From the NCBI GenBank assembly GCA_019239875.1, contig JAFAZI010000169.1, forward strand, positions 1 to 56,626: a DNA stretch of 56,626 nt, written 5' to 3'. Position numbers and translations under genes: made by a program. Every line of letters begins with the position of its first letter. The stretch's first letter is position 1. Shown here piece by piece: positions 1 through 56,626 of this stretch. The notes under the pieces are model-generated. The model saw only the letters and a list, made by a program, of their open reading frames with translations. It did no database searches and was not told the origin of the DNA. Source of the DNA: Frankiaceae bacterium (GTDB taxonomy: Bacteria > Actinomycetota > Actinomycetes > JAFAQI01).

Positions 1-417
1 ACGAAGCCCCGGGTCGCGCTGCTCACCAAGGTCATCGCTGCGGGTGGCGAGCACCTGTCCGCGGATGCGCTCCACGATCAGGTCGCGGACCACGATCCAC
101 CGATCCATCGCGCCACGGTCTACCGGACACTCGAGGGCTTGACCGAGGCGGGCGTCCTTCGCCATGTCCATCTCGATCGCGGGCTGACCGCCTACCACCT
201 CGTCGATCCGCCGCGACTGTCAGCCCGCCACCACGCTGACCAGCATCTCCACGCGCAGTGCTCCCGGTGCGGCAAGGTCACTGACCTGCCGGCCGACGTG
301 CTGGGGGACACCGCTCAGCGAATCCGCCGTGCCAGCGGATTCCGGCTCGATGCCAGTCACGTCGCGCTCTCCGGACTGTGCAAGGAGTGCTTCATCGGTA
401 CCGCGCCGGACCGCTGA
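1..417 (+). CDS. Fur-family metal-responsive repressor (5' end missing)
   Basis: The reading frame is open from base 1 and ends at TGA 415-417, so the N-terminus lies outside the window. The visible 138 residues hold the end of the winged helix, including the recognition-helix signature ATVYRTLEGL, then a His-rich hinge (SARHHADQHLHAQC) and two CxxC pairs (CSRC and CKEC), which is the structural zinc site of Fur/Zur/PerR proteins. The family represses metal-uptake or peroxide genes when loaded with Fe, Zn or Mn. The sequence does not decide which metal. The next gene begins 53 bases downstream behind its own promoter and operator, so this is probably a separate unit. Confidence 0.85.
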   Translation, partial: TKPRVALLTKVIAAGGEHLSADALHDQVADHDPPIHRATVYRTLEGLTEAGVLRHVHLDRGLTAYHLVDPPRLSARHHADQHLHAQCSRCGKVTDLPADVLGDTAQRIRRASGFRLDASHVALSGLCKECFIGTAPDR

Positions 418-435
418 TCCGACCCGAAATGTGTC

Positions 436-449
436 TGGACACCTGTCCA
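436..449. promoter_or_regulatory. Palindromic operator candidate for the TetR regulator, copy 1
   Basis: TGGACA-CC-TGTCCA is a perfect inverted repeat, preceded by TGTC. The same TGTCTGGAC-N4-GTCCA pattern recurs at 1740-1757 at the start of the TetR gene. Here it sits just upstream of a TAGGTT -10 box at 459-464, where bound protein would block RNA polymerase. That it is bound by the neighbouring TetR protein is inferred from the paired occurrence. Confidence 0.6.
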
Positions 450-458
450 TCGTCTCGC

Positions 459-464
459 TAGGTT
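459..464 (+). promoter_or_regulatory. -10 box TAGGTT of a leaderless promoter
   Basis: TAGGTT ends seven bases before the GTG at 471, the spacing expected when transcription starts on the first base of the start codon. No Shine-Dalgarno sequence precedes this GTG. Confidence 0.45.
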
Positions 465-470
465 GCGCTG

Positions 471-1739
471 GTGGGAATCCCGCAGGACCGAGCGGCCTGT
501 GCCGTGCTCGGTCGCGAGTGGCTGCTGCACGGCCACCTGCAAGATCGTCTCGGCATGGCGCTGGTGATGGAGAAGGCGTCGCGCGAGGAGATGCAGGAGG
601 TCGCGATCGACGAGTGGATGGCGGCCAGCCCGATCTACTCGGCGCGCATGCAACGTGCAATGAGCTTCGCCGGCGACGGCGTGGACACCATCCTCAAGAA
701 CCTGCAGCTGGACATCGGTGCGCCGCACGAGTTCATGGACTTCAAGTTCCGGCTCTTAGACCGTGACCATGGCGAGTTCTGGCTTGCACACTGCGGCGCG
801 CTGATGGACGTCGAGCCGATGGGGGTCGAGTTCGTCCACGGGATGTGTCACGCGATCGAGGATCCGACATTCGATGCCACGGCCGGCGCGACCAACCCAC
901 TCGCGCAGGTTCGGCCTTTACACCGACCGCCTCGAGTTCCGGCCAACCGCACGCCGCACTGTCACTGGCGAGTCGACATCGTCGCCGGACAGACCGAGGT
1001 CGAGCCGCATGCCAACCAGGCGCTGGTCGATGCCTCCCGGATCGCGACGCTCGACCGGCCGAGCGTCCCGGCCGACGGCGAGGAGGAGGGGATGCGCGAC
1101 TACAGCGGTCAGTTCGTGACCGAGCTCCGTCTCGAGGACTTCTCCGTCAGTGCCCAGCACGTGCTGCTCCACGAGTTCGCGGTGCAGAGCCACCTGTTGC
1201 TGCGCAGCCTGCTGGTCACGGTGTCGCGGCGATGGGGATCTCAGTTCGCGCGCCAACTGGTGCCCAGGCTCACGTCGGGGTGGGCGGCCGTGACCGCCCA
1301 GCGGCTGAAGGCGGCCTTCGATCTCGGCGACGATGCCGCCGGCCTCGCCGGCATGCTGCAGCTGCATCCGATCTTCCATCCCGACAGCTACGTCGCGCTG
1401 CACGTCGCCGTCGAGGACGACCAAACCGTGCGGTTCGGCTTCGGTGTCGAGGCGGTCGCCGCCTTGGAGGCTGACGACTTCACGTGGTTCAGCCAGCTGG
1501 GTGGTGCGATGGACGACGCGCTGGAGCGAATCATCCAAGGCTTCAACCCGTGCGCCACCGTAAGGGCGATCACGCCTGGCGCGGGTGAGCTGCACGCCTA
1601 CCGGGCAGTGATCGACCCGACCGCTACACCGGCCGCCGAGTTCGCCGAGCTCGCCATCGCGAAGATCACGACGGGCGCGGCGTTCCGGTTCGCCCAGGCG
1701 CAGGCGAAGCTGTTGCCCACGTCGGGCGGCCTGGTCTAG
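471..1739 (+). CDS. Conserved protein of unknown function, first gene of the CYP51 cluster
   Basis: A 422-residue protein with no signal peptide or clear membrane segment. I do not recognise a named family. It is rich in His and acidic residues in a central block (about residues 100-180: FWLAHCGALMD, FVHGMCHAIEDPTF, then HRPPR and HCHWRV), which could be a metal or cofactor site, but this is a guess. The C-terminal half is predicted helical with several hydrophobic stretches. The start is a GTG placed seven bases after a TAGGTT -10 box, so the message is probably leaderless. Its stop overlaps the TetR GTG by one base, so the two are co-transcribed and likely share the oxidative pathway of the downstream P450 genes. 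Confidence 0.7.
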   Translation: MGIPQDRAACAVLGREWLLHGHLQDRLGMALVMEKASREEMQEVAIDEWMAASPIYSARMQRAMSFAGDGVDTILKNLQLDIGAPHEFMDFKFRLLDRDHGEFWLAHCGALMDVEPMGVEFVHGMCHAIEDPTFDATAGATNPLAQVRPLHRPPRVPANRTPHCHWRVDIVAGQTEVEPHANQALVDASRIATLDRPSVPADGEEEGMRDYSGQFVTELRLEDFSVSAQHVLLHEFAVQSHLLLRSLLVTVSRRWGSQFARQLVPRLTSGWAAVTAQRLKAAFDLGDDAAGLAGMLQLHPIFHPDSYVALHVAVEDDQTVRFGFGVEAVAALEADDFTWFSQLGGAMDDALERIIQGFNPCATVRAITPGAGELHAYRAVIDPTATPAAEFAELAIAKITTGAAFRFAQAQAKLLPTSGGLV

Positions 1740-2332
1740 TGTCTGGACTCATGTCCAGCCCGGCTGCGACCTCACCGCGACGCAACCTCGCGGGCCGTCC
1801 TGCCGACACGGTTGCGGCGCTGGTCGATGCGGCCGTTGGCGAGGTCGCCGAGACCGGGTACGACGGGCTGACGGTGCGGAACGTCGCACGGCGAGCCGGC
1901 GTCTCGCCTGCCACGGCGTACACCTACTTCGCGAGCAAGGAACACCTGCTCACCGAGGTGTTCTGGCGCCGGCTCTCCAGCCTCGAGGAGCCGTCCTTTG
2001 CCAAGCGGTCGTCGATCGCCGATCGGGTCGAGGAGACGGTCCGAGGGCTCGCGATGCTGGTCGCGGACGAGCCCGAGCTCGCCGCCGGCGTCACCACCGC
2101 CATGCTGGCGCACGATCACGACGTCAAGCTGCTGCGCGATCAGATCGGTAACGCGTTCGCGGCTCGGCTCGCCCACGCGATCGGGCCGGACGCGGATCCG
2201 GCGCTGCTTCGCGCCGTCGTGACGACCTTCGTCGGGGCGTTGCTCACCGCCGGCATGGGCAATGCCACCTACGCGGAGCTCCCGAAGCTCATGGCCGAGA
2301 CGACGGCATTGATGACGAGGCGAGCGCGGTGA
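1739..2332 (+). CDS. TetR-family transcriptional regulator of the CYP51 cluster
   Basis: A 197-residue one-component repressor. The N-terminal helix-turn-helix (about residues 20-65) carries GLTVRNVARRAGVSPATAYTYF followed by SKEHLL, the classic TetR signature. The rest is a helical ligand-binding domain. Two starts are possible: GTG 1739 overlapping the previous stop, or ATG 1751 inside the palindrome at 1744-1757. Either way the operator candidate overlaps the translation start, as expected for autoregulation. The position corresponds to M. tuberculosis Rv0767c, which sits next to CYP123. Its stop overlaps the next gene's GTG. The ligand is presumably a substrate or product of the pathway, which is inference. 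Confidence 0.88.
   Translation: MSGLMSSPAATSPRRNLAGRPADTVAALVDAAVGEVAETGYDGLTVRNVARRAGVSPATAYTYFASKEHLLTEVFWRRLSSLEEPSFAKRSSIADRVEETVRGLAMLVADEPELAAGVTTAMLAHDHDVKLLRDQIGNAFAARLAHAIGPDADPALLRAVVTTFVGALLTAGMGNATYAELPKLMAETTALMTRRAR
1744..1757. promoter_or_regulatory. Palindromic operator candidate for the TetR regulator, copy 2
   Basis: TGGAC-TCAT-GTCCA, preceded by TGTC, matches the copy at 436-449 in both arms and spacing. It covers the start region of the TetR gene and would let the protein limit its own expression or that of the downstream P450 genes. Confidence 0.55.
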
Positions 2333-3531
2333 CCGCTGAAGCGGCGGTCGCGCCGACGTACGACCCGTATGACTATGCGATCCACGAGGATCCGTATCCC
2401 ACGTACGCAGCGCTGCGCGAACTCGCGCCGGTCTACTTCAACGAGGCTCACAACTTCTGGGCGCTGTCCCGGCACGCCGACGTCGTCGCGGCGTTTCGCG
2501 ATGCCGACCGGTTCTCGAGTGCGGACGGGGTGTCTCTCGATCCTGCCGCGACCGGCCCGCACGCACACAAGACGATGTCCTTCCTGGCGATGGATCAGCC
2601 GCGGCACGGCAAGATGCGCCGGCTGGTCTCCAAGGGGTTCACGCCGCGCCGGGTGCAGGACCTGGAGCCACGGGTGCGGGCGATCACCGACGAGCACCTT
2701 GCGCCGGCACTCGAGCTCGGGACGTTCGACTTCATCGATGACCTGGCCGGCAAGGTCCCGATGGATGTCGTCTCTGAGCTGCTCGGCGTGCCGCCGGCCG
2801 ACCGCACCGAGCTTCGGCGCCTCGCGGATCTCGTCGTCCATCGCGACGACGGCGTGTTCGACGTGCCACCGGCGGCGATGGAGGCGGCCTTCTCGCTAGC
2901 GATGTATTACGTCGACCTCGTCGCCGAGCGGCGCAAGTCACCCAAGGACGACCTGATCTCCGCCTTGCTCGACGTCGACGTCGACGGTGAGCGGTTGTCC
3001 GACGACGACCTCGCCGGATTCGTTTTTCTCATGGTCGTCGCCGGCAACGAGACCACGACCAAGCTGCTGGGCCACTGCTGGTACTGGGCGTGGAAGCACC
3101 CCGAGCAACTGGCGAAGCCGCTGGCAGATCCGGCGCGGATCGTGGACTGGGTGGAGGAGACGGTTCGCTTTGACGCGTCCACTCAGATGCTCGCGCGCAC
3201 CACGACGGCGGCCGTCGACCTGCACGGCGTGACGATTCCGGCTGGTGGTCGTGTGCTGCTGCTGCTCGGGTCCGGGAACCGTGACGACCGCGTGTTCGTC
3301 GATCCCGATCGCTATGACCTCGACCGCGACACGTCCGACCTGCTGAGCTTCGGCAACGGACGGCACTTCTGCCTTGGTGCCTCCCTTGCGCGACTCGAGG
3401 CGCGGGTGGTGCTCGAGCAGCTGCTCACCAGAGTGGCCGGCTATGACATCGCCGAGGCGGCCGCCAGCCGGGTGCACTCGATCAACGTCCGAGGCTTTGC
3501 CCACCTCCCCACCACGGTGAGACTTCGATGA
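2329..3531 (+). CDS. Cytochrome P450, CYP123-like
   Basis: A 400-residue soluble bacterial P450 that inserts one oxygen atom into an organic substrate using electrons from a ferredoxin. The I-helix oxygen-activation motif is AGNETT (238-243), the ExxR pair is E277/R280, and the heme loop FGNGRHFCLG puts the thiolate ligand at Cys348. Length and neighbours (TetR before, SDR and CYP51 after) match CYP123 (Rv0766c). The GTG start overlaps the TetR stop (GTGA), and the gene ends in a 4-base overlap with the SDR. The [3Fe-4S] ferredoxin at 5671 is the likely redox partner. Substrate unknown. Confidence 0.93.
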   Translation: MTAEAAVAPTYDPYDYAIHEDPYPTYAALRELAPVYFNEAHNFWALSRHADVVAAFRDADRFSSADGVSLDPAATGPHAHKTMSFLAMDQPRHGKMRRLVSKGFTPRRVQDLEPRVRAITDEHLAPALELGTFDFIDDLAGKVPMDVVSELLGVPPADRTELRRLADLVVHRDDGVFDVPPAAMEAAFSLAMYYVDLVAERRKSPKDDLISALLDVDVDGERLSDDDLAGFVFLMVVAGNETTTKLLGHCWYWAWKHPEQLAKPLADPARIVDWVEETVRFDASTQMLARTTTAAVDLHGVTIPAGGRVLLLLGSGNRDDRVFVDPDRYDLDRDTSDLLSFGNGRHFCLGASLARLEARVVLEQLLTRVAGYDIAEAAASRVHSINVRGFAHLPTTVRLR

Positions 3532-4316
3532 CCATGGCGGCAGGGGAGCGGCCCGCTGTCGTCACGGGTGCGAGCTCGGGGATCGGTGAAGCGACTGGTC
3601 GGCTGCTCGCCGCCAACGGACATCCGGTCGTGCTGGGTGCGCGGCGCCTGGACAACCTCGAGCGGATCGCCGCGGCGATCCGCGACGACGGGGGGACCGC
3701 CCACGCCGTCGCGTTGGACCTCGCCGACGACGCCTCGGTGGCGGGGTTCGCCAAGCACGCCGAGGAGCTGGTCGGGCCGATCGACGTGCTGGTCAGCAAC
3801 GGGTCGCACATCGAACCTGGTGACACGCTGGGGATGGATCGGGAGTCGTTCCAGCGGCACCTCGACGTCAATGTGAACGGCACGCGCGCCCTCGCGCAGC
3901 TGCTCGGTGCCGGGATGGTCGAACGACATCACGGCGATCTCGTGTTCGTGACCTCGCAGATGACCTACGCGCCACGTCCCGGCATGGCCGGGTACGTCGC
4001 GTCGAAGTGGGCGCTCGAAGGGCTCGTCACCGCGCTCCAGATGGAGCTCGAAGGCACCGGCGTCCGGGTCTCGAGCGTCCGGCCCGGCGCGACGCTGACC
4101 GAGATGGGCTGGTCGTGGGATCCCGCGGTGACCGGCGAGCTGCTGGCGCTGTGGGCGCACTGGGGACTGCAACGCCACATGCATTTCATGTCAGGCGCGG
4201 ACGTCGCCTATGCCATCGGCGCCGTCGTCGCCGCGCCGCCCGGGGTCTCCTTCACCGTCGTCGAGGTCGAGCCGGTCGCGCCGTACGAACCACCGCAGCA
4301 GCAGGAGGGCTCATGA
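3528..4316 (+). CDS. Short-chain dehydrogenase/reductase (Rv0765c-like)
   Basis: A 262-residue NAD(P)-dependent oxidoreductase with a Rossmann fold. The cofactor motif TGASSGIG is at residues 13-20, with catalytic Ser143, Tyr156 and Lys160 (YVASK). It lies between CYP123 and CYP51 exactly as Rv0765c does. It probably oxidises or reduces an alcohol or ketone made by one of the P450s. An ATGA overlap joins it to both neighbours, so translation is coupled. An alternative ATG two codons in (3534) would change little. Confidence 0.9.
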   Translation: MTMAAGERPAVVTGASSGIGEATGRLLAANGHPVVLGARRLDNLERIAAAIRDDGGTAHAVALDLADDASVAGFAKHAEELVGPIDVLVSNGSHIEPGDTLGMDRESFQRHLDVNVNGTRALAQLLGAGMVERHHGDLVFVTSQMTYAPRPGMAGYVASKWALEGLVTALQMELEGTGVRVSSVRPGATLTEMGWSWDPAVTGELLALWAHWGLQRHMHFMSGADVAYAIGAVVAAPPGVSFTVVEVEPVAPYEPPQQQEGS

Positions 4317-5674
4317 CAACAGTGACCGCACCGCCGCCGCCAATGGTGTCCGGCGCGGCGGGTGAGCACGGCCATCTCGAGGAGCTCCGGCACGATCCGA
4401 TCGGGCTGATGTGGCGGGTTCACGACGAGTGTGGCCAGGTCGGAGCGTTCGAGCTGGCGGGGCGAACCGTCGTCCTGCTCTCCGGTGCCGAGCTCAACGA
4501 GTGGTATTTCCGGACGCCCGATGGACTGCTCGACCAGGCTGCGGCGTACCCGTTCATGACGCCGATCTTCGGCAAGGGCGTGGTTTTCGACGCACCACCC
4601 GAACGCCGAGCGGAGATGCTGAAGAACTCCGCCCTGCGCGGGCCACAGATGAAAGGCCACGCGGAGGTGATCGCCGCCGAGGTCGAGCGTATGGTCGCTG
4701 ACTGGTCAGGAGAGTTCACGATCGACCTGCTCGACTTCTTCGCCGAGCTGACGATCTACACGTCGTCGTCATGCTTGATCGGCAAGAAGTTCCGGGACCA
4801 GCTGGACGACCGGTTCGCCGCCCTGTACCACGACCTCGAGCGGGGAACCGACGCGATCGCGTACGTCGACCCCTACGCGCCGATCGAGAGCTTCCGTCGC
4901 CGGGACGAGGCGCGGGTCGAGCTCGTGAAGCTTGTCGAGGCGATCATGGATACCCGCGTGGCGGCCGGGCCGCCCGGTGACGACGCCGACCTCCTCGACC
5001 TGCTGATGTCGGTCATGGCGGACGGCAAGCCGCGCTTCACCGCGGATGAGATCACCGGCATGTTCATCGGCACGATGTTCGCGGGGCACCACACGACGTC
5101 GGGGACAGCAGCCTGGACGCTGATCGAGCTGTTGCGCCAGCCCGACCAGATGGCGGCAGTGGTCGCGGAGCTCGATGCGTTGTACGACGCGGGCGGTGAG
5201 GTGAGCTTCCAGGCATTGCGTGAGATCCCGCTGCTCGAGGCCGCGATCAAGGAGGCGTTGCGGCTCCATCCGCCGCTCATCCTGCTGCTCCGCGCAGCCA
5301 CGGAGGACATCGAGGTCGGTGGTTACCTGGTGCGAAAGGGCGACCTGGTGGCGGCGAGCCCGGCGGTGTCCAATCGCCTCACGCCCGACTTCCCGGATGC
5401 CGAGACCTTCGACCCGTCCCGCTACCTGGAGCCGAGGCGGGAGGACGATCGCAACCCGTGGACCTGGATCCCGTTCGGTGGCGGCAAGCACCGCTGTGTG
5501 GGCGCGGCCTTTGCCGTCATGCAGCTCAAAGCGATCTTCCTGGTGCTGCTCCGTGACTACCGCTTCGAGCTGGCACAGCCTTCGGACAGCTACCGGAACG
5601 ACCACTCGAAGATGGTCGTCCAGCTGCAACAACCCTGCGCGGTGACCGTGCGGCCGCGGGAGCGGTCGACATGA
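4313..5674 (+). CDS. cyp51: Cytochrome P450 CYP51, sterol 14-alpha-demethylase family
   Basis: A 453-residue P450 closely resembling M. tuberculosis CYP51 (451 aa). Diagnostic stretches are the B'-helix region YPFMTPIFGKGVVFD, the CYP51 signature SSSCLIGKKFR (151-161), AGHHTT (257-262) in the I helix, E314/R317 of the ExxR motif, and the heme loop FGGGKHRCVGAAF with Cys395. CYP51 removes the 14-alpha methyl of sterols in three oxidations. Most bacteria make no sterols, so the natural substrate here is uncertain. The ATG at 4313 overlaps the SDR stop and gives a length typical of the family. An upstream in-frame extension exists but is only the SDR gene read in another frame. Confidence 0.95.
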   Translation: MTTVTAPPPPMVSGAAGEHGHLEELRHDPIGLMWRVHDECGQVGAFELAGRTVVLLSGAELNEWYFRTPDGLLDQAAAYPFMTPIFGKGVVFDAPPERRAEMLKNSALRGPQMKGHAEVIAAEVERMVADWSGEFTIDLLDFFAELTIYTSSSCLIGKKFRDQLDDRFAALYHDLERGTDAIAYVDPYAPIESFRRRDEARVELVKLVEAIMDTRVAAGPPGDDADLLDLLMSVMADGKPRFTADEITGMFIGTMFAGHHTTSGTAAWTLIELLRQPDQMAAVVAELDALYDAGGEVSFQALREIPLLEAAIKEALRLHPPLILLLRAATEDIEVGGYLVRKGDLVAASPAVSNRLTPDFPDAETFDPSRYLEPRREDDRNPWTWIPFGGGKHRCVGAAFAVMQLKAIFLVLLRDYRFELAQPSDSYRNDHSKMVVQLQQPCAVTVRPRERST

Positions 5675-5868
5675 AGATCGCCGTCGACGCCGACCTGTGC
5701 CAGGGCCACGCAATGTGCGAGGTCGAAGCCCCCGAGGTGTTTCGGGCGCCGAGCGGTGGGCCGGTCGACGTCCTCATCGCCGAGCCTGGACCCGACCTGC
5801 ACGACGCCGTGACCGCTGCCGTGAAGTACTGCCCGACCCGGGCCCTGTCGATCGAGGAGACCGCATGA
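5671..5868 (+). CDS. [3Fe-4S] ferredoxin, CYP51 redox partner
   Basis: A 65-residue ferredoxin with cluster ligands in CQGHAMC (Cys10, Cys16; His13 replaces the fourth-site Cys) and Cys54-Pro55. The CxxHxxC...CP pattern is that of the P450-associated ferredoxins such as Rv0763c, which passes electrons to CYP51. It overlaps cyp51 by four bases (ATGA) and is followed by another ATGA overlap. It likely serves both P450s of the cluster. No ferredoxin reductase gene is seen nearby. Confidence 0.95.
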   Translation: MKIAVDADLCQGHAMCEVEAPEVFRAPSGGPVDVLIAEPGPDLHDAVTAAVKYCPTRALSIEETA

Positions 5869-6416
5869 CTGACCGCGCTGGGCTCGAGGCGTTCTGGCAG
5901 CGTTGGCTGGACACCAACCGGGAGGCGGAGGCCGCCAACGACTGGACCAAGCTCGTGGAGTTCTATGCCGACGACGCCCACTACGGCTGGAACGTCGGAC
6001 CCGACGACAACTTCATGGCGGTGGGCAAGGACGAGATCCGAGAGATCGCCGTCGGTCTCGAGATGCAGGGCCTCGCCGGATGGACCTACCCGTACCAGAT
6101 CACGTTGATCGACGACAAGAACGACATGATCATCGGCTTCTGGAAGCAGGTCGCGGATGCCAGACGCGAGGACGGCTCGAACTATGAGATCGCCGGCTTC
6201 GGCTTCAGCTGGTTCAAATACGGCGACGGCAAGTGGCTGTGGCAGCGCGACATGTTCGACCACGGGAACGCCGGCGCGTTGTTCCTCGAGATGATGACGG
6301 CGGGCGTGCTGTCCGAGGGGATGACCAACCGGATCGAGGCGGCGATGAGCGGTCGGCGCGCGCCGGGCCACTACCGCGCGAAGGACCTGCCGGTACCGAT
6401 GTGGCCGACGCCGTGA
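5865..6416 (+). CDS. NTF2/SnoaL-like protein (Rv0762c-like)
   Basis: A 183-residue protein with the cone-shaped NTF2-like (SnoaL/ketosteroid isomerase) fold: an N-terminal helix (FWQRWLDTNREAEAANDW), then KLVEFYADDAHYGWNVGPDD and a strand-rich C-terminal half. Members bind or isomerise small hydrophobic ligands. Its place after the ferredoxin matches Rv0762c (about 181 aa), itself uncharacterised. Candidate active-site acids are the Asp residues of FYADDAHY, but no catalytic role can be proved from sequence. ATG 5865 overlaps the ferredoxin stop. Confidence 0.75.
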   Translation: MTDRAGLEAFWQRWLDTNREAEAANDWTKLVEFYADDAHYGWNVGPDDNFMAVGKDEIREIAVGLEMQGLAGWTYPYQITLIDDKNDMIIGFWKQVADARREDGSNYEIAGFGFSWFKYGDGKWLWQRDMFDHGNAGALFLEMMTAGVLSEGMTNRIEAAMSGRRAPGHYRAKDLPVPMWPTP

Positions 6417-7876
6417 CCGAAGTGCTCGGCTGCCAGCAGCTGCTGGTGGGCGGCAAGCTGGTCGATGCCCGCGAGGGTGCAGTCTTCGAAACCGTCAACC
6501 CGGCGACTGAGGAGGTGCTCGGCGTCGCGGCCGACGCGACCGCCGCCGACATGGACGACGGGATTGCCGCCGCGCGGGCGGCGTTCGACACCGAGGCCTG
6601 GTCCAGCGACCCGGCGTTGCGGGCGCGATGCATCCGGCAGCTGCGCGACGCGCTCCAGTCGCACGCGGAGGAGCTGCGGGCGCTGACCGTCGCCGAGGTC
6701 GGCGCGCCGGTGATGCTCACCTCCGGCGCGCACCTCGAAGGGCCGATCGCCGATCTCGGCTGGGCGGCCGACCTGGCCGAGAGCTATGAGTGGACGACCG
6801 ATCTCGGTATCGGCGACACGATGGGCATCGCCAGCCGCCGCCGCATCGTTCGTGAGGCGGCTGGCGTCGTCGGTGCGATCACGCCATGGAACTTCCCGCA
6901 CCAGATCAACTTCGCAAAGCTGGGGCCCGCGCTGGCGGCGGGCTGTGCCGTCGTACTGAAGGCAGCGCCCGACACGCCATGGTGCGCGTCGACAGTCGGC
7001 CGAATCATCGCCGAGGAGACGGACATCCCGCCGGGCATCGTCAACGTCATCACGAGCTCCGACCACCAGCTCGGCGCCCAGCTGGCGACTGACCCGCGAG
7101 TGGACATGGTGAGCTTCACGGGCTCGACGGCGACCGGACGGTCGGTGATGGCGGCGGCGGCGCTGACCCTGAAGCGCGTCTTCCTCGAACTCGGCGGCAA
7201 GTCTGCGTTCCTGGTCCTTGACGACGCCGACGTCGCAGCGGCCTGCGGCTTCGCGGCCTTCTCCGGCATCATCCATGCCGGTCAGGGCTGCGCCATCACG
7301 ACCCGGATCCTGTTGCCCCGCCGTCGATTCGACGAGGGTGTCGAGCTGATGGCGGCGACGATGGCATCGATCGGCGTCGGCGACCCGACCGACCCCGCAA
7401 CGGTCTGCGGTCCGCTGATCTCGGCGCGCCAACGGGATCGGGTCGAGGGCTATCTGGCCGACGCGATCGACCAGGGTGGCAGCTTCGCCTGCGGTGGCAG
7501 CCGGGCAGACCGCGACCAGGGGTTCTTCATCGAGCCGACGCTCGTCGTCGGCGTCGACAACTCCGCCACGATCGCGCAGGAGGAGGTGTTCGGACCGGTG
7601 CTCGTCGCAATCCCGCATGACGGAGATGACGACGCGGTCCGGCTCGCCAACGACTCGCCTTACGGCCTGTCAGGCGCGGTGTACGGCGGCGATCTGGATC
7701 GGGCAGTGGGCGTGGCCGGGCGAATCCGCACCGGGACGGTCGGCGTCAACGGTGGACTTTGGTACGCCGCGGACGTGCCGTTCGGCGGCTACAAGCAGTC
7801 CGGCCTCGGTCGGGAGATGGGCGTCCAGGGTTTCGAGGAGTACCTCGAGACCAAAGCCATTGCCGTGCCGGCGTAG
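6413..7876 (+). CDS. NAD(P)-dependent aldehyde dehydrogenase (Rv0768/aldA-like)
   Basis: A 487-residue ALDH that oxidises an aldehyde to the acid. Visible elements are the PWNFP loop with Asn160, Lys183 in VLKAAPDTP for cofactor binding, FTGST at about 235-239, the general base Glu259 in LELGGKS, and the nucleophile Cys293 in GQGCAITTR. The GTG at 6413 overlaps the previous stop (GTGA) and gives the family length. In M. tuberculosis the counterpart Rv0768 is transcribed away from the CYP51 genes, but here it is part of the same run. It would logically process an aldehyde formed by the P450/SDR steps. Confidence 0.92.
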   Translation: MTEVLGCQQLLVGGKLVDAREGAVFETVNPATEEVLGVAADATAADMDDGIAAARAAFDTEAWSSDPALRARCIRQLRDALQSHAEELRALTVAEVGAPVMLTSGAHLEGPIADLGWAADLAESYEWTTDLGIGDTMGIASRRRIVREAAGVVGAITPWNFPHQINFAKLGPALAAGCAVVLKAAPDTPWCASTVGRIIAEETDIPPGIVNVITSSDHQLGAQLATDPRVDMVSFTGSTATGRSVMAAAALTLKRVFLELGGKSAFLVLDDADVAAACGFAAFSGIIHAGQGCAITTRILLPRRRFDEGVELMAATMASIGVGDPTDPATVCGPLISARQRDRVEGYLADAIDQGGSFACGGSRADRDQGFFIEPTLVVGVDNSATIAQEEVFGPVLVAIPHDGDDDAVRLANDSPYGLSGAVYGGDLDRAVGVAGRIRTGTVGVNGGLWYAADVPFGGYKQSGLGREMGVQGFEEYLETKAIAVPA

Positions 7877-7885
7877 GGGACAGCA

Positions 7886-8635
7886 GTGGGGAGCTTCGAC
7901 GGCAAGGTGGCGATCGTCACCGGTGCGGCACGAGGTATCGGCGAGGGCTACGCGCGCGCCCTGGCCGCAGCCGGTGCCTCGGTCGTGGTGGCCGACCTGA
8001 ACGCAGAGCTCGGTGAGCAGGTCGCGACGAGCATCGAAGCAGCGGGCGGTACCGCGACCTACGTCGCCGTGGACGTCTCGAGTCCGGCCTCGACGGCGGC
8101 TCTCGCGGACGCGACGGCGGAGCGGTACGGCGGCATCGACTACCTCGTGAACAACGCCGCAATCTACGGCGACATGCAGTTCGACGTGCTGATCAACGTC
8201 GACTGGGAGTACTACCGCACGTTCATGAGCGTGAATCTCGACGGCGCGTTGCTGTGCACCCGCGCGGTCTGGCGCGCGATGCGTGACCGCGGCGGCGGCG
8301 CAATCGTCAACCAGAGCTCGACCGCCGCGTGGACGTACTCCGGCTTCTACGGACTTGCGAAGGTCGGCATCAACGGCCTGACCCAGCAGCTCGCCCACGA
8401 GCTCGGGTCGATGAACATCCGGGTCAACGCCATCGCTCCGGGGCCGATCGACACCGAGGCGACGCGGGCGGCGGTCGGCGACATGGTCAAGCCGGTCATC
8501 GATGCGATGGCGATCAAACGGATCGGCACGCCTGCTGATCTGGTCGGGACCTGCCTGTTCCTGCTCTCCGACGAGGCACGCTGGTTGACCGGGCAGATCG
8601 TGAACGTCGATGGGGGGCAGGTGTTCCGTAGTTGA
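7886..8635 (+). CDS. Short-chain dehydrogenase/reductase (Rv0769-like)
   Basis: A 249-residue SDR. It has TGAARGIG (residues 12-19) for cofactor binding, NNAAIYG after strand 4, a catalytic Ser in NQSSTA, YGLAK with the catalytic Tyr and Lys, and a C-terminal TGQIVNVDGG typical of classical SDRs. The GTG start lies nine bases after the aldehyde dehydrogenase stop. The order ALDH-SDR-dehydrogenase-decarboxylase-like is the same as Rv0768-Rv0771. Substrate unknown. Confidence 0.9.
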   Translation: MGSFDGKVAIVTGAARGIGEGYARALAAAGASVVVADLNAELGEQVATSIEAAGGTATYVAVDVSSPASTAALADATAERYGGIDYLVNNAAIYGDMQFDVLINVDWEYYRTFMSVNLDGALLCTRAVWRAMRDRGGGAIVNQSSTAAWTYSGFYGLAKVGINGLTQQLAHELGSMNIRVNAIAPGPIDTEATRAAVGDMVKPVIDAMAIKRIGTPADLVGTCLFLLSDEARWLTGQIVNVDGGQVFRS

Positions 8636-9483
8636 GCGAGTTCGGCGTGGCGATGATCGGGCTCGGCCAGATCGGGGGAGAGATGGCGAACCATCTCCTC
8701 GAGTGGCCCGGCGGCTTCACCGTGTACGACGTCAGGGCCGAGGCTATGACGCCCTTCGCCGAGAAGGGTGCCCACGCCGCGGCCGACCTGGCGGAGGTCG
8801 CCAGCCGCGCGCGCGTCATATCGATCGTGGTGCTCAACGACCAGCAGGTGAGGGAGGTCGTCGACGAACTGCTGCCGGCTGCCGAGCCCGGCACCGTCAT
8901 CGCGATCCATTCGACGATCGAGGCGCAGACGGCCGTGGACCTCGCCGGCACGGCTGCATCCCACGGTGTCCATGTCGTCGATGCGCCGATCTCCGGCGGG
9001 TTCATGGGGGCGGCGCAGGGGCGGCTCGCCGTGATGGTGGGTGGTGAGGCGGCGGCCTACGAGCGGGCCGAACCGGTGTTCAGGAAATGGGCGGCACTGC
9101 CGATGCATCTCGGCCCGGCGGGTGCCGGCACCCGCATGAAGATCGCCCGCAACCTGATCACCTTTGTCGGCTACGCGGCAGCACATGAGGCGGAGCGGCT
9201 TGCCGCTGCGGCTGGACTCGACGTCTCCAAGCTCGGTGCGGTGGTCCGTCACTCGGATGCGATCACCGGCGGCGCCGGCGCTGTCATGCTGCGCTCGTCG
9301 ACCGCGCCGTACGGACCGGAGGACGGGCTGCGGTCGATCTTCGAGCACACTCGCGAGTTGGGGGAGAAGGACCTCTCGTTGGCCGTGGCGCTCGGCGACT
9401 CGCTTGACATCGACCTGCCGCTCAGCACCCTTGCCCTGTCCCGCCTTGCCGAGGCACTCGGCGTACCTCACGAGGAGACCTGA
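8632..9483 (+). CDS. Beta-hydroxyacid dehydrogenase family protein (Rv0770-like)
   Basis: A 283-residue NAD-dependent enzyme of the 3-hydroxyisobutyrate/6-phosphogluconate dehydrogenase family. The nucleotide motif is GLGQIGGEMA near the N-terminus. The substrate-binding loop reads DAPISGGFMGAAQGRLAVMVGG, and the helix with the family's catalytic Lys reads MKIARNLITFVGYAAAHEA. The TTG start at 8632 overlaps the SDR stop by four bases. A GTG at 8647 is possible but would cut into the first strand. Its neighbour downstream overlaps by one base. Confidence 0.87.
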   Translation: MSEFGVAMIGLGQIGGEMANHLLEWPGGFTVYDVRAEAMTPFAEKGAHAAADLAEVASRARVISIVVLNDQQVREVVDELLPAAEPGTVIAIHSTIEAQTAVDLAGTAASHGVHVVDAPISGGFMGAAQGRLAVMVGGEAAAYERAEPVFRKWAALPMHLGPAGAGTRMKIARNLITFVGYAAAHEAERLAAAAGLDVSKLGAVVRHSDAITGGAGAVMLRSSTAPYGPEDGLRSIFEHTRELGEKDLSLAVALGDSLDIDLPLSTLALSRLAEALGVPHEET

Positions 9484-9878
9484 TGAGTGACGAGCGCCGC
9501 AAGCGCGGTATGGAGACCATGGGTCGGGTGTACGCCTGGGGGACCGTGCCGGATCTGCCCGGCGACTACTTCGACATCACCGCGTCGCATTTGTTCGGCG
9601 ACATCTGGAATCGTGAAGGGCTGTCCGTCCGTGACCGGCGCCTGCTGTTGTTCGGCGCCATCGCAGCGCTGGGGGAGGCAAGCGTCCTCCCGGTCCAGAT
9701 CGACGCTGCCCTTGCCAATGACGAGCTGAGCGCCGATCAGCTCCGCGAGATCGCGATCTTCCTCACTCACTACATCGGCTGGCCCCGCGGTGCCGCATTC
9801 AACAACCTCGTCGAGGCCCGGATCTCCAGTCACAAGGGGAGCGGGACGCAGCAGGAGTTCCCGGGCCCCAAATCCTGA
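9483..9878 (+). CDS. Carboxymuconolactone decarboxylase/AhpD-like protein (Rv0771-like)
   Basis: A 131-residue all-helical protein of the CMD family (FGDIWNREGLSVRDRRLLLFGAIAALG, then FLTHYIGWPRGAAFNNLVEA). The Cys pair used by AhpD peroxidases is absent, and a His (LTHYIGWP) remains, as in true CMD proteins. It ends the CYP51 cluster. The equivalent gene Rv0771 ends the M. tuberculosis set. It probably acts on a lactone or ring-cleavage product, but the reaction is not known. Confidence 0.85.
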   Translation: MSDERRKRGMETMGRVYAWGTVPDLPGDYFDITASHLFGDIWNREGLSVRDRRLLLFGAIAALGEASVLPVQIDAALANDELSADQLREIAIFLTHYIGWPRGAAFNNLVEARISSHKGSGTQQEFPGPKS

Positions 9879-9922
9879 TCGCGTCCGTTTCGGGCGATTT
9901 GCGGAGATTGTTGGCCAACCGG

Positions 9923-9938
9923 TGTGACGCACATCACA
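9923..9938. promoter_or_regulatory. CRP/FNR-type binding site TGTGA-N6-TCACA
   Basis: A perfect TGTGA-CGCACA-TCACA palindrome in the 205-base gap before the secreted-protein cluster. It fits the consensus of mycobacterial and E. coli CRP. It lies about 40 bases upstream of the -35 candidate at 9981. Function inferred from consensus and position. Confidence 0.5.
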
Positions 9939-9980
9939 GGTCCGCCGGACTCGGGTCGGCGCGACACGCTCCCCAGTAAG

Positions 9981-10010
9981 TTGACAATCTAAACCGAATC
10001 ACACGAGAAT
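9981..10010 (+). promoter_or_regulatory. Sigma-70-type promoter candidate
   Basis: TTGACA (9981-9986), an 18-base spacer and GAGAAT (10005-10010). It would start a transcript with a leader of about 65 bases in front of the GTG at 10084. The preceding AGTAAGTTGAC is nearly repeated before pstB (AGTAAGTCGAC at about 16532). Confidence 0.4.
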
Positions 10011-10083
10011 CATCGGGCGCGAGTCGCCGCGATCGACGTCGCACATCCTCTGCCACATGCACCCAGCCGAAAAGGAAGCGACT

Positions 10084-11247
10084 GTGAGAAGTAAAACCAA
10101 GGCCCGACTCGGCGTCGTCGGGCTCGGCGCGATCGTGGTGTCCGTTGCGGCCACGTTGCCCGCCCACGCGGACTATGCACCAAGCCCCTCTGACATCGTC
10201 GGCGTGGGCGGTGACACGCCACAGTTCGACCTGGCCTTCGCGGCCGACGGGGACACGAACGGCGACGCGGGCTTCAACGCTGCCGGCGCTTACAACCGTC
10301 TGGTCACCTTCAACGCGACCGCCGACGGCAACGCCCGTGCCGCGTACAAGAACGGCAGCACGCTGGGCTCACCGGCCAACCTGAACCCGACCGTCACGCT
10401 GCGGGCGGGCACCAGCCCGGTCCAGCGCGTGCAGAGCAGCGGCGCGGCCCTGTCGGCGCTCCTGGCGGACACCGGCTCGCCCGAGACGATCAACTTCGTG
10501 TTCAGCGCGAGCCGCCCGACGAGCGCCCAGCAGGCACAAGCCGGCACCAACGGCTGGGGATTCCTGCACGTCGTGCAGATCGGCAAGGACAACGTCGAGT
10601 TCATGGCCGCGAACAATTCGCACGCTCCCGCCGGGCTGTCCATCCAGGAGCTGTTGGCGATCTACAAGGGCACGATCACCCAGTGGAACCAGCTTCCGGG
10701 CAACTCGGGCGGCTCCTCCGCGACCATCGTCCCGCTGATTCCCCCGTCGAGCTCGTCGATCACCAAGACCTTCCTTGCGGACCTCAAGACCGCCAACGGA
10801 GGCACCGCTCCGACCCTGTCCTCCGCCGTGAAGACCGTCGAGCAGAACGACCCGAGTGCCATCACCGGCGCGCCGAACCCGCTCGACGCGATCGTGCCGA
10901 CCTCCAGCGCACGGATCGACCTCTACGCGAGTGGCTACTTCCACGACCCCGACACCGTCTTCCCCGGCGGAGCGGTGATCAACCCGGGCGTCACCCTCGT
11001 CGAGGGCAACCCCGGCGACGGCAACACTCCCTACCAGTCGAACGTCGATCACTACGTGATCTTCCGGCAGAGCGACGCGAACTCGTCGACTCCGATGGAG
11101 CCGGGCGGCTCGAAGAACTTCGTGCAGACGCTGTTCTCGAACCCGAGCGCGCCGACCTCGCCGTTCTTCGCGAAGTCGACCGGTAAGGCGCTGGTGGCGG
11201 CTGCGGGGGCCACGCCGTTCTACGCAGATCTGGGCAACGTCACCTAG
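10084..11247 (+). CDS. Secreted PstS-like periplasmic-binding-fold protein (divergent)
   Basis: A 387-residue exported protein. GTG 10084 follows a good ribosome site (AAGGAAG, 5-base spacing) and gives a standard signal peptide ending at AHA-DY. A longer start at 10057 would put a charged tail before it. The body resembles the phosphate-binding protein fold: QELLAIYKGTITQWNQLPG corresponds to the FTGTITNWN region of PstS, and NVDHYVIFRQSD to a later strand. The usual phosphate loop (RSDGSGT) is replaced by PPSSSSITK, so phosphate is unlikely to be the ligand. No lipobox or membrane anchor, so it is freely secreted. A strong hairpin follows. Confidence 0.75.
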   Translation: MRSKTKARLGVVGLGAIVVSVAATLPAHADYAPSPSDIVGVGGDTPQFDLAFAADGDTNGDAGFNAAGAYNRLVTFNATADGNARAAYKNGSTLGSPANLNPTVTLRAGTSPVQRVQSSGAALSALLADTGSPETINFVFSASRPTSAQQAQAGTNGWGFLHVVQIGKDNVEFMAANNSHAPAGLSIQELLAIYKGTITQWNQLPGNSGGSSATIVPLIPPSSSSITKTFLADLKTANGGTAPTLSSAVKTVEQNDPSAITGAPNPLDAIVPTSSARIDLYASGYFHDPDTVFPGGAVINPGVTLVEGNPGDGNTPYQSNVDHYVIFRQSDANSSTPMEPGGSKNFVQTLFSNPSAPTSPFFAKSTGKALVAAAGATPFYADLGNVT

Positions 11248-11264
11248 GACTCAAGGTAATTTCG

Positions 11265-11302
11265 CCGCCGGCCGGTGGAGCGGGTGTCCCACCGGCCGGC
11301 GG
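11265..11302 (+). terminator. Hairpin terminator after the PstS-like gene
   Basis: CCGCCGGCCGGTGG and its exact complement form a 14-bp GC stem around a 10-base loop, 18 bases after the stop codon, followed by a TCTC stretch without a long U run. Confidence 0.65.
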
Positions 11303-11401
11303 TCTCAGCCCTGTTCACGCACCCGCACGTCCATCGGTCATGTCATGCCCGCGACGCGCCATGGCCATATCTCGACTAAGCCGATTGGATAACCCAGGAA
11401 A

Positions 11402-13129
11402 ATGAACCGAATCATGAGGACAGCGGCGACGCTGGTGCTCAGCACCGTCGCTGCGGGTGGGGTCTTCGCAAGCTTCGCGCCGAGCGCGTCCGCGGCGGGC
11501 AACCCGCCGTGGGAGCCGGATCCGAGCTCCGCCGGCGGCCTGAGCTTCTACGACAGCGCCGGTAACCAGATCGCCGGCGGCAGCATCAACGACTCGCCCA
11601 TCGCGGCGTTCGTCCAGGGTGCGACCACGCTTCGCGCCGGAGACACGAAGGCGACGTTGTTCGCCTACACCCCGGTCGCGGGCACATCACCAGGCACTTG
11701 GAGCGGCGAGGCGTTGTCGAGCTCGACGCCCTATCCCAACTCCTCCGCGCCCGGCTCCCTCGGCACCTCTACGCTGCCGCTCGTCTCCGGTGCGTCGGGA
11801 GACGAGACTTTCGCGACCTACATCTCCGACTTCCCGAACACGGACACCAGTGCTGATGGCTACGCCGGGCTGTACCAGCTGCGGCTCAAGACTTCGGCCA
11901 CCGGCAAGCCGATCACGACGTCGTATGACTCCGTCGACATCCAGGTGACCGGAAACAACTGGTCGATCGTCTACCCGGCCGTCGCTGCGACACCGACGAC
12001 CACGACGCTGACCACCACGCCGGGTAGCCCGCAGGAAGCGGGCACGACCGTCACTCTTCACGCGTCCGTGAGCCCGGCCGTCGCTGGCACCGTGCAGTTC
12101 AAGGACGGGTCCACCAACATCGGCAGTCCGGTGACAGTGACCTCCGGTGCGGCCTCGATCGACACGAGCACGCTGTCGGTGGGCACCCACTCCCTGCATG
12201 CAGTGTTCTCCCCGACCTCCGCGTTCTACACCGGGTCGACGGGTGACGCGAGCTTCACGGTCACTGCTCCGCCGGCGGCCGGCACCACGACGGCGCTGTC
12301 GGTCAACCCGACGACGGCACCCGCCTTCACATCGGTTGCGCTCACCGCGAATGTCGTGAAGACGAGCAACAGCAACCCGCTGGGTGCGTCGGACGGCTCG
12401 GTGAAGTTCTTCGACAACGGCACGACGCTGCTCGGCTCGGCGAACCTCGATTCGAGTGGTACGGCGAGCATCAACTACGCCGCGTTCACTGTCGGCTCGC
12501 ACTCCATCACGGCGAAGTTCGTCCCGGCCGACGCCGCGACGTACGCGACGTCCACGTCTCCGGCGGTGCCGTTCACGGCCACCCAGCCAACGTCGACGCC
12601 GCATGCCCAGACCGTCGATGTCTCGATCCCGGCGGGCTCGCTGACCATCACGACTCCGTACGACACCACCAACCCGTTCCACCTGGGGAACGCGCAGCTG
12701 GACCCGAAGCACTCGAAGTTCACGGCCAGCAACGCATTCGGCGACAACGCCAACCCGGCCAACGGCGTGTCGATCACGGACACCCGTGCGGGCAACCAGG
12801 CATGGACGGCATCTGCGACCGTGACCGACTTCACGGACGGCAGTTCCGATGTGATCAACGGTCAGAACCTCACGTTCACCGGCCTCACCGTTGGCTACGT
12901 GCAGGGTGACGCGCTGCAGTCAGGCGTGACCGCGACCGACGTCACGAACAGTGCCATATACGCTCCGAGCGACTCTGGTTCGGACGGCCTCAAGGGTGGT
13001 CCGCACGCGTTCGCGACCACGCCACACGGCGACGGCTCCGTCTTCATCGACGGCCTGCTGAAGCTGGTGGCACCGACGTCAACCCCCGCCGGCACCTACA
13101 CGGCGACGTTGACCTTCACCATCGCCTGA
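11402..13129 (+). CDS. Secreted surface protein: shared N-domain, Ig-like repeats, WxL-like C-terminus
   Basis: A 575-residue exported protein (signal peptide to about residue 31, ASA-AG). Residues ~33-197 form a domain shared with the proteins at 14329 and 15220 (NPPWEPD ... GGLSFYDSAG ... GDTKATL ... WSGEA ... YPNSSAPG). Two bacterial Ig-like domains follow (~197-393; GTVQFKDGST and GSVKFFDNGT mark equivalent strands). The last ~175 residues resemble a WxL domain: an early AWTASATVTDFTDG block and the ending GTYTATLTFTI, where classical members read YTATLTW. WxL domains attach non-covalently to the cell wall. The next gene encodes a DUF916-like WxL partner, which supports this reading. The ATG follows AGGA at 4-base spacing. 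Confidence 0.75.
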   Translation: MNRIMRTAATLVLSTVAAGGVFASFAPSASAAGNPPWEPDPSSAGGLSFYDSAGNQIAGGSINDSPIAAFVQGATTLRAGDTKATLFAYTPVAGTSPGTWSGEALSSSTPYPNSSAPGSLGTSTLPLVSGASGDETFATYISDFPNTDTSADGYAGLYQLRLKTSATGKPITTSYDSVDIQVTGNNWSIVYPAVAATPTTTTLTTTPGSPQEAGTTVTLHASVSPAVAGTVQFKDGSTNIGSPVTVTSGAASIDTSTLSVGTHSLHAVFSPTSAFYTGSTGDASFTVTAPPAAGTTTALSVNPTTAPAFTSVALTANVVKTSNSNPLGASDGSVKFFDNGTTLLGSANLDSSGTASINYAAFTVGSHSITAKFVPADAATYATSTSPAVPFTATQPTSTPHAQTVDVSIPAGSLTITTPYDTTNPFHLGNAQLDPKHSKFTASNAFGDNANPANGVSITDTRAGNQAWTASATVTDFTDGSSDVINGQNLTFTGLTVGYVQGDALQSGVTATDVTNSAIYAPSDSGSDGLKGGPHAFATTPHGDGSVFIDGLLKLVAPTSTPAGTYTATLTFTIA

Positions 13130-13136
13130 GAAATCG

Positions 13137-13172
13137 CCGGGTGGGGCGGGCCAAACGGCCCGCCCCACCCGG
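13137..13172 (+). terminator. Strong hairpin terminator after the WxL-like gene
   Basis: A perfect 16-bp stem starting CCGGGTGGGGCGGGCC with an AAAC tetraloop, seven bases after the stop. Confidence 0.75.
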
Positions 13173-13196
13173 AACGAACCGCTATGCTTACCCAAA

Positions 13197-13210
13197 ACTT
13201 GATAAAGTTA
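13197..13210. promoter_or_regulatory. AT-rich inverted repeat before the DUF916-like gene
   Basis: AACTT-GATA-AAGTT lies in an unusually AT-rich island (about 13195-13245) within a GC-rich genome, after the terminator and 80-95 bases before the ATG at 13292. Probably part of the promoter or an operator. No factor can be named. Confidence 0.35.
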
Positions 13211-13291
13211 ATCCACTCAACCGTCTGAACGGACTAACTAATGTACGTGGCGGCCGCGCACCGCGCACGCGAGCCGCGCCCCGAGGGGCGC

Positions 13292-14332
13292 ATGACGTCG
13301 TTTGGCGTCCGTGCGGCCGTGGTCGTCGCGATCACCGGCAGCAGCCTCGCCGTCGCCGGCTTCGCCGCCTCGTCGGCCTCGGCCAAGTCGCGGGTCAGCT
13401 TCGGTATCGAACCGGCATCCGCCAGCAAGCCCGACGCTCGGCCCAACCTCGACATCGGGGCCACCCCCGCCGCCCGCCTGTCCGATCACGTCGCGGTCCT
13501 GAACTACTCCGCGCAGCCGTTGCGCCTGCAGGTCTACGCAACCGATGCGGTCAACACCGCAACCGGTGGCTTCAGCCTCCTCCCGCAGCATCGCAAGCCG
13601 GTCGATGTGGGCAGCTGGGTGGCGATCCCGCGGCGCTTCTCGACGGTGAACGTCCCCGCGGCGGTCGCTGGCCGCCCCGGCCGGGTGATCGTCCCTGTCG
13701 CCATCAGCGTCCCGGCCACCGCGAGTCCCGGTGACCATGTCGGCGGCGTCGTTGCCTCATTGCGCACCGTCGGCCAGAACACGAGCGGGCAGAACGTCGT
13801 CCTCGACCAGCGGATCGCCACGCGACTGTTCGTGCGGGTTGCCGGCGAACTCCATCCCGCCCTCACGATCAGCAACGTTCACACGCACTACGACGGCACG
13901 CTGAACCCAGTCGGTCATGGCGGGGTCACGGTCTCCTACGACATCCGTAACGCGGGCAACGTGTCGATGGGCGTGCGAGAAGCGGTGAGTGCCGCCAGCT
14001 TGTTCGGCTCGAAATCCGCAGCGCCGTCAAAGACCGTCCCTCTGCTGCTTCCCGGTGACACCCTCCACGAGTCCGCCCACGTGGGCGGTATCTGGCCGCA
14101 GATCTTCGACCATGCCGTGGTCACCGCCACGCCCCTCGCCCCCCAGGGAGGATCCGATCCGGGGCTCGCCCCGCAGTCGGTCTGGAGGCGCGTGTGGGCC
14201 GTGCCGTGGCCGCTCATCTCGCTGCTCGCGCTCCTAGCGGCCGTCGCGTTCGGGTACCGGCGGTATCTGTCGGACCGGGTCCGTGCGTTCACGCGCCGCC
14301 CCGGCCGTCGGCATCGTGAGGCGACCGCGTGA
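13292..14332 (+). CDS. DUF916-like (WxL-partner) membrane-anchored protein
   Basis: A 346-residue exported protein: signal peptide (VAGFAASSASA), then a domain opening VSFGIEPASASKPDARPNLDIGA that matches the start of DUF916, the peptidoglycan-binding domain that accompanies WxL proteins in Firmicutes. A second beta domain (LHPALTISNVHTHY...) may be the counterpart of DUF3324. It ends in one membrane helix (~305-325) and a cytosolic Arg-rich tail. ATG 13292 is preceded by GAGGGG. An upstream in-frame start (13241) would add a charged leader before the signal peptide. It overlaps the next gene by four bases. Confidence 0.75.
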   Translation: MTSFGVRAAVVVAITGSSLAVAGFAASSASAKSRVSFGIEPASASKPDARPNLDIGATPAARLSDHVAVLNYSAQPLRLQVYATDAVNTATGGFSLLPQHRKPVDVGSWVAIPRRFSTVNVPAAVAGRPGRVIVPVAISVPATASPGDHVGGVVASLRTVGQNTSGQNVVLDQRIATRLFVRVAGELHPALTISNVHTHYDGTLNPVGHGGVTVSYDIRNAGNVSMGVREAVSAASLFGSKSAAPSKTVPLLLPGDTLHESAHVGGIWPQIFDHAVVTATPLAPQGGSDPGLAPQSVWRRVWAVPWPLISLLALLAAVAFGYRRYLSDRVRAFTRRPGRRHREATA

Positions 14333-15186
14333 TCACAAGTCGCGGCCTCGTGGCCGGTCTCCTCGCGGTCGGGACAGTCCTCGCGGTCGGTATCTCGCCG
14401 GCGGCGGCAACGGGCCAGACGCCGCCGTACCAGGACCAGCAGCAGAACGGCTACCTCGGGTTGTGCGATCGCCACGGCCATCAGATCACCGAGGGCAGCG
14501 TCACTACCAAGCCCTTTGCCTGGCGGGCGGTCTCCTCGGTCGCGGCAAAGCCGCCGTACGACGGCCCGGGTCGCACAGCGGTCCTGATGGCCTACCAGCC
14601 GCGTGAGGGCCTCGACGCTGGGCAGTGGAGCGGTCAGCAGCTGACCGCATCGAGTCGCTACACCGATCCTGCGCACCCGATGGCGGCCGCCACCGCGGGC
14701 GATGACTCGCTTGCGGACTTCACCGCCAACTTCCGGCCGATGTGGGACGGGTTCATCCAGGTCCGGATGTACCTCGGCGAGCCGCAGAAGCCGACGTACT
14801 CCTACTCCTACCCTGCGCTGAACATCCAGATCACCGGCAACACCTGGCATGCGGTCGGCGGCGGGCGGGTTTCCTGCACCGCAGGGCGCGCGATCTCGAT
14901 CGAGTCGATCCTGCTGCCGCGCAGCGAGACCAAGGCGAGGTCCGGCACGCATGGCACCAAGGCGACAAGCGGTCCGGCGGCGAACTCGAAGCACAAGACC
15001 TCGTCGCACTCATCTCGGCCACGACCGGGTCCCTCGCCCCACACCTCTCTCACCCCGGCCGCGAGCGCGTCAGGCTCGGCCGGCCACGACCACGGCGTCG
15101 CGATCGGAGCGGTCGTCGTCGCGGCGCTGCTCGGCGCGGGTGTCGTTCTCGCTCTTCGTCGTCGCGGTCACTCCGGTGCCGCATAA
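14329..15186 (+). CDS. Secreted, membrane-anchored protein with divergent copy of the shared N-domain
   Basis: A 285-residue protein: signal peptide ending AAA-TG, a ~150-residue domain (GQTPPYQDQQQNG ... AGQWSGQQLTASSRY ... LNIQITGNTWHAV) that is a diverged relative of the domain in the 11402 and 15220 products, then a Ser/Lys/Pro-rich linker, and a C-terminal membrane helix (VAIGAVVVAALLGAGVVLALRRRG). The GTG start overlaps the DUF916-like stop, so the two are made together. It could hold the secreted copies at the membrane through like-to-like contacts, which is inference. Confidence 0.7.
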   Translation: MITSRGLVAGLLAVGTVLAVGISPAAATGQTPPYQDQQQNGYLGLCDRHGHQITEGSVTTKPFAWRAVSSVAAKPPYDGPGRTAVLMAYQPREGLDAGQWSGQQLTASSRYTDPAHPMAAATAGDDSLADFTANFRPMWDGFIQVRMYLGEPQKPTYSYSYPALNIQITGNTWHAVGGGRVSCTAGRAISIESILLPRSETKARSGTHGTKATSGPAANSKHKTSSHSSRPRPGPSPHTSLTPAASASGSAGHDHGVAIGAVVVAALLGAGVVLALRRRGHSGAA

Positions 15187-15219
15187 CCGCCCAGTGAATC
15201 AACAGAAAGGTCATTGACC

Positions 15220-16365
15220 ATGAAGCTCACGATCCGCCGCGCCGCGCTCTCGGCAGCGGCCGTCGCGGTGGCCGGCAGCGCGTTGCTGGTGACCGGTTCG
15301 ACCGCTCACGCGACGACGACCCCGCCATGGGAGCCTGACTCGAGCTCTTCGGGTGGGCTGCTGTTCTACAACTCGTCCGGCACTCAGATCACCGGGGGGA
15401 ACATCTCCGACGGCCCGATCGCCGCCTACGTCCAGGGAACGACCACGATTCGACAGGGCGACACGAAAGCCACCCTCTACGGTTACCTTCCGGTCAGCGG
15501 TCAGGTGCCGGGGCAGTGGTCGGGCGAGGCGATGAGCGCCTCGACGGTTTACCCGAACTCCTCGGCGCCCGGCGCCCTCGGCACCTCGACGCTCCCGCTG
15601 GTCACCGGAGCGTCGGATGACGAAAGCGTTGCGACCCTCGCAGCCGACTACCCGAACAACTCCACGACGGATGGCTACAAGGGCGTCTACCAGCTCCGGC
15701 TCAAGACGACCGCTGCCGGCCAGCAGCCGAACGTGACCTACGACTCCGCCGACATCCTGATCACCGGGACAACGTGGTCAGTGCTCTACTCACAGTCGCC
15801 CGCGACTCCCACCACGACAGCCCTCGCGGTCTCGACGCCTGCGGCATTCCACGGCGATGATGTGGGCTTGCAGGCGACCGTGACCCCATCGGCCGCGACG
15901 GGGACGGTGCAGTTCAAGGACAGCGGGACGGTCATCGCGACCTCCCCGGTGTCCGGTGGTGTCGCCACGACTGTTACGAGCGATCTGTCGGACGGCACGC
16001 ACACCCTGACCGCCACCTTCGTGCCTGACTCGGGTGCCTACAAGGGATCGACGTCTCCGGCGAAGCATGTCACGGTCTCGCCGCATCCGACCAAGACCAA
16101 GCTGAAGGCGTCGAGCAAGACCGTCAAGGCGGGAAAGAAGCTCACGCTGACCGCGAAGGTCGCCCCCAAGTCGGCGGCCGGCAAGGTGACCTTCTTGGAT
16201 GGCAAGTCGAAGCTGGCCAAGGTGAAGGTCAAGCACGGCAAGGCTGTCCTCAAGACGAAGCTCTCGAAGGGCAAGCACAAGCTCGTCGCCAAGTTCAAGC
16301 CGAAGCATGCCGATGATTTCGCCGCCTCCACCTCGAAGAAGGTCAAGGTGAAGGTCAAGGCCTGA
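15220..16365 (+). CDS. Secreted protein with shared N-domain and Lys-rich Ig-like repeats
   Basis: A 381-residue exported protein (signal peptide AHA-TTT). Residues ~30-195 are a close copy of the 11402 N-domain (PPWEPDSSSSGGLLFYNSSG, TTIRQGDTKATLYGY, YPNSSAPGALGTSTLPL). Two Ig-like domains follow. The second is extremely Lys-rich (about one residue in four) and has no cysteine, which suggests binding to acidic wall polymers. ATG 15220 sits 9 bases after GAAAGG. A TTG two codons upstream is less likely. It lies 33 bases after the previous stop and ends the first half of the surface cluster. Confidence 0.75.
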   Translation: MKLTIRRAALSAAAVAVAGSALLVTGSTAHATTTPPWEPDSSSSGGLLFYNSSGTQITGGNISDGPIAAYVQGTTTIRQGDTKATLYGYLPVSGQVPGQWSGEAMSASTVYPNSSAPGALGTSTLPLVTGASDDESVATLAADYPNNSTTDGYKGVYQLRLKTTAAGQQPNVTYDSADILITGTTWSVLYSQSPATPTTTALAVSTPAAFHGDDVGLQATVTPSAATGTVQFKDSGTVIATSPVSGGVATTVTSDLSDGTHTLTATFVPDSGAYKGSTSPAKHVTVSPHPTKTKLKASSKTVKAGKKLTLTAKVAPKSAAGKVTFLDGKSKLAKVKVKHGKAVLKTKLSKGKHKLVAKFKPKHADDFAASTSKKVKVKVKA

Positions 16366-16394
16366 GCGCTAACACGCGGCGATCGCGCAGTTAG

Positions 16395-16418
16395 GGATCG
16401 ATCGCGCGGGATCGATCC
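16395..16418 (+). terminator. Hairpin after the Lys-rich surface gene
   Basis: GGATCGATC and GATCGATCC flank a 6-base loop, 30 bases after the stop. A second small hairpin (CGCTCC/GGAGCG) follows near 16428. Together they likely end transcription before the transporter operon. Confidence 0.45.
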
Positions 16419-16617
16419 GCGCGCCGCAGCGCTCCGGGGGAGGGAGCGGGTCGGAGAAGGCGCCGTTTGGTGGCGTTTCTTACTCCAGATGCCCGCTCCC
16501 TCCCGATCTTTTCGAGGTACGCTTGATTTTGAGTAAGTCGACCAAACCGCTTAACTCGCCCGATTGGATCAGTTCGATGCTCGCCCAGCCCCCGATCCGC
16601 GCTATCCAGGAGTTCAC

Positions 16618-17451
16618 GTGACCGCCACGCTTTCGGCTGCCCATGATCTGCCGGCGGCCGGGGAAGAGCGCCGTGGGCCGGCCCGCCTCGACGCACTCGA
16701 GATCTCGGCATGGTTCGGCTCCACGCAGGTGCTCGATACCGTCAGCCTGTCGATGCCGCCGGCGACCGTCACCGCGCTGATCGGGCCGTCGGGCTGTGGG
16801 AAGTCCACGTTCCTGCGCATCCTCAACCGGATGCATGAGTCGATCGCCGGTGCCCAGCTGGCCGGGGAGGTGCACCTCAACGGCGTTGACATCTACACCC
16901 CTGGTTACCGCGTCACGCACGCCCGCAAACGCATCGGCATGGTGTTCCAGAAGCCGAACCCGTTCCCCGCAATGTCGATCGCTGACAACGTCACGGCCGG
17001 CCTGGGCCTGACGGGTCGGAAGATCAGCCGCTCCGACAAGGCCAGTCTCGTCGAGGACTGCCTGGCCCGGGCCGGCTTGTGGGCCGAGGTGAAGGATCGG
17101 CTCGACCGTCCGGGTTCCGCGCTGTCCGGCGGTCAACAGCAGCGCCTCTGCATCGCGAGAGCGCTTGCGATCGGGCCGGAAGTGTTGCTGATGGACGAGC
17201 CCTGCTCGGCGCTGGACCCCACGTCCACGAGGCGCGTCGAGGAGACCATCCACGACCTGCGTGAAGAAGTGACGATCGTGATCGTCACGCACAACATGCA
17301 GCAGGCCGCTCGCGTCTCCCAGCAGACTGCCTTCTTCCTCGCGGAGGCCAACACGCCGGGCGGCATCGTGGAGAGCGGCCCGACGACACAGATCTTCGGG
17401 AACCCCTCCGACCCGCGCACGGCTGATTACGTGAACGGTCGATTCGGATGA
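16618..17451 (+). CDS. pstB: PstB-family ABC transporter ATPase
   Basis: A 277-residue ATPase that powers uptake through the PstC/PstA channel. Walker A is GPSGCGKST, the Q-loop region is [10 protein letters not shown], the signature is LSGGQQQRL, Walker B is [12 protein letters not shown], and the switch His lies in VIVTHNM. All are intact. The chosen GTG 16618 follows AGGAG at 5-base spacing. A TTG at 16564 would add 18 residues. The gene overlaps pstC by four bases. Family membership is clear, but the solute is not, because the associated binding proteins have lost key phosphate residues. Confidence 0.9.
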
Positions 17452-18458
17452 CCATCGCAAGCCAGGGGGGGCCGGTCACGCCCAGGCGTACGCCGCGTCA
17501 GCTGTCACCGGGCCTGGAGCCGACCGACCGAATCTTCGAGGGATTCTCGCTGGGCATCGGTGCGTTCGTGCTCATTCTCACGGGCGCGGTCGGTCTCTTC
17601 CTCGGCCTCGAATCGATCCCGACGTTCCGCCACTACGGCTTTCACTTCTTCACGACGGTCGACTGGAATCCCGAACTGGACAAGGTCGGGATCGCGGCCG
17701 TCCTGCTCGGCACCTTTGAGGTGGCGCTCGTCGCCATGGTGGTGTCCTTCCCGCTCGCACTCGCATTCGCCCTGTTCATCAGTGACTACGCACCCAAGTG
17801 GCTCAAAGGCTGGCTGATCTCAGCGGTCGACCTGATGGCGGCAGTGCCGAGCATCATCTATGGCATCTGGGGTTTCTACCTGCTGAAGCCGCATGCCATG
17901 AATCTGGCGCGTTGGCTGTCCCAGCACTTCGGCTGGTTCCCGCTGTTCCACGTGAACACCGACCCGAACGCCGCCGTCTGGCAGCAGTCCCAGTACACGA
18001 GTTCCGCCTTCATCGCCGGACTGGCCGTGTCGATGATGGCGATCCCGCTCGCCTGCGCAGTGATGCGAGCGGTCTTCGACCAGGCGCCACTCGGTGAGCG
18101 CGAGGCCGCCATGGCGCTCGGCGGCACCCAGTGGGGGGTCGTGAAGACCGTCGTCCTGCCGTTCGGCAAGGGCGGCATCATCGGTGGGACGATGCTCGCG
18201 CTCGGGCGCGCGCTCGGCGAAACGGCGGCGGTCGCGATCATCCTGTCGCCCGCTTACATCCTTTCGCCGCGCATCCTGCAGTCCGGCGCGCAGACGACGT
18301 CCGGCCTGATCGCGTCGAACTTCGGCAACGCGTCGCAGTCGCAGCTGTCGGCACTGCTCACCGCCGGGTTCGTGCTGTTCGTCATCACCCTGATCGTCAA
18401 CAGCACTGCGGCGTTCGTCATCGGACGCAGTCGTAGCGGCGCGGCGACGGAGATCTGA
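17448..18458 (+). CDS. pstC: PstC-family ABC transporter permease
   Basis: A 336-residue permease with six predicted membrane helices and the EAA loop [22 protein letters not shown] that docks onto the ATPase. [14 protein letters not shown] near the end is typical of PstC. Start ATG 17448 overlaps pstB (ATGA), and the stop shares one base with pstA. A loop of ~35 residues before helix 4 ([22 protein letters not shown]) faces outward. Confidence 0.9.
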
Positions 18459-19564
18459 TGACGACCACGTCGACCATCAGCCAGCCGCCGGCGCCGTCCC
18501 TTCCTGCGGCCACGGCGGCCCGCCGTCCGACGCCACGGAAGATCCGCGTCTACACCTTCGACGACTGGATGTCGCTCACCGGATCGCTGCTGTCGTCCTT
18601 CGTGCTGGTCGACATCGTCTACGAGCACCTGCTGGACGGCAGCGGGACCCTCGGCTTCCTTGTCGTCTGGTACCTGGCCTTCCTCATGCTCTACGCAGCC
18701 GTGGTCGGCCTGTCGAACTCGCGCCCATTCGTGGTCGACCGCCTGGTCACCACTGCGCTCTGGGCGGCTGCCGGCGTCGTGATCTTCGCCCTCATGTCGA
18801 CGGTGCTTTACACAGTTCTCAAGGGGCGCCACGCATACGTGCACTCCAACTTGTTCACCCAGACCGCCGCCGGTGTGGCGCCCTCAGCACCGCTGTCCCA
18901 GGGCGGCGCGCTGCACGCGATCGTCGGGACGTTCGTCGAGGTCGGCCTCGCGATCGGGGTGTCGGTCCCGCTCGGCATCGGCACCGCCGTCTACATGTCC
19001 GAGGTCGGCGGTTCGTTCGCGCGAGTCGTCCGGACCGTGGTCGAGGCCATGACGGCACTGCCCGAGATCTTGGCGGGCCTCTTCGTCTACGCCTTCCTGA
19101 TCGTGCATGGCTTCCCCAAGAGCGGCATGGCAGCGTCGATCGCGATGGCGGTGACGATGATTCCGATCATCGCGCGCGCTGCCGAGGTCGCCCTGCGAGT
19201 GGTGCCGGGGGGCCTCCGCGAGGCGAGTCTCGCACTCGGCGCTTCGAAGTTCCGCACCGTGCGCAAGGTCGTGCTCCCGAGCGCTCGCGCCGGGCTGGCA
19301 ACCGCGACGATCCTCGGCGTCGCGCGCGGGGTCGGCGAGACCGCGGTGGTGCTGATCTGCTCCGGCGCGAGCACGTTCATGGAGGTCAACCCGGTCAAGA
19401 ACCCGATGAACTCCCTCCCGCTCTACATCTTCACCGCCGTCAAGACCGGCGACCCCAGCCAAGCCATCCGAGCCTTCGGTGCCGCGAGCATCCTCCTGGT
19501 GCTCGTTCTCGCGCTGTTCGTCGCGACCCGACTGCTCTCCCGCGACAAGGCGGTTCAACGATGA
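18458..19564 (+). CDS. pstA: PstA-family ABC transporter permease
   Basis: A 368-residue permease. It has a Pro/Ala-rich cytosolic N-terminus, an extra pair of membrane helices (~50-115) before the usual core, the EAA loop LREASLALGASKFRTVRKVVLP and GVARGVGETAVVLI. It is longer than most PstA proteins (about 280-300 aa) because of the N-terminal extension. It pairs with PstC and overlaps the next gene by four bases. Confidence 0.88.
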   Translation: MTTTSTISQPPAPSLPAATAARRPTPRKIRVYTFDDWMSLTGSLLSSFVLVDIVYEHLLDGSGTLGFLVVWYLAFLMLYAAVVGLSNSRPFVVDRLVTTALWAAAGVVIFALMSTVLYTVLKGRHAYVHSNLFTQTAAGVAPSAPLSQGGALHAIVGTFVEVGLAIGVSVPLGIGTAVYMSEVGGSFARVVRTVVEAMTALPEILAGLFVYAFLIVHGFPKSGMAASIAMAVTMIPIIARAAEVALRVVPGGLREASLALGASKFRTVRKVVLPSARAGLATATILGVARGVGETAVVLICSGASTFMEVNPVKNPMNSLPLYIFTAVKTGDPSQAIRAFGAASILLVLVLALFVATRLLSRDKAVQR

Positions 19565-21252
19565 TGAAACTCCGTGCTCTCGCAGCGGTCGCGATCGCCG
19601 CGCTCGCCGCTGCGCCTGGCCTGACCGCCGTGGTTCCAGCGCAGGCGGCCGCCACCCACACGCTGATCCAGGGTTCCGGCTCGAGCTGGGCGGCCAACGC
19701 GGTCAACCAATGGGTAGCGGATGTCCACCAGCAAGGCATGCAGGTCGTCTACAGCCCCAGCGGTGACGCGACCGGTCGGCAGGACTTCGCGAACAAGACC
19801 TCTGACATGTCGGTGACATCGCTCGGGTACCAGGGTCGTGACCCCCTCACCGGAGTGCCCGACACGTCGCAGGGCCGGCCGTACGCCTACCTGCCGATCG
19901 CGGCCGGTGGCACGGCCTTCCCTTACCAGCTGCGCTACGCGGGGCAGCAGGTGCGCAATCTGCGACTGTCCGGTTCGACGCTGGTCGGCATCTTCACCGG
20001 CACGATCACGAACTGGAACGACAAGGCGATCACCGCCGACAACAACGGACACGCTCTTCCTTCGTTGCCGATCACTCCGGTGGTGCAGTCCGAGGGGTCA
20101 GGTTCGACTGCGCAGCTCACCAAGTACTTCGACAGCCAGTACAAGCAGCAGTGGGTTGCGTTCAGCGGCCGTGACACGTTCACGGAGTACTACCCGAACA
20201 TCGGCAAGGGCAAGGGCGCCAACTTCATCGGTGCGAACGGCTCTGACCAGGCAATGAACTACGTGTCGTCGCGACAGGCGAACGGATCGATCGGGTACGT
20301 CGAGTACTCCTACGCGCTGAGCCAGAACTACCCGGTCGCAAAGCTGCTCAACAAGTCTGGCTACTACACGCTCCCGACGCAGTACAACGTGGCGGTCGCG
20401 CTCGAGAAGGCGCAGATCAACATGGACAAGAGCTCGCCGAACTACCTGTTGCAGGACCTGACCCACGTCTACACGGATCCCGACGTCCGGACCTACCCGC
20501 TCTCGTCGTACGTCTACATGATCGAACCCACCGGCAAGTACCCCTCGCCGGAGTCGAAGATCACGACGGCGAAGCGGCAGACGATCGCCGACTTCGCGTA
20601 CTACTCGATCTGCCAGGGTCAGAAAGAGATCGGCCCGATCGGGTACTCACCGCTCCCCGTCAACCTCGTCCAAGCGGGCTTCGGCCAGATCAACAAGCTG
20701 AAAGCGGCGGACTCGAGTGTGGATCTGACCAACCGCAACGTCAAGACCTGCAACAACCCGACGTTCATCAAGGGGCACCCGAACACCAACTACCTGGCGA
20801 AGATCGCGCCGAAGCCGCCGGCGTGCGACAAGCGGGGCAATGACCCGTGTGCCGACGGTGTGACGCCGACCGGCACCGACAATCCGCAACCGTCCTCGGG
20901 GCACAAGCACCACACCACGACCCCGGGCACCAACCCGAGCAGTCCCGCCACGTCCGGATCGGGCTCCGGGTCCGGCTCCGGCACGGGTGCGGGTGCCGGA
21001 ACGGGGCCCTCCGGGACTGGGGGAGCAGGTGTGGGCACTCAGGTCGACGCCAACGGGCAGCCGCTCGCCACGACGGGCACCGGCAGCGCGGCGGACGCCC
21101 CGGTCACCGTGCCCGCGGGCCTCGCGGGCTACCGGGCTGGACACCTGACCAAGATCTTGGCACCGCTGTGTGTGGTGCTGCTGATCCTGGCCTTGGTGCT
21201 GCCGCCCGTGATCGCCCACCGGATGTCCGCCAGACGGGGAGGGCCTCAGTGA
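19561..21252 (+). CDS. PstS-like binding protein with LATTG motif and C-terminal membrane anchor
   Basis: A 563-residue exported protein. Signal peptide to about residue 30 (AQA-AA), a PstS-type fold (LIQGSGSSWAANAVNQW; LVGIFTGTITNWNDKAI), then a Ser/Gly/Pro linker (~430-495), LATTG (502-506), a membrane helix (~531-551) and an Arg-rich tail. The phosphate loop reads VVQSEGSGST (174-183) where PstS has R-S-D-G-S-G-T, so the Arg and Asp that contact phosphate are Gln176 and Glu178. Family fold is clear, but the ligand probably differs. LAxTG is the class E sortase motif, but here it lies ~25 residues from the helix, longer than usual. Overlaps pstA by four bases. Confidence 0.85.
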   Translation: MMKLRALAAVAIAALAAAPGLTAVVPAQAAATHTLIQGSGSSWAANAVNQWVADVHQQGMQVVYSPSGDATGRQDFANKTSDMSVTSLGYQGRDPLTGVPDTSQGRPYAYLPIAAGGTAFPYQLRYAGQQVRNLRLSGSTLVGIFTGTITNWNDKAITADNNGHALPSLPITPVVQSEGSGSTAQLTKYFDSQYKQQWVAFSGRDTFTEYYPNIGKGKGANFIGANGSDQAMNYVSSRQANGSIGYVEYSYALSQNYPVAKLLNKSGYYTLPTQYNVAVALEKAQINMDKSSPNYLLQDLTHVYTDPDVRTYPLSSYVYMIEPTGKYPSPESKITTAKRQTIADFAYYSICQGQKEIGPIGYSPLPVNLVQAGFGQINKLKAADSSVDLTNRNVKTCNNPTFIKGHPNTNYLAKIAPKPPACDKRGNDPCADGVTPTGTDNPQPSSGHKHHTTTPGTNPSSPATSGSGSGSGSGTGAGAGTGPSGTGGAGVGTQVDANGQPLATTGTGSAADAPVTVPAGLAGYRAGHLTKILAPLCVVLLILALVLPPVIAHRMSARRGGPQ

Positions 21253-23924
21253 GAGTGCGTGCCACCACGCTCGCCGCCACGGGTGTGCTCGTCTCCGCCG
21301 TGATCACCGTGGCGGCGCCGATCTCGCACGCTGCGTCAACCGCTCGCGGCTCATCGGCGGTGAGCAAGCACAAGACCGTCTCCCGCACGAAGATCGTGGG
21401 CGGCAAGACAAAGACCGTCGACAAGCGAAAGATCACCCTGAAGGTCAGCCAGACCCACGACCTTCGTGGCCGCCAGGAGATCGATGTCTCCTGGTCGGGC
21501 GCCCATCCGACGGGTGGCATCGTCGCCGATCAGAACTCCATCGACGCGCAGCAGGAGGAGTATCCCTTCGTCCTGCTCGAGTGCCGCGGGCTGGACTCGA
21601 CGAAGGTGAAGAAGTCCGAGCGCATGTCCGAGAAGACCTGCTGGACGCAGGACTGGACTGAGCGCTACCAGGACACCTTCGCGACGCAGTTCCCGCCGTA
21701 CCGGCTCGACCAGTACGCCACGCCTGCCGAGCGAGCACAGGCCTACGGCGCTCCCGACCCCCTGCCGCAGGCCTGTCAGTTCCTGCCGGCAGCGGTTCAG
21801 CACTGGCTGCCCTTCGTGGCCGCCAACGGCCACGTTTACGAGGACGGGCCCGCAGGTTGCGCCGGCCAGCCGCCGGAATCACAGTCGGTCGGCGGGGGCG
21901 CGCTGCCCAGCAACGAGACCTTCGGCGTGACCGGCCTCGATGGGCGCGGCACCGCGCAGTTCGACGTCTGGACGTCCGCCGAGAACGCTTCTCTCGGCTG
22001 CACGCAGACCGTCGCGTGCTCGCTGGTCGCAGTGCCGATCATGGGGATCAGCTGTGACCCCGAGGCCGCGTCACTTCCCCCCGCAGATCGGCCGACCGGC
22101 AAGGCGGCGAAGAAGGCGGCGAAGCTCTGCGAGGCCAAGGGTGCCTTCGCGCCCGGACAGCTGGTGCATCCGCAGGGGCAGAACGACCTCACGGTCAGCG
22201 GCAGCTTGTGGTGGAGCGCCTCGAACTGGCGCAACCGGATATCGGTGCCGCTGACGTTCGCGGTGCCGTCGAACGCCTGTGACGTCGTGAGCAACAGCAA
22301 CACGGTCGACGTGTACGGCTCCGAGCTGCTCATCCAGGCCACCAGCCAGTGGGCTCCGCACTTCTGCTTGAACCCGAAGCTGTTCAAGTTCACGCACGTT
22401 CAGACCGGCGAGCCGGAGGCGGCGAACCTGCTCGCGACGAAGAGCGCGACGGCCGCCTTCGTGAGCAATCCGCCCGCCGCAGGGTACGGCCAGCCGGTCG
22501 TCAACGCCCCCGTAGCCGTGACGTCGTTTGCGATCACCTATTCCATCGACGGCGCGGACGGGCAGCCGTACACGAAGCTGCGCCTCACGCCGCGGCTGCT
22601 TGCCAAGCTGCTCACGGAGTCCTACCCGTCCGAGCTCCCCGTGCAGCAGGAGTTTGCTGCGCTGTCCCACAATCCACTCAACATCACCCTCGACCCCGAG
22701 TTCCAGAAGTTGAACCCGGGGATCACCAAGGGGGTGCCGGCTACGGAAGCGGCGGCCTCGTTGCTCACCCTGGCCAGTGACTCGGACGTGATCACGTCCC
22801 TGACGACCTACCTGAATGACGACCCGTCGACCCGTTCATGGCTGGACGGCAAGGCCGACCAGTGGGGGATGAAGGTCAATCCGGCGTACAAGGGCATCAA
22901 GCTGCCCGTCGACAAGTGGCCGCTGCTGTCGGGCTTCGAGCCAAAGGAGTGGTACGCCTCGGACGTCAACGACTGCCTCCACAACAGCCCGGTGCCGTTC
23001 CTCCCGCTCGTGGCCGCTCCGATGGCGCGGCTCGCGGAGATCACCGAGGCGATGCAGTTCTCGATCTCCCAGTCCACGACCGCCTGCTCCCAGATCGATG
23101 GCACGACCACTGGCGAGAAGCTGGTGCCGCTCGGGCGGCAGACGACGGGCTATCGGTTCATGATCGGCGTGACGTCGCTTCCGGATGCAGACCGTTATCG
23201 GCTGCGGACCGCTGCCATTCAGACGACCGACGCGCACACCTTCGTCCGACCGGATGACGCGTCGATGCGCGCCGCGGTCGGGTTCCTCAAGCCCGACACG
23301 AGCACGGGCACCTGGCCGGTGCCGATCAAGACACTGGTGACGAGCAAAAAGGCCGCGTCGGCGTACCCCGGCACCATGGTGGTTTACGCCTCCATGCCGA
23401 CCAGCGGCTTGTCGGCGACCGACGCGTCGGACTACTCGAAGCTGCTGAACTTCGTTGCGACCAAGGGCCAGCGACCCGGTCAGAAGGTCGGCGAGCTGCC
23501 ACCGGGATACCTTCCGATGACGGCGGCGAACGGCCTCGGCGGCCTCGCGTCGTACACGGTGGCCGCGGCCAAGGCCGTCGACGCGCAGAAGGGTGAGCTG
23601 CCCGCGCTGACTGGCAGCGGCGGCAAGCAGCCGGGTCACCACCAGAGCCCCCCGCCTACGCCGACCCCGTCGTCCTCGACCTCCACGCCGACCGGTTCGC
23701 AGAGCTCGTTGCCACCCGTCGCGCAGACCTCCGACAACCCGTCATCGAATCCTGGCCCGAGCGTCGCGACCGAGCCGGCGACGCCGGCGGCATCGTTGGG
23801 CAAGACGCTCGGTATCAGTCTCGGTAGCGGCGGCTTCATCATCCTGGTCATACTGGTCTTGACGCTGCTCGCCGGAGCCACTCCAGGCACGTACTTCGTC
23901 GGGCGTCGGCGAGGGTGGTGGTGA
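21249..23924 (+). CDS. Large secreted, membrane-anchored binding-protein-like protein
   Basis: An 891-residue protein: signal peptide (to about ISHA-AST), a Lys-rich stretch, an N-terminal beta domain with DLRGRQEIDVSWSGAHPTGG and several cysteines (CRGL, CWTQDW, CQFL, CAGQ), then from ~residue 390 a region with PstS-like features (APVAVTSFAITYSIDG, LRLTPRLLAKLLTESYP). A Pro/Ser/Thr linker precedes a single membrane helix (GFIILVILVLTLLAG) and RRRGWW. No LAxTG. GTG 21249 overlaps the previous stop, and the stop overlaps the sortase-like gene. It is likely a second, larger receptor or a scaffold of the same transporter. I cannot assign a ligand. Confidence 0.75.
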   Translation: MRVRATTLAATGVLVSAVITVAAPISHAASTARGSSAVSKHKTVSRTKIVGGKTKTVDKRKITLKVSQTHDLRGRQEIDVSWSGAHPTGGIVADQNSIDAQQEEYPFVLLECRGLDSTKVKKSERMSEKTCWTQDWTERYQDTFATQFPPYRLDQYATPAERAQAYGAPDPLPQACQFLPAAVQHWLPFVAANGHVYEDGPAGCAGQPPESQSVGGGALPSNETFGVTGLDGRGTAQFDVWTSAENASLGCTQTVACSLVAVPIMGISCDPEAASLPPADRPTGKAAKKAAKLCEAKGAFAPGQLVHPQGQNDLTVSGSLWWSASNWRNRISVPLTFAVPSNACDVVSNSNTVDVYGSELLIQATSQWAPHFCLNPKLFKFTHVQTGEPEAANLLATKSATAAFVSNPPAAGYGQPVVNAPVAVTSFAITYSIDGADGQPYTKLRLTPRLLAKLLTESYPSELPVQQEFAALSHNPLNITLDPEFQKLNPGITKGVPATEAAASLLTLASDSDVITSLTTYLNDDPSTRSWLDGKADQWGMKVNPAYKGIKLPVDKWPLLSGFEPKEWYASDVNDCLHNSPVPFLPLVAAPMARLAEITEAMQFSISQSTTACSQIDGTTTGEKLVPLGRQTTGYRFMIGVTSLPDADRYRLRTAAIQTTDAHTFVRPDDASMRAAVGFLKPDTSTGTWPVPIKTLVTSKKAASAYPGTMVVYASMPTSGLSATDASDYSKLLNFVATKGQRPGQKVGELPPGYLPMTAANGLGGLASYTVAAAKAVDAQKGELPALTGSGGKQPGHHQSPPPTPTPSSSTSTPTGSQSSLPPVAQTSDNPSSNPGPSVATEPATPAASLGKTLGISLGSGGFIILVILVLTLLAGATPGTYFVGRRRGWW

Positions 23925-25000
23925 GCATCGACGCGCCAGATGAGGCGCCGACCACCGAACTGTCCGTGGTGGTGAACTCGCCAAGGATCGCCGCGGCTCC
24001 GCCACCGTTGCCGACCAGCCCGCCACCGTTGCCGACCAGCCCGCCACCGTTGCCGGCGGAGCCGGCTCCCGGTCCGATGGCCGAGGCCGAGGTGCTGTCG
24101 GGCGGCCGGCGGCGGCGTCGGCGACCGAGCCGTCGGCCGGTCGAACGCAAGCCGATCCCAACCGGCGTCTTCCTCACGATGGCATCGGTGTCCGCGCTCG
24201 CCGGACTTGCGTTGTTCATGATCACCTACGCACTTGGTTTCAGCGCGCTGCAGGAGCAACGAAGCCAGCATCAGCTGTATGCGTCGTATCGCGGGCTGCT
24301 CGACCCGAGCAGTCCGGTCGCGGTCCGCGTCGGTGGGGTCATCCCGCCGGGTACGCCGGTTGCGCTGATCAACGCTCCGGGTGCTGGCATCCGAAACACG
24401 ATCGTGGTCGAAGGAACGTCATCGGGTGATCTGATGAAGGGACCCGGTCACCTGCGGGACACTCCGCTCCCTGGCCAGGTCGGGCAGTCGATCCTGATGG
24501 GCAAGAGCCTGACCGCCGGCGCGCCGTTCAACGGCATCACCTCGTTGCGTGCTGGTGAGATCATCACGGTGACGACCGGGCAGTCGACGTTCCACTTCAA
24601 GGTGCTGGGTGAGCGAACCGCAGGCAGCCCGCTGCCACAGGTGCCGACCGGGGGATCCCTGCTCACGCTCGCGACGTCGCAGGGCTCCGGATTCCTCGGC
24701 AGCCTGTCACCGTCACACGTGGTGTACGTCGATGCACTCCTTCAGGACCAGCCGGTCACCGCTCCGCCGGGCCGTCCGGTCGCCGTACCGGTCTCGGAGC
24801 TGCCGGGGAAGTCCGATCCCAGCGCATGGCCGTATCTCGTGCTGTGGCTTCAGGGCTTCATCGTCGCCGGCGTGGCCTCGGTCTGGGCCTGGATGCGGTG
24901 GGGCCGGTGGCAGACGTGGCTGGTTGGCGCGCCGATCATCCTCGGGGTCTTGTGGGGAGTGGCCGCGGAGTCGATGCGGCTGGTGCCGAACCTGCTCTGA
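23921..25000 (+). CDS. Sortase-fold membrane protein lacking the catalytic His, Cys and Arg
   Basis: A 359-residue protein: Pro-rich N-terminus, basic run, a membrane helix (~81-103), an outer sortase domain, and two C-terminal membrane helices. The domain keeps the class E landmarks (GPGHLRDTPLPGQVGQSILMG, GAPFNGITSLRAGEIITV, GGSLLTLAT). But the catalytic His of AGHR is Lys195 (codon 24503-24505), the Cys of TLTTC is Ser253 (24677-24679), and the Arg before the last strand is His266. It therefore cannot act as a transpeptidase and more likely binds sorting motifs or scaffolds. GTG 23921 overlaps the previous stop. Other GTGs at 23915 and 23918 add two residues at most. Confidence 0.8.
   Translation: MSIDAPDEAPTTELSVVVNSPRIAAAPPPLPTSPPPLPTSPPPLPAEPAPGPMAEAEVLSGGRRRRRRPSRRPVERKPIPTGVFLTMASVSALAGLALFMITYALGFSALQEQRSQHQLYASYRGLLDPSSPVAVRVGGVIPPGTPVALINAPGAGIRNTIVVEGTSSGDLMKGPGHLRDTPLPGQVGQSILMGKSLTAGAPFNGITSLRAGEIITVTTGQSTFHFKVLGERTAGSPLPQVPTGGSLLTLATSQGSGFLGSLSPSHVVYVDALLQDQPVTAPPGRPVAVPVSELPGKSDPSAWPYLVLWLQGFIVAGVASVWAWMRWGRWQTWLVGAPIILGVLWGVAAESMRLVPNLL
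23999..24058 (+). repeat. 21-bp tandem repeat, about 2.8 copies
   Basis: The unit reads CCGCCACCGTTGCCGACCAG plus C and codes for PPPLPTS repeats in the cytosolic N-terminus of the sortase-like protein. Copies 1 and 2 are identical, and copy 3 diverges at its end. Copy number may vary between strains. Confidence 0.7.
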
Positions 25001-25011
25001 GGCCTCAGAGC
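24994..25011. terminator. Bidirectional palindrome spanning two convergent stop codons
   Basis: GCTCTGAGG followed by its exact complement makes an 18-bp perfect palindrome covering the stop of the sortase-like gene (+) and of mutT1 (-), which lie four bases apart. It probably ends transcription from both sides. Confidence 0.6.
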
Positions 25012-25901
25012 GGGTCGAAGCGTTCGGTTGCGACCAGCCGGGGGTTCTCGTGGTCGCGCAGGTGCAGGATGGCGAGGCCCCCTTTGGGTACCGACGGGTC
25101 CTGGGGCGGTGACCCGCCGAGCTCGTCGCACGCCGCTTTGATCAGTGAAGGCAGTGTCTTGCCCTGCGAGCAGACGACGGCTGGCTCGCCGGCTCGGATG
25201 ATCTCGAGCAGTCGCTCGAGGGCGAGGTCCGGTTGCGCCGCGTATCCGGTCTCGGAAACGAGTGGCTCGCTCTCGACCGGCACCTTCGCGTGACTGGCGT
25301 AAGGGCCGATCGTCTCCATGCACCGCAGCACGTCGGCTGACAGCGCTCGCTTGATCCCGTACGCCGCGAGCAGGGGTACCAGCGCCTCGGCTTGATCGTC
25401 ACCCGTGGCGTCGAGCGGCCGCTCGCGGTCGTCCCCCTGCCAGGTCGATCGCTCACCTGCACTGCCGTGTCTGACCAGGACGCACGGCCAGGTGAGCAAC
25501 GAGTCACGCTCGATGCCGGCCAGGACCCCCTGATCGCGTTCGGGCAACAGGTGGACCTGCGCCTCGCGCGGTGGGAGCCACATCATCTGGTCGACCTCGT
25601 CGTTCGGGGTGAAGTGGCCGTCGTCCACCCGCATCGCCCAGAACTTCACCCGCTTGGGTGCACCCTCTTTGAGGTAGCGGATCTCACCGAGCGGGCGACC
25701 GGGGACACCGAAGAACCCCGTCTCCTCCCAGACCTCGCGTACCGCGCCGATGACGGGGTGCTCACCGCTGGTCAGCTTGCCTTTCGGCAGCGACCAGTCG
25801 TCGTACTTGGGCCGGTGCACCAGGGCCACCTCGACGCCTGAGCCACCCGCGACCGGCCGCCACAGCACGCCACCGGCGGCCTCGATCAACTTCTCTGGCA
25901 T
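25005..25901 (-). CDS. mutT1: MutT1-type Nudix hydrolase fused to histidine phosphatase domain
   Basis: A 298-residue two-domain protein. N-terminal Nudix domain with box GKLTSGEHPVIGAVREVWEETGF (about 41-63). C-terminal histidine phosphatase domain with LVRHGSAGER (RHG at about 143-145) and further conserved blocks. This is the layout of mycobacterial MutT1, which hydrolyses 8-oxo-(d)GTP and diadenosine polyphosphates, cleaning the nucleotide pool. It follows the CYTH-CHAD gene by four bases and belongs to the ppk1 operon, as ppk1 and mutT1 are neighbours in M. tuberculosis (Rv2984-Rv2985). Confidence 0.92.
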   Translation of the reverse strand: MPEKLIEAAGGVLWRPVAGGSGVEVALVHRPKYDDWSLPKGKLTSGEHPVIGAVREVWEETGFFGVPGRPLGEIRYLKEGAPKRVKFWAMRVDDGHFTPNDEVDQMMWLPPREAQVHLLPERDQGVLAGIERDSLLTWPCVLVRHGSAGERSTWQGDDRERPLDATGDDQAEALVPLLAAYGIKRALSADVLRCMETIGPYASHAKVPVESEPLVSETGYAAQPDLALERLLEIIRAGEPAVVCSQGKTLPSLIKAACDELGGSPPQDPSVPKGGLAILHLRDHENPRLVATERFDPL

Positions 25902-25905
25902 GGAC

Positions 25906-27456
25906 TTAGGTGGCGAGCCACTTTCGGTGTCGGGAGCGCGACGCCTCCGCCCAGACGCGCCAGAACTCGGCTTGAGCGGACGCCGCCGCCTCGGTTTGGC
26001 GGGAGTGGAGGAGCCCGAGGGTAAAGGCTACGTTTCCAGCTCCTCGCCCCGTCGCGATTCCGCGGAGCGTGTCGGCGGCGATGACGGCGTCTTGGTGCTC
26101 ACCAAGCACTTCCTGCACCGTTTCGGCCTGTTTGGCGAGCGACTTGGCCGCCTTGCCGTAGATCGGGGTCACCGCGTCGCAGGCGTAACGAAGCTCTTTC
26201 GCCCGGATGCGTGCGGTGTGCCAGTCACCTGGTACCGCGTGCTTGGACTCGAGGCGTTTGGCGGCCTTCGCCAGCCGTTGCCACGCCGCGTTCACATACG
26301 CGGGGATGGCCGTGATGACCGGCTCCTCTGCATCGGGAGACGTCATGGGCTCCCACGCCGCATCGACGAGGCGTTCGAGGAGTACGACGTAGCGTTCGCT
26401 TCGTAGCGTCTGCAGCGCGCGGTCGCCGCCCGCCTTCAAGCGCTCACCGATCTCGCGCTCCAACCGTGCCCGGACGGGACCTACGACGACCTCGTCGTCG
26501 AGTCCGTCGAGGTCGCGAAGCAGGCGGTTCAGAAGCACCTCGCTGTCGCGGGCGCCGGCCATCTCGTCTGCGAGCCATTTCAGCTCGGTACGTAGTGATG
26601 TCGCCCACTCCGGGTCGAGGATTGGGCCGAACGTCTTCAAGGTGCTGCGCATCCGCCGCGCCGTCACGCGCACCTGATGGACGGCGTCGGGCAGGTCCCG
26701 ACGCACCGCGACATCGTTGGTGACGAGGGCCCGCACGTTGCGCCGCAGGACGTCGCGAACTGCGCATCGCGCGGGCTCGTCGAGCCCGACCGCGACGGGC
26801 ACCGGCGGGTCCGGATCGGCTGTGGCCTGCGGACCGAGGGCGCGCACGACTTTGGGCAGGAACTCGCCGGCGACGGCACCGCCGGCGCGCAAGACGGCGC
26901 CGACCGCCTCGATCGCGGCTACTCCTCCGCCGCAGTCCTCGACCTCGATCTCACGGAACCGGCCGGCGACATGTCCGGAGCTCATCACGGAGACGAGATC
27001 ATCAGTCAGCTCGACGAGCGCATTCCCGGCTGGGTCGCGGAGCAGGCAGGCGGCTCGCTGGGTCACGAGTGTTGCGACCGGTCCGATTACTGCGGTCCGG
27101 GTCCACGGCGACACGAGATCGCGAAGCGCGTCGGGGATCGTGTCGGGCTCGCCGTCCTCGTGAAGCTCGTCGCGCGATGCGATGCCGGCGTCGGGCACCC
27201 GGCCCTCGCGGACCGGCAGCTTCAGGTGCCAGCCGTCCTTGCCAGGTCCCTCACCGGACCGGTGCCGAAGCGTCACCCCCTCCCGCGCGAGACGCAGGTC
27301 GCTCGTGTCCCAGTAGATGGCGACGAGCTGCTCGTTTCGCGCCGTGTCGACGGAGCCGGCGCCGGTGCGCTCGCCGATCAGGGAGGGCAGCTCGAACGGC
27401 GGGTGCACCCGGAACTTTGCCTCGACCTCGCGGGTCGTCGACTTGGCGGCGCTCAC
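25906..27456 (-). CDS. CYTH-CHAD domain protein (polyphosphate-associated)
   Basis: A 516-residue protein. The CYTH domain (about 1-215) opens with REVEAKFRV (ExExK motif), continues with [21 protein letters not shown], and has the acidic/basic tunnel residues of triphosphate-binding enzymes. The CHAD domain (about 230-510) is helical and carries conserved His/Arg/Lys ([32 protein letters not shown]), which bind polyphosphate. GTG 27456 overlaps the ppk1 stop (GTGA), and the frame extends further upstream only inside ppk1. The family degrades or binds tri- and polyphosphate. Co-translation with Ppk1 fits a role at polyphosphate granules. Confidence 0.92.
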
Positions 27457-29624
27457 TCTGCGCGAGCTTCCGCCGCTCGGGCGGCGGCCGCGCGGAGCAA
27501 CGTTTCTTGGTAGTCGCGCAGCGGCTCGCCGGCGTCGTTGGTCGTGGCGCGATGCCAGTTTCCGTCGCCGTCGAGTGACCATGCGGCCGTGCCGGCGTCG
27601 GTCGCAAGGGCAAGCAGCCGTTGCAGGCTCGATCGAACGTCAGGATCGCGGATCTCGACGAGCGCCTCGACCCTGCGGTCCAGGTTGCGATGCATGGCGT
27701 CGGCACTGCCGATCCAGATCTGCTCGTCGCCGCCGTTGCAGAACCGGAAGATCCTGGAATGCTCGAGGAACCGGCCAAGGATGCTGCGCACCCGGATCGT
27801 CTCGGAAAGACCGGGGACGCCAGGCCGCAGCGTGCACATGCCGCGGACGACGAGGTCGATGGGAACTCCGGCGTCGGATGCGTCGTACAACGCATCGACG
27901 ATCTGCTCGTCCACGACGCTGTTCAGCTTCATCGTGATGCCGGACGGCTTACCAGCCCGCGCGTTCGCGGCTTCAGCGTTGATCTTGCTGGTCAGGCCAC
28001 TGCGGAGACTCTCCGGTGCGACGAGGAGGGTTCGGTAGTCGCGGTGCTTGGTGTAACCCGACAGGTGGTTGAAGAGGTCGGCGATGTCAGCCGTCACCGC
28101 CGAGTCGACAGTGAGCAGGCCGATGTCCTCGTACAACCGCGCCGTCTTGGGGTTGTAGTTGCCCGTGCCGATGTGTGCGTAGCGCCGCAGGCTGCCATCA
28201 GGTTCCTGCCGCACGACGAGTGCCAGCTTGCAGTGCGTCTTGAGGCCGACCACGCCGTAGACGACGTGGCAGCCGGCATGCTCGAGCGCTCGGGCCCACT
28301 TGATGTTGGCCTGCTCGTCGAAGCGCGCGGTGATCTCGACGACGACAAGGACCTGCTTACCGGCCTCGGCTGCGTCGATCAACGCATCGACCAGCGGAGA
28401 GTCGCCGCTGGTCCGATAGAGGGTCTGCTTGATGGCGAGGACCGCCGGATCCGTCGCCGCCTGCTCCACGAAGGCCTGCACGCTGGTGGCGAACGAGTCG
28501 TAGGGGTGGTGCAGCAGTACGTCGGCGCGGCGCATCGTGTCGAACACGTCGACCTTGTTGTCCCCGTTGCCCCGTAGCTGCGGGTGGGTCACGGGCGCGT
28601 AGCTCTCGTACTTCAGAGCGGGCAGATCGAGGTCCGCGATCGCCCACAAGCCCGCGAGATCCAGCGGGCCGTCGATGCGATAGATCTGACTCTCGCTGAT
28701 GTCGAGCTCGCGCACCAACAGGGCGAGCACTCGGTCGCCGACATCGGCCTCGACCTCGAGCCGCACCGCCGGTCCGAATCTTCGCCGGACCAGCTCGCGT
28801 TCGAGGGCTTGCAGGAGGTTGTCGACGTCATCCTCGTCGACCGTCAGATCTTCGTTACGAGTAACCCTGAACAGCGAGGACTCAAGGACGTCCATCCCAG
28901 GGAACAGCTCGGGCACGTGGGCCTCGATGACCTGTTCGATCCGGACGAAGCGCTTGTCCGCAACGGTCACGAAGCGCGGCAGCAGCGGCGGCACCTTGAC
29001 CCGCGCGAAGTGCTCGCGACCGTTCTCACGATCGCGGAGAACGACCGCCAAATTCAGGGAGAGCCCGGAGATGTAGGGAAACGGGTGCGCCGGGTCTACG
29101 GCCAGGGGTGTGAGGACCGGGAAGACGTGATCTTCGAACAAGGCGTCTGCGGTCTTGCGCTCCGGATCATCGAGATCGGCGTACGGCACGACCTCGATCC
29201 CGACTTCGCGCAGCGCTGGGAGGAGTTGTTGTCGATACAGCTCTGTGTGCTGCATGACGAGCTCGTGTGCGCGCGTTGCGATCAGATCCATCTGCTCACG
29301 GGCGGACAGGCCGGCCGGTGAGGCGACCCCTAGCCCGGTAGCGATCCGGCGTTGCAGGCCGGCGACGCGAACCATGAAGAACTCGTCGAGGTTGTCGGCG
29401 AAGATCGCGGCGAACCGGGTTCGGTCGAGTAGGGGCGTAGCCGGGTCGGCGGCCAGCTCCAGCACGCGCGCGTTGAAATCGAGCCAACTGCTCTCGCGGT
29501 CGATGAAGCGGCCAGGGTCTGATCGACGGCTGTTGCCCTCGGGCGGATGGCTGAGGTCCTCGAGCTCCTCCGCGAGGTCTTCGGCGTACCGCGGCAGGTC
29601 GCGGGCACTCGACGCGGTTGTCAC
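27453..29624 (-). CDS. ppk1: Polyphosphate kinase Ppk1
   Basis: A 723-residue enzyme that polymerises the gamma phosphate of ATP into polyphosphate and can run in reverse. N-domain: [14 protein letters not shown] and [12 protein letters not shown]. Catalytic HKD-type blocks: [13 protein letters not shown], with the His that becomes phosphorylated, and [15 protein letters not shown] 29624 gives an N-terminus like the mycobacterial enzyme (about 43 residues before SWLDFNAR). A longer start at 29762 would read through the PHO boxes and is unlikely. First gene of ppk1 / CYTH-CHAD / mutT1. Confidence 0.95.
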
Positions 29625-29663
29625 GTCTCCACTCTCGTCTGACCGGGGATGCCGTGGCAAAGC

Positions 29664-29696
29664 GGAAGGTGAACGCCAGGTAAACGCGAGTTGAAC
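29664..29696 (-). promoter_or_regulatory. PHO box: three tandem 11-bp repeats before ppk1
   Basis: Read on the minus strand, the units are GTTCAACTCGC (29696-29686), GTTTACCTGGC (29685-29675) and GTTCACCTTCC (29674-29664), exactly abutting. GTTCACC-type 11-bp direct repeats are the binding pattern of the actinobacterial phosphate-starvation regulator PhoP/RegX3. They end 40 bases before the ppk1 GTG, a position suited to activation. No such repeat was seen before the pst-like operon. Confidence 0.75.
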
Positions 29697-29789
29697 ACTC
29701 GCCTGAAATGATCGCCGTCGAGCGTGCTCGATCTGTGGACGGTTGAGTTGACTATTGCGCAACGCCGATCACCGGGCGACCGTGGCGAC

Positions 29790-30008
29790 ATGGTCCAGAC
29801 GGTCCCTCTCGCCGCGCAGATCGACAAGCTGACCCGGCGCCTCTCCGAAGAGTTCTCAGGCAGCGTCCCCGACGACGTGGTGCGCGGCCTGGTCAGCGAG
29901 GTCTACGGCGAACTGGCAGCATCGCGGGTGACCCAGTTCGTGCCGGTGCTCGTCGACCGCGGCGTCCGCCAGCGACTCCGAACGTACCGTTCCTCTGCCG
30001 CCGCCTGA
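29790..30008 (+). CDS. Small three-helix-type protein of unknown function
   Basis: A 72-residue protein (VPLAAQIDKLTRRLSEEF ... VPDDVVRGLVSEVYGELAASRVTQFVPVLVDRGVRQRLR) predicted to be three amphipathic helices. It resembles small actinobacterial proteins annotated as a three-helix-bundle dimerisation domain. ATG 29790 gives a compact protein. An in-frame start at 29724 would add 22 residues of weaker coding character. Convergent with kdpE, stops three bases apart. Role unknown. Confidence 0.6.
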   Translation: MVQTVPLAAQIDKLTRRLSEEFSGSVPDDVVRGLVSEVYGELAASRVTQFVPVLVDRGVRQRLRTYRSSAAA

Positions 30009-30010
30009 CC

Positions 30011-30694
30011 TCACGAGTCGCACTCGAACCGATAGCCCATGCCCGTCTCCGTGTGCAGGTAACGGGGCCGCGACGGATCCGGTTCGAGCTTGCGCCGCAG
30101 CTGCGCCACGTACACCCGCAGGTAGTTGGTCTCCGTCACGTACGCCGGACCCCACACGTCGTGCAGCAGCTGCTTCTGCGTGACGAGCTTGCCGCGATTG
30201 CGGACGAGGATCTCGAGCAGCTGCCACTGGGTCGGCGTCAACTTGACCTCACCGCCCGACGCCGTGCGGACTCGCTTCGCACTCAGGTCGATCGTGAAGT
30301 CAGCCGTGGTGATCACCGGTTCGTCGTCGCCTGGCGTGGCGCGCCGCACCGCCGCGCGCAGTCGTGCGAGCAGCTCGTCCATACCGAAGGGCTTGGTGAC
30401 GTAGTCGTCCGCGCCGGCGTCGAGCGCGGCGACCTTGGTGAGCTCTTGGTCGCGAGCTGACAGGACGAGAATCGGCGTGCTCGACCATCCCCGGATGCCG
30501 CGGATCACGTCGGCGCCGTCCATGTCGGGTAGGCCTAGGTCGACGATCACCACGTCAGGTCGTTCCCGTGCGACCAGCGCGAGTCCGGCGGTGGCGTCCC
30601 CAGCGCTTGTGACCTCGTAGGACCGCGCCGTCAGGTTGATTCGCAAGGCACGACAGATGGCGGCCTCATCGTCGATCACGACGACCTTCGTCAT
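30011..30694 (-). CDS. kdpE: KdpE-type OmpR/PhoB-family response regulator
   Basis: A 227-residue regulator. Receiver domain with acidic pocket (DDE, 8-10), phospho-acceptor Asp52 in VDLGLPDMDG and Lys101 in VTKPF. C-terminal winged helix with LTPTQWQLLEILVRNRGKLVTQKQLL and TNYLRVYVAQLRRKLEPDP, which is characteristic of KdpE. Its partner is the overlapping kinase upstream (four-base overlap). The 11-bp-spaced repeats at 32232-32285 are its likely target. KdpE answers low potassium or turgor stress. Confidence 0.92.
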   Translation of the reverse strand: MTKVVVIDDEAAICRALRINLTARSYEVTSAGDATAGLALVARERPDVVIVDLGLPDMDGADVIRGIRGWSSTPILVLSARDQELTKVAALDAGADDYVTKPFGMDELLARLRAAVRRATPGDDEPVITTADFTIDLSAKRVRTASGGEVKLTPTQWQLLEILVRNRGKLVTQKQLLHDVWGPAYVTETNYLRVYVAQLRRKLEPDPSRPRYLHTETGMGYRFECDS

Positions 30695-32211
30695 GACCGG
30701 ACCTCCCTCGGACGGTCTGCGCCAACGCCGCCCTCGACGGCGAGCCGGACGGTCATGGTCAAACCGCCACCCGCCGTCTCGGTCGCAGTGATCACACCTC
30801 CCATCGCCTCCGTGAAGCCTCGTGCCACCGCGAGCCCAAGCCCTACGCCGGTCGAGGTGTCACGGTCGCCGAGGCGCTGGAACGGCTCGAACATGGCCTC
30901 CCGATGCGGTGGGACGACTCCTGGACCGTGATCGACGACGCTGATCTCCACGAAGTCGCCGGCTCGACGCGCGAGCAGCGTCGGCGGCTGCTGCGGTGGG
31001 GAGAACCGCAGTGCGTTCGACACGAGATTTGCCAGCGAGCGTTCGAGGAGCCCGGCATCAGCCCGGACGAGCGGTAGACCTTCGGGCAGATCAATCCGCA
31101 ACGATGCGGCACCAGGCAGGCCACGCAGGGCGAGCGGTGCCACCTCCTCAACGGCGACCGGGTCGACGATCGGGTGAAGCGCCCCGGTCTGTAGCCGACT
31201 CATGTCCAGCAAATTGGCGATCAGGGCGTCCAGGCGGTCGGTGGACTCTTCTACGGTCTCCAGCAGCTCTTGCTCGTCGCTGTGGCTGTAGTGGACGTCG
31301 GGCTGCCGCAGGCTGCTGATGCTTGCCTTGATGGACGCGAGCGGCGTCCGCAGATCGTGGCTCACGGCCGCGAGCAGTGCAGTGCGCATCCGGTTGCCCG
31401 CCTCGAGGGCTTCGGCTTGCGATGCCTGCGTACGCAACCGGTCGCGGTCCAGTGCCGAGGCGGCCAGGCGTGCGGCGGCCTCCAGCAGTGACCCTGACAC
31501 CTTGCCGGACGCGTCGTCGACCAGCAGCCGAAGGTCGTGCCGGACCGTGATCGGCTGGCGGTCGCGTCGGCCCGGATCGCCTCCGGTGTGGGCGATTCGC
31601 TCCCACCGACCGCCGACAAGCTCCTGCAGCTCCGCGTCGACCGCGAACTCATCGTGGAGATGTCCGAGCACTGCCGCCGGCGTGTCCTCCACGCCGAGCA
31701 CGGTGCGCGCGAGGACCAGCATCGCGTGGGCCTCGCTCGCGCTGCGTGCAGCGAGCGTTGCGCGGCGCGCGGCGATGTGTACGACGCTCGAGACGGAAAT
31801 CGCGACGAGGACGAAGAGCAGGAGTGCGAGCAGGTTTCGCGGCTCTTCGATCGTGAGCGTGTGCAGCGGCGGTGTGAAGAACCAGTTGAGGCACAAGCTC
31901 GCGGCTGCCGCTGCAAGGACCGCCGGACCGAAGCCGCCGACGACCGCAACCGCGACGACGTCGAGGAGGTAGATGAGCAGAGTGTCTGCGAGGGAGAGGC
32001 CGGATCGGACGGTGATGAGCACGGCGGTGATCACTGCCAGTGACACGATGGCCATCACGATGCCGAGGCGGCGCCGGCGGCGATCGATCGCGCCGACCAA
32101 GTCGGCAACGGATGGCCGTTGCCGGTGGGTTTCCGCCGAGACATCCATCATGTGCATCAGTGTGATCCCGGCGAGCTGAGTCCGCTGCGGCACACCCTGA
32201 TCAGATGTCAT
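30691..32211 (-). CDS. kdpD: KdpD-like sensor histidine kinase, short form
   Basis: A 506-residue kinase from ATG 32211. Four membrane helices of the DUF4118 type (VMAIVSLAVITAVLITV; LLIYLLDVVAVAVVGGF; SLCLNWFFTPPLHTLTIEEPRNLLALLLF), a GAF-like linker, the H-box AVSHDLRTPLASIK with the phospho-His, then N-box SLANLVSNALRFSP and G-boxes DHGPGV and GLGLAVARG. It lacks the large N-terminal KdpD and USP domains of full-length KdpD (about 890 aa). A GTG at 32238 is possible but lies inside the regulatory repeats. Also possible are ATGs near 32148-32157. It probably senses potassium or membrane tension and phosphorylates KdpE. Confidence 0.85.
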   Translation of the reverse strand: MTSDQGVPQRTQLAGITLMHMMDVSAETHRQRPSVADLVGAIDRRRRRLGIVMAIVSLAVITAVLITVRSGLSLADTLLIYLLDVVAVAVVGGFGPAVLAAAAASLCLNWFFTPPLHTLTIEEPRNLLALLLFVLVAISVSSVVHIAARRATLAARSASEAHAMLVLARTVLGVEDTPAAVLGHLHDEFAVDAELQELVGGRWERIAHTGGDPGRRDRQPITVRHDLRLLVDDASGKVSGSLLEAAARLAASALDRDRLRTQASQAEALEAGNRMRTALLAAVSHDLRTPLASIKASISSLRQPDVHYSHSDEQELLETVEESTDRLDALIANLLDMSRLQTGALHPIVDPVAVEEVAPLALRGLPGAASLRIDLPEGLPLVRADAGLLERSLANLVSNALRFSPPQQPPTLLARRAGDFVEISVVDHGPGVVPPHREAMFEPFQRLGDRDTSTGVGLGLAVARGFTEAMGGVITATETAGGGLTMTVRLAVEGGVGADRPREVRS

Positions 32212-32231
32212 CACCACGACCGGCGAACCGA

Positions 32232-32285
32232 TTTTCACGACATCTTCACGCGGTACCCCCAGGTCTTGACGTCGCCTTGACGCGG
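32232..32285. promoter_or_regulatory. Direct repeats in the kdpD / kimA divergent promoter
   Basis: Four 11-mers TTTTCACGACA (32232), TCTTCACGCGG (32243), TCTTGACGTCG (32264) and CCTTGACGCGG (32275) start 11, 21 and 11 bases apart, so all face the same side of the helix. This is how OmpR/PhoB-type regulators such as KdpE bind. The last pair abuts the -35 zone of the downstream transporter. Confidence 0.65.
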
Positions 32286-32303
32286 TGGGGGTTCGGACGG
32301 ACC

Positions 32304-32309
32304 TAAGGT
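32304..32309 (+). promoter_or_regulatory. -10 box TAAGGT of the potassium transporter gene
   Basis: TAAGGT ends seven bases before GTG 32316, implying a leaderless transcript. The -35 region overlaps the KdpE-like repeats. Confidence 0.5.
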
Positions 32310-32315
32310 CGCCCG

Positions 32316-34214
32316 GTGAGCGCCACCGACGTCGTCAAACGAGTGATGGTCGGACGTCCGCTACGCAACGAACAGCTCCCTGACACGTTGCTGCCGAAGT
32401 GGCTCGCCCTGCCGGTCTTCGCCTCGGATCCGCTGTCGTCAGTTGCCTACGCGACGGAGGAGATCGTCCTCGTGCTCGGCCTCGGGGGAGCGGCGTACCT
32501 GGCCGACGCGAAGTGGGTGTCGGTCGTGATCGCAGCCCTTCTCGCCATCGTTGTCGTCTCGTACCGGCAGACCTGTCACGCGTACCCGAATGGTGGTGGA
32601 GCGTTCACCGTCAGTCTTGACAACTTCGGACCTACCGCGGCGTTGACCGCCGCGAGCGCACTGCTTGTCGACTACGTGATGACGGTCGCGGTCTCGGTAG
32701 TCGCCGGCGTTGTGGCCATCACGAGTGCGGCGCCCAGCCTGGGACGCCACGCGGTCTTGATCTCGGTCGGGGCGGTGGTGCTGCTCATGCTCGCCAACCT
32801 GCGAGGCGTGAAGGAGTCAGGTCGCGCGTTTGCAGTGCCGACCTACGCATTCGTCAGTCTGACCTTCCTCATGCTTGTGGTCGCCGGGTTCAAAGCCGCG
32901 TCCGGAAACCTTCCTGACGCGTCAACTGCGACCGAGCAGCTCCACCAGACGGCGAGGGTCGGCGGGATCTACACGCTGTCACTGTTTCTCCGAGCTTTTG
33001 CCTCGGGCTGCACGGCCCTCACCGGCGTCGAGGCGATCAGCAACGGTGTGCCTGCTTTCCGCAAACCAAAGTCGCGCAACGCCGCGAACACCCTCGCCAT
33101 CATGGGAGTCCTGTCGCTAGCGATGTTCGGCGGCATCACGGTGCTTGCACTTCACGTGCATGCGCACGCCGAGCCGAGCGGCAACCCGTCGGTCATCTCA
33201 CAGCTGGCAGTGGGCGTGTTCGGCTCGCACACCGCGCTGTTCTACGCGTACCAGGCGGCCACCGCTGGAATCCTTGTCCTCGCGGCCAACACCGCCTTCA
33301 ATGGCTTTCCCGTCTTGTCCTCGATTCTGGCGCAGCAGCGTTATCTGCCGAGACAGCTGCACAACCGGGGCGACAAGCTGGTCTTCAGCAACGGAATCCT
33401 GCTGCTGGGTGGTTTCGCGATCGCGCTGATCGTGGGGTTCGACGCGAACATCGATCGCTTGATCCAGCTGTACATCATCGGGGTGTTCACCTCGTTCACG
33501 CTGAGCCAAGCGGGAATGGTCAGGCACTGGAATCGGCTGATCCACGACGCATCGGCACGGGACCGTCGGCGAATCCATGTCGCGCGCGCGGTCAACTCTG
33601 TCGGAGCGACCGCGACCGCGATCGTGCTCCTCATCGTCGTGTACACCAAGGTCACGCACGGTGCGTGGCTCGCGATCGTCGCGATGGTCGTGCTGTTCAC
33701 CTTGATGAAGCGGATTCGCCGGCACTATGACTCGGTCAGCCGCGAGCTCGACGCTCCGCTCGACCTCGAGCAGGTGTTGCCGTCGCGTAACCACGCAATT
33801 GTCCTCGTGTCACGGGTGCACCTGCCGACAATGCGGGCAATCGCGTATGCGCGAGCGACGCGCCCCAGTGTCTTGGAGGCTGTCACCGTACGGGTCGATG
33901 CCGCGGACACTAACGCACTCGAAGGCGCCTGGGGTGAGCGTGGAATCGGCGTCCCGCTCACCATTCTCGACTCGCCGTACCGAGAGGTCACCCGGCCGGT
34001 CGTGGACTACGTCCGCCGGATTCGCCGCTCAAGCCCGCGAGACGTGGTGACGGTCTTCATCCCGGAGTACGTGGTCGGCCGCTGGTGGGAGCAGCTGTTG
34101 CACAACCAGAGCGCCCTTCGCCTGAAGGCGAGGCTGCTCTTCGAGTCGGGGGTGATGGTCACGAGCGTTCCCTGGCAGCTGCGATCGACCGCGGAGGTTC
34201 AGCACGCCTCGTAG
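32316..34214 (+). CDS. kimA: KimA-like APC-family potassium transporter
   Basis: A 632-residue transporter: twelve predicted membrane helices (residues ~25-465) and a cytosolic C-terminal domain. It follows the layout of Bacillus KimA closely: GRPLRNEQ at the start, ASDPLSSVAYATEEI, AYPNGGGAFTVS, ALTGVEAISNGVPAFRKPKSRNAANTLA, and the tail segments RVHLPTMRAIAYA and LLHNQSALRLKARLLF. KimA is a high-affinity K+/H+ symporter controlled by c-di-AMP through the C-terminal domain. Divergence from kdpDE strongly supports a potassium role. The 3' end overlaps the convergent GH114-like gene by 16 bases. Confidence 0.85.
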   Translation: MSATDVVKRVMVGRPLRNEQLPDTLLPKWLALPVFASDPLSSVAYATEEIVLVLGLGGAAYLADAKWVSVVIAALLAIVVVSYRQTCHAYPNGGGAFTVSLDNFGPTAALTAASALLVDYVMTVAVSVVAGVVAITSAAPSLGRHAVLISVGAVVLLMLANLRGVKESGRAFAVPTYAFVSLTFLMLVVAGFKAASGNLPDASTATEQLHQTARVGGIYTLSLFLRAFASGCTALTGVEAISNGVPAFRKPKSRNAANTLAIMGVLSLAMFGGITVLALHVHAHAEPSGNPSVISQLAVGVFGSHTALFYAYQAATAGILVLAANTAFNGFPVLSSILAQQRYLPRQLHNRGDKLVFSNGILLLGGFAIALIVGFDANIDRLIQLYIIGVFTSFTLSQAGMVRHWNRLIHDASARDRRRIHVARAVNSVGATATAIVLLIVVYTKVTHGAWLAIVAMVVLFTLMKRIRRHYDSVSRELDAPLDLEQVLPSRNHAIVLVSRVHLPTMRAIAYARATRPSVLEAVTVRVDAADTNALEGAWGERGIGVPLTILDSPYREVTRPVVDYVRRIRRSSPRDVVTVFIPEYVVGRWWEQLLHNQSALRLKARLLFESGVMVTSVPWQLRSTAEVQHAS

Positions 34215-35020
34215 TGGTAGTGCTCGTTCCCTCGTGGCGTGACGTCGCGGTCGCGCAGGATGACCGAGATCTGGTCACCGCGCAAGGTGCACGACTTCTT
34301 GTAGTACTTCAACGGATTGTCGGTGTACTCGACCTCGTAGACGAGATCGCCGTAGTGCTTCGTATAACGCTGGCACTCGTTGTAGACCTGGCACTCTTCC
34401 GCAATCGCGAAATCGAAGCCGATCTGAGACCCCTCTTTGGTGTGTCCCGCCGAGTTCTTCTGCGCGATCGCGAGCCCGATCTGATGGGCGTGAGCGATCA
34501 GCACTTTGGCGAAGGCAAAGTCGTCGGCCTGGGTCAGCAGGTGATGTGACCTCGTGTTGCTGTCCAGGTTGTCCGGCTCGGTCGCGTCGAAGCCGTCGGC
34601 TTTGCAGCCGTCGAGCCACTTGTCCTCGACCTTCGCGAGCTTGGCGCGGGAGTGCCGGGTCGCGGTGTTGAGCATGTACTCGCCGGGCCAGCCCGGGTCT
34701 TCGACCAGGTGGCCCTTGGCGTCGTGCAGCAGCAGGTGGGGGTGATGATTCTTCCACCAGTGCGCATCCTCCGCCTGGCTCTGGAAGGCGTTGATGTAGC
34801 AGATGTTGTAGAAGCCGGCGGCGGGCTTGGAGGTACGGTCGCGGTCGACGATCTTCACAGTGGAGTCCGGCTTGTAGTCGCCGCCGATCTGGTAGTCGAA
34901 CTGGCCATTGGCGGGCGGCTTGCTGACGGTTGTGTCGACAGCACCAACGGAGGTCGGTACCAGCAGAACGGCGGTGGCGACGGCCAGCGCGGTCGTCACG
35001 AGGCGGTGCCGAGCTCTCAT
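34199..35020 (-). CDS. Secreted GH114-like glycoside hydrolase candidate
   Basis: A 273-residue exported protein (signal peptide [10 protein letters not shown]). The body matches the TIM-barrel of GH114 endo-alpha-1,4-polygalactosaminidases: [51 protein letters not shown] (the Asp/Glu cluster at the barrel centre) and [12 protein letters not shown]. Members hydrolyse galactosamine-containing exopolysaccharide. Cysteines near the end may form disulfides. The ATG overlaps the mscR stop, so it is expressed after mscR, an unexpected partner. Confidence 0.75.
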
Positions 35021-36105
35021 GTGAACACGACCACGGATCGCAGGACGTCGCCGTGGTGCATCTTCTCGAACGCCGCCTCGACGTCGCCGATGCCGATCGT
35101 CTCCGAGACGAACTTCTCGAGCGGAAGCCGTCCGGCAAGGTGCATGTCGACGAGCATCGGGAAGTCACGGCTCGGCAGGCAATCGCCGTACCAGGACGAC
35201 TTCAGCGAGCCGCCTCTGCCGAAGACGTCGATCAGCGGCAGCTCGATCTTCATGTCGGGCGTCGGTACGCCGACGAGGACGACGCGCCCGGCGAGGTCAC
35301 GCGCGTAGAAGGCGGCGCCGTAGGTCTCGGGTCGGGCAACCGCGTCGATTACGACGTCCGCGCCGAACCCGTCGGTTGCCGCCTGGACGCCCTCGATGAG
35401 GTCGGCGGTTGACGAGTTGACCGTGTGAGTCGCACCGAAGCCCTTCGCCCACTCCAGCTTGCGGTCGTCGACGTCGATGGCGACGACCGTGCGGGCACCC
35501 GCCACCGACGCGCCGAGGATCGCAGCATCGCCGACACCGCCGCACCCGATGACCGCGACCGTCTCACCACGACGGACGCCCGCGGTGTTGAGCGCCGCCC
35601 CGAGGCCTGCCATCACGCCGCAGCCGAGCAGGCCGGCGACCTCGGGCTTGACCGCTGGGTTCACCTTGGTGCACTGCCCGGCCGCGACGAGCGTCTTCGA
35701 CGCGAACGCGCCGATGCCGAGGGCGGGCGACAGCGGCGTGCCGTCGGCCAGCGTCATCTTCTGGGTGGCGTTGTGCGTGGCGAAGCAGTACCAGGGCTCG
35801 CCGCGGCTGCACGCGCGGCACGCGCCACAGACTGCTCGCCAGTTGAGGATCACGAAGTCGCCTGGTTCGAGGTCCGTCACGCCATCGCCCACTGCCGCAA
35901 CGATCCCAGACGCCTCATGGCCGAGCAGGAACGGGAAGTCGTCGTTGATGCCGCCCTCGCGGTAGTGCAGGTCGGTGTGGCAGACACCGCATGCTTTGAC
36001 GTCGACGAGCGCCTCGCCGGGGCCCGGGTCAGGGACGACGATCGTCGTCACCTCGACCGGCTCGCCTTTGCTGCGCGCGATGACACCTTGCACTTCCGTG
36101 GGCAT
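35017..36105 (-). CDS. mscR: S-(hydroxymethyl)mycothiol dehydrogenase / S-nitrosomycothiol reductase
   Basis: A 362-residue zinc-dependent MDR dehydrogenase closely matching mycobacterial Rv2259. Catalytic zinc ligands are Cys and His/Glu in ACGVCHTDL and GHEASG, and the structural zinc site is the Cys cluster [15 protein letters not shown]. The NAD motif is [11 protein letters not shown]. It oxidises formaldehyde bound to mycothiol and reduces S-nitrosomycothiol, so the host makes mycothiol. ATG 36105 follows AAGGGA. It shares a 109-base divergent promoter region with the ArsR gene and overlaps the GH114-like gene. Confidence 0.95.
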
Positions 36106-36179
36106 GTCCGTAAATCCCTTCAGTCGGTTGGGCCGCGACGCAGGGCAAACCGGAACGGCCCGGCGACGTCTCGCAGCCT

Positions 36180-36193
36180 CGCATGTCGATGCG
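36180..36193. promoter_or_regulatory. Inverted repeat upstream of the ArsR gene, operator candidate
   Basis: CGCAT-GTCG-ATGCG lies ten bases before the TAATGT -10 box (36203-36208) of the ArsR gene and in the mscR divergent region. ArsR-type repressors bind such short palindromes over their promoters. Confidence 0.35.
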
Positions 36194-36214
36194 GCTTTCG
36201 CGTAATGTCCGGGT

Positions 36215-36535
36215 GTGCGGGTCGAGGAGCATGGCGGCGAGATCCGTGCCGTCGATCCAGCGGCCTACGAGCCGGCCTCGGCGCTGTTGAAGGCTCTCGT
36301 CGCCCCGATGCGGCTCGCTCTCGTCGATCTCCTGTCAGAGGCGCCCCGGTGCGTCCACGAGCTGGTCGGCGCGCTCAACGCGCCGCAACCGCTGGTCTCG
36401 CAGCATTTGAAGGTGCTCAAAAGCGCCGGCCTGGTCGCGACGACACGTCGCGGCCGCGAGGTCGTCTATCGGCTTGCTGATGACCATGTCGCACACGTGG
36501 TTCGCGACGCGGTCGCTCACGCCGGGGAGGTTTGA
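36215..36535 (+). CDS. ArsR/SmtB-family metal-sensing repressor
   Basis: A 106-residue winged-helix repressor. Recognition helix region [34 protein letters not shown]. The last helix reads [17 protein letters not shown], which keeps the DxH...HxxE spacing of the alpha-5 zinc site of SmtB/CzrA, and no arsenic-type Cys pair is present. It therefore probably releases DNA on binding zinc or a similar ion. GTG 36215 lies seven bases after TAATGT, so the message is leaderless. The end overlaps the convergent glycosyltransferase by 19 bases. Confidence 0.82.
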
Positions 36536-38049
36536 TCCGTCGCCGTCCCGATGCGAAGGGCCAGGCGCCTGGCCCGCCTGGTCCAGAACGCTGTCGCCGA
36601 TCCACCCGGCATCACGATCTCCTCGCTCGTGCCGTCGCCGGCCTGAATCCCGGCCGATCGCTGTAGTCCCGAGAATGCGAGTCGTAGCCGCAGGTCCCAG
36701 ATGCCGTCGGCAAGTGCCTTTCCGCCGGCAAGGGAAGCCGGGTCGATGCTCACCGTGCCGGTGAACGACGGACGGCCGTCGGGGTCGACCTGCATGCCAA
36801 GACCGTCGGTTGTCGACCACAACGAGGAATCGGCCCGCGCGATCGTTGCCAGGTCGATGTCGAGCTCGCTGTCGTCGTCGGCACTCCACCGCCGGTCGGC
36901 AGCGGCGACGCCGGGGGCGAACTCGCGGGGAATTAACCAATCGTCACCGTCGCGCTCATACCGGAAGTCGGCGTCGGCGTACCGCAGGTGCGCGTCGACC
37001 TGAAGGATGAGTCGGCCGTCTGCCCACCGGACGTCTCTAGCGACGGCGTGCAGTCGCAGCTTCTCGAGCTGCTCCGACAGCGACGTCAGACCTTCGGTGT
37101 CGTTGTCCCGGAGCAGGCGCGACTCGGTGCGGACGATCGCCGGCATCTGGTCGTGCACGGCGTCGGGGAAGCGACTGACTGCCAGCTCGTGGAGCTGCGC
37201 GACGAGGGCGCGGCGGTACGCGTCGTCGTAGCGCAACATCGCGGCCCCCCGCAGCCGGCCGAGCACCTCGCCGCGGTAGTAGCGCCACACCGCCGCGAAC
37301 CTCGTCGCCGGTGCCGCCAGCTCGGTGTCGACGAGGTCGAGCAACGTCTCGACCTCGTGGCGGTAGCTCGCGGGATCGACGTTGGCGTCACCGAAGTGGT
37401 CGCCTGCGGTGCGTCGTTGCCAGTGGAAGTAGCAGACCAGGTCAGAGACGAGGGCGATCGACTGCGCACGCGCATACGTGCGAAGGCAGAGGTGCTGGTC
37501 CTCGATGTACGTGTCGCCTTCCGGAAATCGGACGTCGTGATCGACGAGGAACTGCCGACGGAACAGCTTGCACACGGTGCCGTTGCGCAGCAGTTGTGGG
37601 CAGCTGTCGACGGTGAGGTTCGTGGCGGTACGTCGGAACAGCTGGTGGTAGATGTTGCGGGGACCGCCCGCGCTGATCTTGTGGACCACGATGTCCGCGG
37701 CTGATCGGTCGGCGATGGCTACCAGATGTTCGAGCGCACTGAGGGCCAAGGTGTCGTCGCTGTCGACGAACTGTACGTAGCGCCCGCGTGCCTTCGTCAA
37801 CCCGATGTTCCGCGGCCGCGCAGGCCCGCCACTCGCCGCGATGCGATGGAGGCTGAGCACGGAGGGATACCGCTCGACCCATCCCGCGACGCGCTGGTCG
37901 CTGCCGTCGGTACTGCCGTCGTCGACGAGGATCACCTCGTAGCGATCGGCCGAGATCGTTTGCTGGACCATCGAGGTGAGGCAGTCGTCGATGTCCGCGC
38001 CGGGGTTGTAGAACGGGATGACGACGCTGACGTCGACCTCGGCGGCCAT
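36517..38049 (-). CDS. Family 2 glycosyltransferase
   Basis: A 510-residue cytosolic enzyme. The N-terminal GT-A domain has VSVVIPFYNPGADIDDCLTSMVQQT, LVDDGSTDGS and the metal-binding FVDSDD (DxD-type), followed by PARPRNIGLTKARGRY. The last ~200 residues form a beta-rich domain (WSADDDSELDI ... FTGTVSIDPASLAGGKALADGIWDLRLRL) seen in actinobacterial wall-polymer transferases. It transfers a sugar from a nucleotide donor to an unknown acceptor. No membrane helix. Confidence 0.85.
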   Translation of the reverse strand: MAAEVDVSVVIPFYNPGADIDDCLTSMVQQTISADRYEVILVDDGSTDGSDQRVAGWVERYPSVLSLHRIAASGGPARPRNIGLTKARGRYVQFVDSDDTLALSALEHLVAIADRSAADIVVHKISAGGPRNIYHQLFRRTATNLTVDSCPQLLRNGTVCKLFRRQFLVDHDVRFPEGDTYIEDQHLCLRTYARAQSIALVSDLVCYFHWQRRTAGDHFGDANVDPASYRHEVETLLDLVDTELAAPATRFAAVWRYYRGEVLGRLRGAAMLRYDDAYRRALVAQLHELAVSRFPDAVHDQMPAIVRTESRLLRDNDTEGLTSLSEQLEKLRLHAVARDVRWADGRLILQVDAHLRYADADFRYERDGDDWLIPREFAPGVAAADRRWSADDDSELDIDLATIARADSSLWSTTDGLGMQVDPDGRPSFTGTVSIDPASLAGGKALADGIWDLRLRLAFSGLQRSAGIQAGDGTSEEIVMPGGSATAFWTRRARRLALRIGTATDQTSPA

Positions 38050-38071
38050 CCCGATCAGCGTAGAGCGACGC

Positions 38072-38101
38072 CCGACGCAGTGGGGGGGTGAACTGCGTCG
38101 G
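38072..38101 (-). terminator. Hairpin between the small membrane ORF and the glycosyltransferase
   Basis: CCGACGCAGT and ACTGCGTCGG form a 10-bp stem around a G-rich 10-base loop. It sits 17 bases after the stop of the small ORF (minus strand) and before the glycosyltransferase start. Confidence 0.45.
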
Positions 38102-38117
38102 ACGCCGCGCAGTCAGG

Positions 38118-38303
38118 CTATGTCGGGTAGGGCCCGCGATCCGGTCGATCGGAAGAAGGTCGCCACAAGGAACTACCTGCGGCTACCAGCGCGCCTGCTC
38201 CACCTAGTGCAAGTGGGGCAGGTCCGAGGAAGCCGTCACTGAACAACACCACCGAGCCGACGATCGCAGCTGCCGCGGCGAGGAACATCAGGACAGCACA
38301 CAA
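38118..38303 (-). CDS. Possible small two-helix membrane protein
   Basis: A 61-residue frame reading MFLAAAAAIVGSVVLFSDGFL then PLALGGAGALVAAGSSLW, two plausible membrane helices, followed by a polar tail. A start at ATG 38288 would give 56 residues. It lies between two hairpins, which favours a real unit, but the start overlaps the terminator at 38299-38338 and no ribosome site is evident. No family recognised. Confidence 0.35.
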   Translation of the reverse strand: MCAVLMFLAAAAAIVGSVVLFSDGFLGPAPLALGGAGALVAAGSSLWRPSSDRPDRGPYPT

Positions 38304-38338
38304 CCGCCGCGCGACCAGCGGTCGACGCGGCGGTTGTG
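38299..38338 (-). terminator. Hairpin after the histone H1-like gene
   Basis: CACAACCGCCGCG and its exact complement flank a 14-base loop, 25 bases after the stop of the Lys/Ala-rich gene on the minus strand. The 13-bp stem is perfect. Confidence 0.65.
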
Positions 38339-38362
38339 AGGACTCACACGAGTCGGACGTGA

Positions 38363-38710
38363 CTACCTCTTGCGGGCCGGAGCCTTCTTGGCCGCGGTCT
38401 TGCGGGCCGGAGCCTTCTTGGCGGTGGCCTTTTTCGCGGTGGTCTTGCGCGCGGGCGCCTTCTTGGCGGTCTTCTTGGCTGCCGTCTTCTTGGCGGGAGC
38501 CTTCCTTGCCGTCTTCTTCGCCGCGGTCTTCTTGGCGGCGGCCTTGCGGGCCGGAGCCTTCTTGGCCGTCGTCTTCTTTGCGGTTGTCTTCTTTGCAGTT
38601 GTCTTGCGTGCGGTTGTCTTCTTCGCCGGAGCCTTCTTGGCGGTCTTCTTGGCCGCTGTCTTACGCGCCGGTGCCTTCTTCGCGGTCTTCTTCGCCGCTG
38701 CTCGTGCCAC
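38363..38710 (-). CDS. Lysine/alanine-rich histone H1-like protein
   Basis: A 115-residue protein made almost entirely of [13 protein letters not shown]-type repeats (Lys, Ala, Thr, Pro, Arg). This is the same low-complexity sequence that forms the C-terminal tail of actinobacterial HU (HupB), but here the HU DNA-binding domain is absent, so the tail stands alone like Hc1 or bacterial H1 proteins. It should bind and compact DNA non-specifically. The GTG start follows AGGGGG at about 6-base spacing. The opposite strand reads as a false membrane protein because Lys codons (AAG) become Phe/Leu codons. Confidence 0.8.
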
Positions 38711-38932
38711 GTGAGCCCCCTAGCTCGATAGTTGAGGACTGTGCTGCACCAAACTGTCGCATCGAATGTGCGCGCATTCCATTACTTCACGGTTCCTGGT
38801 TCGCGCGTGTCGCAATCTGAGGTCGACGTCTGACGACGATGTACGACGTGTTGCGCCGTGGATGGAAGCGCCGAAGATCAACGATTGCAAGGAATTCCGG
38901 CGATCCGTCGGGGACGCGCGTGTGGCGAGCTG

Positions 38933-39877
38933 TTACGCAGAGCCAAGAGTTGTGTCGATCAAACCGGACCCGAGCAAGTGGTGTTTGTTGTGCACGTGAT
39001 GCGTGTGATGGTGCTTCGTCGGTGCCCGCGTTGGCTTTGACGTCGGTAGCGGATTCGACGGCGTCGTGCCCGATGGCGTCGGCTTCGGCGTCGGTGCTTT
39101 CGTGTGTGAGGGCTTTGGCGTCGGCGTGTGATGCGGTGTCGGATCCACGGTTGGGAGGGCGGTCGGCGAAACCGTCGGTCGCGTGGAGATGTGAAGCAGA
39201 TGGGTCAGCTTGCGTGATGCGGCCAGTGCTTTCGCGGCGGCCGCACTGGCGTGGGACTCGAGCAGTCGTTGCTCGACCTGCAGTAGACGCGTCACCTCGC
39301 CGAGGCTCCTGGCGTCGTGCGGTGATCGCGCGATGATGGCGCTGATCTGGTCGTGCAGATGATTGGCGACCGCGACGACCTGCGCACTACGCGAGTTGCC
39401 GTGAACGATCCGCTCGAGCTGCTGCAGCGTGGAGGCCGCGGTCTGCCGGATCTCCCCGGGCGTCACCCGCGTGTCCGGTGCGCCGGCGAGGTGGCCGGCG
39501 GCGCGGGTGGTCGCGCTTTCTTGGTGACCGCCGCCGAACGCAGCCGCGCCGGTCATCGCAAGCGCACCGACGAGGGGGATGGCCGGCAGCACGAGGAGGG
39601 CGCGTCGCGGCCGGGCCGGAGTGGGTTCGCGCGCCGACGACGTGCGCATCCGCACCTGGCTGCGGAGCTGCCGTACCTCGAGGCCGTCGCCGCTGACGAT
39701 GTCGCGAGCGATCTCGAGCTCCTCGGCTTCGACAGCACTCGCCGCCGCGGAGAGGTCTGCGGTGAGCGTCAGCCGCAGGCGGTGGACGTCGTCGAGCAGC
39801 TGCTGAACCTCGGCGGCGTCCGGCGTCTGCGCGGCCGCGTCACGCGACCACACATGCCAACCATTCCTGCCGCCCAC
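38933..39877 (-). CDS. Single-pass membrane protein with Pro/Thr/His-rich outer tail
   Basis: A 314-residue protein from GTG 39877, preceded by GGGGAG at 4-base spacing. It has a cytosolic helical part (DAAEVQQLLDDVHRLRLTLTADLSAAASAVEAEELEIAR), one membrane helix (ALLVLPAIPLVGALAMTGAAAF, ~90-111), an outer helical region (GEIRQTAASTLQQLERIVHGNSRSAQVV ... LGEVTRLLQVEQRLLESHA) and a low-complexity tail with HHTPTPKPSHTKAPTPKP and KHHHTHHVHNKHH. The layout recalls anti-sigma factors, but no zinc HxxxCxxC motif is present. Function unknown. An in-frame start at 40072 adds 65 non-coding-like residues. Confidence 0.65.
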   Translation of the reverse strand: MGGRNGWHVWSRDAAAQTPDAAEVQQLLDDVHRLRLTLTADLSAAASAVEAEELEIARDIVSGDGLEVRQLRSQVRMRTSSAREPTPARPRRALLVLPAIPLVGALAMTGAAAFGGGHQESATTRAAGHLAGAPDTRVTPGEIRQTAASTLQQLERIVHGNSRSAQVVAVANHLHDQISAIIARSPHDARSLGEVTRLLQVEQRLLESHASAAAAKALAASRKLTHLLHISTRPTVSPTALPTVDPTPHHTPTPKPSHTKAPTPKPTPSGTTPSNPLPTSKPTRAPTKHHHTHHVHNKHHLLGSGLIDTTLGSA

Positions 39878-40059
39878 GGTTCTCCCCGGTCCAGACCCAA
39901 CGTCTGTTCCGGTGTTTCGCCGTCGGGGGTGGCTCTTCCTGCTCGAATCCGACGCCTGCGTTGAGACCAAGGTCACACACCCGCGGGCCACATGCGCTGC
40001 GGTGGGTGAGGCCTGCCACGATGGGAACCGCGACTTCCCGACCCGACCTTGGAGGACTG

Positions 40060-40746
40060 GTGAGCGAGACACCCGAGATCACCGTGGCAGGGCTCACGGT
40101 GGCATTTCTCGGCGGCACCGGTGACCAAGGCCGGGGGCTGGCACGGCGCTTCGCCATCGCCGGCCATCCTGTGGTGCTCGGGTCCCGTCAAGCGGAGAAG
40201 GCGGACGCCGCAGCGACCGAGCTCAGGGCGACCGTGCCGGATCCCTCGCTTGTGACGGGTGTGACTAATGAGGAAGCTGCGGCGCGCGGGGATGTCGTCG
40301 TGGTCGCCGTGCCGTGGGAGGGCCATGAAGCCTTGATCAAAGGTCTGGCTCCGTCGCTGGCCGGAAAGATCGTGGTCGACTGCGTGAACCCCATGGGCTT
40401 CGACAAGCAAGGTGCCTTCGCACTCGAAGTGCCGGAGGGGAGTGCCGCACAGCAAGCCGCCGGGATCCTCAGCGAGAGCACCGTCGTCGCCGCCTTCCAC
40501 CACGTGAGTGCTGTGCTGCTGCTCGATCCAGCGGTCGAGTCCGTCGAGACCGACGTGCTCGTGCTCGGCGACGATCGCGCTGCGACGGACCTGGTCCAAG
40601 CGCTCGTCGACCGGATCGCGGGAATGCGCGGCGTGTACGGCGGCCGGTTGCGCAACGCCGGACAGGTGGAAGCGCTCACTGCCAACCTGGTGTCCATCAA
40701 CCGCCGTTACAAGGCGCACGCGGGGCTGCGGATCACCGACGTCTGA
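40060..40746 (+). CDS. npdG: NADPH-dependent F420 reductase
   Basis: A 228-residue Rossmann protein that moves hydride between NADPH and coenzyme F420. NADP motif FLGGTGDQGRGLARRFAIAGH with the basic GSR after strand 2; VVVVAVPWEG, VDCVNPMGF and VAAFHHVSAVLL are typical of Fno. GTG 40060 follows GGAGG at 4-base spacing. The upstream in-frame stretch is not needed for the fold. It implies an F420-using host. Divergent from the membrane-protein gene. Confidence 0.88.
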   Translation: MSETPEITVAGLTVAFLGGTGDQGRGLARRFAIAGHPVVLGSRQAEKADAAATELRATVPDPSLVTGVTNEEAAARGDVVVVAVPWEGHEALIKGLAPSLAGKIVVDCVNPMGFDKQGAFALEVPEGSAAQQAAGILSESTVVAAFHHVSAVLLLDPAVESVETDVLVLGDDRAATDLVQALVDRIAGMRGVYGGRLRNAGQVEALTANLVSINRRYKAHAGLRITDV

Positions 40747-40776
40747 GCTGTCAGCGGCGCGTCCTACCCTGCGGTC

Positions 40777-41145
40777 ATGCCGAAGAGTGGTGCACGCGAC
40801 CGGGTCCGTGAGCTCTGCCTCGCACTGCCCGGCGCCACCGAGAAGCTGAGCCACGGATCACCGGCGTTCTTCGCGGGAAAGCAGTTCCTGATGCTGTGGG
40901 CGGACGGCCATCACGATCACGACTTCGCACATCTGTGGTGCGCGGCCGAGCCGGGCGTCCAGGAGGCGCTCGTCGCATCCGCGTCAGGTCGCGTGTTCCG
41001 GCCGCCGTATGTCGGGCATCGGGGCTGGATCGGTGTCCGGCTCGACGGCGATGTCGACTGGACTGAGGTCGAGGAGCTGATCGTCGACGCGTTTCGAGCG
41101 GTTGCGCCGCGCAAGCTGATCGCTGAGCTGGACGGTCGAGCATGA
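40777..41145 (+). CDS. YjbR/MmcQ-family protein
   Basis: A 122-residue CyaY-fold protein: RVRELCLALPGATEKLSHGSPAFFAGKQFLML and HRGWIGVRLDGDVDWTEVEELIVDAFRAVAPRKL are family landmarks. Often called DNA-binding, but its biochemical role is not settled. The ATG is seven bases after TACCCT (40765-40770), suggesting a leaderless transcript. The stop overlaps the next ATG by four bases. Confidence 0.8.
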   Translation: MPKSGARDRVRELCLALPGATEKLSHGSPAFFAGKQFLMLWADGHHDHDFAHLWCAAEPGVQEALVASASGRVFRPPYVGHRGWIGVRLDGDVDWTEVEELIVDAFRAVAPRKLIAELDGRA

Positions 41146-41876
41146 GTCCGAGCCGCGTCGTGTCGCTGGTGCCTTCGCTCACCGAGTCGATCGCCGCGAC
41201 CGCACCAGGACTTCTGGTCGGGGCGACCGACTGGTGCACCCATCCCGCGGACCTTGACGTCGTCCGGATCGGCGGCACGAAGAATCCGCGGGTCGACGAC
41301 ATCGTCGCGCTGCAGCCGGATCTCGTCGTCGCCAACGAGGAGGAGAACCGCGCGCCGGACATCGCTGCCCTCCGCGACCGAGGGCTCAACCTGGTCGTCA
41401 CCTCGCCGGTGACGGTGGCCGAGGCGCTCGACCAGCTCGATGATCTGCTGACGGTCGCCTGCGGCCTCGACCGGCCGGACTGGCTCGTCCAGGCACGCGC
41501 CGCATGGCACTCGACAGTGCCGGGTCCCACCATGAGCGCGGTGATCCCGATCTGGCGCCGGCCGTGGATGGTGCTCGGCCGGGACACGTTTGCGGGTGAC
41601 CTGCTGGCGCGCCTCGACATCGAGAACGTGTTCGCTCATCACGACGAGCGATACCCGACGGTGTCGCTCGACGAGATCCGCCGTCACGAGCCGGACATCG
41701 TGCTGCTCCCCGACGAGCCCTACCGGTTCGGCCCTTCCGATGGCCCGGAGGCGTTCGCGGACTGGGGGATCCCGATCGCGTGCATCAGCGGCCGGCATCT
41801 GACGTGGTACGGCCCGTCCCTGGTCGAGGCCAGGGCGGTGATCATCGACGGCATCGCCGCCGCGGCGACGGTCTAG
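41142..41876 (+). CDS. Cytosolic BtuF-like helical-backbone metal receptor protein
   Basis: A 244-residue protein with the class III binding-protein fold ([31 protein letters not shown] ... [20 protein letters not shown] ... [16 protein letters not shown]). Relatives bind cobalamin or iron chelates for ABC import, but here no signal peptide or lipobox exists and no permease is nearby, so it probably works inside the cell. Co-translated with the YjbR gene. Its TAG shares the CTAG with the stop of convergent panB. Confidence 0.78.
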
Positions 41877-42721
41877 TCGTCGAAGCTGTGCTCAGGTCCT
41901 GGATAGGTCCCGTTCGCGACATCGTCGGCATAGGCGCGGGCGGCGTCGGTGAGCACCGACCGCAGGTCGGCGTACCGCTTCACGAATCGTGGCGCGGGCC
42001 CGGTGTTCAGCCCGGCCATGTCAGTCCAGACCATGACCTGCGCATCGCAGTTCGGGCCGGCGCCGATCCCGATGGTCGGGATCGTGAGCTCCTTGGTGAT
42101 CCGCTCGGCGACATGTGCCGGGACCATCTCGAGGACGGTGGCGAACGCGCCCGCGTCCTCGACGGCCAGCGCGTCGTCGATCAGGTGGTGGGCGGATTCG
42201 CCGCGACCCTGCACGCGGTAACCGCCGAGCCCGTGCTCGCTCTGCGGGGTGAACCCGAGGTGCGCCATGACGGGGATTCCGGCGTCGACGATCGCGCGGA
42301 TCTGCGGGAGAACGGTCCGGCCGCCCTCGAGCTTGACCGCCTGCGCGCCGCCCTCCTTCATGAAGCGGATCGCGGTCTGCAGCGCCTGCTCCGGCGAGAC
42401 CTGGTATGAGCCGAACGGAAGATCCGCCACGACCAGGGACGACTTCGTCGACCGGACGACGGCCCGGACAAGGGGCAGCAGCTCCTCGACGGTGACCGGC
42501 AGCGTCGTGTCGAAACCGAAGACGTTGTTGGCGGCGGAGTCGCCGACGAGGAGCACCGGGATGCCGACCTCGTCGAAGATCGACGCCGAGTGCATGTCGT
42601 AGGCCGTCAGCATCGCCCACTTCTCGTGGCGATCCTTCATTGCCTGCAAGGCAGTGGTGCGGATCCGGCGGACCACGCTGTTGCGCGGAGTGCCGTACGG
42701 CGAGATGCCGCCATCAGTCAT
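41873..42721 (-). CDS. panB: 3-methyl-2-oxobutanoate hydroxymethyltransferase PanB
   Basis: A 282-residue enzyme that makes ketopantoate for vitamin B5/CoA synthesis using methylene-tetrahydrofolate. Landmarks: [38 protein letters not shown] (metal-binding Asp), [17 protein letters not shown] (catalytic Glu region) and [21 protein letters not shown] 42721 is preceded by GAGGAGGT at 5-base spacing. An ATG nine codons upstream is less likely. It follows nadE on the same strand by 81 bases. Confidence 0.95.
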
Positions 42722-42802
42722 GAGAGACCTCCTCGACTCGAGGCCCATTCGGGTCCCCGGTACGTCGATCAGTGTGCCATCCCTGTCGACAGATGTAACG
42801 AC

Positions 42803-44590
42803 CTACCCGTGAGTAGGTGACTCTCGCCACGAATTCGTGATTGGGAGGCGCCGGTCGCGGCCGAAGTTCTTCACGGTGATCTTGGGACCGGGCGGGTACT
42901 GGCGACGCTTGTACTCAGCGAGGTCCACGAGCCGAATCACGCGGTCGACGGTGGCGGCGTCATGGCCGGCAAGGATCAGCTCCTCGCGCCCCAGGTCGCG
43001 CTCGACGTACGCGTCGAGGATCGGGTCGAGGACGGCGTAGTCAGGCAGTCGATCGGCGTCGAGCTGGCCGGGCGCGAGCTCGGCGGACGGCGGCTTGTCG
43101 ATGATCGCCTCGGGGATCGGAGGCGGCTCGCCGTTATCGGCGGCGACCCGGTTGCGCCAGCGGGACAGCTCCCAGACCAGCGTCTTGGGGACATCCTTGA
43201 TCGGCGCGAACCCGCCGGCACTGTCGCCGTACAAGGTGGAGAACCCGGTGGCCAGCTCGCTCTTGTTGCCGGTGGTGAGCACCAGATGTCCGGCTTGGTT
43301 GGACAGCGCCATCAGCGTCACGCCGCGCACTCGAGCTTGCAGGTTCTCCTCAGCGAGGCCGTGCAGGCCGCCGGTGTCAGCCTCGACGAACGCCTTCTCG
43401 AAGGCGTCGACGGCCGCACCGATCGGCATCACGGACCAGTGCAGGCCTTGCCGGACGGCGAGCTCTTTGGCATCGCTGACGCTGCCGTCGGAGGAGTAGC
43501 GGCTCGGCATGCCGATCACGTGAACGGCGTCGGGGCCCAAGGCATCAGCGGCGATCGTGGCGACCACCGCGGAGTCGATGCCGCCGGACAGACCGAGCGC
43601 GACCGAACGGAAGCCGTTCTTCACCACGTAGTCGCGGGTGCCGACGACGATGGCCGCCCACACCTCCGCGCAGTCGTCGAGGGGAGCGGCGATCCGCGGC
43701 TCGATCGGCGAGGCCGGCGGCGGTGGGGACCCCGCGAGCTCGCGGCGTACGACGGTCATCGTCGTACCGTCTGCGGCGCTGACCGGACCGGAGAGCACCG
43801 ACGTCGCGGCCGGGAGGTCGAGATCGGTGATCAGCAGGTCCTCGACGAACTGCGGTGACCGCGCAATCAGCCGCCCGTCGCCGCTGACCACCATCGAGTC
43901 GCCGTCGAAGACGAGCTCGTCCTGGCCGCCGTACAGATTGACGTAAGCCAACGTCGCGTTCGCTTCGATCGCACGACGCGCGTTGAGGGCGAGCCGGGCG
44001 TCGTCCTTGTTGCGCTCGTACGGCGAGCCGTTGATGCAGACCACGAGGCCGACCTCTGCTTGCCGGGCGACGGCGATCGGTCCGCCCTCCTGCCACAGGT
44101 CCTCGCAGATGATCACCGCGACGTCGACGCCGTCGACGCGAACGATCGGCAACGTGTCGCCGGGCACGAAGTACCGGAACTCGTCGAACACGCCGTAGTT
44201 CGGCAGGTGATGCTTGGCATATCGAGCGACCACCTCGCCCCCGTGAAGCGTTGCCGCGGCGTTCTGCGGTTCGCCGGGCGGGCGGCCGACGCGAGGGGCC
44301 GCGTCCGGACACCGGTCGAGGTATCCCACGACGACCGTGATCTCGCCGAGCCCTTCCGCCTCGAGGCGGGCGGCGAGCGACTCGATCGCGGCGCGCGACG
44401 CGTCGATGAAGGAGCGCCGCAGCACGAGGTCCTCAGGCGGATACCCCGTCAGCAACATCTCGGGGAAGGCGACGAGTTGCGCGCCGCTCTGGGCGGCCTC
44501 GCGCGTCTTTGCGACGACCAGCTCAGCATTTGCCGCGAGGTCGCCGACCACCGCGTCGACTTGGGCCAGCGCAACGCGCAGCTTCGGCAC
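42803..44590 (-). CDS. nadE: Glutamine-dependent NAD+ synthetase
   Basis: A 595-residue two-domain enzyme. The N-terminal nitrilase domain frees ammonia from glutamine (Glu in FPEMLLTGYPPEDL, Lys in AKHHLPNYGVFDE, Cys in VIICEDLW). The C-terminal synthetase domain amidates NaAD with ATP (LGLSGGIDSAVVATIA P-loop; TGNKSELATGFSTLYGD). GTG 44590 is preceded by a minus-strand TACGCT box ending seven bases upstream, so it is probably leaderless. An in-frame ATG at 44689 adds 33 unlikely residues. Confidence 0.95.
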   Translation of the reverse strand: MPKLRVALAQVDAVVGDLAANAELVVAKTREAAQSGAQLVAFPEMLLTGYPPEDLVLRRSFIDASRAAIESLAARLEAEGLGEITVVVGYLDRCPDAAPRVGRPPGEPQNAAATLHGGEVVARYAKHHLPNYGVFDEFRYFVPGDTLPIVRVDGVDVAVIICEDLWQEGGPIAVARQAEVGLVVCINGSPYERNKDDARLALNARRAIEANATLAYVNLYGGQDELVFDGDSMVVSGDGRLIARSPQFVEDLLITDLDLPAATSVLSGPVSAADGTTMTVVRRELAGSPPPPASPIEPRIAAPLDDCAEVWAAIVVGTRDYVVKNGFRSVALGLSGGIDSAVVATIAADALGPDAVHVIGMPSRYSSDGSVSDAKELAVRQGLHWSVMPIGAAVDAFEKAFVEADTGGLHGLAEENLQARVRGVTLMALSNQAGHLVLTTGNKSELATGFSTLYGDSAGGFAPIKDVPKTLVWELSRWRNRVAADNGEPPPIPEAIIDKPPSAELAPGQLDADRLPDYAVLDPILDAYVERDLGREELILAGHDAATVDRVIRLVDLAEYKRRQYPPGPKITVKNFGRDRRLPITNSWRESPTHG

Positions 44591-44596
44591 ACCCCA

Positions 44597-44602
44597 AGCG
44601 TA
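44597..44602 (-). promoter_or_regulatory. -10 box TACGCT of nadE
   Basis: Read on the minus strand, TACGCT ends seven bases before the GTG at 44590. No ribosome site is present, which fits a leaderless message. Confidence 0.4.
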
Positions 44603-44684
44603 TGTAATCGCCGAAAGTGCGCGTTTCGTTGGTTCGCTGCGGCCCGAAGCAACGCTTTGTGCAGCTTTGGCGATCGGGTGTTGC

Positions 44685-44716
44685 GTCACCCGGTCGTAAC
44701 CTGCGCGGCCTAGGCT
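44685..44716 (+). promoter_or_regulatory. glnA2 promoter region
   Basis: TAGGCT (44711-44716) ends seven bases before ATG 44723, a leaderless -10. Upstream, GTCAC-N6-GTAAC (44685-44700) loosely resembles half of a GlnR site, which would link the operon to nitrogen control. The match is weak. Confidence 0.35.
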
Positions 44717-44722
44717 TGGCGC

Positions 44723-46063
44723 ATGGACCGGCAGCAGGAGTTCGTCCTCCGCACGATCGAGGAACGTGACATCCGTTTCGTTCGGCTGTGGTTCACCGAC
44801 GTGCTCGGGTTCTTGAAGTCAGTAGCTGTCGCGCCGGCCGAGTTGGAGGGGGCCTTCGCCGAGGGCATCGGGTTCGACGGTTCGGCGATCGAGGGCTTCG
44901 CCCGGGTTCACGAGTCCGACATGCTCGCGCGTCCGGATCCGTCCACCTTCCAGGTCCTGCCGTGGCGCGAGGAGCAGCCGGGCACGGCGCGGATGTTCTG
45001 CGACATCCTGATGCCGGACGGCAGCCCGTCGTACGTCGATCCTCGCCATGTGCTGCGCCGGTCCATGGCACGCGCCGCCGATCTGGGCTTCACGTTCTAC
45101 GTCCACCCCGAGGTCGAGTTCTTCCTACTGCGCAACCGCCCGAACGGCGATGACCTGTTGCCGGCGCCGATCGACTCGGGTGGTTATTTCGACCAGACGC
45201 CGCACGATCTGGGGCACGACTTCCGCCGCCAGGCGATCACGATGCTCGAGCGCATGGGGATCAGCGTCGAGTTCTCCCACCACGAGGTGGCGCCGGGTCA
45301 GCAGGAGATCGATCTGCGGTACGCCGATGCGCTGACCACCGCGGACAACCTCATGACGATGCGCCTCATCGTCAAGGAGGTCGCGATCTCGCAAGGCGTG
45401 TACGCGTCGTTCATGCCGAAGCCGTTCTCCGATCAGCCGGGCTCGGCGATGCACACGCATCTGTCGCTGTTCGAGGGTGACCGCAATGCATTCCATGACG
45501 CGAGCGACCCGCTCGGGCTGTCGAAGGTCGGACGCGCGTTCATCGCCGGCCTGCTGCACCATTCGGCGGAGTTCACGGCGGTGACCAACCAGTGGGTGAA
45601 CTCCTACAAGCGGTTGTGGGGCGGCGGGGAGGCGCCGTCGTACGTCTGCTGGGGCCGCAACAACCGGTCGGCACTCGTGCGCATCCCGATGTACAAGCCG
45701 CAGAAGGGGAACTCGACGCGGGTCGAGATCCGGTCACCCGACTCCTCGTGCAACCCGTATCTCACGTATGCGGTCCTGCTCGCGGCCGGCCTGAAGGGCA
45801 TCGAAGAGGGATACGAGCTCCCAGACGGCGCGGAGGACGACGTGTGGGCACTCACGGCCGCCGAACGCCGCGCGATGGGCATCTCGCCGCTCCCGGGCTC
45901 GCTGTCCGAGGCGATCACCACGATGGAGCGCTCCGAGCTGATGGCGGAAACGCTCGGCGAAGGCGTCTTCGACTTCTTCCTGCGAAACAAGCGAGCCGAG
46001 TGGGAGGACTACCGGCGCCAGGTCACTCCCTTTGAGCTACAGCGGTACCTCCCGGTTCTGTAG
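44723..46063 (+). CDS. glnA2: Glutamine synthetase, GlnA2-like type I
   Basis: A 446-residue enzyme (same length as mycobacterial GlnA2) joining glutamate and ammonia with ATP. Landmarks: GIGFDGSAIEGFARVHESDM, the metal-binding VHPEVEFFL and HHEVAPGQQEIDLRY, GSAMHTHLSL, and NSYKRLWGGGEAPSYVCWGRNNRSALVRIP. The NLYDLP loop that carries the adenylylated Tyr in the beta type is missing (here EDDVWALTAAER), so this is an alpha-type enzyme that the nearby GlnE should not modify at that site. First gene of glnA2 / amidotransferase / glnE. Confidence 0.93.
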   Translation: MDRQQEFVLRTIEERDIRFVRLWFTDVLGFLKSVAVAPAELEGAFAEGIGFDGSAIEGFARVHESDMLARPDPSTFQVLPWREEQPGTARMFCDILMPDGSPSYVDPRHVLRRSMARAADLGFTFYVHPEVEFFLLRNRPNGDDLLPAPIDSGGYFDQTPHDLGHDFRRQAITMLERMGISVEFSHHEVAPGQQEIDLRYADALTTADNLMTMRLIVKEVAISQGVYASFMPKPFSDQPGSAMHTHLSLFEGDRNAFHDASDPLGLSKVGRAFIAGLLHHSAEFTAVTNQWVNSYKRLWGGGEAPSYVCWGRNNRSALVRIPMYKPQKGNSTRVEIRSPDSSCNPYLTYAVLLAAGLKGIEEGYELPDGAEDDVWALTAAERRAMGISPLPGSLSEAITTMERSELMAETLGEGVFDFFLRNKRAEWEDYRRQVTPFELQRYLPVL

Positions 46064-46075
46064 TCAACTCTCCAC

Positions 46076-46750
46076 ATGGCACGCGTGCACGTCGTTCAAC
46101 ACACGGCGACTGAAGGCTTGGGCCACTTGTTCGACTGGTTGCCCGAGGTCGGGGTGGACGTCCACCCGACGCACCCGTACCTCGGCAACCGGGTGCCGCC
46201 CTCGGTCGAGGGAGACGCGCTGATCGTGCTGGGCGGGCCGATGGGGGCGTACGACGACGAGGTCGCGCCGTGGCTTCCGTCGGTGCGGCAACTGGTCGCC
46301 AGCGCCATCGACGACGGCGTACCGACCCTCGGGATCTGTCTCGGGGCGCAGCTCCTCGCGGTCGCGGCCGGTGGCACTGTGGAGCGCGGCGCGGCGGGGC
46401 CGGAGATCGGCCTCGGCGGGGTGACCGTCACTGCCACCGATGACCTGCTGCTCACGGCGGGCGAGCTACCGGTGATCCAGTGGCACTACGACGCGGTGAC
46501 CTCACTACCCGCCGACGCCGCGGTGCTGGCGTCGAGTGGGGCGTACCCGATCCAGGCGTTCCGGGTCGGCGAGGTCGCCTGGGGACTGCAGTTCCACATC
46601 GAGGCGACGGCCGAGATGGTGCACGCGTGGGCGGTCGAGGAGAACATGGATCCGGCGCCGATCGTCGAGCCGATCACCTTCGCCAATGACCGGTTGGTCG
46701 CCGCGGGCCGGGAGATCGCGCGCCGGTTCGGCGAGACGATCACCGGCTGA
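46076..46750 (+). CDS. Class I glutamine amidotransferase
   Basis: A 224-residue GATase1 domain protein: VLGGPMGAYDD, nucleophile Cys88 in GICLGAQLLA, and GLQFHIEAT holding the catalytic His and Glu. It is GMP-synthase-like but lacks the synthetase part, so it may act alone on an unknown amide or gamma-glutamyl compound, such as the GuaA-like peptidases. It sits between glnA2 and glnE, 12 bases after glnA2. Confidence 0.85.
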   Translation: MARVHVVQHTATEGLGHLFDWLPEVGVDVHPTHPYLGNRVPPSVEGDALIVLGGPMGAYDDEVAPWLPSVRQLVASAIDDGVPTLGICLGAQLLAVAAGGTVERGAAGPEIGLGGVTVTATDDLLLTAGELPVIQWHYDAVTSLPADAAVLASSGAYPIQAFRVGEVAWGLQFHIEATAEMVHAWAVEENMDPAPIVEPITFANDRLVAAGREIARRFGETITG

Positions 46751-46778
46751 CTGATCGTTCTCGCCTAACGTTCACAAC

Positions 46779-49709
46779 GTGACCGAGCGCACCGGAACGC
46801 TCACGGTCCGGCTGGCCCGGGCCGGCTTCCAGGATGCGTCGCAAGCCGAGCAGACCTTGACCGACCTCGGCGTCGCGGCCGATGACGGGGTGATCGCCTC
46901 ACTGTTCCCCGCCGCGGACCCCGACCTTGCGGTGCGGTCGCTCGCTGCGATGGCCGCGGCGATGCCGCACTCGCAGCGCGAGGAGTTCATCGCCGAGCTC
47001 CGGGATCGGGAAGGCTTGCGGATCCGGCTGTTCGCGGTTCTCGGGGCGAGTACGGCGCTCGGCGCGCAGCTCGCCCGGCGGCCGGGGGACTGGCGCGAGC
47101 TCGCCGAGGACGAGATGACGTGGATGCGGCCGACGAAGCTCGGCCTCGAGCGCTCTCTGCTCGACGCCATCGACGGCAAGACTGGCCGCGAGGCGCTCGA
47201 CGCCTTGCGGGTGGGTTACCGGCGGCTGCTGCTCGGCTTGGCGGCCCGGGACCTGGCGGGCGACGTCGGCGTCGACGACGCAGCGGCCGAGCTCGCCGAC
47301 CTGGCAGAGGCGACCCTGTCCGCCGCACTCGAGATCGCGGTCCGCGACATCGGGCCGCCACCGGACGTGCGGCTCGCCATCATCGGGATGGGCAAGTGCG
47401 GCGGGCGCGAGCTCAACTACGTCAGCGACGTCGACGTGATCTTCGTGGCGGAGCCGGCAGAACGGTTGGCTGAAGCGACGGAGCTTGCGGCGGCGGTCAT
47501 GCGCAACTGCTCGGCGGTCACACCGGAGGGGACGATCTGGCCCGTGGACGCGGCGCTGCGCCCGGAAGGAAAGTCCGGCCCGCTGGTCCGCACGGTCGCG
47601 AGCCATGAGGGCTACTACCAGCGCTGGGCGCAGACGTGGGAGTTCCAGGCGCTGCTGAAGGCGCGTCCGGTGGCCGGTGATCGGGAACTCGGGAAGGCCT
47701 ACCTCGCCGCGGTGTCGCCGCAGGTCTGGTTGGCAGCGCAGCGGCCTGGCTTCGTCGCGGACATCCAGGCGATGCGCCGCCGGGTCCTCGACACGCTGTC
47801 GCCGCTCGACGCCGAGCGCGAGGTGAAACTCGGTCCCGGGGGGCTGCGCGACGTGGAATTCGCGGTGCAGCTCCTGCAGCTGGTCCACGGCCGCGCGGAC
47901 CCAAAGCTGCGCAGTCCGTCGACGATGGTTGCGCTCGAAGCGCTCGCCGACGGTGGCTACGTCGGCCGCGAGGACGCGCTGCGGCTCGCCTCGGCGTACC
48001 GGTTCCTGCGGACCGTCGAGCACCGGCTCCAGCTCCAGCAGCTGCGCCGAACCCACCTCCTGCCGACGACAGACGAGGGGCTGCGGTGGCTCGCGCGGGC
48101 CATGAGCTTCCGCACCGTCGAGGATTGGCGCACCGAGTACGACGGGCACGTGCGCGAGGTGCGGCGGCTGCACGAGAAGCTGTTCTACCGCCCGCTGCTG
48201 GACGCCGTCGCCCGGCTACCGGTGCAGCACGCGCACCTGACGCCGCTCGCTGCGACGCAGCGCATGGAGGCGCTGGGTTTCGCCGACCCGGCGTCGGCGC
48301 TGAAGCACCTGGAGGCGCTGACCGCGGGGGTGAGCCGTAGCGCGGCGATCCTTCGCACCTTGCTGCCGGCGATGCTCGGCTGGTTCGCTGAAGCGGCCGA
48401 CCCGGATGCGGGACTGTTGTCGTTCCGGCAGGTGAGTGACGCGCTGGGCAGCACACCTTGGTATCTGCGGAGCCTGCGCGACGAGGGCGTGACTGCGGAG
48501 CGCCTCGCCCGGCTGCTCGCGACCTCGCGGTACGTCGCGGAACTGCTGCAGCGGGCACCGGAGGCGGTCGCGCTGCTCGGGGACGACACAGAGCTGCGAC
48601 CACGCGGACCCGAGGTGCTGGCCGGCGAGCTGCTGGCCGTCGCGCGTCGCAACGACGACTGGGAGGAGTCGATCGACGCGGTTCGTGCCCTGCGGCGCCG
48701 CGAGCTGCTCCGGATCGCCTGCGGGGACCTGCTCGGACTGCTCGACATCACCGAGGTCGGAACCGCGCTGTCCGAAGTGACCGCGGCGACGTTGGCTGCT
48801 GCGCTGGAGATCGCACAGCGGAAGGTCGCGTCCGAGCTGCGCCGGCCGCTGCCGTTGCGGCTCGCGATCATCGGGATGGGTCGGCTCGGCGGGCTCGAGC
48901 AGGGCTACGGCAGCGATGCGGATGTGATGTTCGTGTTCGAGCCGCTCGACGGCGATGAGTCGGGTGCGACCGCGATCGCGCACGACGTCGCGCAAGAGCT
49001 GCGGCGGCTGCTGTCGAAGCCGGCCCCCGATCCGCCGCTGCTCGTCGACGCGGATCTGCGGCCCGAAGGCCGGCAGGGTCCGCTGGTCCGAAGCCTCGCG
49101 TCGTATCTCGAGTACTACCGCCGCTGGAAGGCGACGTGGGAGATGCAGGCGTTGCTCCGCGCGACCGTCATCGCGGGAGATGCGGAGCTCGGCGCAGCAT
49201 TCATCGAAGGGATCAATCCACTGCGGTATCCCGTCATCGGCGTCGACGAGAGCGAGGTACGGGAGATCCGGCGTCTGAAGGCGCGGATGGAGGCCGAGCG
49301 GCTGCCGCGCGGGGTCGATCCGGCGATGCATCTCAAGATGGGCCGGGGTGGTCTCGCCGACGTGGAGTGGACGGTCCAGCTGCTCCAGCTCCGCCACGCG
49401 GCGGAGTTCGCTCCGCTTCGCACGACGGCAACGCTCGAGGCGTTGGCTGCGGCGCGTGACGCCGAGCTGCTGTCGGCACCGGACGAGGCGGCGTTGCGCG
49501 CAGCCTGGATCATCGCGAGTCGGGTGCGCAACGCGATCGTGCTGGCGTCGGGCCGGGCGTCGGACACGATGCCGTCCGAGCTCCGGGCACGCGCCGCTGT
49601 AGCCCGGGCGATGGGCTACCGAGTCGACACCGCCCCGGAGCTGCTCGAGGACTACCAGCGGGCGACCCGCCGCGCCCGACAGGTCCACGAGCGGCTGTTC
49701 GGTCCGTGA
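46779..49709 (+). CDS. glnE: Bifunctional glutamine synthetase adenylyltransferase / adenylyl-removing enzyme
   Basis: A 976-residue enzyme that adds AMP to a Tyr of glutamine synthetase to switch it off and removes it again. Two nucleotidyltransferase halves are visible: GMGKCGGRELNYVSDVDVIFV (adenylyl-removing half, about 205-225) and GMGRLGGLEQGYGSDADVMFV (adenylylating half, about 700-720), each followed by its helical domain with KLGPGGLRDVEFAVQLLQL and KMGRGGLADVEWTVQLLQL. GTG 46779 is eight bases after TAACGT, probably leaderless. Adjacent to glnA2, though its known target is GlnA1, not seen here. Confidence 0.97.
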   Translation: MTERTGTLTVRLARAGFQDASQAEQTLTDLGVAADDGVIASLFPAADPDLAVRSLAAMAAAMPHSQREEFIAELRDREGLRIRLFAVLGASTALGAQLARRPGDWRELAEDEMTWMRPTKLGLERSLLDAIDGKTGREALDALRVGYRRLLLGLAARDLAGDVGVDDAAAELADLAEATLSAALEIAVRDIGPPPDVRLAIIGMGKCGGRELNYVSDVDVIFVAEPAERLAEATELAAAVMRNCSAVTPEGTIWPVDAALRPEGKSGPLVRTVASHEGYYQRWAQTWEFQALLKARPVAGDRELGKAYLAAVSPQVWLAAQRPGFVADIQAMRRRVLDTLSPLDAEREVKLGPGGLRDVEFAVQLLQLVHGRADPKLRSPSTMVALEALADGGYVGREDALRLASAYRFLRTVEHRLQLQQLRRTHLLPTTDEGLRWLARAMSFRTVEDWRTEYDGHVREVRRLHEKLFYRPLLDAVARLPVQHAHLTPLAATQRMEALGFADPASALKHLEALTAGVSRSAAILRTLLPAMLGWFAEAADPDAGLLSFRQVSDALGSTPWYLRSLRDEGVTAERLARLLATSRYVAELLQRAPEAVALLGDDTELRPRGPEVLAGELLAVARRNDDWEESIDAVRALRRRELLRIACGDLLGLLDITEVGTALSEVTAATLAAALEIAQRKVASELRRPLPLRLAIIGMGRLGGLEQGYGSDADVMFVFEPLDGDESGATAIAHDVAQELRRLLSKPAPDPPLLVDADLRPEGRQGPLVRSLASYLEYYRRWKATWEMQALLRATVIAGDAELGAAFIEGINPLRYPVIGVDESEVREIRRLKARMEAERLPRGVDPAMHLKMGRGGLADVEWTVQLLQLRHAAEFAPLRTTATLEALAAARDAELLSAPDEAALRAAWIIASRVRNAIVLASGRASDTMPSELRARAAVARAMGYRVDTAPELLEDYQRATRRARQVHERLFGP

Positions 49710-51229
49710 CGAGCGGCAGGGACCCGGGACGTCGCGCGGGTTGGATGATCCACGTCGGCGCCCTCGTGCTGGCGCTGCTCTACGTCGTCTGGGCGCCCCA
49801 CACCGCCGACCTCGCGGGGCAGACCGCCCGCGCGGATCTGTTTGATCGCAGCGGTTTCGTGCCGTACTGGGCCGGCTGGTACGGCGGCTTCCCGACGACG
49901 AGCTACAGCCTGACCACCCCGGCTTTGCTGGGCTGGTTCGGAGCGGTCTGGCTGGGCGCGCTCTCCATCGTCGCGACGTCGCTCGTCGCCGTACCGCTGT
50001 TGCGATCGGCCCGACGTCCGGCGGCGGGGGCACAGCTCGTGGTGATCGTGGCGACGCTCGACGTGATCTCGGGCCGCACCACGTTTGCGGTCGGCGTCGT
50101 CGTCGCCCTTGCGACGCTGCTCGCAGCGGAACGCGATCGCGGCGTACTCGCTGTGCTGTTGGCGTTGCTGACCACGGCGACCAGCCCGGTCGCGGGTGTT
50201 CTCCTGCTCGTCGTTGCCGTCGCGCTCTTCCTCGTCGACGGTGGACGGCGCCGTCGTGCCTTCGGCATCGCCGTCGCGGTTGTCGTGGCGCTAGGCGTCA
50301 TCGCGTGGCTGTCGCCTGGCGGTGGCGGGTACGAGCCGCTGACCCGGACGTCGCTGCTGATCGCTGTCGGCACCGCGATGATCGCGGTGGTCGCGCCGGT
50401 CGGCCGGCGGGTGCGAATGGTGGCGCTCGTCAGCATCGCGATGCTGTTCGTCGTCTTCTGGGTGCACTCCGCGATCGGGGCGAACGCCACACGGATCGCG
50501 ATTCTCGGTACGGCGCCGGCGGTGGTGGCGGCCTCGCGGGGCCGGATCACGATGGCGTTCTGGGCAGGGCTTGCCCTGGTGCTCCCGCTCGCGCAACTGC
50601 ACAACGACTTGGCGGCTCGTGGCCGGGTCGACACGGAGCGCTCGTTCACGGCACCGCTTGCGCAGGCGATTGCGGCCGATCCCGACCTGCACGGCTTCCG
50701 GGTCGAGGTGGTGGACACGGCGACGCACTGGCCGTCGACGTACCTGCTCGGGCCGGTCGCCATCGCTCGTGGCTGGCAGCGCCAGATCGACGAGGAGCGC
50801 AACCCGTTGTTCTACGGCCGATCCCGGCTGGATGCGACGACCTACCGGGCCTTCCTCGACCGCAACGCGGTCGGCGCGATCGCAGTCCCGAGCGGCGTGT
50901 CACTGGACTACGGCGCGAAGGACGAAGCAGCGCTGATTGCCACGGGACTGCCCTACCTGGAGACGGTGTGGCGCGACTCGCATTGGACGCTCTACGGCGT
51001 GGCCGATGCGATGCCGATCGTGCCGGCGCCGCTGGTCATCGAGTCGCTGACCGACACGGGAGTTCGATTCCAGGCACCGGCCGCGGGTCGTTACGTGGTC
51101 AACCTGCACTACTCGCCGTACCTCACCATGTCCGGCGGCTCGGTCAGCGAAGCCGCGAACGGTCTTAGTGCGGTGACGGTGTCGAGGGGCGGAACGTTCT
51201 GGCTTCACGCCGCCTGGCAGGTTCCGTGA
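49706..51229 (+). CDS. Polytopic membrane protein, possibly GT-C type
   Basis: A 507-residue protein with about nine or ten membrane helices in the first 310 residues and an outer C-terminal domain of ~190 residues. The first outer loop has Asp/Arg and aromatic residues (ARADLFDRSGFVPYWAGWYGGF), as in GT-C glycosyltransferases that use lipid-linked sugars. No decisive motif proves this. GTG 49706 overlaps the glnE stop, so it is the last gene of the operon. A link to nitrogen metabolism is not evident. Confidence 0.65.
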   Translation: MTSGRDPGRRAGWMIHVGALVLALLYVVWAPHTADLAGQTARADLFDRSGFVPYWAGWYGGFPTTSYSLTTPALLGWFGAVWLGALSIVATSLVAVPLLRSARRPAAGAQLVVIVATLDVISGRTTFAVGVVVALATLLAAERDRGVLAVLLALLTTATSPVAGVLLLVVAVALFLVDGGRRRRAFGIAVAVVVALGVIAWLSPGGGGYEPLTRTSLLIAVGTAMIAVVAPVGRRVRMVALVSIAMLFVVFWVHSAIGANATRIAILGTAPAVVAASRGRITMAFWAGLALVLPLAQLHNDLAARGRVDTERSFTAPLAQAIAADPDLHGFRVEVVDTATHWPSTYLLGPVAIARGWQRQIDEERNPLFYGRSRLDATTYRAFLDRNAVGAIAVPSGVSLDYGAKDEAALIATGLPYLETVWRDSHWTLYGVADAMPIVPAPLVIESLTDTGVRFQAPAAGRYVVNLHYSPYLTMSGGSVSEAANGLSAVTVSRGGTFWLHAAWQVP

Positions 51230-51242
51230 TTGGCTTTCGAGC

Positions 51243-52511
51243 ATGGATCCGAAACTCAAACTCTCGTTGACTGTCATCGCGGCGACGCTCGGACTCGCTG
51301 CTGGAACGCTGGCCGCACCGGCGTCCGCCGCCGCACCGCATGACGTGATTCCGTCGACCCCGGTCACCTGGTGTGACGCGCCATCCGCGGCACCTTGTAT
51401 CTCGTCCGTGACCCGCGCTGGTTCCGCGATCACCTCGTCCGACTCGACCTGGGACATCTCCGGCACGTATTTCACCCTCGATGGTGCGAGCGAGGTCCAG
51501 TGGAACGTGTCGAAGGTCGGCGCTGCCGTCCACGACCCGGCCACCAACGAGAACTACTCGTCGATGGGTCCGGAGGAGGCGGGCACGGCGTGGTCCGTCA
51601 CCTTCGACCTCGGGACCGCGGTAATTCCGCGAGTGACGTCCACCTATGGCGACGCCGTTGACGTCACTCGCGTGTTCAACACTGACGGGACGTTCGACGT
51701 CACGGTTGCTGGCAATGTCGTCACGCAGAGTGCGAACGCCGAGTGTGACGTGAACACCCCGTCGGGCGTGGCTTCGTGCCCGGTGCAGGCATCCGCGGAC
51801 GTCACCTACTTCGGCGGCGAGGTCTCGGACTTCGGGCAGTGGGAAGACGCCGGTCAACGCAACGACTTCTACGGGCTCGACACCTGGACGAACGTCGAGG
51901 TCACCTACATCCCGCCAACGATCAACGGTGACCCGCTGCAGATCATCGAGCCGCTCGCGAACTCCTACAAGTTGGCGACCGGCGCTGTGTTCTCGGGCTT
52001 CTACCACGTAGTGATTCCGAACGCTTTCCTCGTCGACATGGGCATCGACGACCCGAGCAGCATCGATCCGGCCGGCGTCGATGCGCAGATCGGTACCGGA
52101 TCCGTGGCGGTCCACCCGGGTGCGAGCTCCGTTCAGGTCGATGCCACTGGCATCACCTTCCCGCCGACGACCTCGCCGGCGCTGACGCCTGCGGCGAAGG
52201 CGCACGCGCATTCACAACAGCTGAAGGTCAAGCGCGGCACGATCACGCCGAAGGTGCCGCTTCGGGTGAAGGCGAAGCGGTCGTCCGCTCACAAGGCCAA
52301 GGTGAAGTTCGGCAAGGTGAAACCGCGAGGCTCCAAGATCAACGGGTACCAGGCGCGCTGCGTTGCTCATCATCAGCCGACCCGAAAGGGCAAGACGAAG
52401 CACTCGCCGGTCACGGTGAAACACCTGGCGCGTGGCCACACCTACAAGTGCCAGGTGCGGGCGAAGTCGAAGGCCGGTTACGGCAAGTGGTCCAAGAAGG
52501 ACAAGGCCTGA
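51243..52511 (+). CDS. Secreted protein with Lys-rich FnIII-like C-terminus
   Basis: A 422-residue exported protein (signal peptide APASA-AAP). Residues ~35-310 are a Cys-containing beta-rich domain (VTWCDAPSAAPCISSVTRAG, ANAECDVNTPSGVASCPV) with no recognised family; domains of this look occur in actinobacterial adhesin-like proteins. The last ~85 residues resemble a fibronectin type III module (SKINGYQARCVAHH, VKHLARGHTYKCQVRAKSKAGYGKWSKKDKA) very rich in Lys. Starts 13 bases after the previous stop. Confidence 0.65.
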   Translation: MDPKLKLSLTVIAATLGLAAGTLAAPASAAAPHDVIPSTPVTWCDAPSAAPCISSVTRAGSAITSSDSTWDISGTYFTLDGASEVQWNVSKVGAAVHDPATNENYSSMGPEEAGTAWSVTFDLGTAVIPRVTSTYGDAVDVTRVFNTDGTFDVTVAGNVVTQSANAECDVNTPSGVASCPVQASADVTYFGGEVSDFGQWEDAGQRNDFYGLDTWTNVEVTYIPPTINGDPLQIIEPLANSYKLATGAVFSGFYHVVIPNAFLVDMGIDDPSSIDPAGVDAQIGTGSVAVHPGASSVQVDATGITFPPTTSPALTPAAKAHAHSQQLKVKRGTITPKVPLRVKAKRSSAHKAKVKFGKVKPRGSKINGYQARCVAHHQPTRKGKTKHSPVTVKHLARGHTYKCQVRAKSKAGYGKWSKKDKA

Positions 52512-52654
52512 CGAGCGAGTCGGCCAGCCCCTCCGGCACCTGCGACGTGAACCTCGGTCACCCCCGTGGACCTCAATCGGTGTCAGGACGGTCGACGCCC
52601 AGCGCCTCCACATCCGACTAGCGAGCCGTACCCGCCGTGTTGATGTCGTCCGAT

Positions 52655-55258
52655 CTAGGGCCGCGCGATGCGATGGGTCACGATCGCGGTTCCTGTCACT
52701 GTTGCGGCGACCGTGCTGCCACGCTTCGCACGAAGTGTGGCGGTGCAGTCACCGCGCGCATTGGTAATGCATTTGCCAATCGGGTGGTCGCGACGGGTGA
52801 AGCGGACGGTAGCGGCCGACACTCGAACGTTGCGCGGGCCTGTGACAACCGCGGACGCGAGATACTTGGAGGTGCGGTGCCTGATTTTCGCCAACGTGAT
52901 CGTCAGGTGGCGCACGCGGGTCACATGGAAGTGCACCGGTCGTGACGTCACGCATTTCCCGTGTCTGCAGGCGCGGGCGACGAGCCAGTGCGGACCCTGC
53001 GCCAGGCGGCGTGCGTGGACGGCTGCGGTGAGATGGCGGTGGCCGCGCGCGATGATTCGCTTGTCGAGGGCGAGGCTGGTGTGACCGGCCGCGGCCGGGA
53101 CGTTCTCAGCGACGGCGACGCGTGTGCTAGTCGCGATCGTGGCCCCGTTCGCGATGCCGGTGACCGCGGCTGCCTGCGGTAGCAGAAACGCCCTTACCTG
53201 ATGATGGCCGTCGATGAAGGTGCTGTCGCAGTTGAAGCACTGGCTGCCCCACACGAGGTCGGCACTGTCGGCGACATACACAAGTCCCGTATTCGATACG
53301 GCGATTGCGGTAGGCGTCATGTTCGCGTCGAGGGGCGCGCCTGTGTTGCCGTCATCGGCGCTCGGCGGTCCGCCCCCGGCGATCGTGTAAGCGAGTCCGT
53401 CCGCGGTGATCAGCCGGACACGACCGCCCGCTTGATCGGCGACCAGCACGTCACCCACCGGATCAAACGCCAACCCGATCGGATCACTGATGTCCGCATC
53501 CCGCGCCGGAACTCCTTGCGGGTCGGTGGCGGAACCTTGTGGTGCGCCGGAGCCAGCGACGACGACGGGCCGCGCGCCGGGGTGGCCAATGAACCACACA
53601 TGGTGAGTGACGCTGTCCCCAACGAGGACACCCTCATCGGGAGTTGCGAGGACCGAGTCAATTGACTTGATCGGTGAGTGCTCATCGGTCCAGTCGATCA
53701 GGTCGCCATCGAGGCTCTGTTCGGTGAGCTTTCCGTGCCACCCCAGGATGATGGTTCCAGCCGCGGTGAATCCGATGCCCCCTGAAATGTCGGTCGGGAG
53801 CCCATTCGGCAATGGCAGTCTCTTTGTGGTGAATTCGCCGCTCGGTGACACTACGGTCACGAACGTCAAGAACATCTGGACGCCGAACACGTAGGTGTTA
53901 CCGTCCGGACCAATCACCGCTCGGTTGGGGGCCCCACCCTGACTGAACTCGGCCGTGTACGTGGTCGCGGCCGTCCCATTCGGGCGCAGTGCGCGCAACT
54001 GGCGGGCTGCCTCATCGAAGACCATCAGGCTTCCATTCGGGAGCAGGCCGAGGTCACGCGGCTCTACCAGCTGCGCCAGGCTAGCCGGACCGCCATCGCC
54101 ACCGAGGCGACTGTCGCCAGCGACGATCTTCACCGTGCCGTCATCCTGGACCTGATAGACGACGTGTTGGTCGACGTCAGCGACGTACCAACCGTGTGCA
54201 GCAGGAATGACGGAATACGCGGCGCCTGCATCATTGCCATGAGGGAAAACCCAGCCACCAGCATTAGAGGGGAGAAAGTGCATCTGCCCGTCGCCGGCGA
54301 GTACTTCATCCCGCCATCCTTCCGCGACCGCGATTTCCCCGTTGGCTTGCTCCGCTACGTCGGTGCCCTGAACCCACACAGTGTCAGGGTCCGTGCTCCA
54401 TGCGCCCTCGGCTCGGTCCTGGTGCGCGCCGATAACCGTCGCGATCGAACCGTTCGGTGACCGCCGGTAGACCCCGCCATCAAGGTTCGGAAACAGCAGG
54501 CTGCCGTCGGTTTCGAACACGAAGTCGCCCGGCATGGTCATCGATCCGATCAGGGTGTGCAGCAGCCCTGCGGCGTTGACGCAGCGGATGCTGCCGTTGT
54601 GCATCCCGTCGGTGTATTGGTCATACGTCTGATCCTCGGCGAAACACAGCTCCCCGGCGGGGTCGTAGCCGAGACCCATGATGTGCACAAGCGGTGAGGC
54701 GATCGCGGGTGTGCCGTCCTGCGCGGACACTCCAACCTCGCCGTCGCCGACGATCGTCGTGATCACTCCATCGGGCCCGACGTGTCGAATACGGCTGCCA
54801 TCGACGAATGTGAAGCCGCCGTCGGGAGCGGCCTCTACGACACCTGGCGCGGTAAGCGGCGCGGCGACTGCCAGGCCACCGTCACCTAGCGCGGGACCGA
54901 TTGTGCCGTCGTCAGTGTGGTTCGAACCGGTGCCCGCCACCACCGTCTCGATCCCGGTCGAAAGGTCGAGTCGGCGGATCACGCTGTAGAGCCCATCGCT
55001 GACAAGCACTCCGTCACCGTCGCGCGCAATCGACACCGGGTACTGATCCAGGGTCGTCGCCTTGCCCTGCCCCGGCCCGCCAAATACGTCATAGATCGGT
55101 GACGAGGCGACTTCTAAGCCGCTTTGTCGCAGCAGCTGATGGGTCGCAGGGTGAACAGGAGTGGCACGGGAGATCGACGGACCCCCTAGCGCCAACGAAG
55201 CCGCCGCGGCGCATCCCACGACAACCCATCGCCTCACTGGACGAGAATCGCACGCCAC
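52655..55258 (-). CDS. Secreted NHL-repeat beta-propeller protein with Ig-like tail
   Basis: An 867-residue exported protein. Signal peptide (WVVVGCAAAASLALGGPSISRA); a GTG at 55237 would give the tidiest one. The first ~690 residues contain repeated NHL-type blades (PVSIARDGDGVLVSDGLYSVIRRLD; PIGLAFDPVGDVLVADQAGGRVRLI; PTAIAVSNTGLVYVADS) with the loop GGDGGPAS. The last ~160 residues look like Ig-like modules rich in His/Arg. Probably a wall or matrix binding protein. The gap to the convergent gene at 52511 (143 bases) shows no clear hairpin. Confidence 0.8.
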   Translation of the reverse strand: MACDSRPVRRWVVVGCAAAASLALGGPSISRATPVHPATHQLLRQSGLEVASSPIYDVFGGPGQGKATTLDQYPVSIARDGDGVLVSDGLYSVIRRLDLSTGIETVVAGTGSNHTDDGTIGPALGDGGLAVAAPLTAPGVVEAAPDGGFTFVDGSRIRHVGPDGVITTIVGDGEVGVSAQDGTPAIASPLVHIMGLGYDPAGELCFAEDQTYDQYTDGMHNGSIRCVNAAGLLHTLIGSMTMPGDFVFETDGSLLFPNLDGGVYRRSPNGSIATVIGAHQDRAEGAWSTDPDTVWVQGTDVAEQANGEIAVAEGWRDEVLAGDGQMHFLPSNAGGWVFPHGNDAGAAYSVIPAAHGWYVADVDQHVVYQVQDDGTVKIVAGDSRLGGDGGPASLAQLVEPRDLGLLPNGSLMVFDEAARQLRALRPNGTAATTYTAEFSQGGAPNRAVIGPDGNTYVFGVQMFLTFVTVVSPSGEFTTKRLPLPNGLPTDISGGIGFTAAGTIILGWHGKLTEQSLDGDLIDWTDEHSPIKSIDSVLATPDEGVLVGDSVTHHVWFIGHPGARPVVVAGSGAPQGSATDPQGVPARDADISDPIGLAFDPVGDVLVADQAGGRVRLITADGLAYTIAGGGPPSADDGNTGAPLDANMTPTAIAVSNTGLVYVADSADLVWGSQCFNCDSTFIDGHHQVRAFLLPQAAAVTGIANGATIATSTRVAVAENVPAAAGHTSLALDKRIIARGHRHLTAAVHARRLAQGPHWLVARACRHGKCVTSRPVHFHVTRVRHLTITLAKIRHRTSKYLASAVVTGPRNVRVSAATVRFTRRDHPIGKCITNARGDCTATLRAKRGSTVAATVTGTAIVTHRIARP

Positions 55259-55300
55259 GATGGCTGACTTATAGCGAACGTGATCATCTAGCGGAGTCCC

Positions 55301-55335
55301 TTGACAAAGCCATCATTCGAACGTATGTTCGAATG
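55301..55335 (+). promoter_or_regulatory. SOS box within a consensus promoter
   Basis: TCGAAC-GTAT-GTTCGA (55317-55332) is a perfect match to the mycobacterial LexA site, extended to 9-bp arms (55314-55335). It overlays the -10 TATGTT (55324-55329), which is 17 bases after a perfect -35 TTGACA (55301-55306). LexA bound here would block the promoter until DNA damage. Confidence 0.85.
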
Positions 55336-56626
55336 ATGCAGGGGTATCCGCTGGAGGGGCACCCGGCCTGGCAGGCCGCGGCGGAGATGAAGCGTGCCTA
55401 CCAGCGGACCAACGCCCGGATCGGTGAGCTGGAGCAGATGCCGGCCGGGCCTTCGCTGGTCGCCGGGTTGTGGGAGCTGCGCAGCGAGCCGATCGACGCG
55501 TGTGGCGCGGTGCGTGTCCTCGCGCTGTGGGAGCGGGTGGCGCGGTGTGTCGAGGCGTGGAAGATGGTCTCGGTGCAGGACGCGATGTACGGCGCGGAGA
55601 ACCTCCCGGGTCTGACCGATCTCGAACGCGTCCAGCTGGTGAGCAACGATGTCGCCGCGATCGGCGCGGTCCACAAGGTCACGGCGTTGAACTACGTCGC
55701 GCTCGTCGGGCAGGTAGCCCGTGACCTGTCCCAGTGCTGGGTCGCACTCGACCGGGGCGAGCTGTCCCTCGCCCACGTCCGGGCGCTCGGTGACGTCGTG
55801 GAGAACTGCCCGGCGTGGGTCGCCCAGGCCGTCGACGCGCAGGCGGTGCCGCTCGCGGTCGAACGCGGCTGGACCCCGGGTCGGCTCGCCGCGGAAGCCG
55901 ACAAGATCGTCATGACGATCGATCCCGACGGTGCGGCTGAGCGCGCCGCCGCCGCCCGCGAGCACAACTCCGACGTCCGGTTCCGGTCGCTGCGGGAGGA
56001 GATGGCGACCGTCACCACCACCGGCGACGCGGTCGGGATGCGCGACGCGATGAACGTCCTCGACGAACGCGCCGAGGAACTGCGCCGGGCCGGTGACATC
56101 CGCCGCATCGGTGAGCTGCGGGTCGCCGCCTTCAAAGAAGCCATGCTCGGCGAAACCCCCGACGTCATCACCGAAACCGGCGAGGTGCTCCCCGCCCCCG
56201 AACCCACAGACCCCGACGCCGACGACGATGACATTGACGATCTGACCGACCCGGCAGACGACGCCGACCTCACGGGCGCCGACGCCGACGCAGATCGTGG
56301 CGTGGACGTCGAGCCAGCCGGTGACACCGAGACCGACACCGAGACAGGTACCGACGCGACGGACGCGGACGCGACGGACGCCACGGACGAATCGGAGCGG
56401 GAGCCGCACGCCGCCGCGACGCCGGACGGTGCGCCCGTGCGCCCATCCGCGCCGCGCAAGCCCCGGTCGACGCAGCGCAACCAGCGCAGCAGGCAGCGGC
56501 GGACCGGGCGGCGGACCAGACGCCGGCCGGCGCGGCGCGACGCGTTGCTCAGGATGGACACCACGACCTACCTCGGCATCGACGACAAGCCGGGCTGGCT
56601 CGACGGCTACGGCCCGATCTCCGCGC
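55336..56626 (+). CDS. DUF222 / 13E12-family endonuclease (3' end outside window)
   Basis: The frame is open from the ATG pair at 55333/55336 to the window end (about 430 residues). ATG 55336 is seven bases after the -10, so the message is probably leaderless. The DUF222 domain is shown by ALWERVARCVEAWKMVSVQDAM, LSLAHVRALGDVVENCP, RRIGELRVAAFKEAML and, after an Asp/Glu/Thr-rich linker and an Arg-rich stretch, TTYLGIDDKPGWLDGYGPIS. Most relatives end in an HNH nuclease domain, which would lie beyond the window. Related M. tuberculosis 13E12 genes are also under LexA control. Confidence 0.88.
   Translation, partial: MQGYPLEGHPAWQAAAEMKRAYQRTNARIGELEQMPAGPSLVAGLWELRSEPIDACGAVRVLALWERVARCVEAWKMVSVQDAMYGAENLPGLTDLERVQLVSNDVAAIGAVHKVTALNYVALVGQVARDLSQCWVALDRGELSLAHVRALGDVVENCPAWVAQAVDAQAVPLAVERGWTPGRLAAEADKIVMTIDPDGAAERAAAAREHNSDVRFRSLREEMATVTTTGDAVGMRDAMNVLDERAEELRRAGDIRRIGELRVAAFKEAMLGETPDVITETGEVLPAPEPTDPDADDDDIDDLTDPADDADLTGADADADRGVDVEPAGDTETDTETGTDATDADATDATDESEREPHAAATPDGAPVRPSAPRKPRSTQRNQRSRQRRTGRRTRRRPARRDALLRMDTTTYLGIDDKPGWLDGYGPISA

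Follow-up and report, generated by a model that had tools for sequence, protein, structure and literature searches.

Our analysis of a 56,626-nucleotide stretch of Frankiaceae DNA (hereafter the window) uncovered an unnamed protein domain family whose genomic surroundings are fixed, and its main new point is that the two secreted copies of this domain are homogenised within loci, a process limited to the domain itself. The domain, named X here, spans ∼150-165 residues at the N-terminus of the products of the genes starting at 11402, 14329 and 15214/15220. Such domain-limited homogenisation offers a testable evolutionary hint at a single partner common to both secreted proteins. Also, bona fide WxLIP relatives and WxL-like proteins are here found not in gut Firmicutes but in Actinomycetota, next to a transporter.

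In all three window proteins, a signal peptide is directly followed by X. The first gene (11402..13129; this and all features below lie on the + strand) is an ORF for a secreted X-Ig-Ig-WxL-like protein of 575 aa, in which the long form of X (copy 1, 11498..11974) precedes Ig repeats (Big_3_5, E 4e-25) and a WxL-like C-terminus. The second (14329..15186) encodes the X-TM protein, which combines a short diverged X (14416..14859), a cysteine motif, a Ser/Pro/Thr-rich linker, a C-terminal transmembrane (TM) helix and an Arg-rich tail; its start shares 4 bases with the stop of the preceding WxLIP gene. The third (15214..16365, starting at TTG 15214 or ATG 15220) encodes the secreted X-Ig protein with a Lys-rich C-terminus and copy 2 of the long form (15316..15789). 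The domains were delimited by genome search and profile, with AlphaFold2 models for the short form and for copy 2. Using the 15214 copy as query in a whole-genome search, the 11402 copy was recovered at E = 3.1e-64 (65-66% identity) and the 14329 copy at E = 1.3e-7 (∼30-33% identity); the latter also aligns end to end with a 23-copy X profile (164 bits). ORFs, genome search and profile thus bear out the sequence-only reading of this DNA, which had described a domain common to these three products, with two close copies and a diverged one in the membrane-anchored protein. Its view that the carriers are otherwise different proteins holds for the C-termini, the last 90 residues of the 11402 and 15214 proteins being 19% identical, but the Big_3_5 Ig repeats that directly follow X in both proteins do not agree with it. 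Of its marker motifs, PPWEPD, GDTKATL and YPNSSAP are limited to the two close copies; across the family, the invariant residues are an early Asp, the Gly in 'T.GS', a Pro, the Arg of 'Q.R' and the final Trp. Finally, the three proteins are real but have further relatives, since a second three-copy set is found in the same genome (contig C198) and many homologous loci exist in other genomes.

The X profile was searched against relatives, class and phylum of the window (Actinomycetota). It detected X in 7 of 60 relatives, 16 of 395 genomes from the class and 3 of 396 genomes from the phylum, each count taking in the window's own genome, while plasmids gave no match. Carriers usually have a set of two secreted copies and one membrane-anchored copy. 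Scanning the genome contigs with a pattern, with an alignment of the closer X subset, gave one further locus only, in a Streptosporangiaceae metagenome-assembled genome (L034). Neither the sequence nor the profile of X matched any entry in Pfam, NCBIfam, PHROGs or PDB. The proposed novelty of the domain, which a profile match to a described family would have contradicted, therefore stands, and X is, as judged by sequence comparison, a real and coherent family that is undescribed in these resources. The best stray match was Pfam SSI (E 0.0085, below the family cut-off). SSI and DUF6024 were dropped as identities of X for their sub-threshold scores; HtaA, suggested by a motif only, was dropped as well.

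Regarding its fold, AlphaFold2 models built with only six sequences were mostly beta for the long form (pLDDT 71.9, pTM 0.73) and better for the short form (pLDDT 78.8, pTM 0.79), and the elements follow each other in the same order in both. With these models, Foldseek returned nothing at E ≤ 1e-3, the best resemblance being to Ig-like sandwiches, among them Asf1 (E 0.02, TM-score ∼0.4), and a viral structure library gave no significant match. From the models, X is probably an Ig-like β-sandwich, which we regard as an indication and not a result because Foldseek gives no significant match. Since such a fold is probable and a strongly diverged X-like domain precedes the WxL domain of another protein (L048, full-sequence E 5.9e-5), X may represent a single branch within a broader group of folds.

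Within the family, the short TM copies are separated from all long copies by one branch (support 100/99 with 29 copies; SH-aLRT 96 with 55 copies). A Cys at domain position 16-17 is common to all 18 TM copies, as is a second one six to eight residues past the domain that is mostly part of a C-G-S-E motif; a Cys within the first 30 residues is present in only 1 of 37 long copies. From this pattern, a disulfide would be expected to staple the short form.

The surroundings of X are conserved, too. Profiles of the neighbouring genes define a module pstB-pstC-pstA-PstS(TM)-PBPlong(TM)-sortase-like-PBP1-[X-Ig-WxL-like]-[WxLIP]-[X-TM]-[X-Ig], of which the X half stands ahead of the pst half in the window. 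The order PBP1-[X-Ig-WxL]-[WxLIP]-[X-TM]-[X-Ig] is kept across many unrelated loci. PBP1, a secreted homologue of PstS-like solute-binding proteins (PBP_like_2; 10057..11247, Pfam PF12849 E 2.5e-17), lies immediately 5' of the first X gene in all loci whose sequence covers that flank, and X-TM is found in every locus with sufficient sequence on both sides, with or without a WxL-like domain. WxLIP and the WxL-like domain co-occur strictly, with both in ∼13 loci and neither in L036, L037, L040 and L088, these counts being limited by contig ends. G053 has X genes but lacks PBPlong, and no pst genes were detected in their vicinity. Conversely, two Pst-type clusters (L052, L058) have no detectable X, which makes X accessory. 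Because X genes, WxLIP, WxL-like domain and pst genes form a conserved cluster, the X cluster is a WxL/WxLIP surface cluster in an actinobacterial variant, to which a Pst-type importer is coupled.

The WxL-like C-terminal domain of the 11402 protein (12560..13126) matches Pfam WxL at E 3.7e-5, with 24.2 bits for a cut-off of 25, and the Pfam model hits 6 of 11 members of this domain family (best E 1.2e-6). The window domain keeps DTRAG and the first Trp, and its second WxL motif is replaced by FTI. Most members retain D-x-R and the first Trp, and the alignment shows F-T-[IV] in place of the second of the two W-x-L motifs. The next gene (13241..14332, with a true start possibly at an internal ATG near 13292) encodes a WxLIP (WxLIP/DUF916) homologue with a C-terminal TM helix. 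The window copy alone gives a weak Pfam match (E 0.046). A homologue passes the cut-off of Pfam WxLIP_PGBD (30.8 vs 27.3 bits), which matches 8 of 9 family members, and the family profile hits the solved E. faecium EfmWxLIP1 (9i25/9i1y) at E 2.6e-9. The family therefore has both the PGBD (DUF916) and the C-terminal TM helix of a WxLIP, and none of its 9 members gives a Pfam match for the host-binding DUF3324 domain. Nearly all X loci encode one WxL protein rather than at least two (small and large); G038 has two.

On the transport side, the window encodes a PstB-type ABC ATPase (16564..17451, PF00005 E 2.9e-33), PstC-type (17448..18458) and PstA-type (18458..19564) permeases (both PF00528), a PstS-like protein with a linker and a C-terminal TM helix (19561..21252, TIGR00975 E 8.8e-44), PBPlong, a large membrane-anchored protein with a PstS-like segment that is kept in X loci (21270..23924, start uncertain, TIGR00975 E 1.1e-4), and a sortase-like membrane protein (23915..25000, class E sortase E 7.3e-14, 52 bits for a cut-off of 160). 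At the positions of D56 and R135, phosphate contacts of PstS in E. coli numbering, the membrane-anchored PstS-like protein of the window has not kept these residues and reads Ser and Gln, respectively. Ser at the D56 site is shared by the window's subgroup, several other loci keep Asp there together with His at the R135 site, and the R135 site is Gln or His in 6 of 7 loci. Since known phosphate-contact residues are altered, the solute of the importer may not be phosphate. In the sortase-like protein, the catalytic residues of active class E sortases are missing in all 14 loci aligned, His being replaced by Lys/Arg and Cys by Ser/Ala. Aligning the protein to solved sortases shows the change of His, and the Cys site was placed by the TLxTC motif. 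With the PstS-like proteins altered and the sortase-like protein devoid of catalytic residues, a routine annotation as phosphate uptake plus a sortase would probably mislead about this locus.

The secreted X copies cluster in the tree by locus rather than by gene. With the two long copies of G006 and of G004 (located on different contigs) paired by genome and the first copy of G053 (without WxL-like domain) classed by position, X-WxL and X-Ig copies are sisters in 9 of the 14 loci that have two long copies, and in 10 of them X-WxL is nearer to the X of its neighbour than to the X-WxL of any other locus, the exceptions being the window, its G004 counterpart, G038 and G053. A tree holding the WxL-type copies together is rejected (AU p = 5.6e-33 for the 14 loci; p = 7e-12 for the same constraint on 7 loci). 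Independent gene duplication was rejected as the origin of this grouping, as neither the signal peptides (16-48% identity) nor the C-terminal 90 residues (13-39%, mostly ∼20%) of paired proteins are shared; from the unshared signal peptides, the exchanged unit is X alone. In L034, DNA identity of the gene pair is 83-100% over most of X (78% in the lowest 60-base window inside it) and near background outside, with sharp edges at both ends of the domain. Codons at shared residues are identical there in 86% of cases versus 55% expected, with a weaker excess in G006 (79 vs 66). As synonymous sites are near saturation in the other loci, homogenisation beyond L034 and G006 is either old or partly due to parallel selection. 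In the window, each copy is closest to the corresponding G004 copy, so that the homogenisation of this pair lies at a deeper level only. L034 thus shows X-restricted recombination directly, and in other loci it is inferred.

As X is homogenised between otherwise differing proteins, the two probably have a single partner or ligand to fit. Across 10 loci, covariation with PBP1 reached 0.70 for X-TM, 0.61 for X-WxL and 0.51 for X-Ig, compared with r = 0.62 for WxLIP versus the WxL-like domain as positive control. These values weakly point to PBP1 as common partner of the X types, although the correlation may merely track locus phylogeny. Covariation of X-TM with the long copies was modest (r = 0.38-0.44, same 10 loci) and below that with PBP1, and X-TM as their sole partner is not favoured. 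Our preferred reading, which we hold tentatively and with somewhat less than even confidence, is that X acts as a shared docking module of an actinobacterial surface assembly beside a Pst-type ABC importer. It starts from what is observed, namely domain X, the conserved gene order, the WxLIP homology and the X-restricted homogenisation; from these we infer the binding of X to a common partner, the partner's identity and a role in solute capture. In this assembly, X-TM would sit in the membrane, X-Ig-WxL would be retained at the wall by way of its WxL-like domain together with WxLIP in the membrane, and X-Ig, secreted without an anchor of its own, would be recruited through X. Recombination would keep the two long copies alike since they have the same partner to fit, for which PBP1, the secreted PstS-like protein, or X-TM is the most likely candidate, and the outcome could be a scaffold that spans the wall and presents solute-binding proteins to the importer. 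The fuller picture of a new kind of surface machine, in which X, present in three proteins and continually homogenised in two, docks the binding proteins and a catalytically dead sortase-like protein onto the importer across the cell wall, seems to us unlikely in its entirety. Locus-wise homogenisation makes the common assembly interface of the sequence-only reading more plausible and suggests a strengthened, not a proven, interpretation, as a ligand common to the copies would leave an identical pattern; the idea would fit if 'interface' means one common partner.

Such a ligand is central to the view of X as an adhesive tip, the same binder of a glycan, mineral surface or neighbouring cell being set on different stalks and its specificity kept by homogenisation. 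The N-terminal position of X on Ig-repeat stalks and its fast divergence between loci (often <50% identity) agree with this, as does the proposal that N-terminal parts of the large WxL proteins of Firmicutes are host- or polysaccharide-binding modules (PMC9772566, PMC1534035). However, X is also carried by a membrane-proximal TM protein with a short linker, Foldseek with the X models gave no carbohydrate-binding match, and a cluster of conserved aromatic surface residues was not established, so that we consider this explanation rather unlikely, if worth keeping in mind. Generic β-sandwich models and an Ig-rich context would also suit a structural Ig-like cap or spacer without specific partner, spread by repeated local duplication of a signal-peptide-plus-cap module. 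This is harder to believe: the unshared signal peptides imply that X alone was exchanged, differing C-termini with fixed position and order would require duplications to recur identically, and TM copies do not mix with long ones. Parallel selection in place of recombination is the least probable origin of the locus grouping; codons at identical residues are near the codon-usage expectation except in L034 and G006, but the synonymous identity of L034 and its sharp edges at both ends of X contradict convergence.

Our preferred docking reading has a parallel in TLR1/TLR6. Gene conversion is reported to limit the divergence of these paralogues, which both pair with TLR2 (PMC2077338); the long X copies would similarly undergo gene conversion while sharing a partner. 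Ig-like β-sandwich domains (Asf1, FnIII, CopC-like) resemble the predicted X models weakly in overall fold, a likeness of structure only, without sequence similarity and not significant. Class E sortases are similar to the sortase-like protein of the X cluster in fold-level sequence match and membrane topology and differ from it in their catalytic His and Cys. With the PstSCAB phosphate importer, the cluster shares pstB, pstC and pstA encoded together with PstS-family binding proteins, but it has two membrane-anchored and one secreted PstS-like protein, and its phosphate contacts are altered. The literature consulted puts WxL proteins almost wholly in Bacilli, and binding of WxL by the WxLIP of Firmicutes through a β-strand has been predicted with AlphaFold2 (PMC10599100). 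The WxL/WxLIP (Csc) clusters of Lactobacillales and Bacillales (PMC1534035, PMC9772566, PMC10599100) share with the X cluster a WxLIP (DUF916, PGBD) with a TM helix, which adjoins a large secreted multidomain protein ending in a WxL-like domain, and in both cases all products are secreted or membrane-anchored. The X cluster differs by its occurrence in Actinomycetota, usually with one WxL-like protein per locus instead of two, by the loss of the second WxL motif, by the lack of a Pfam DUF3324 match and by the presence of domain X in three proteins and of a Pst-type importer joined to the cluster.

The sortase-like membrane protein (23915-25000) encoded next to the X cluster, a set of genes for surface proteins sharing the unnamed N-terminal domain X, lacks the catalytic His and Cys. 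The protein is conserved in 13 other loci, and both residues are absent from these counterparts as well. In the second cluster of the same genome, on another contig, an extra Ig protein (L008 9056-10045, minus strand) carries at its C-terminal end LPTSAG/MPMTG, a transmembrane helix and an Arg-rich tail, an arrangement that resembles a sorting signal, and its gene adjoins that of a sortase-like protein devoid of catalytic residues.

Two genomes (G622 and G678) each encode a fourth, far longer X protein with numerous Ig-like repeats (L090 6150-8636 and L094 611-3076, one per genome), and an X protein of L085 (4016-5938) ends in three CRVFDTR-containing repeats in place of Ig repeats.

A match to the WxL-interacting protein (WxLIP) was found in 18 of 60 relatives. 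Five actinomycetotal loci (L048, L049, L050, L060 and L061) combine WxLIP and WxL-like genes with no clear X domain, and Pst-type genes adjoin some of them.

Upstream of the cluster (4007-9878) lie genes named by eye from their sequence as cytochrome P450, SnoaL-like, aldehyde dehydrogenase, SDR and NAD-binding dehydrogenase; an aldehyde dehydrogenase gene adjoins the X cluster in the homologous locus L034 too. Finally, the PstS-like protein (19561-21252) displays LATTG about 30 residues N-terminal of its C-terminal transmembrane helix, and its residues are changed at the known phosphate-contact positions.
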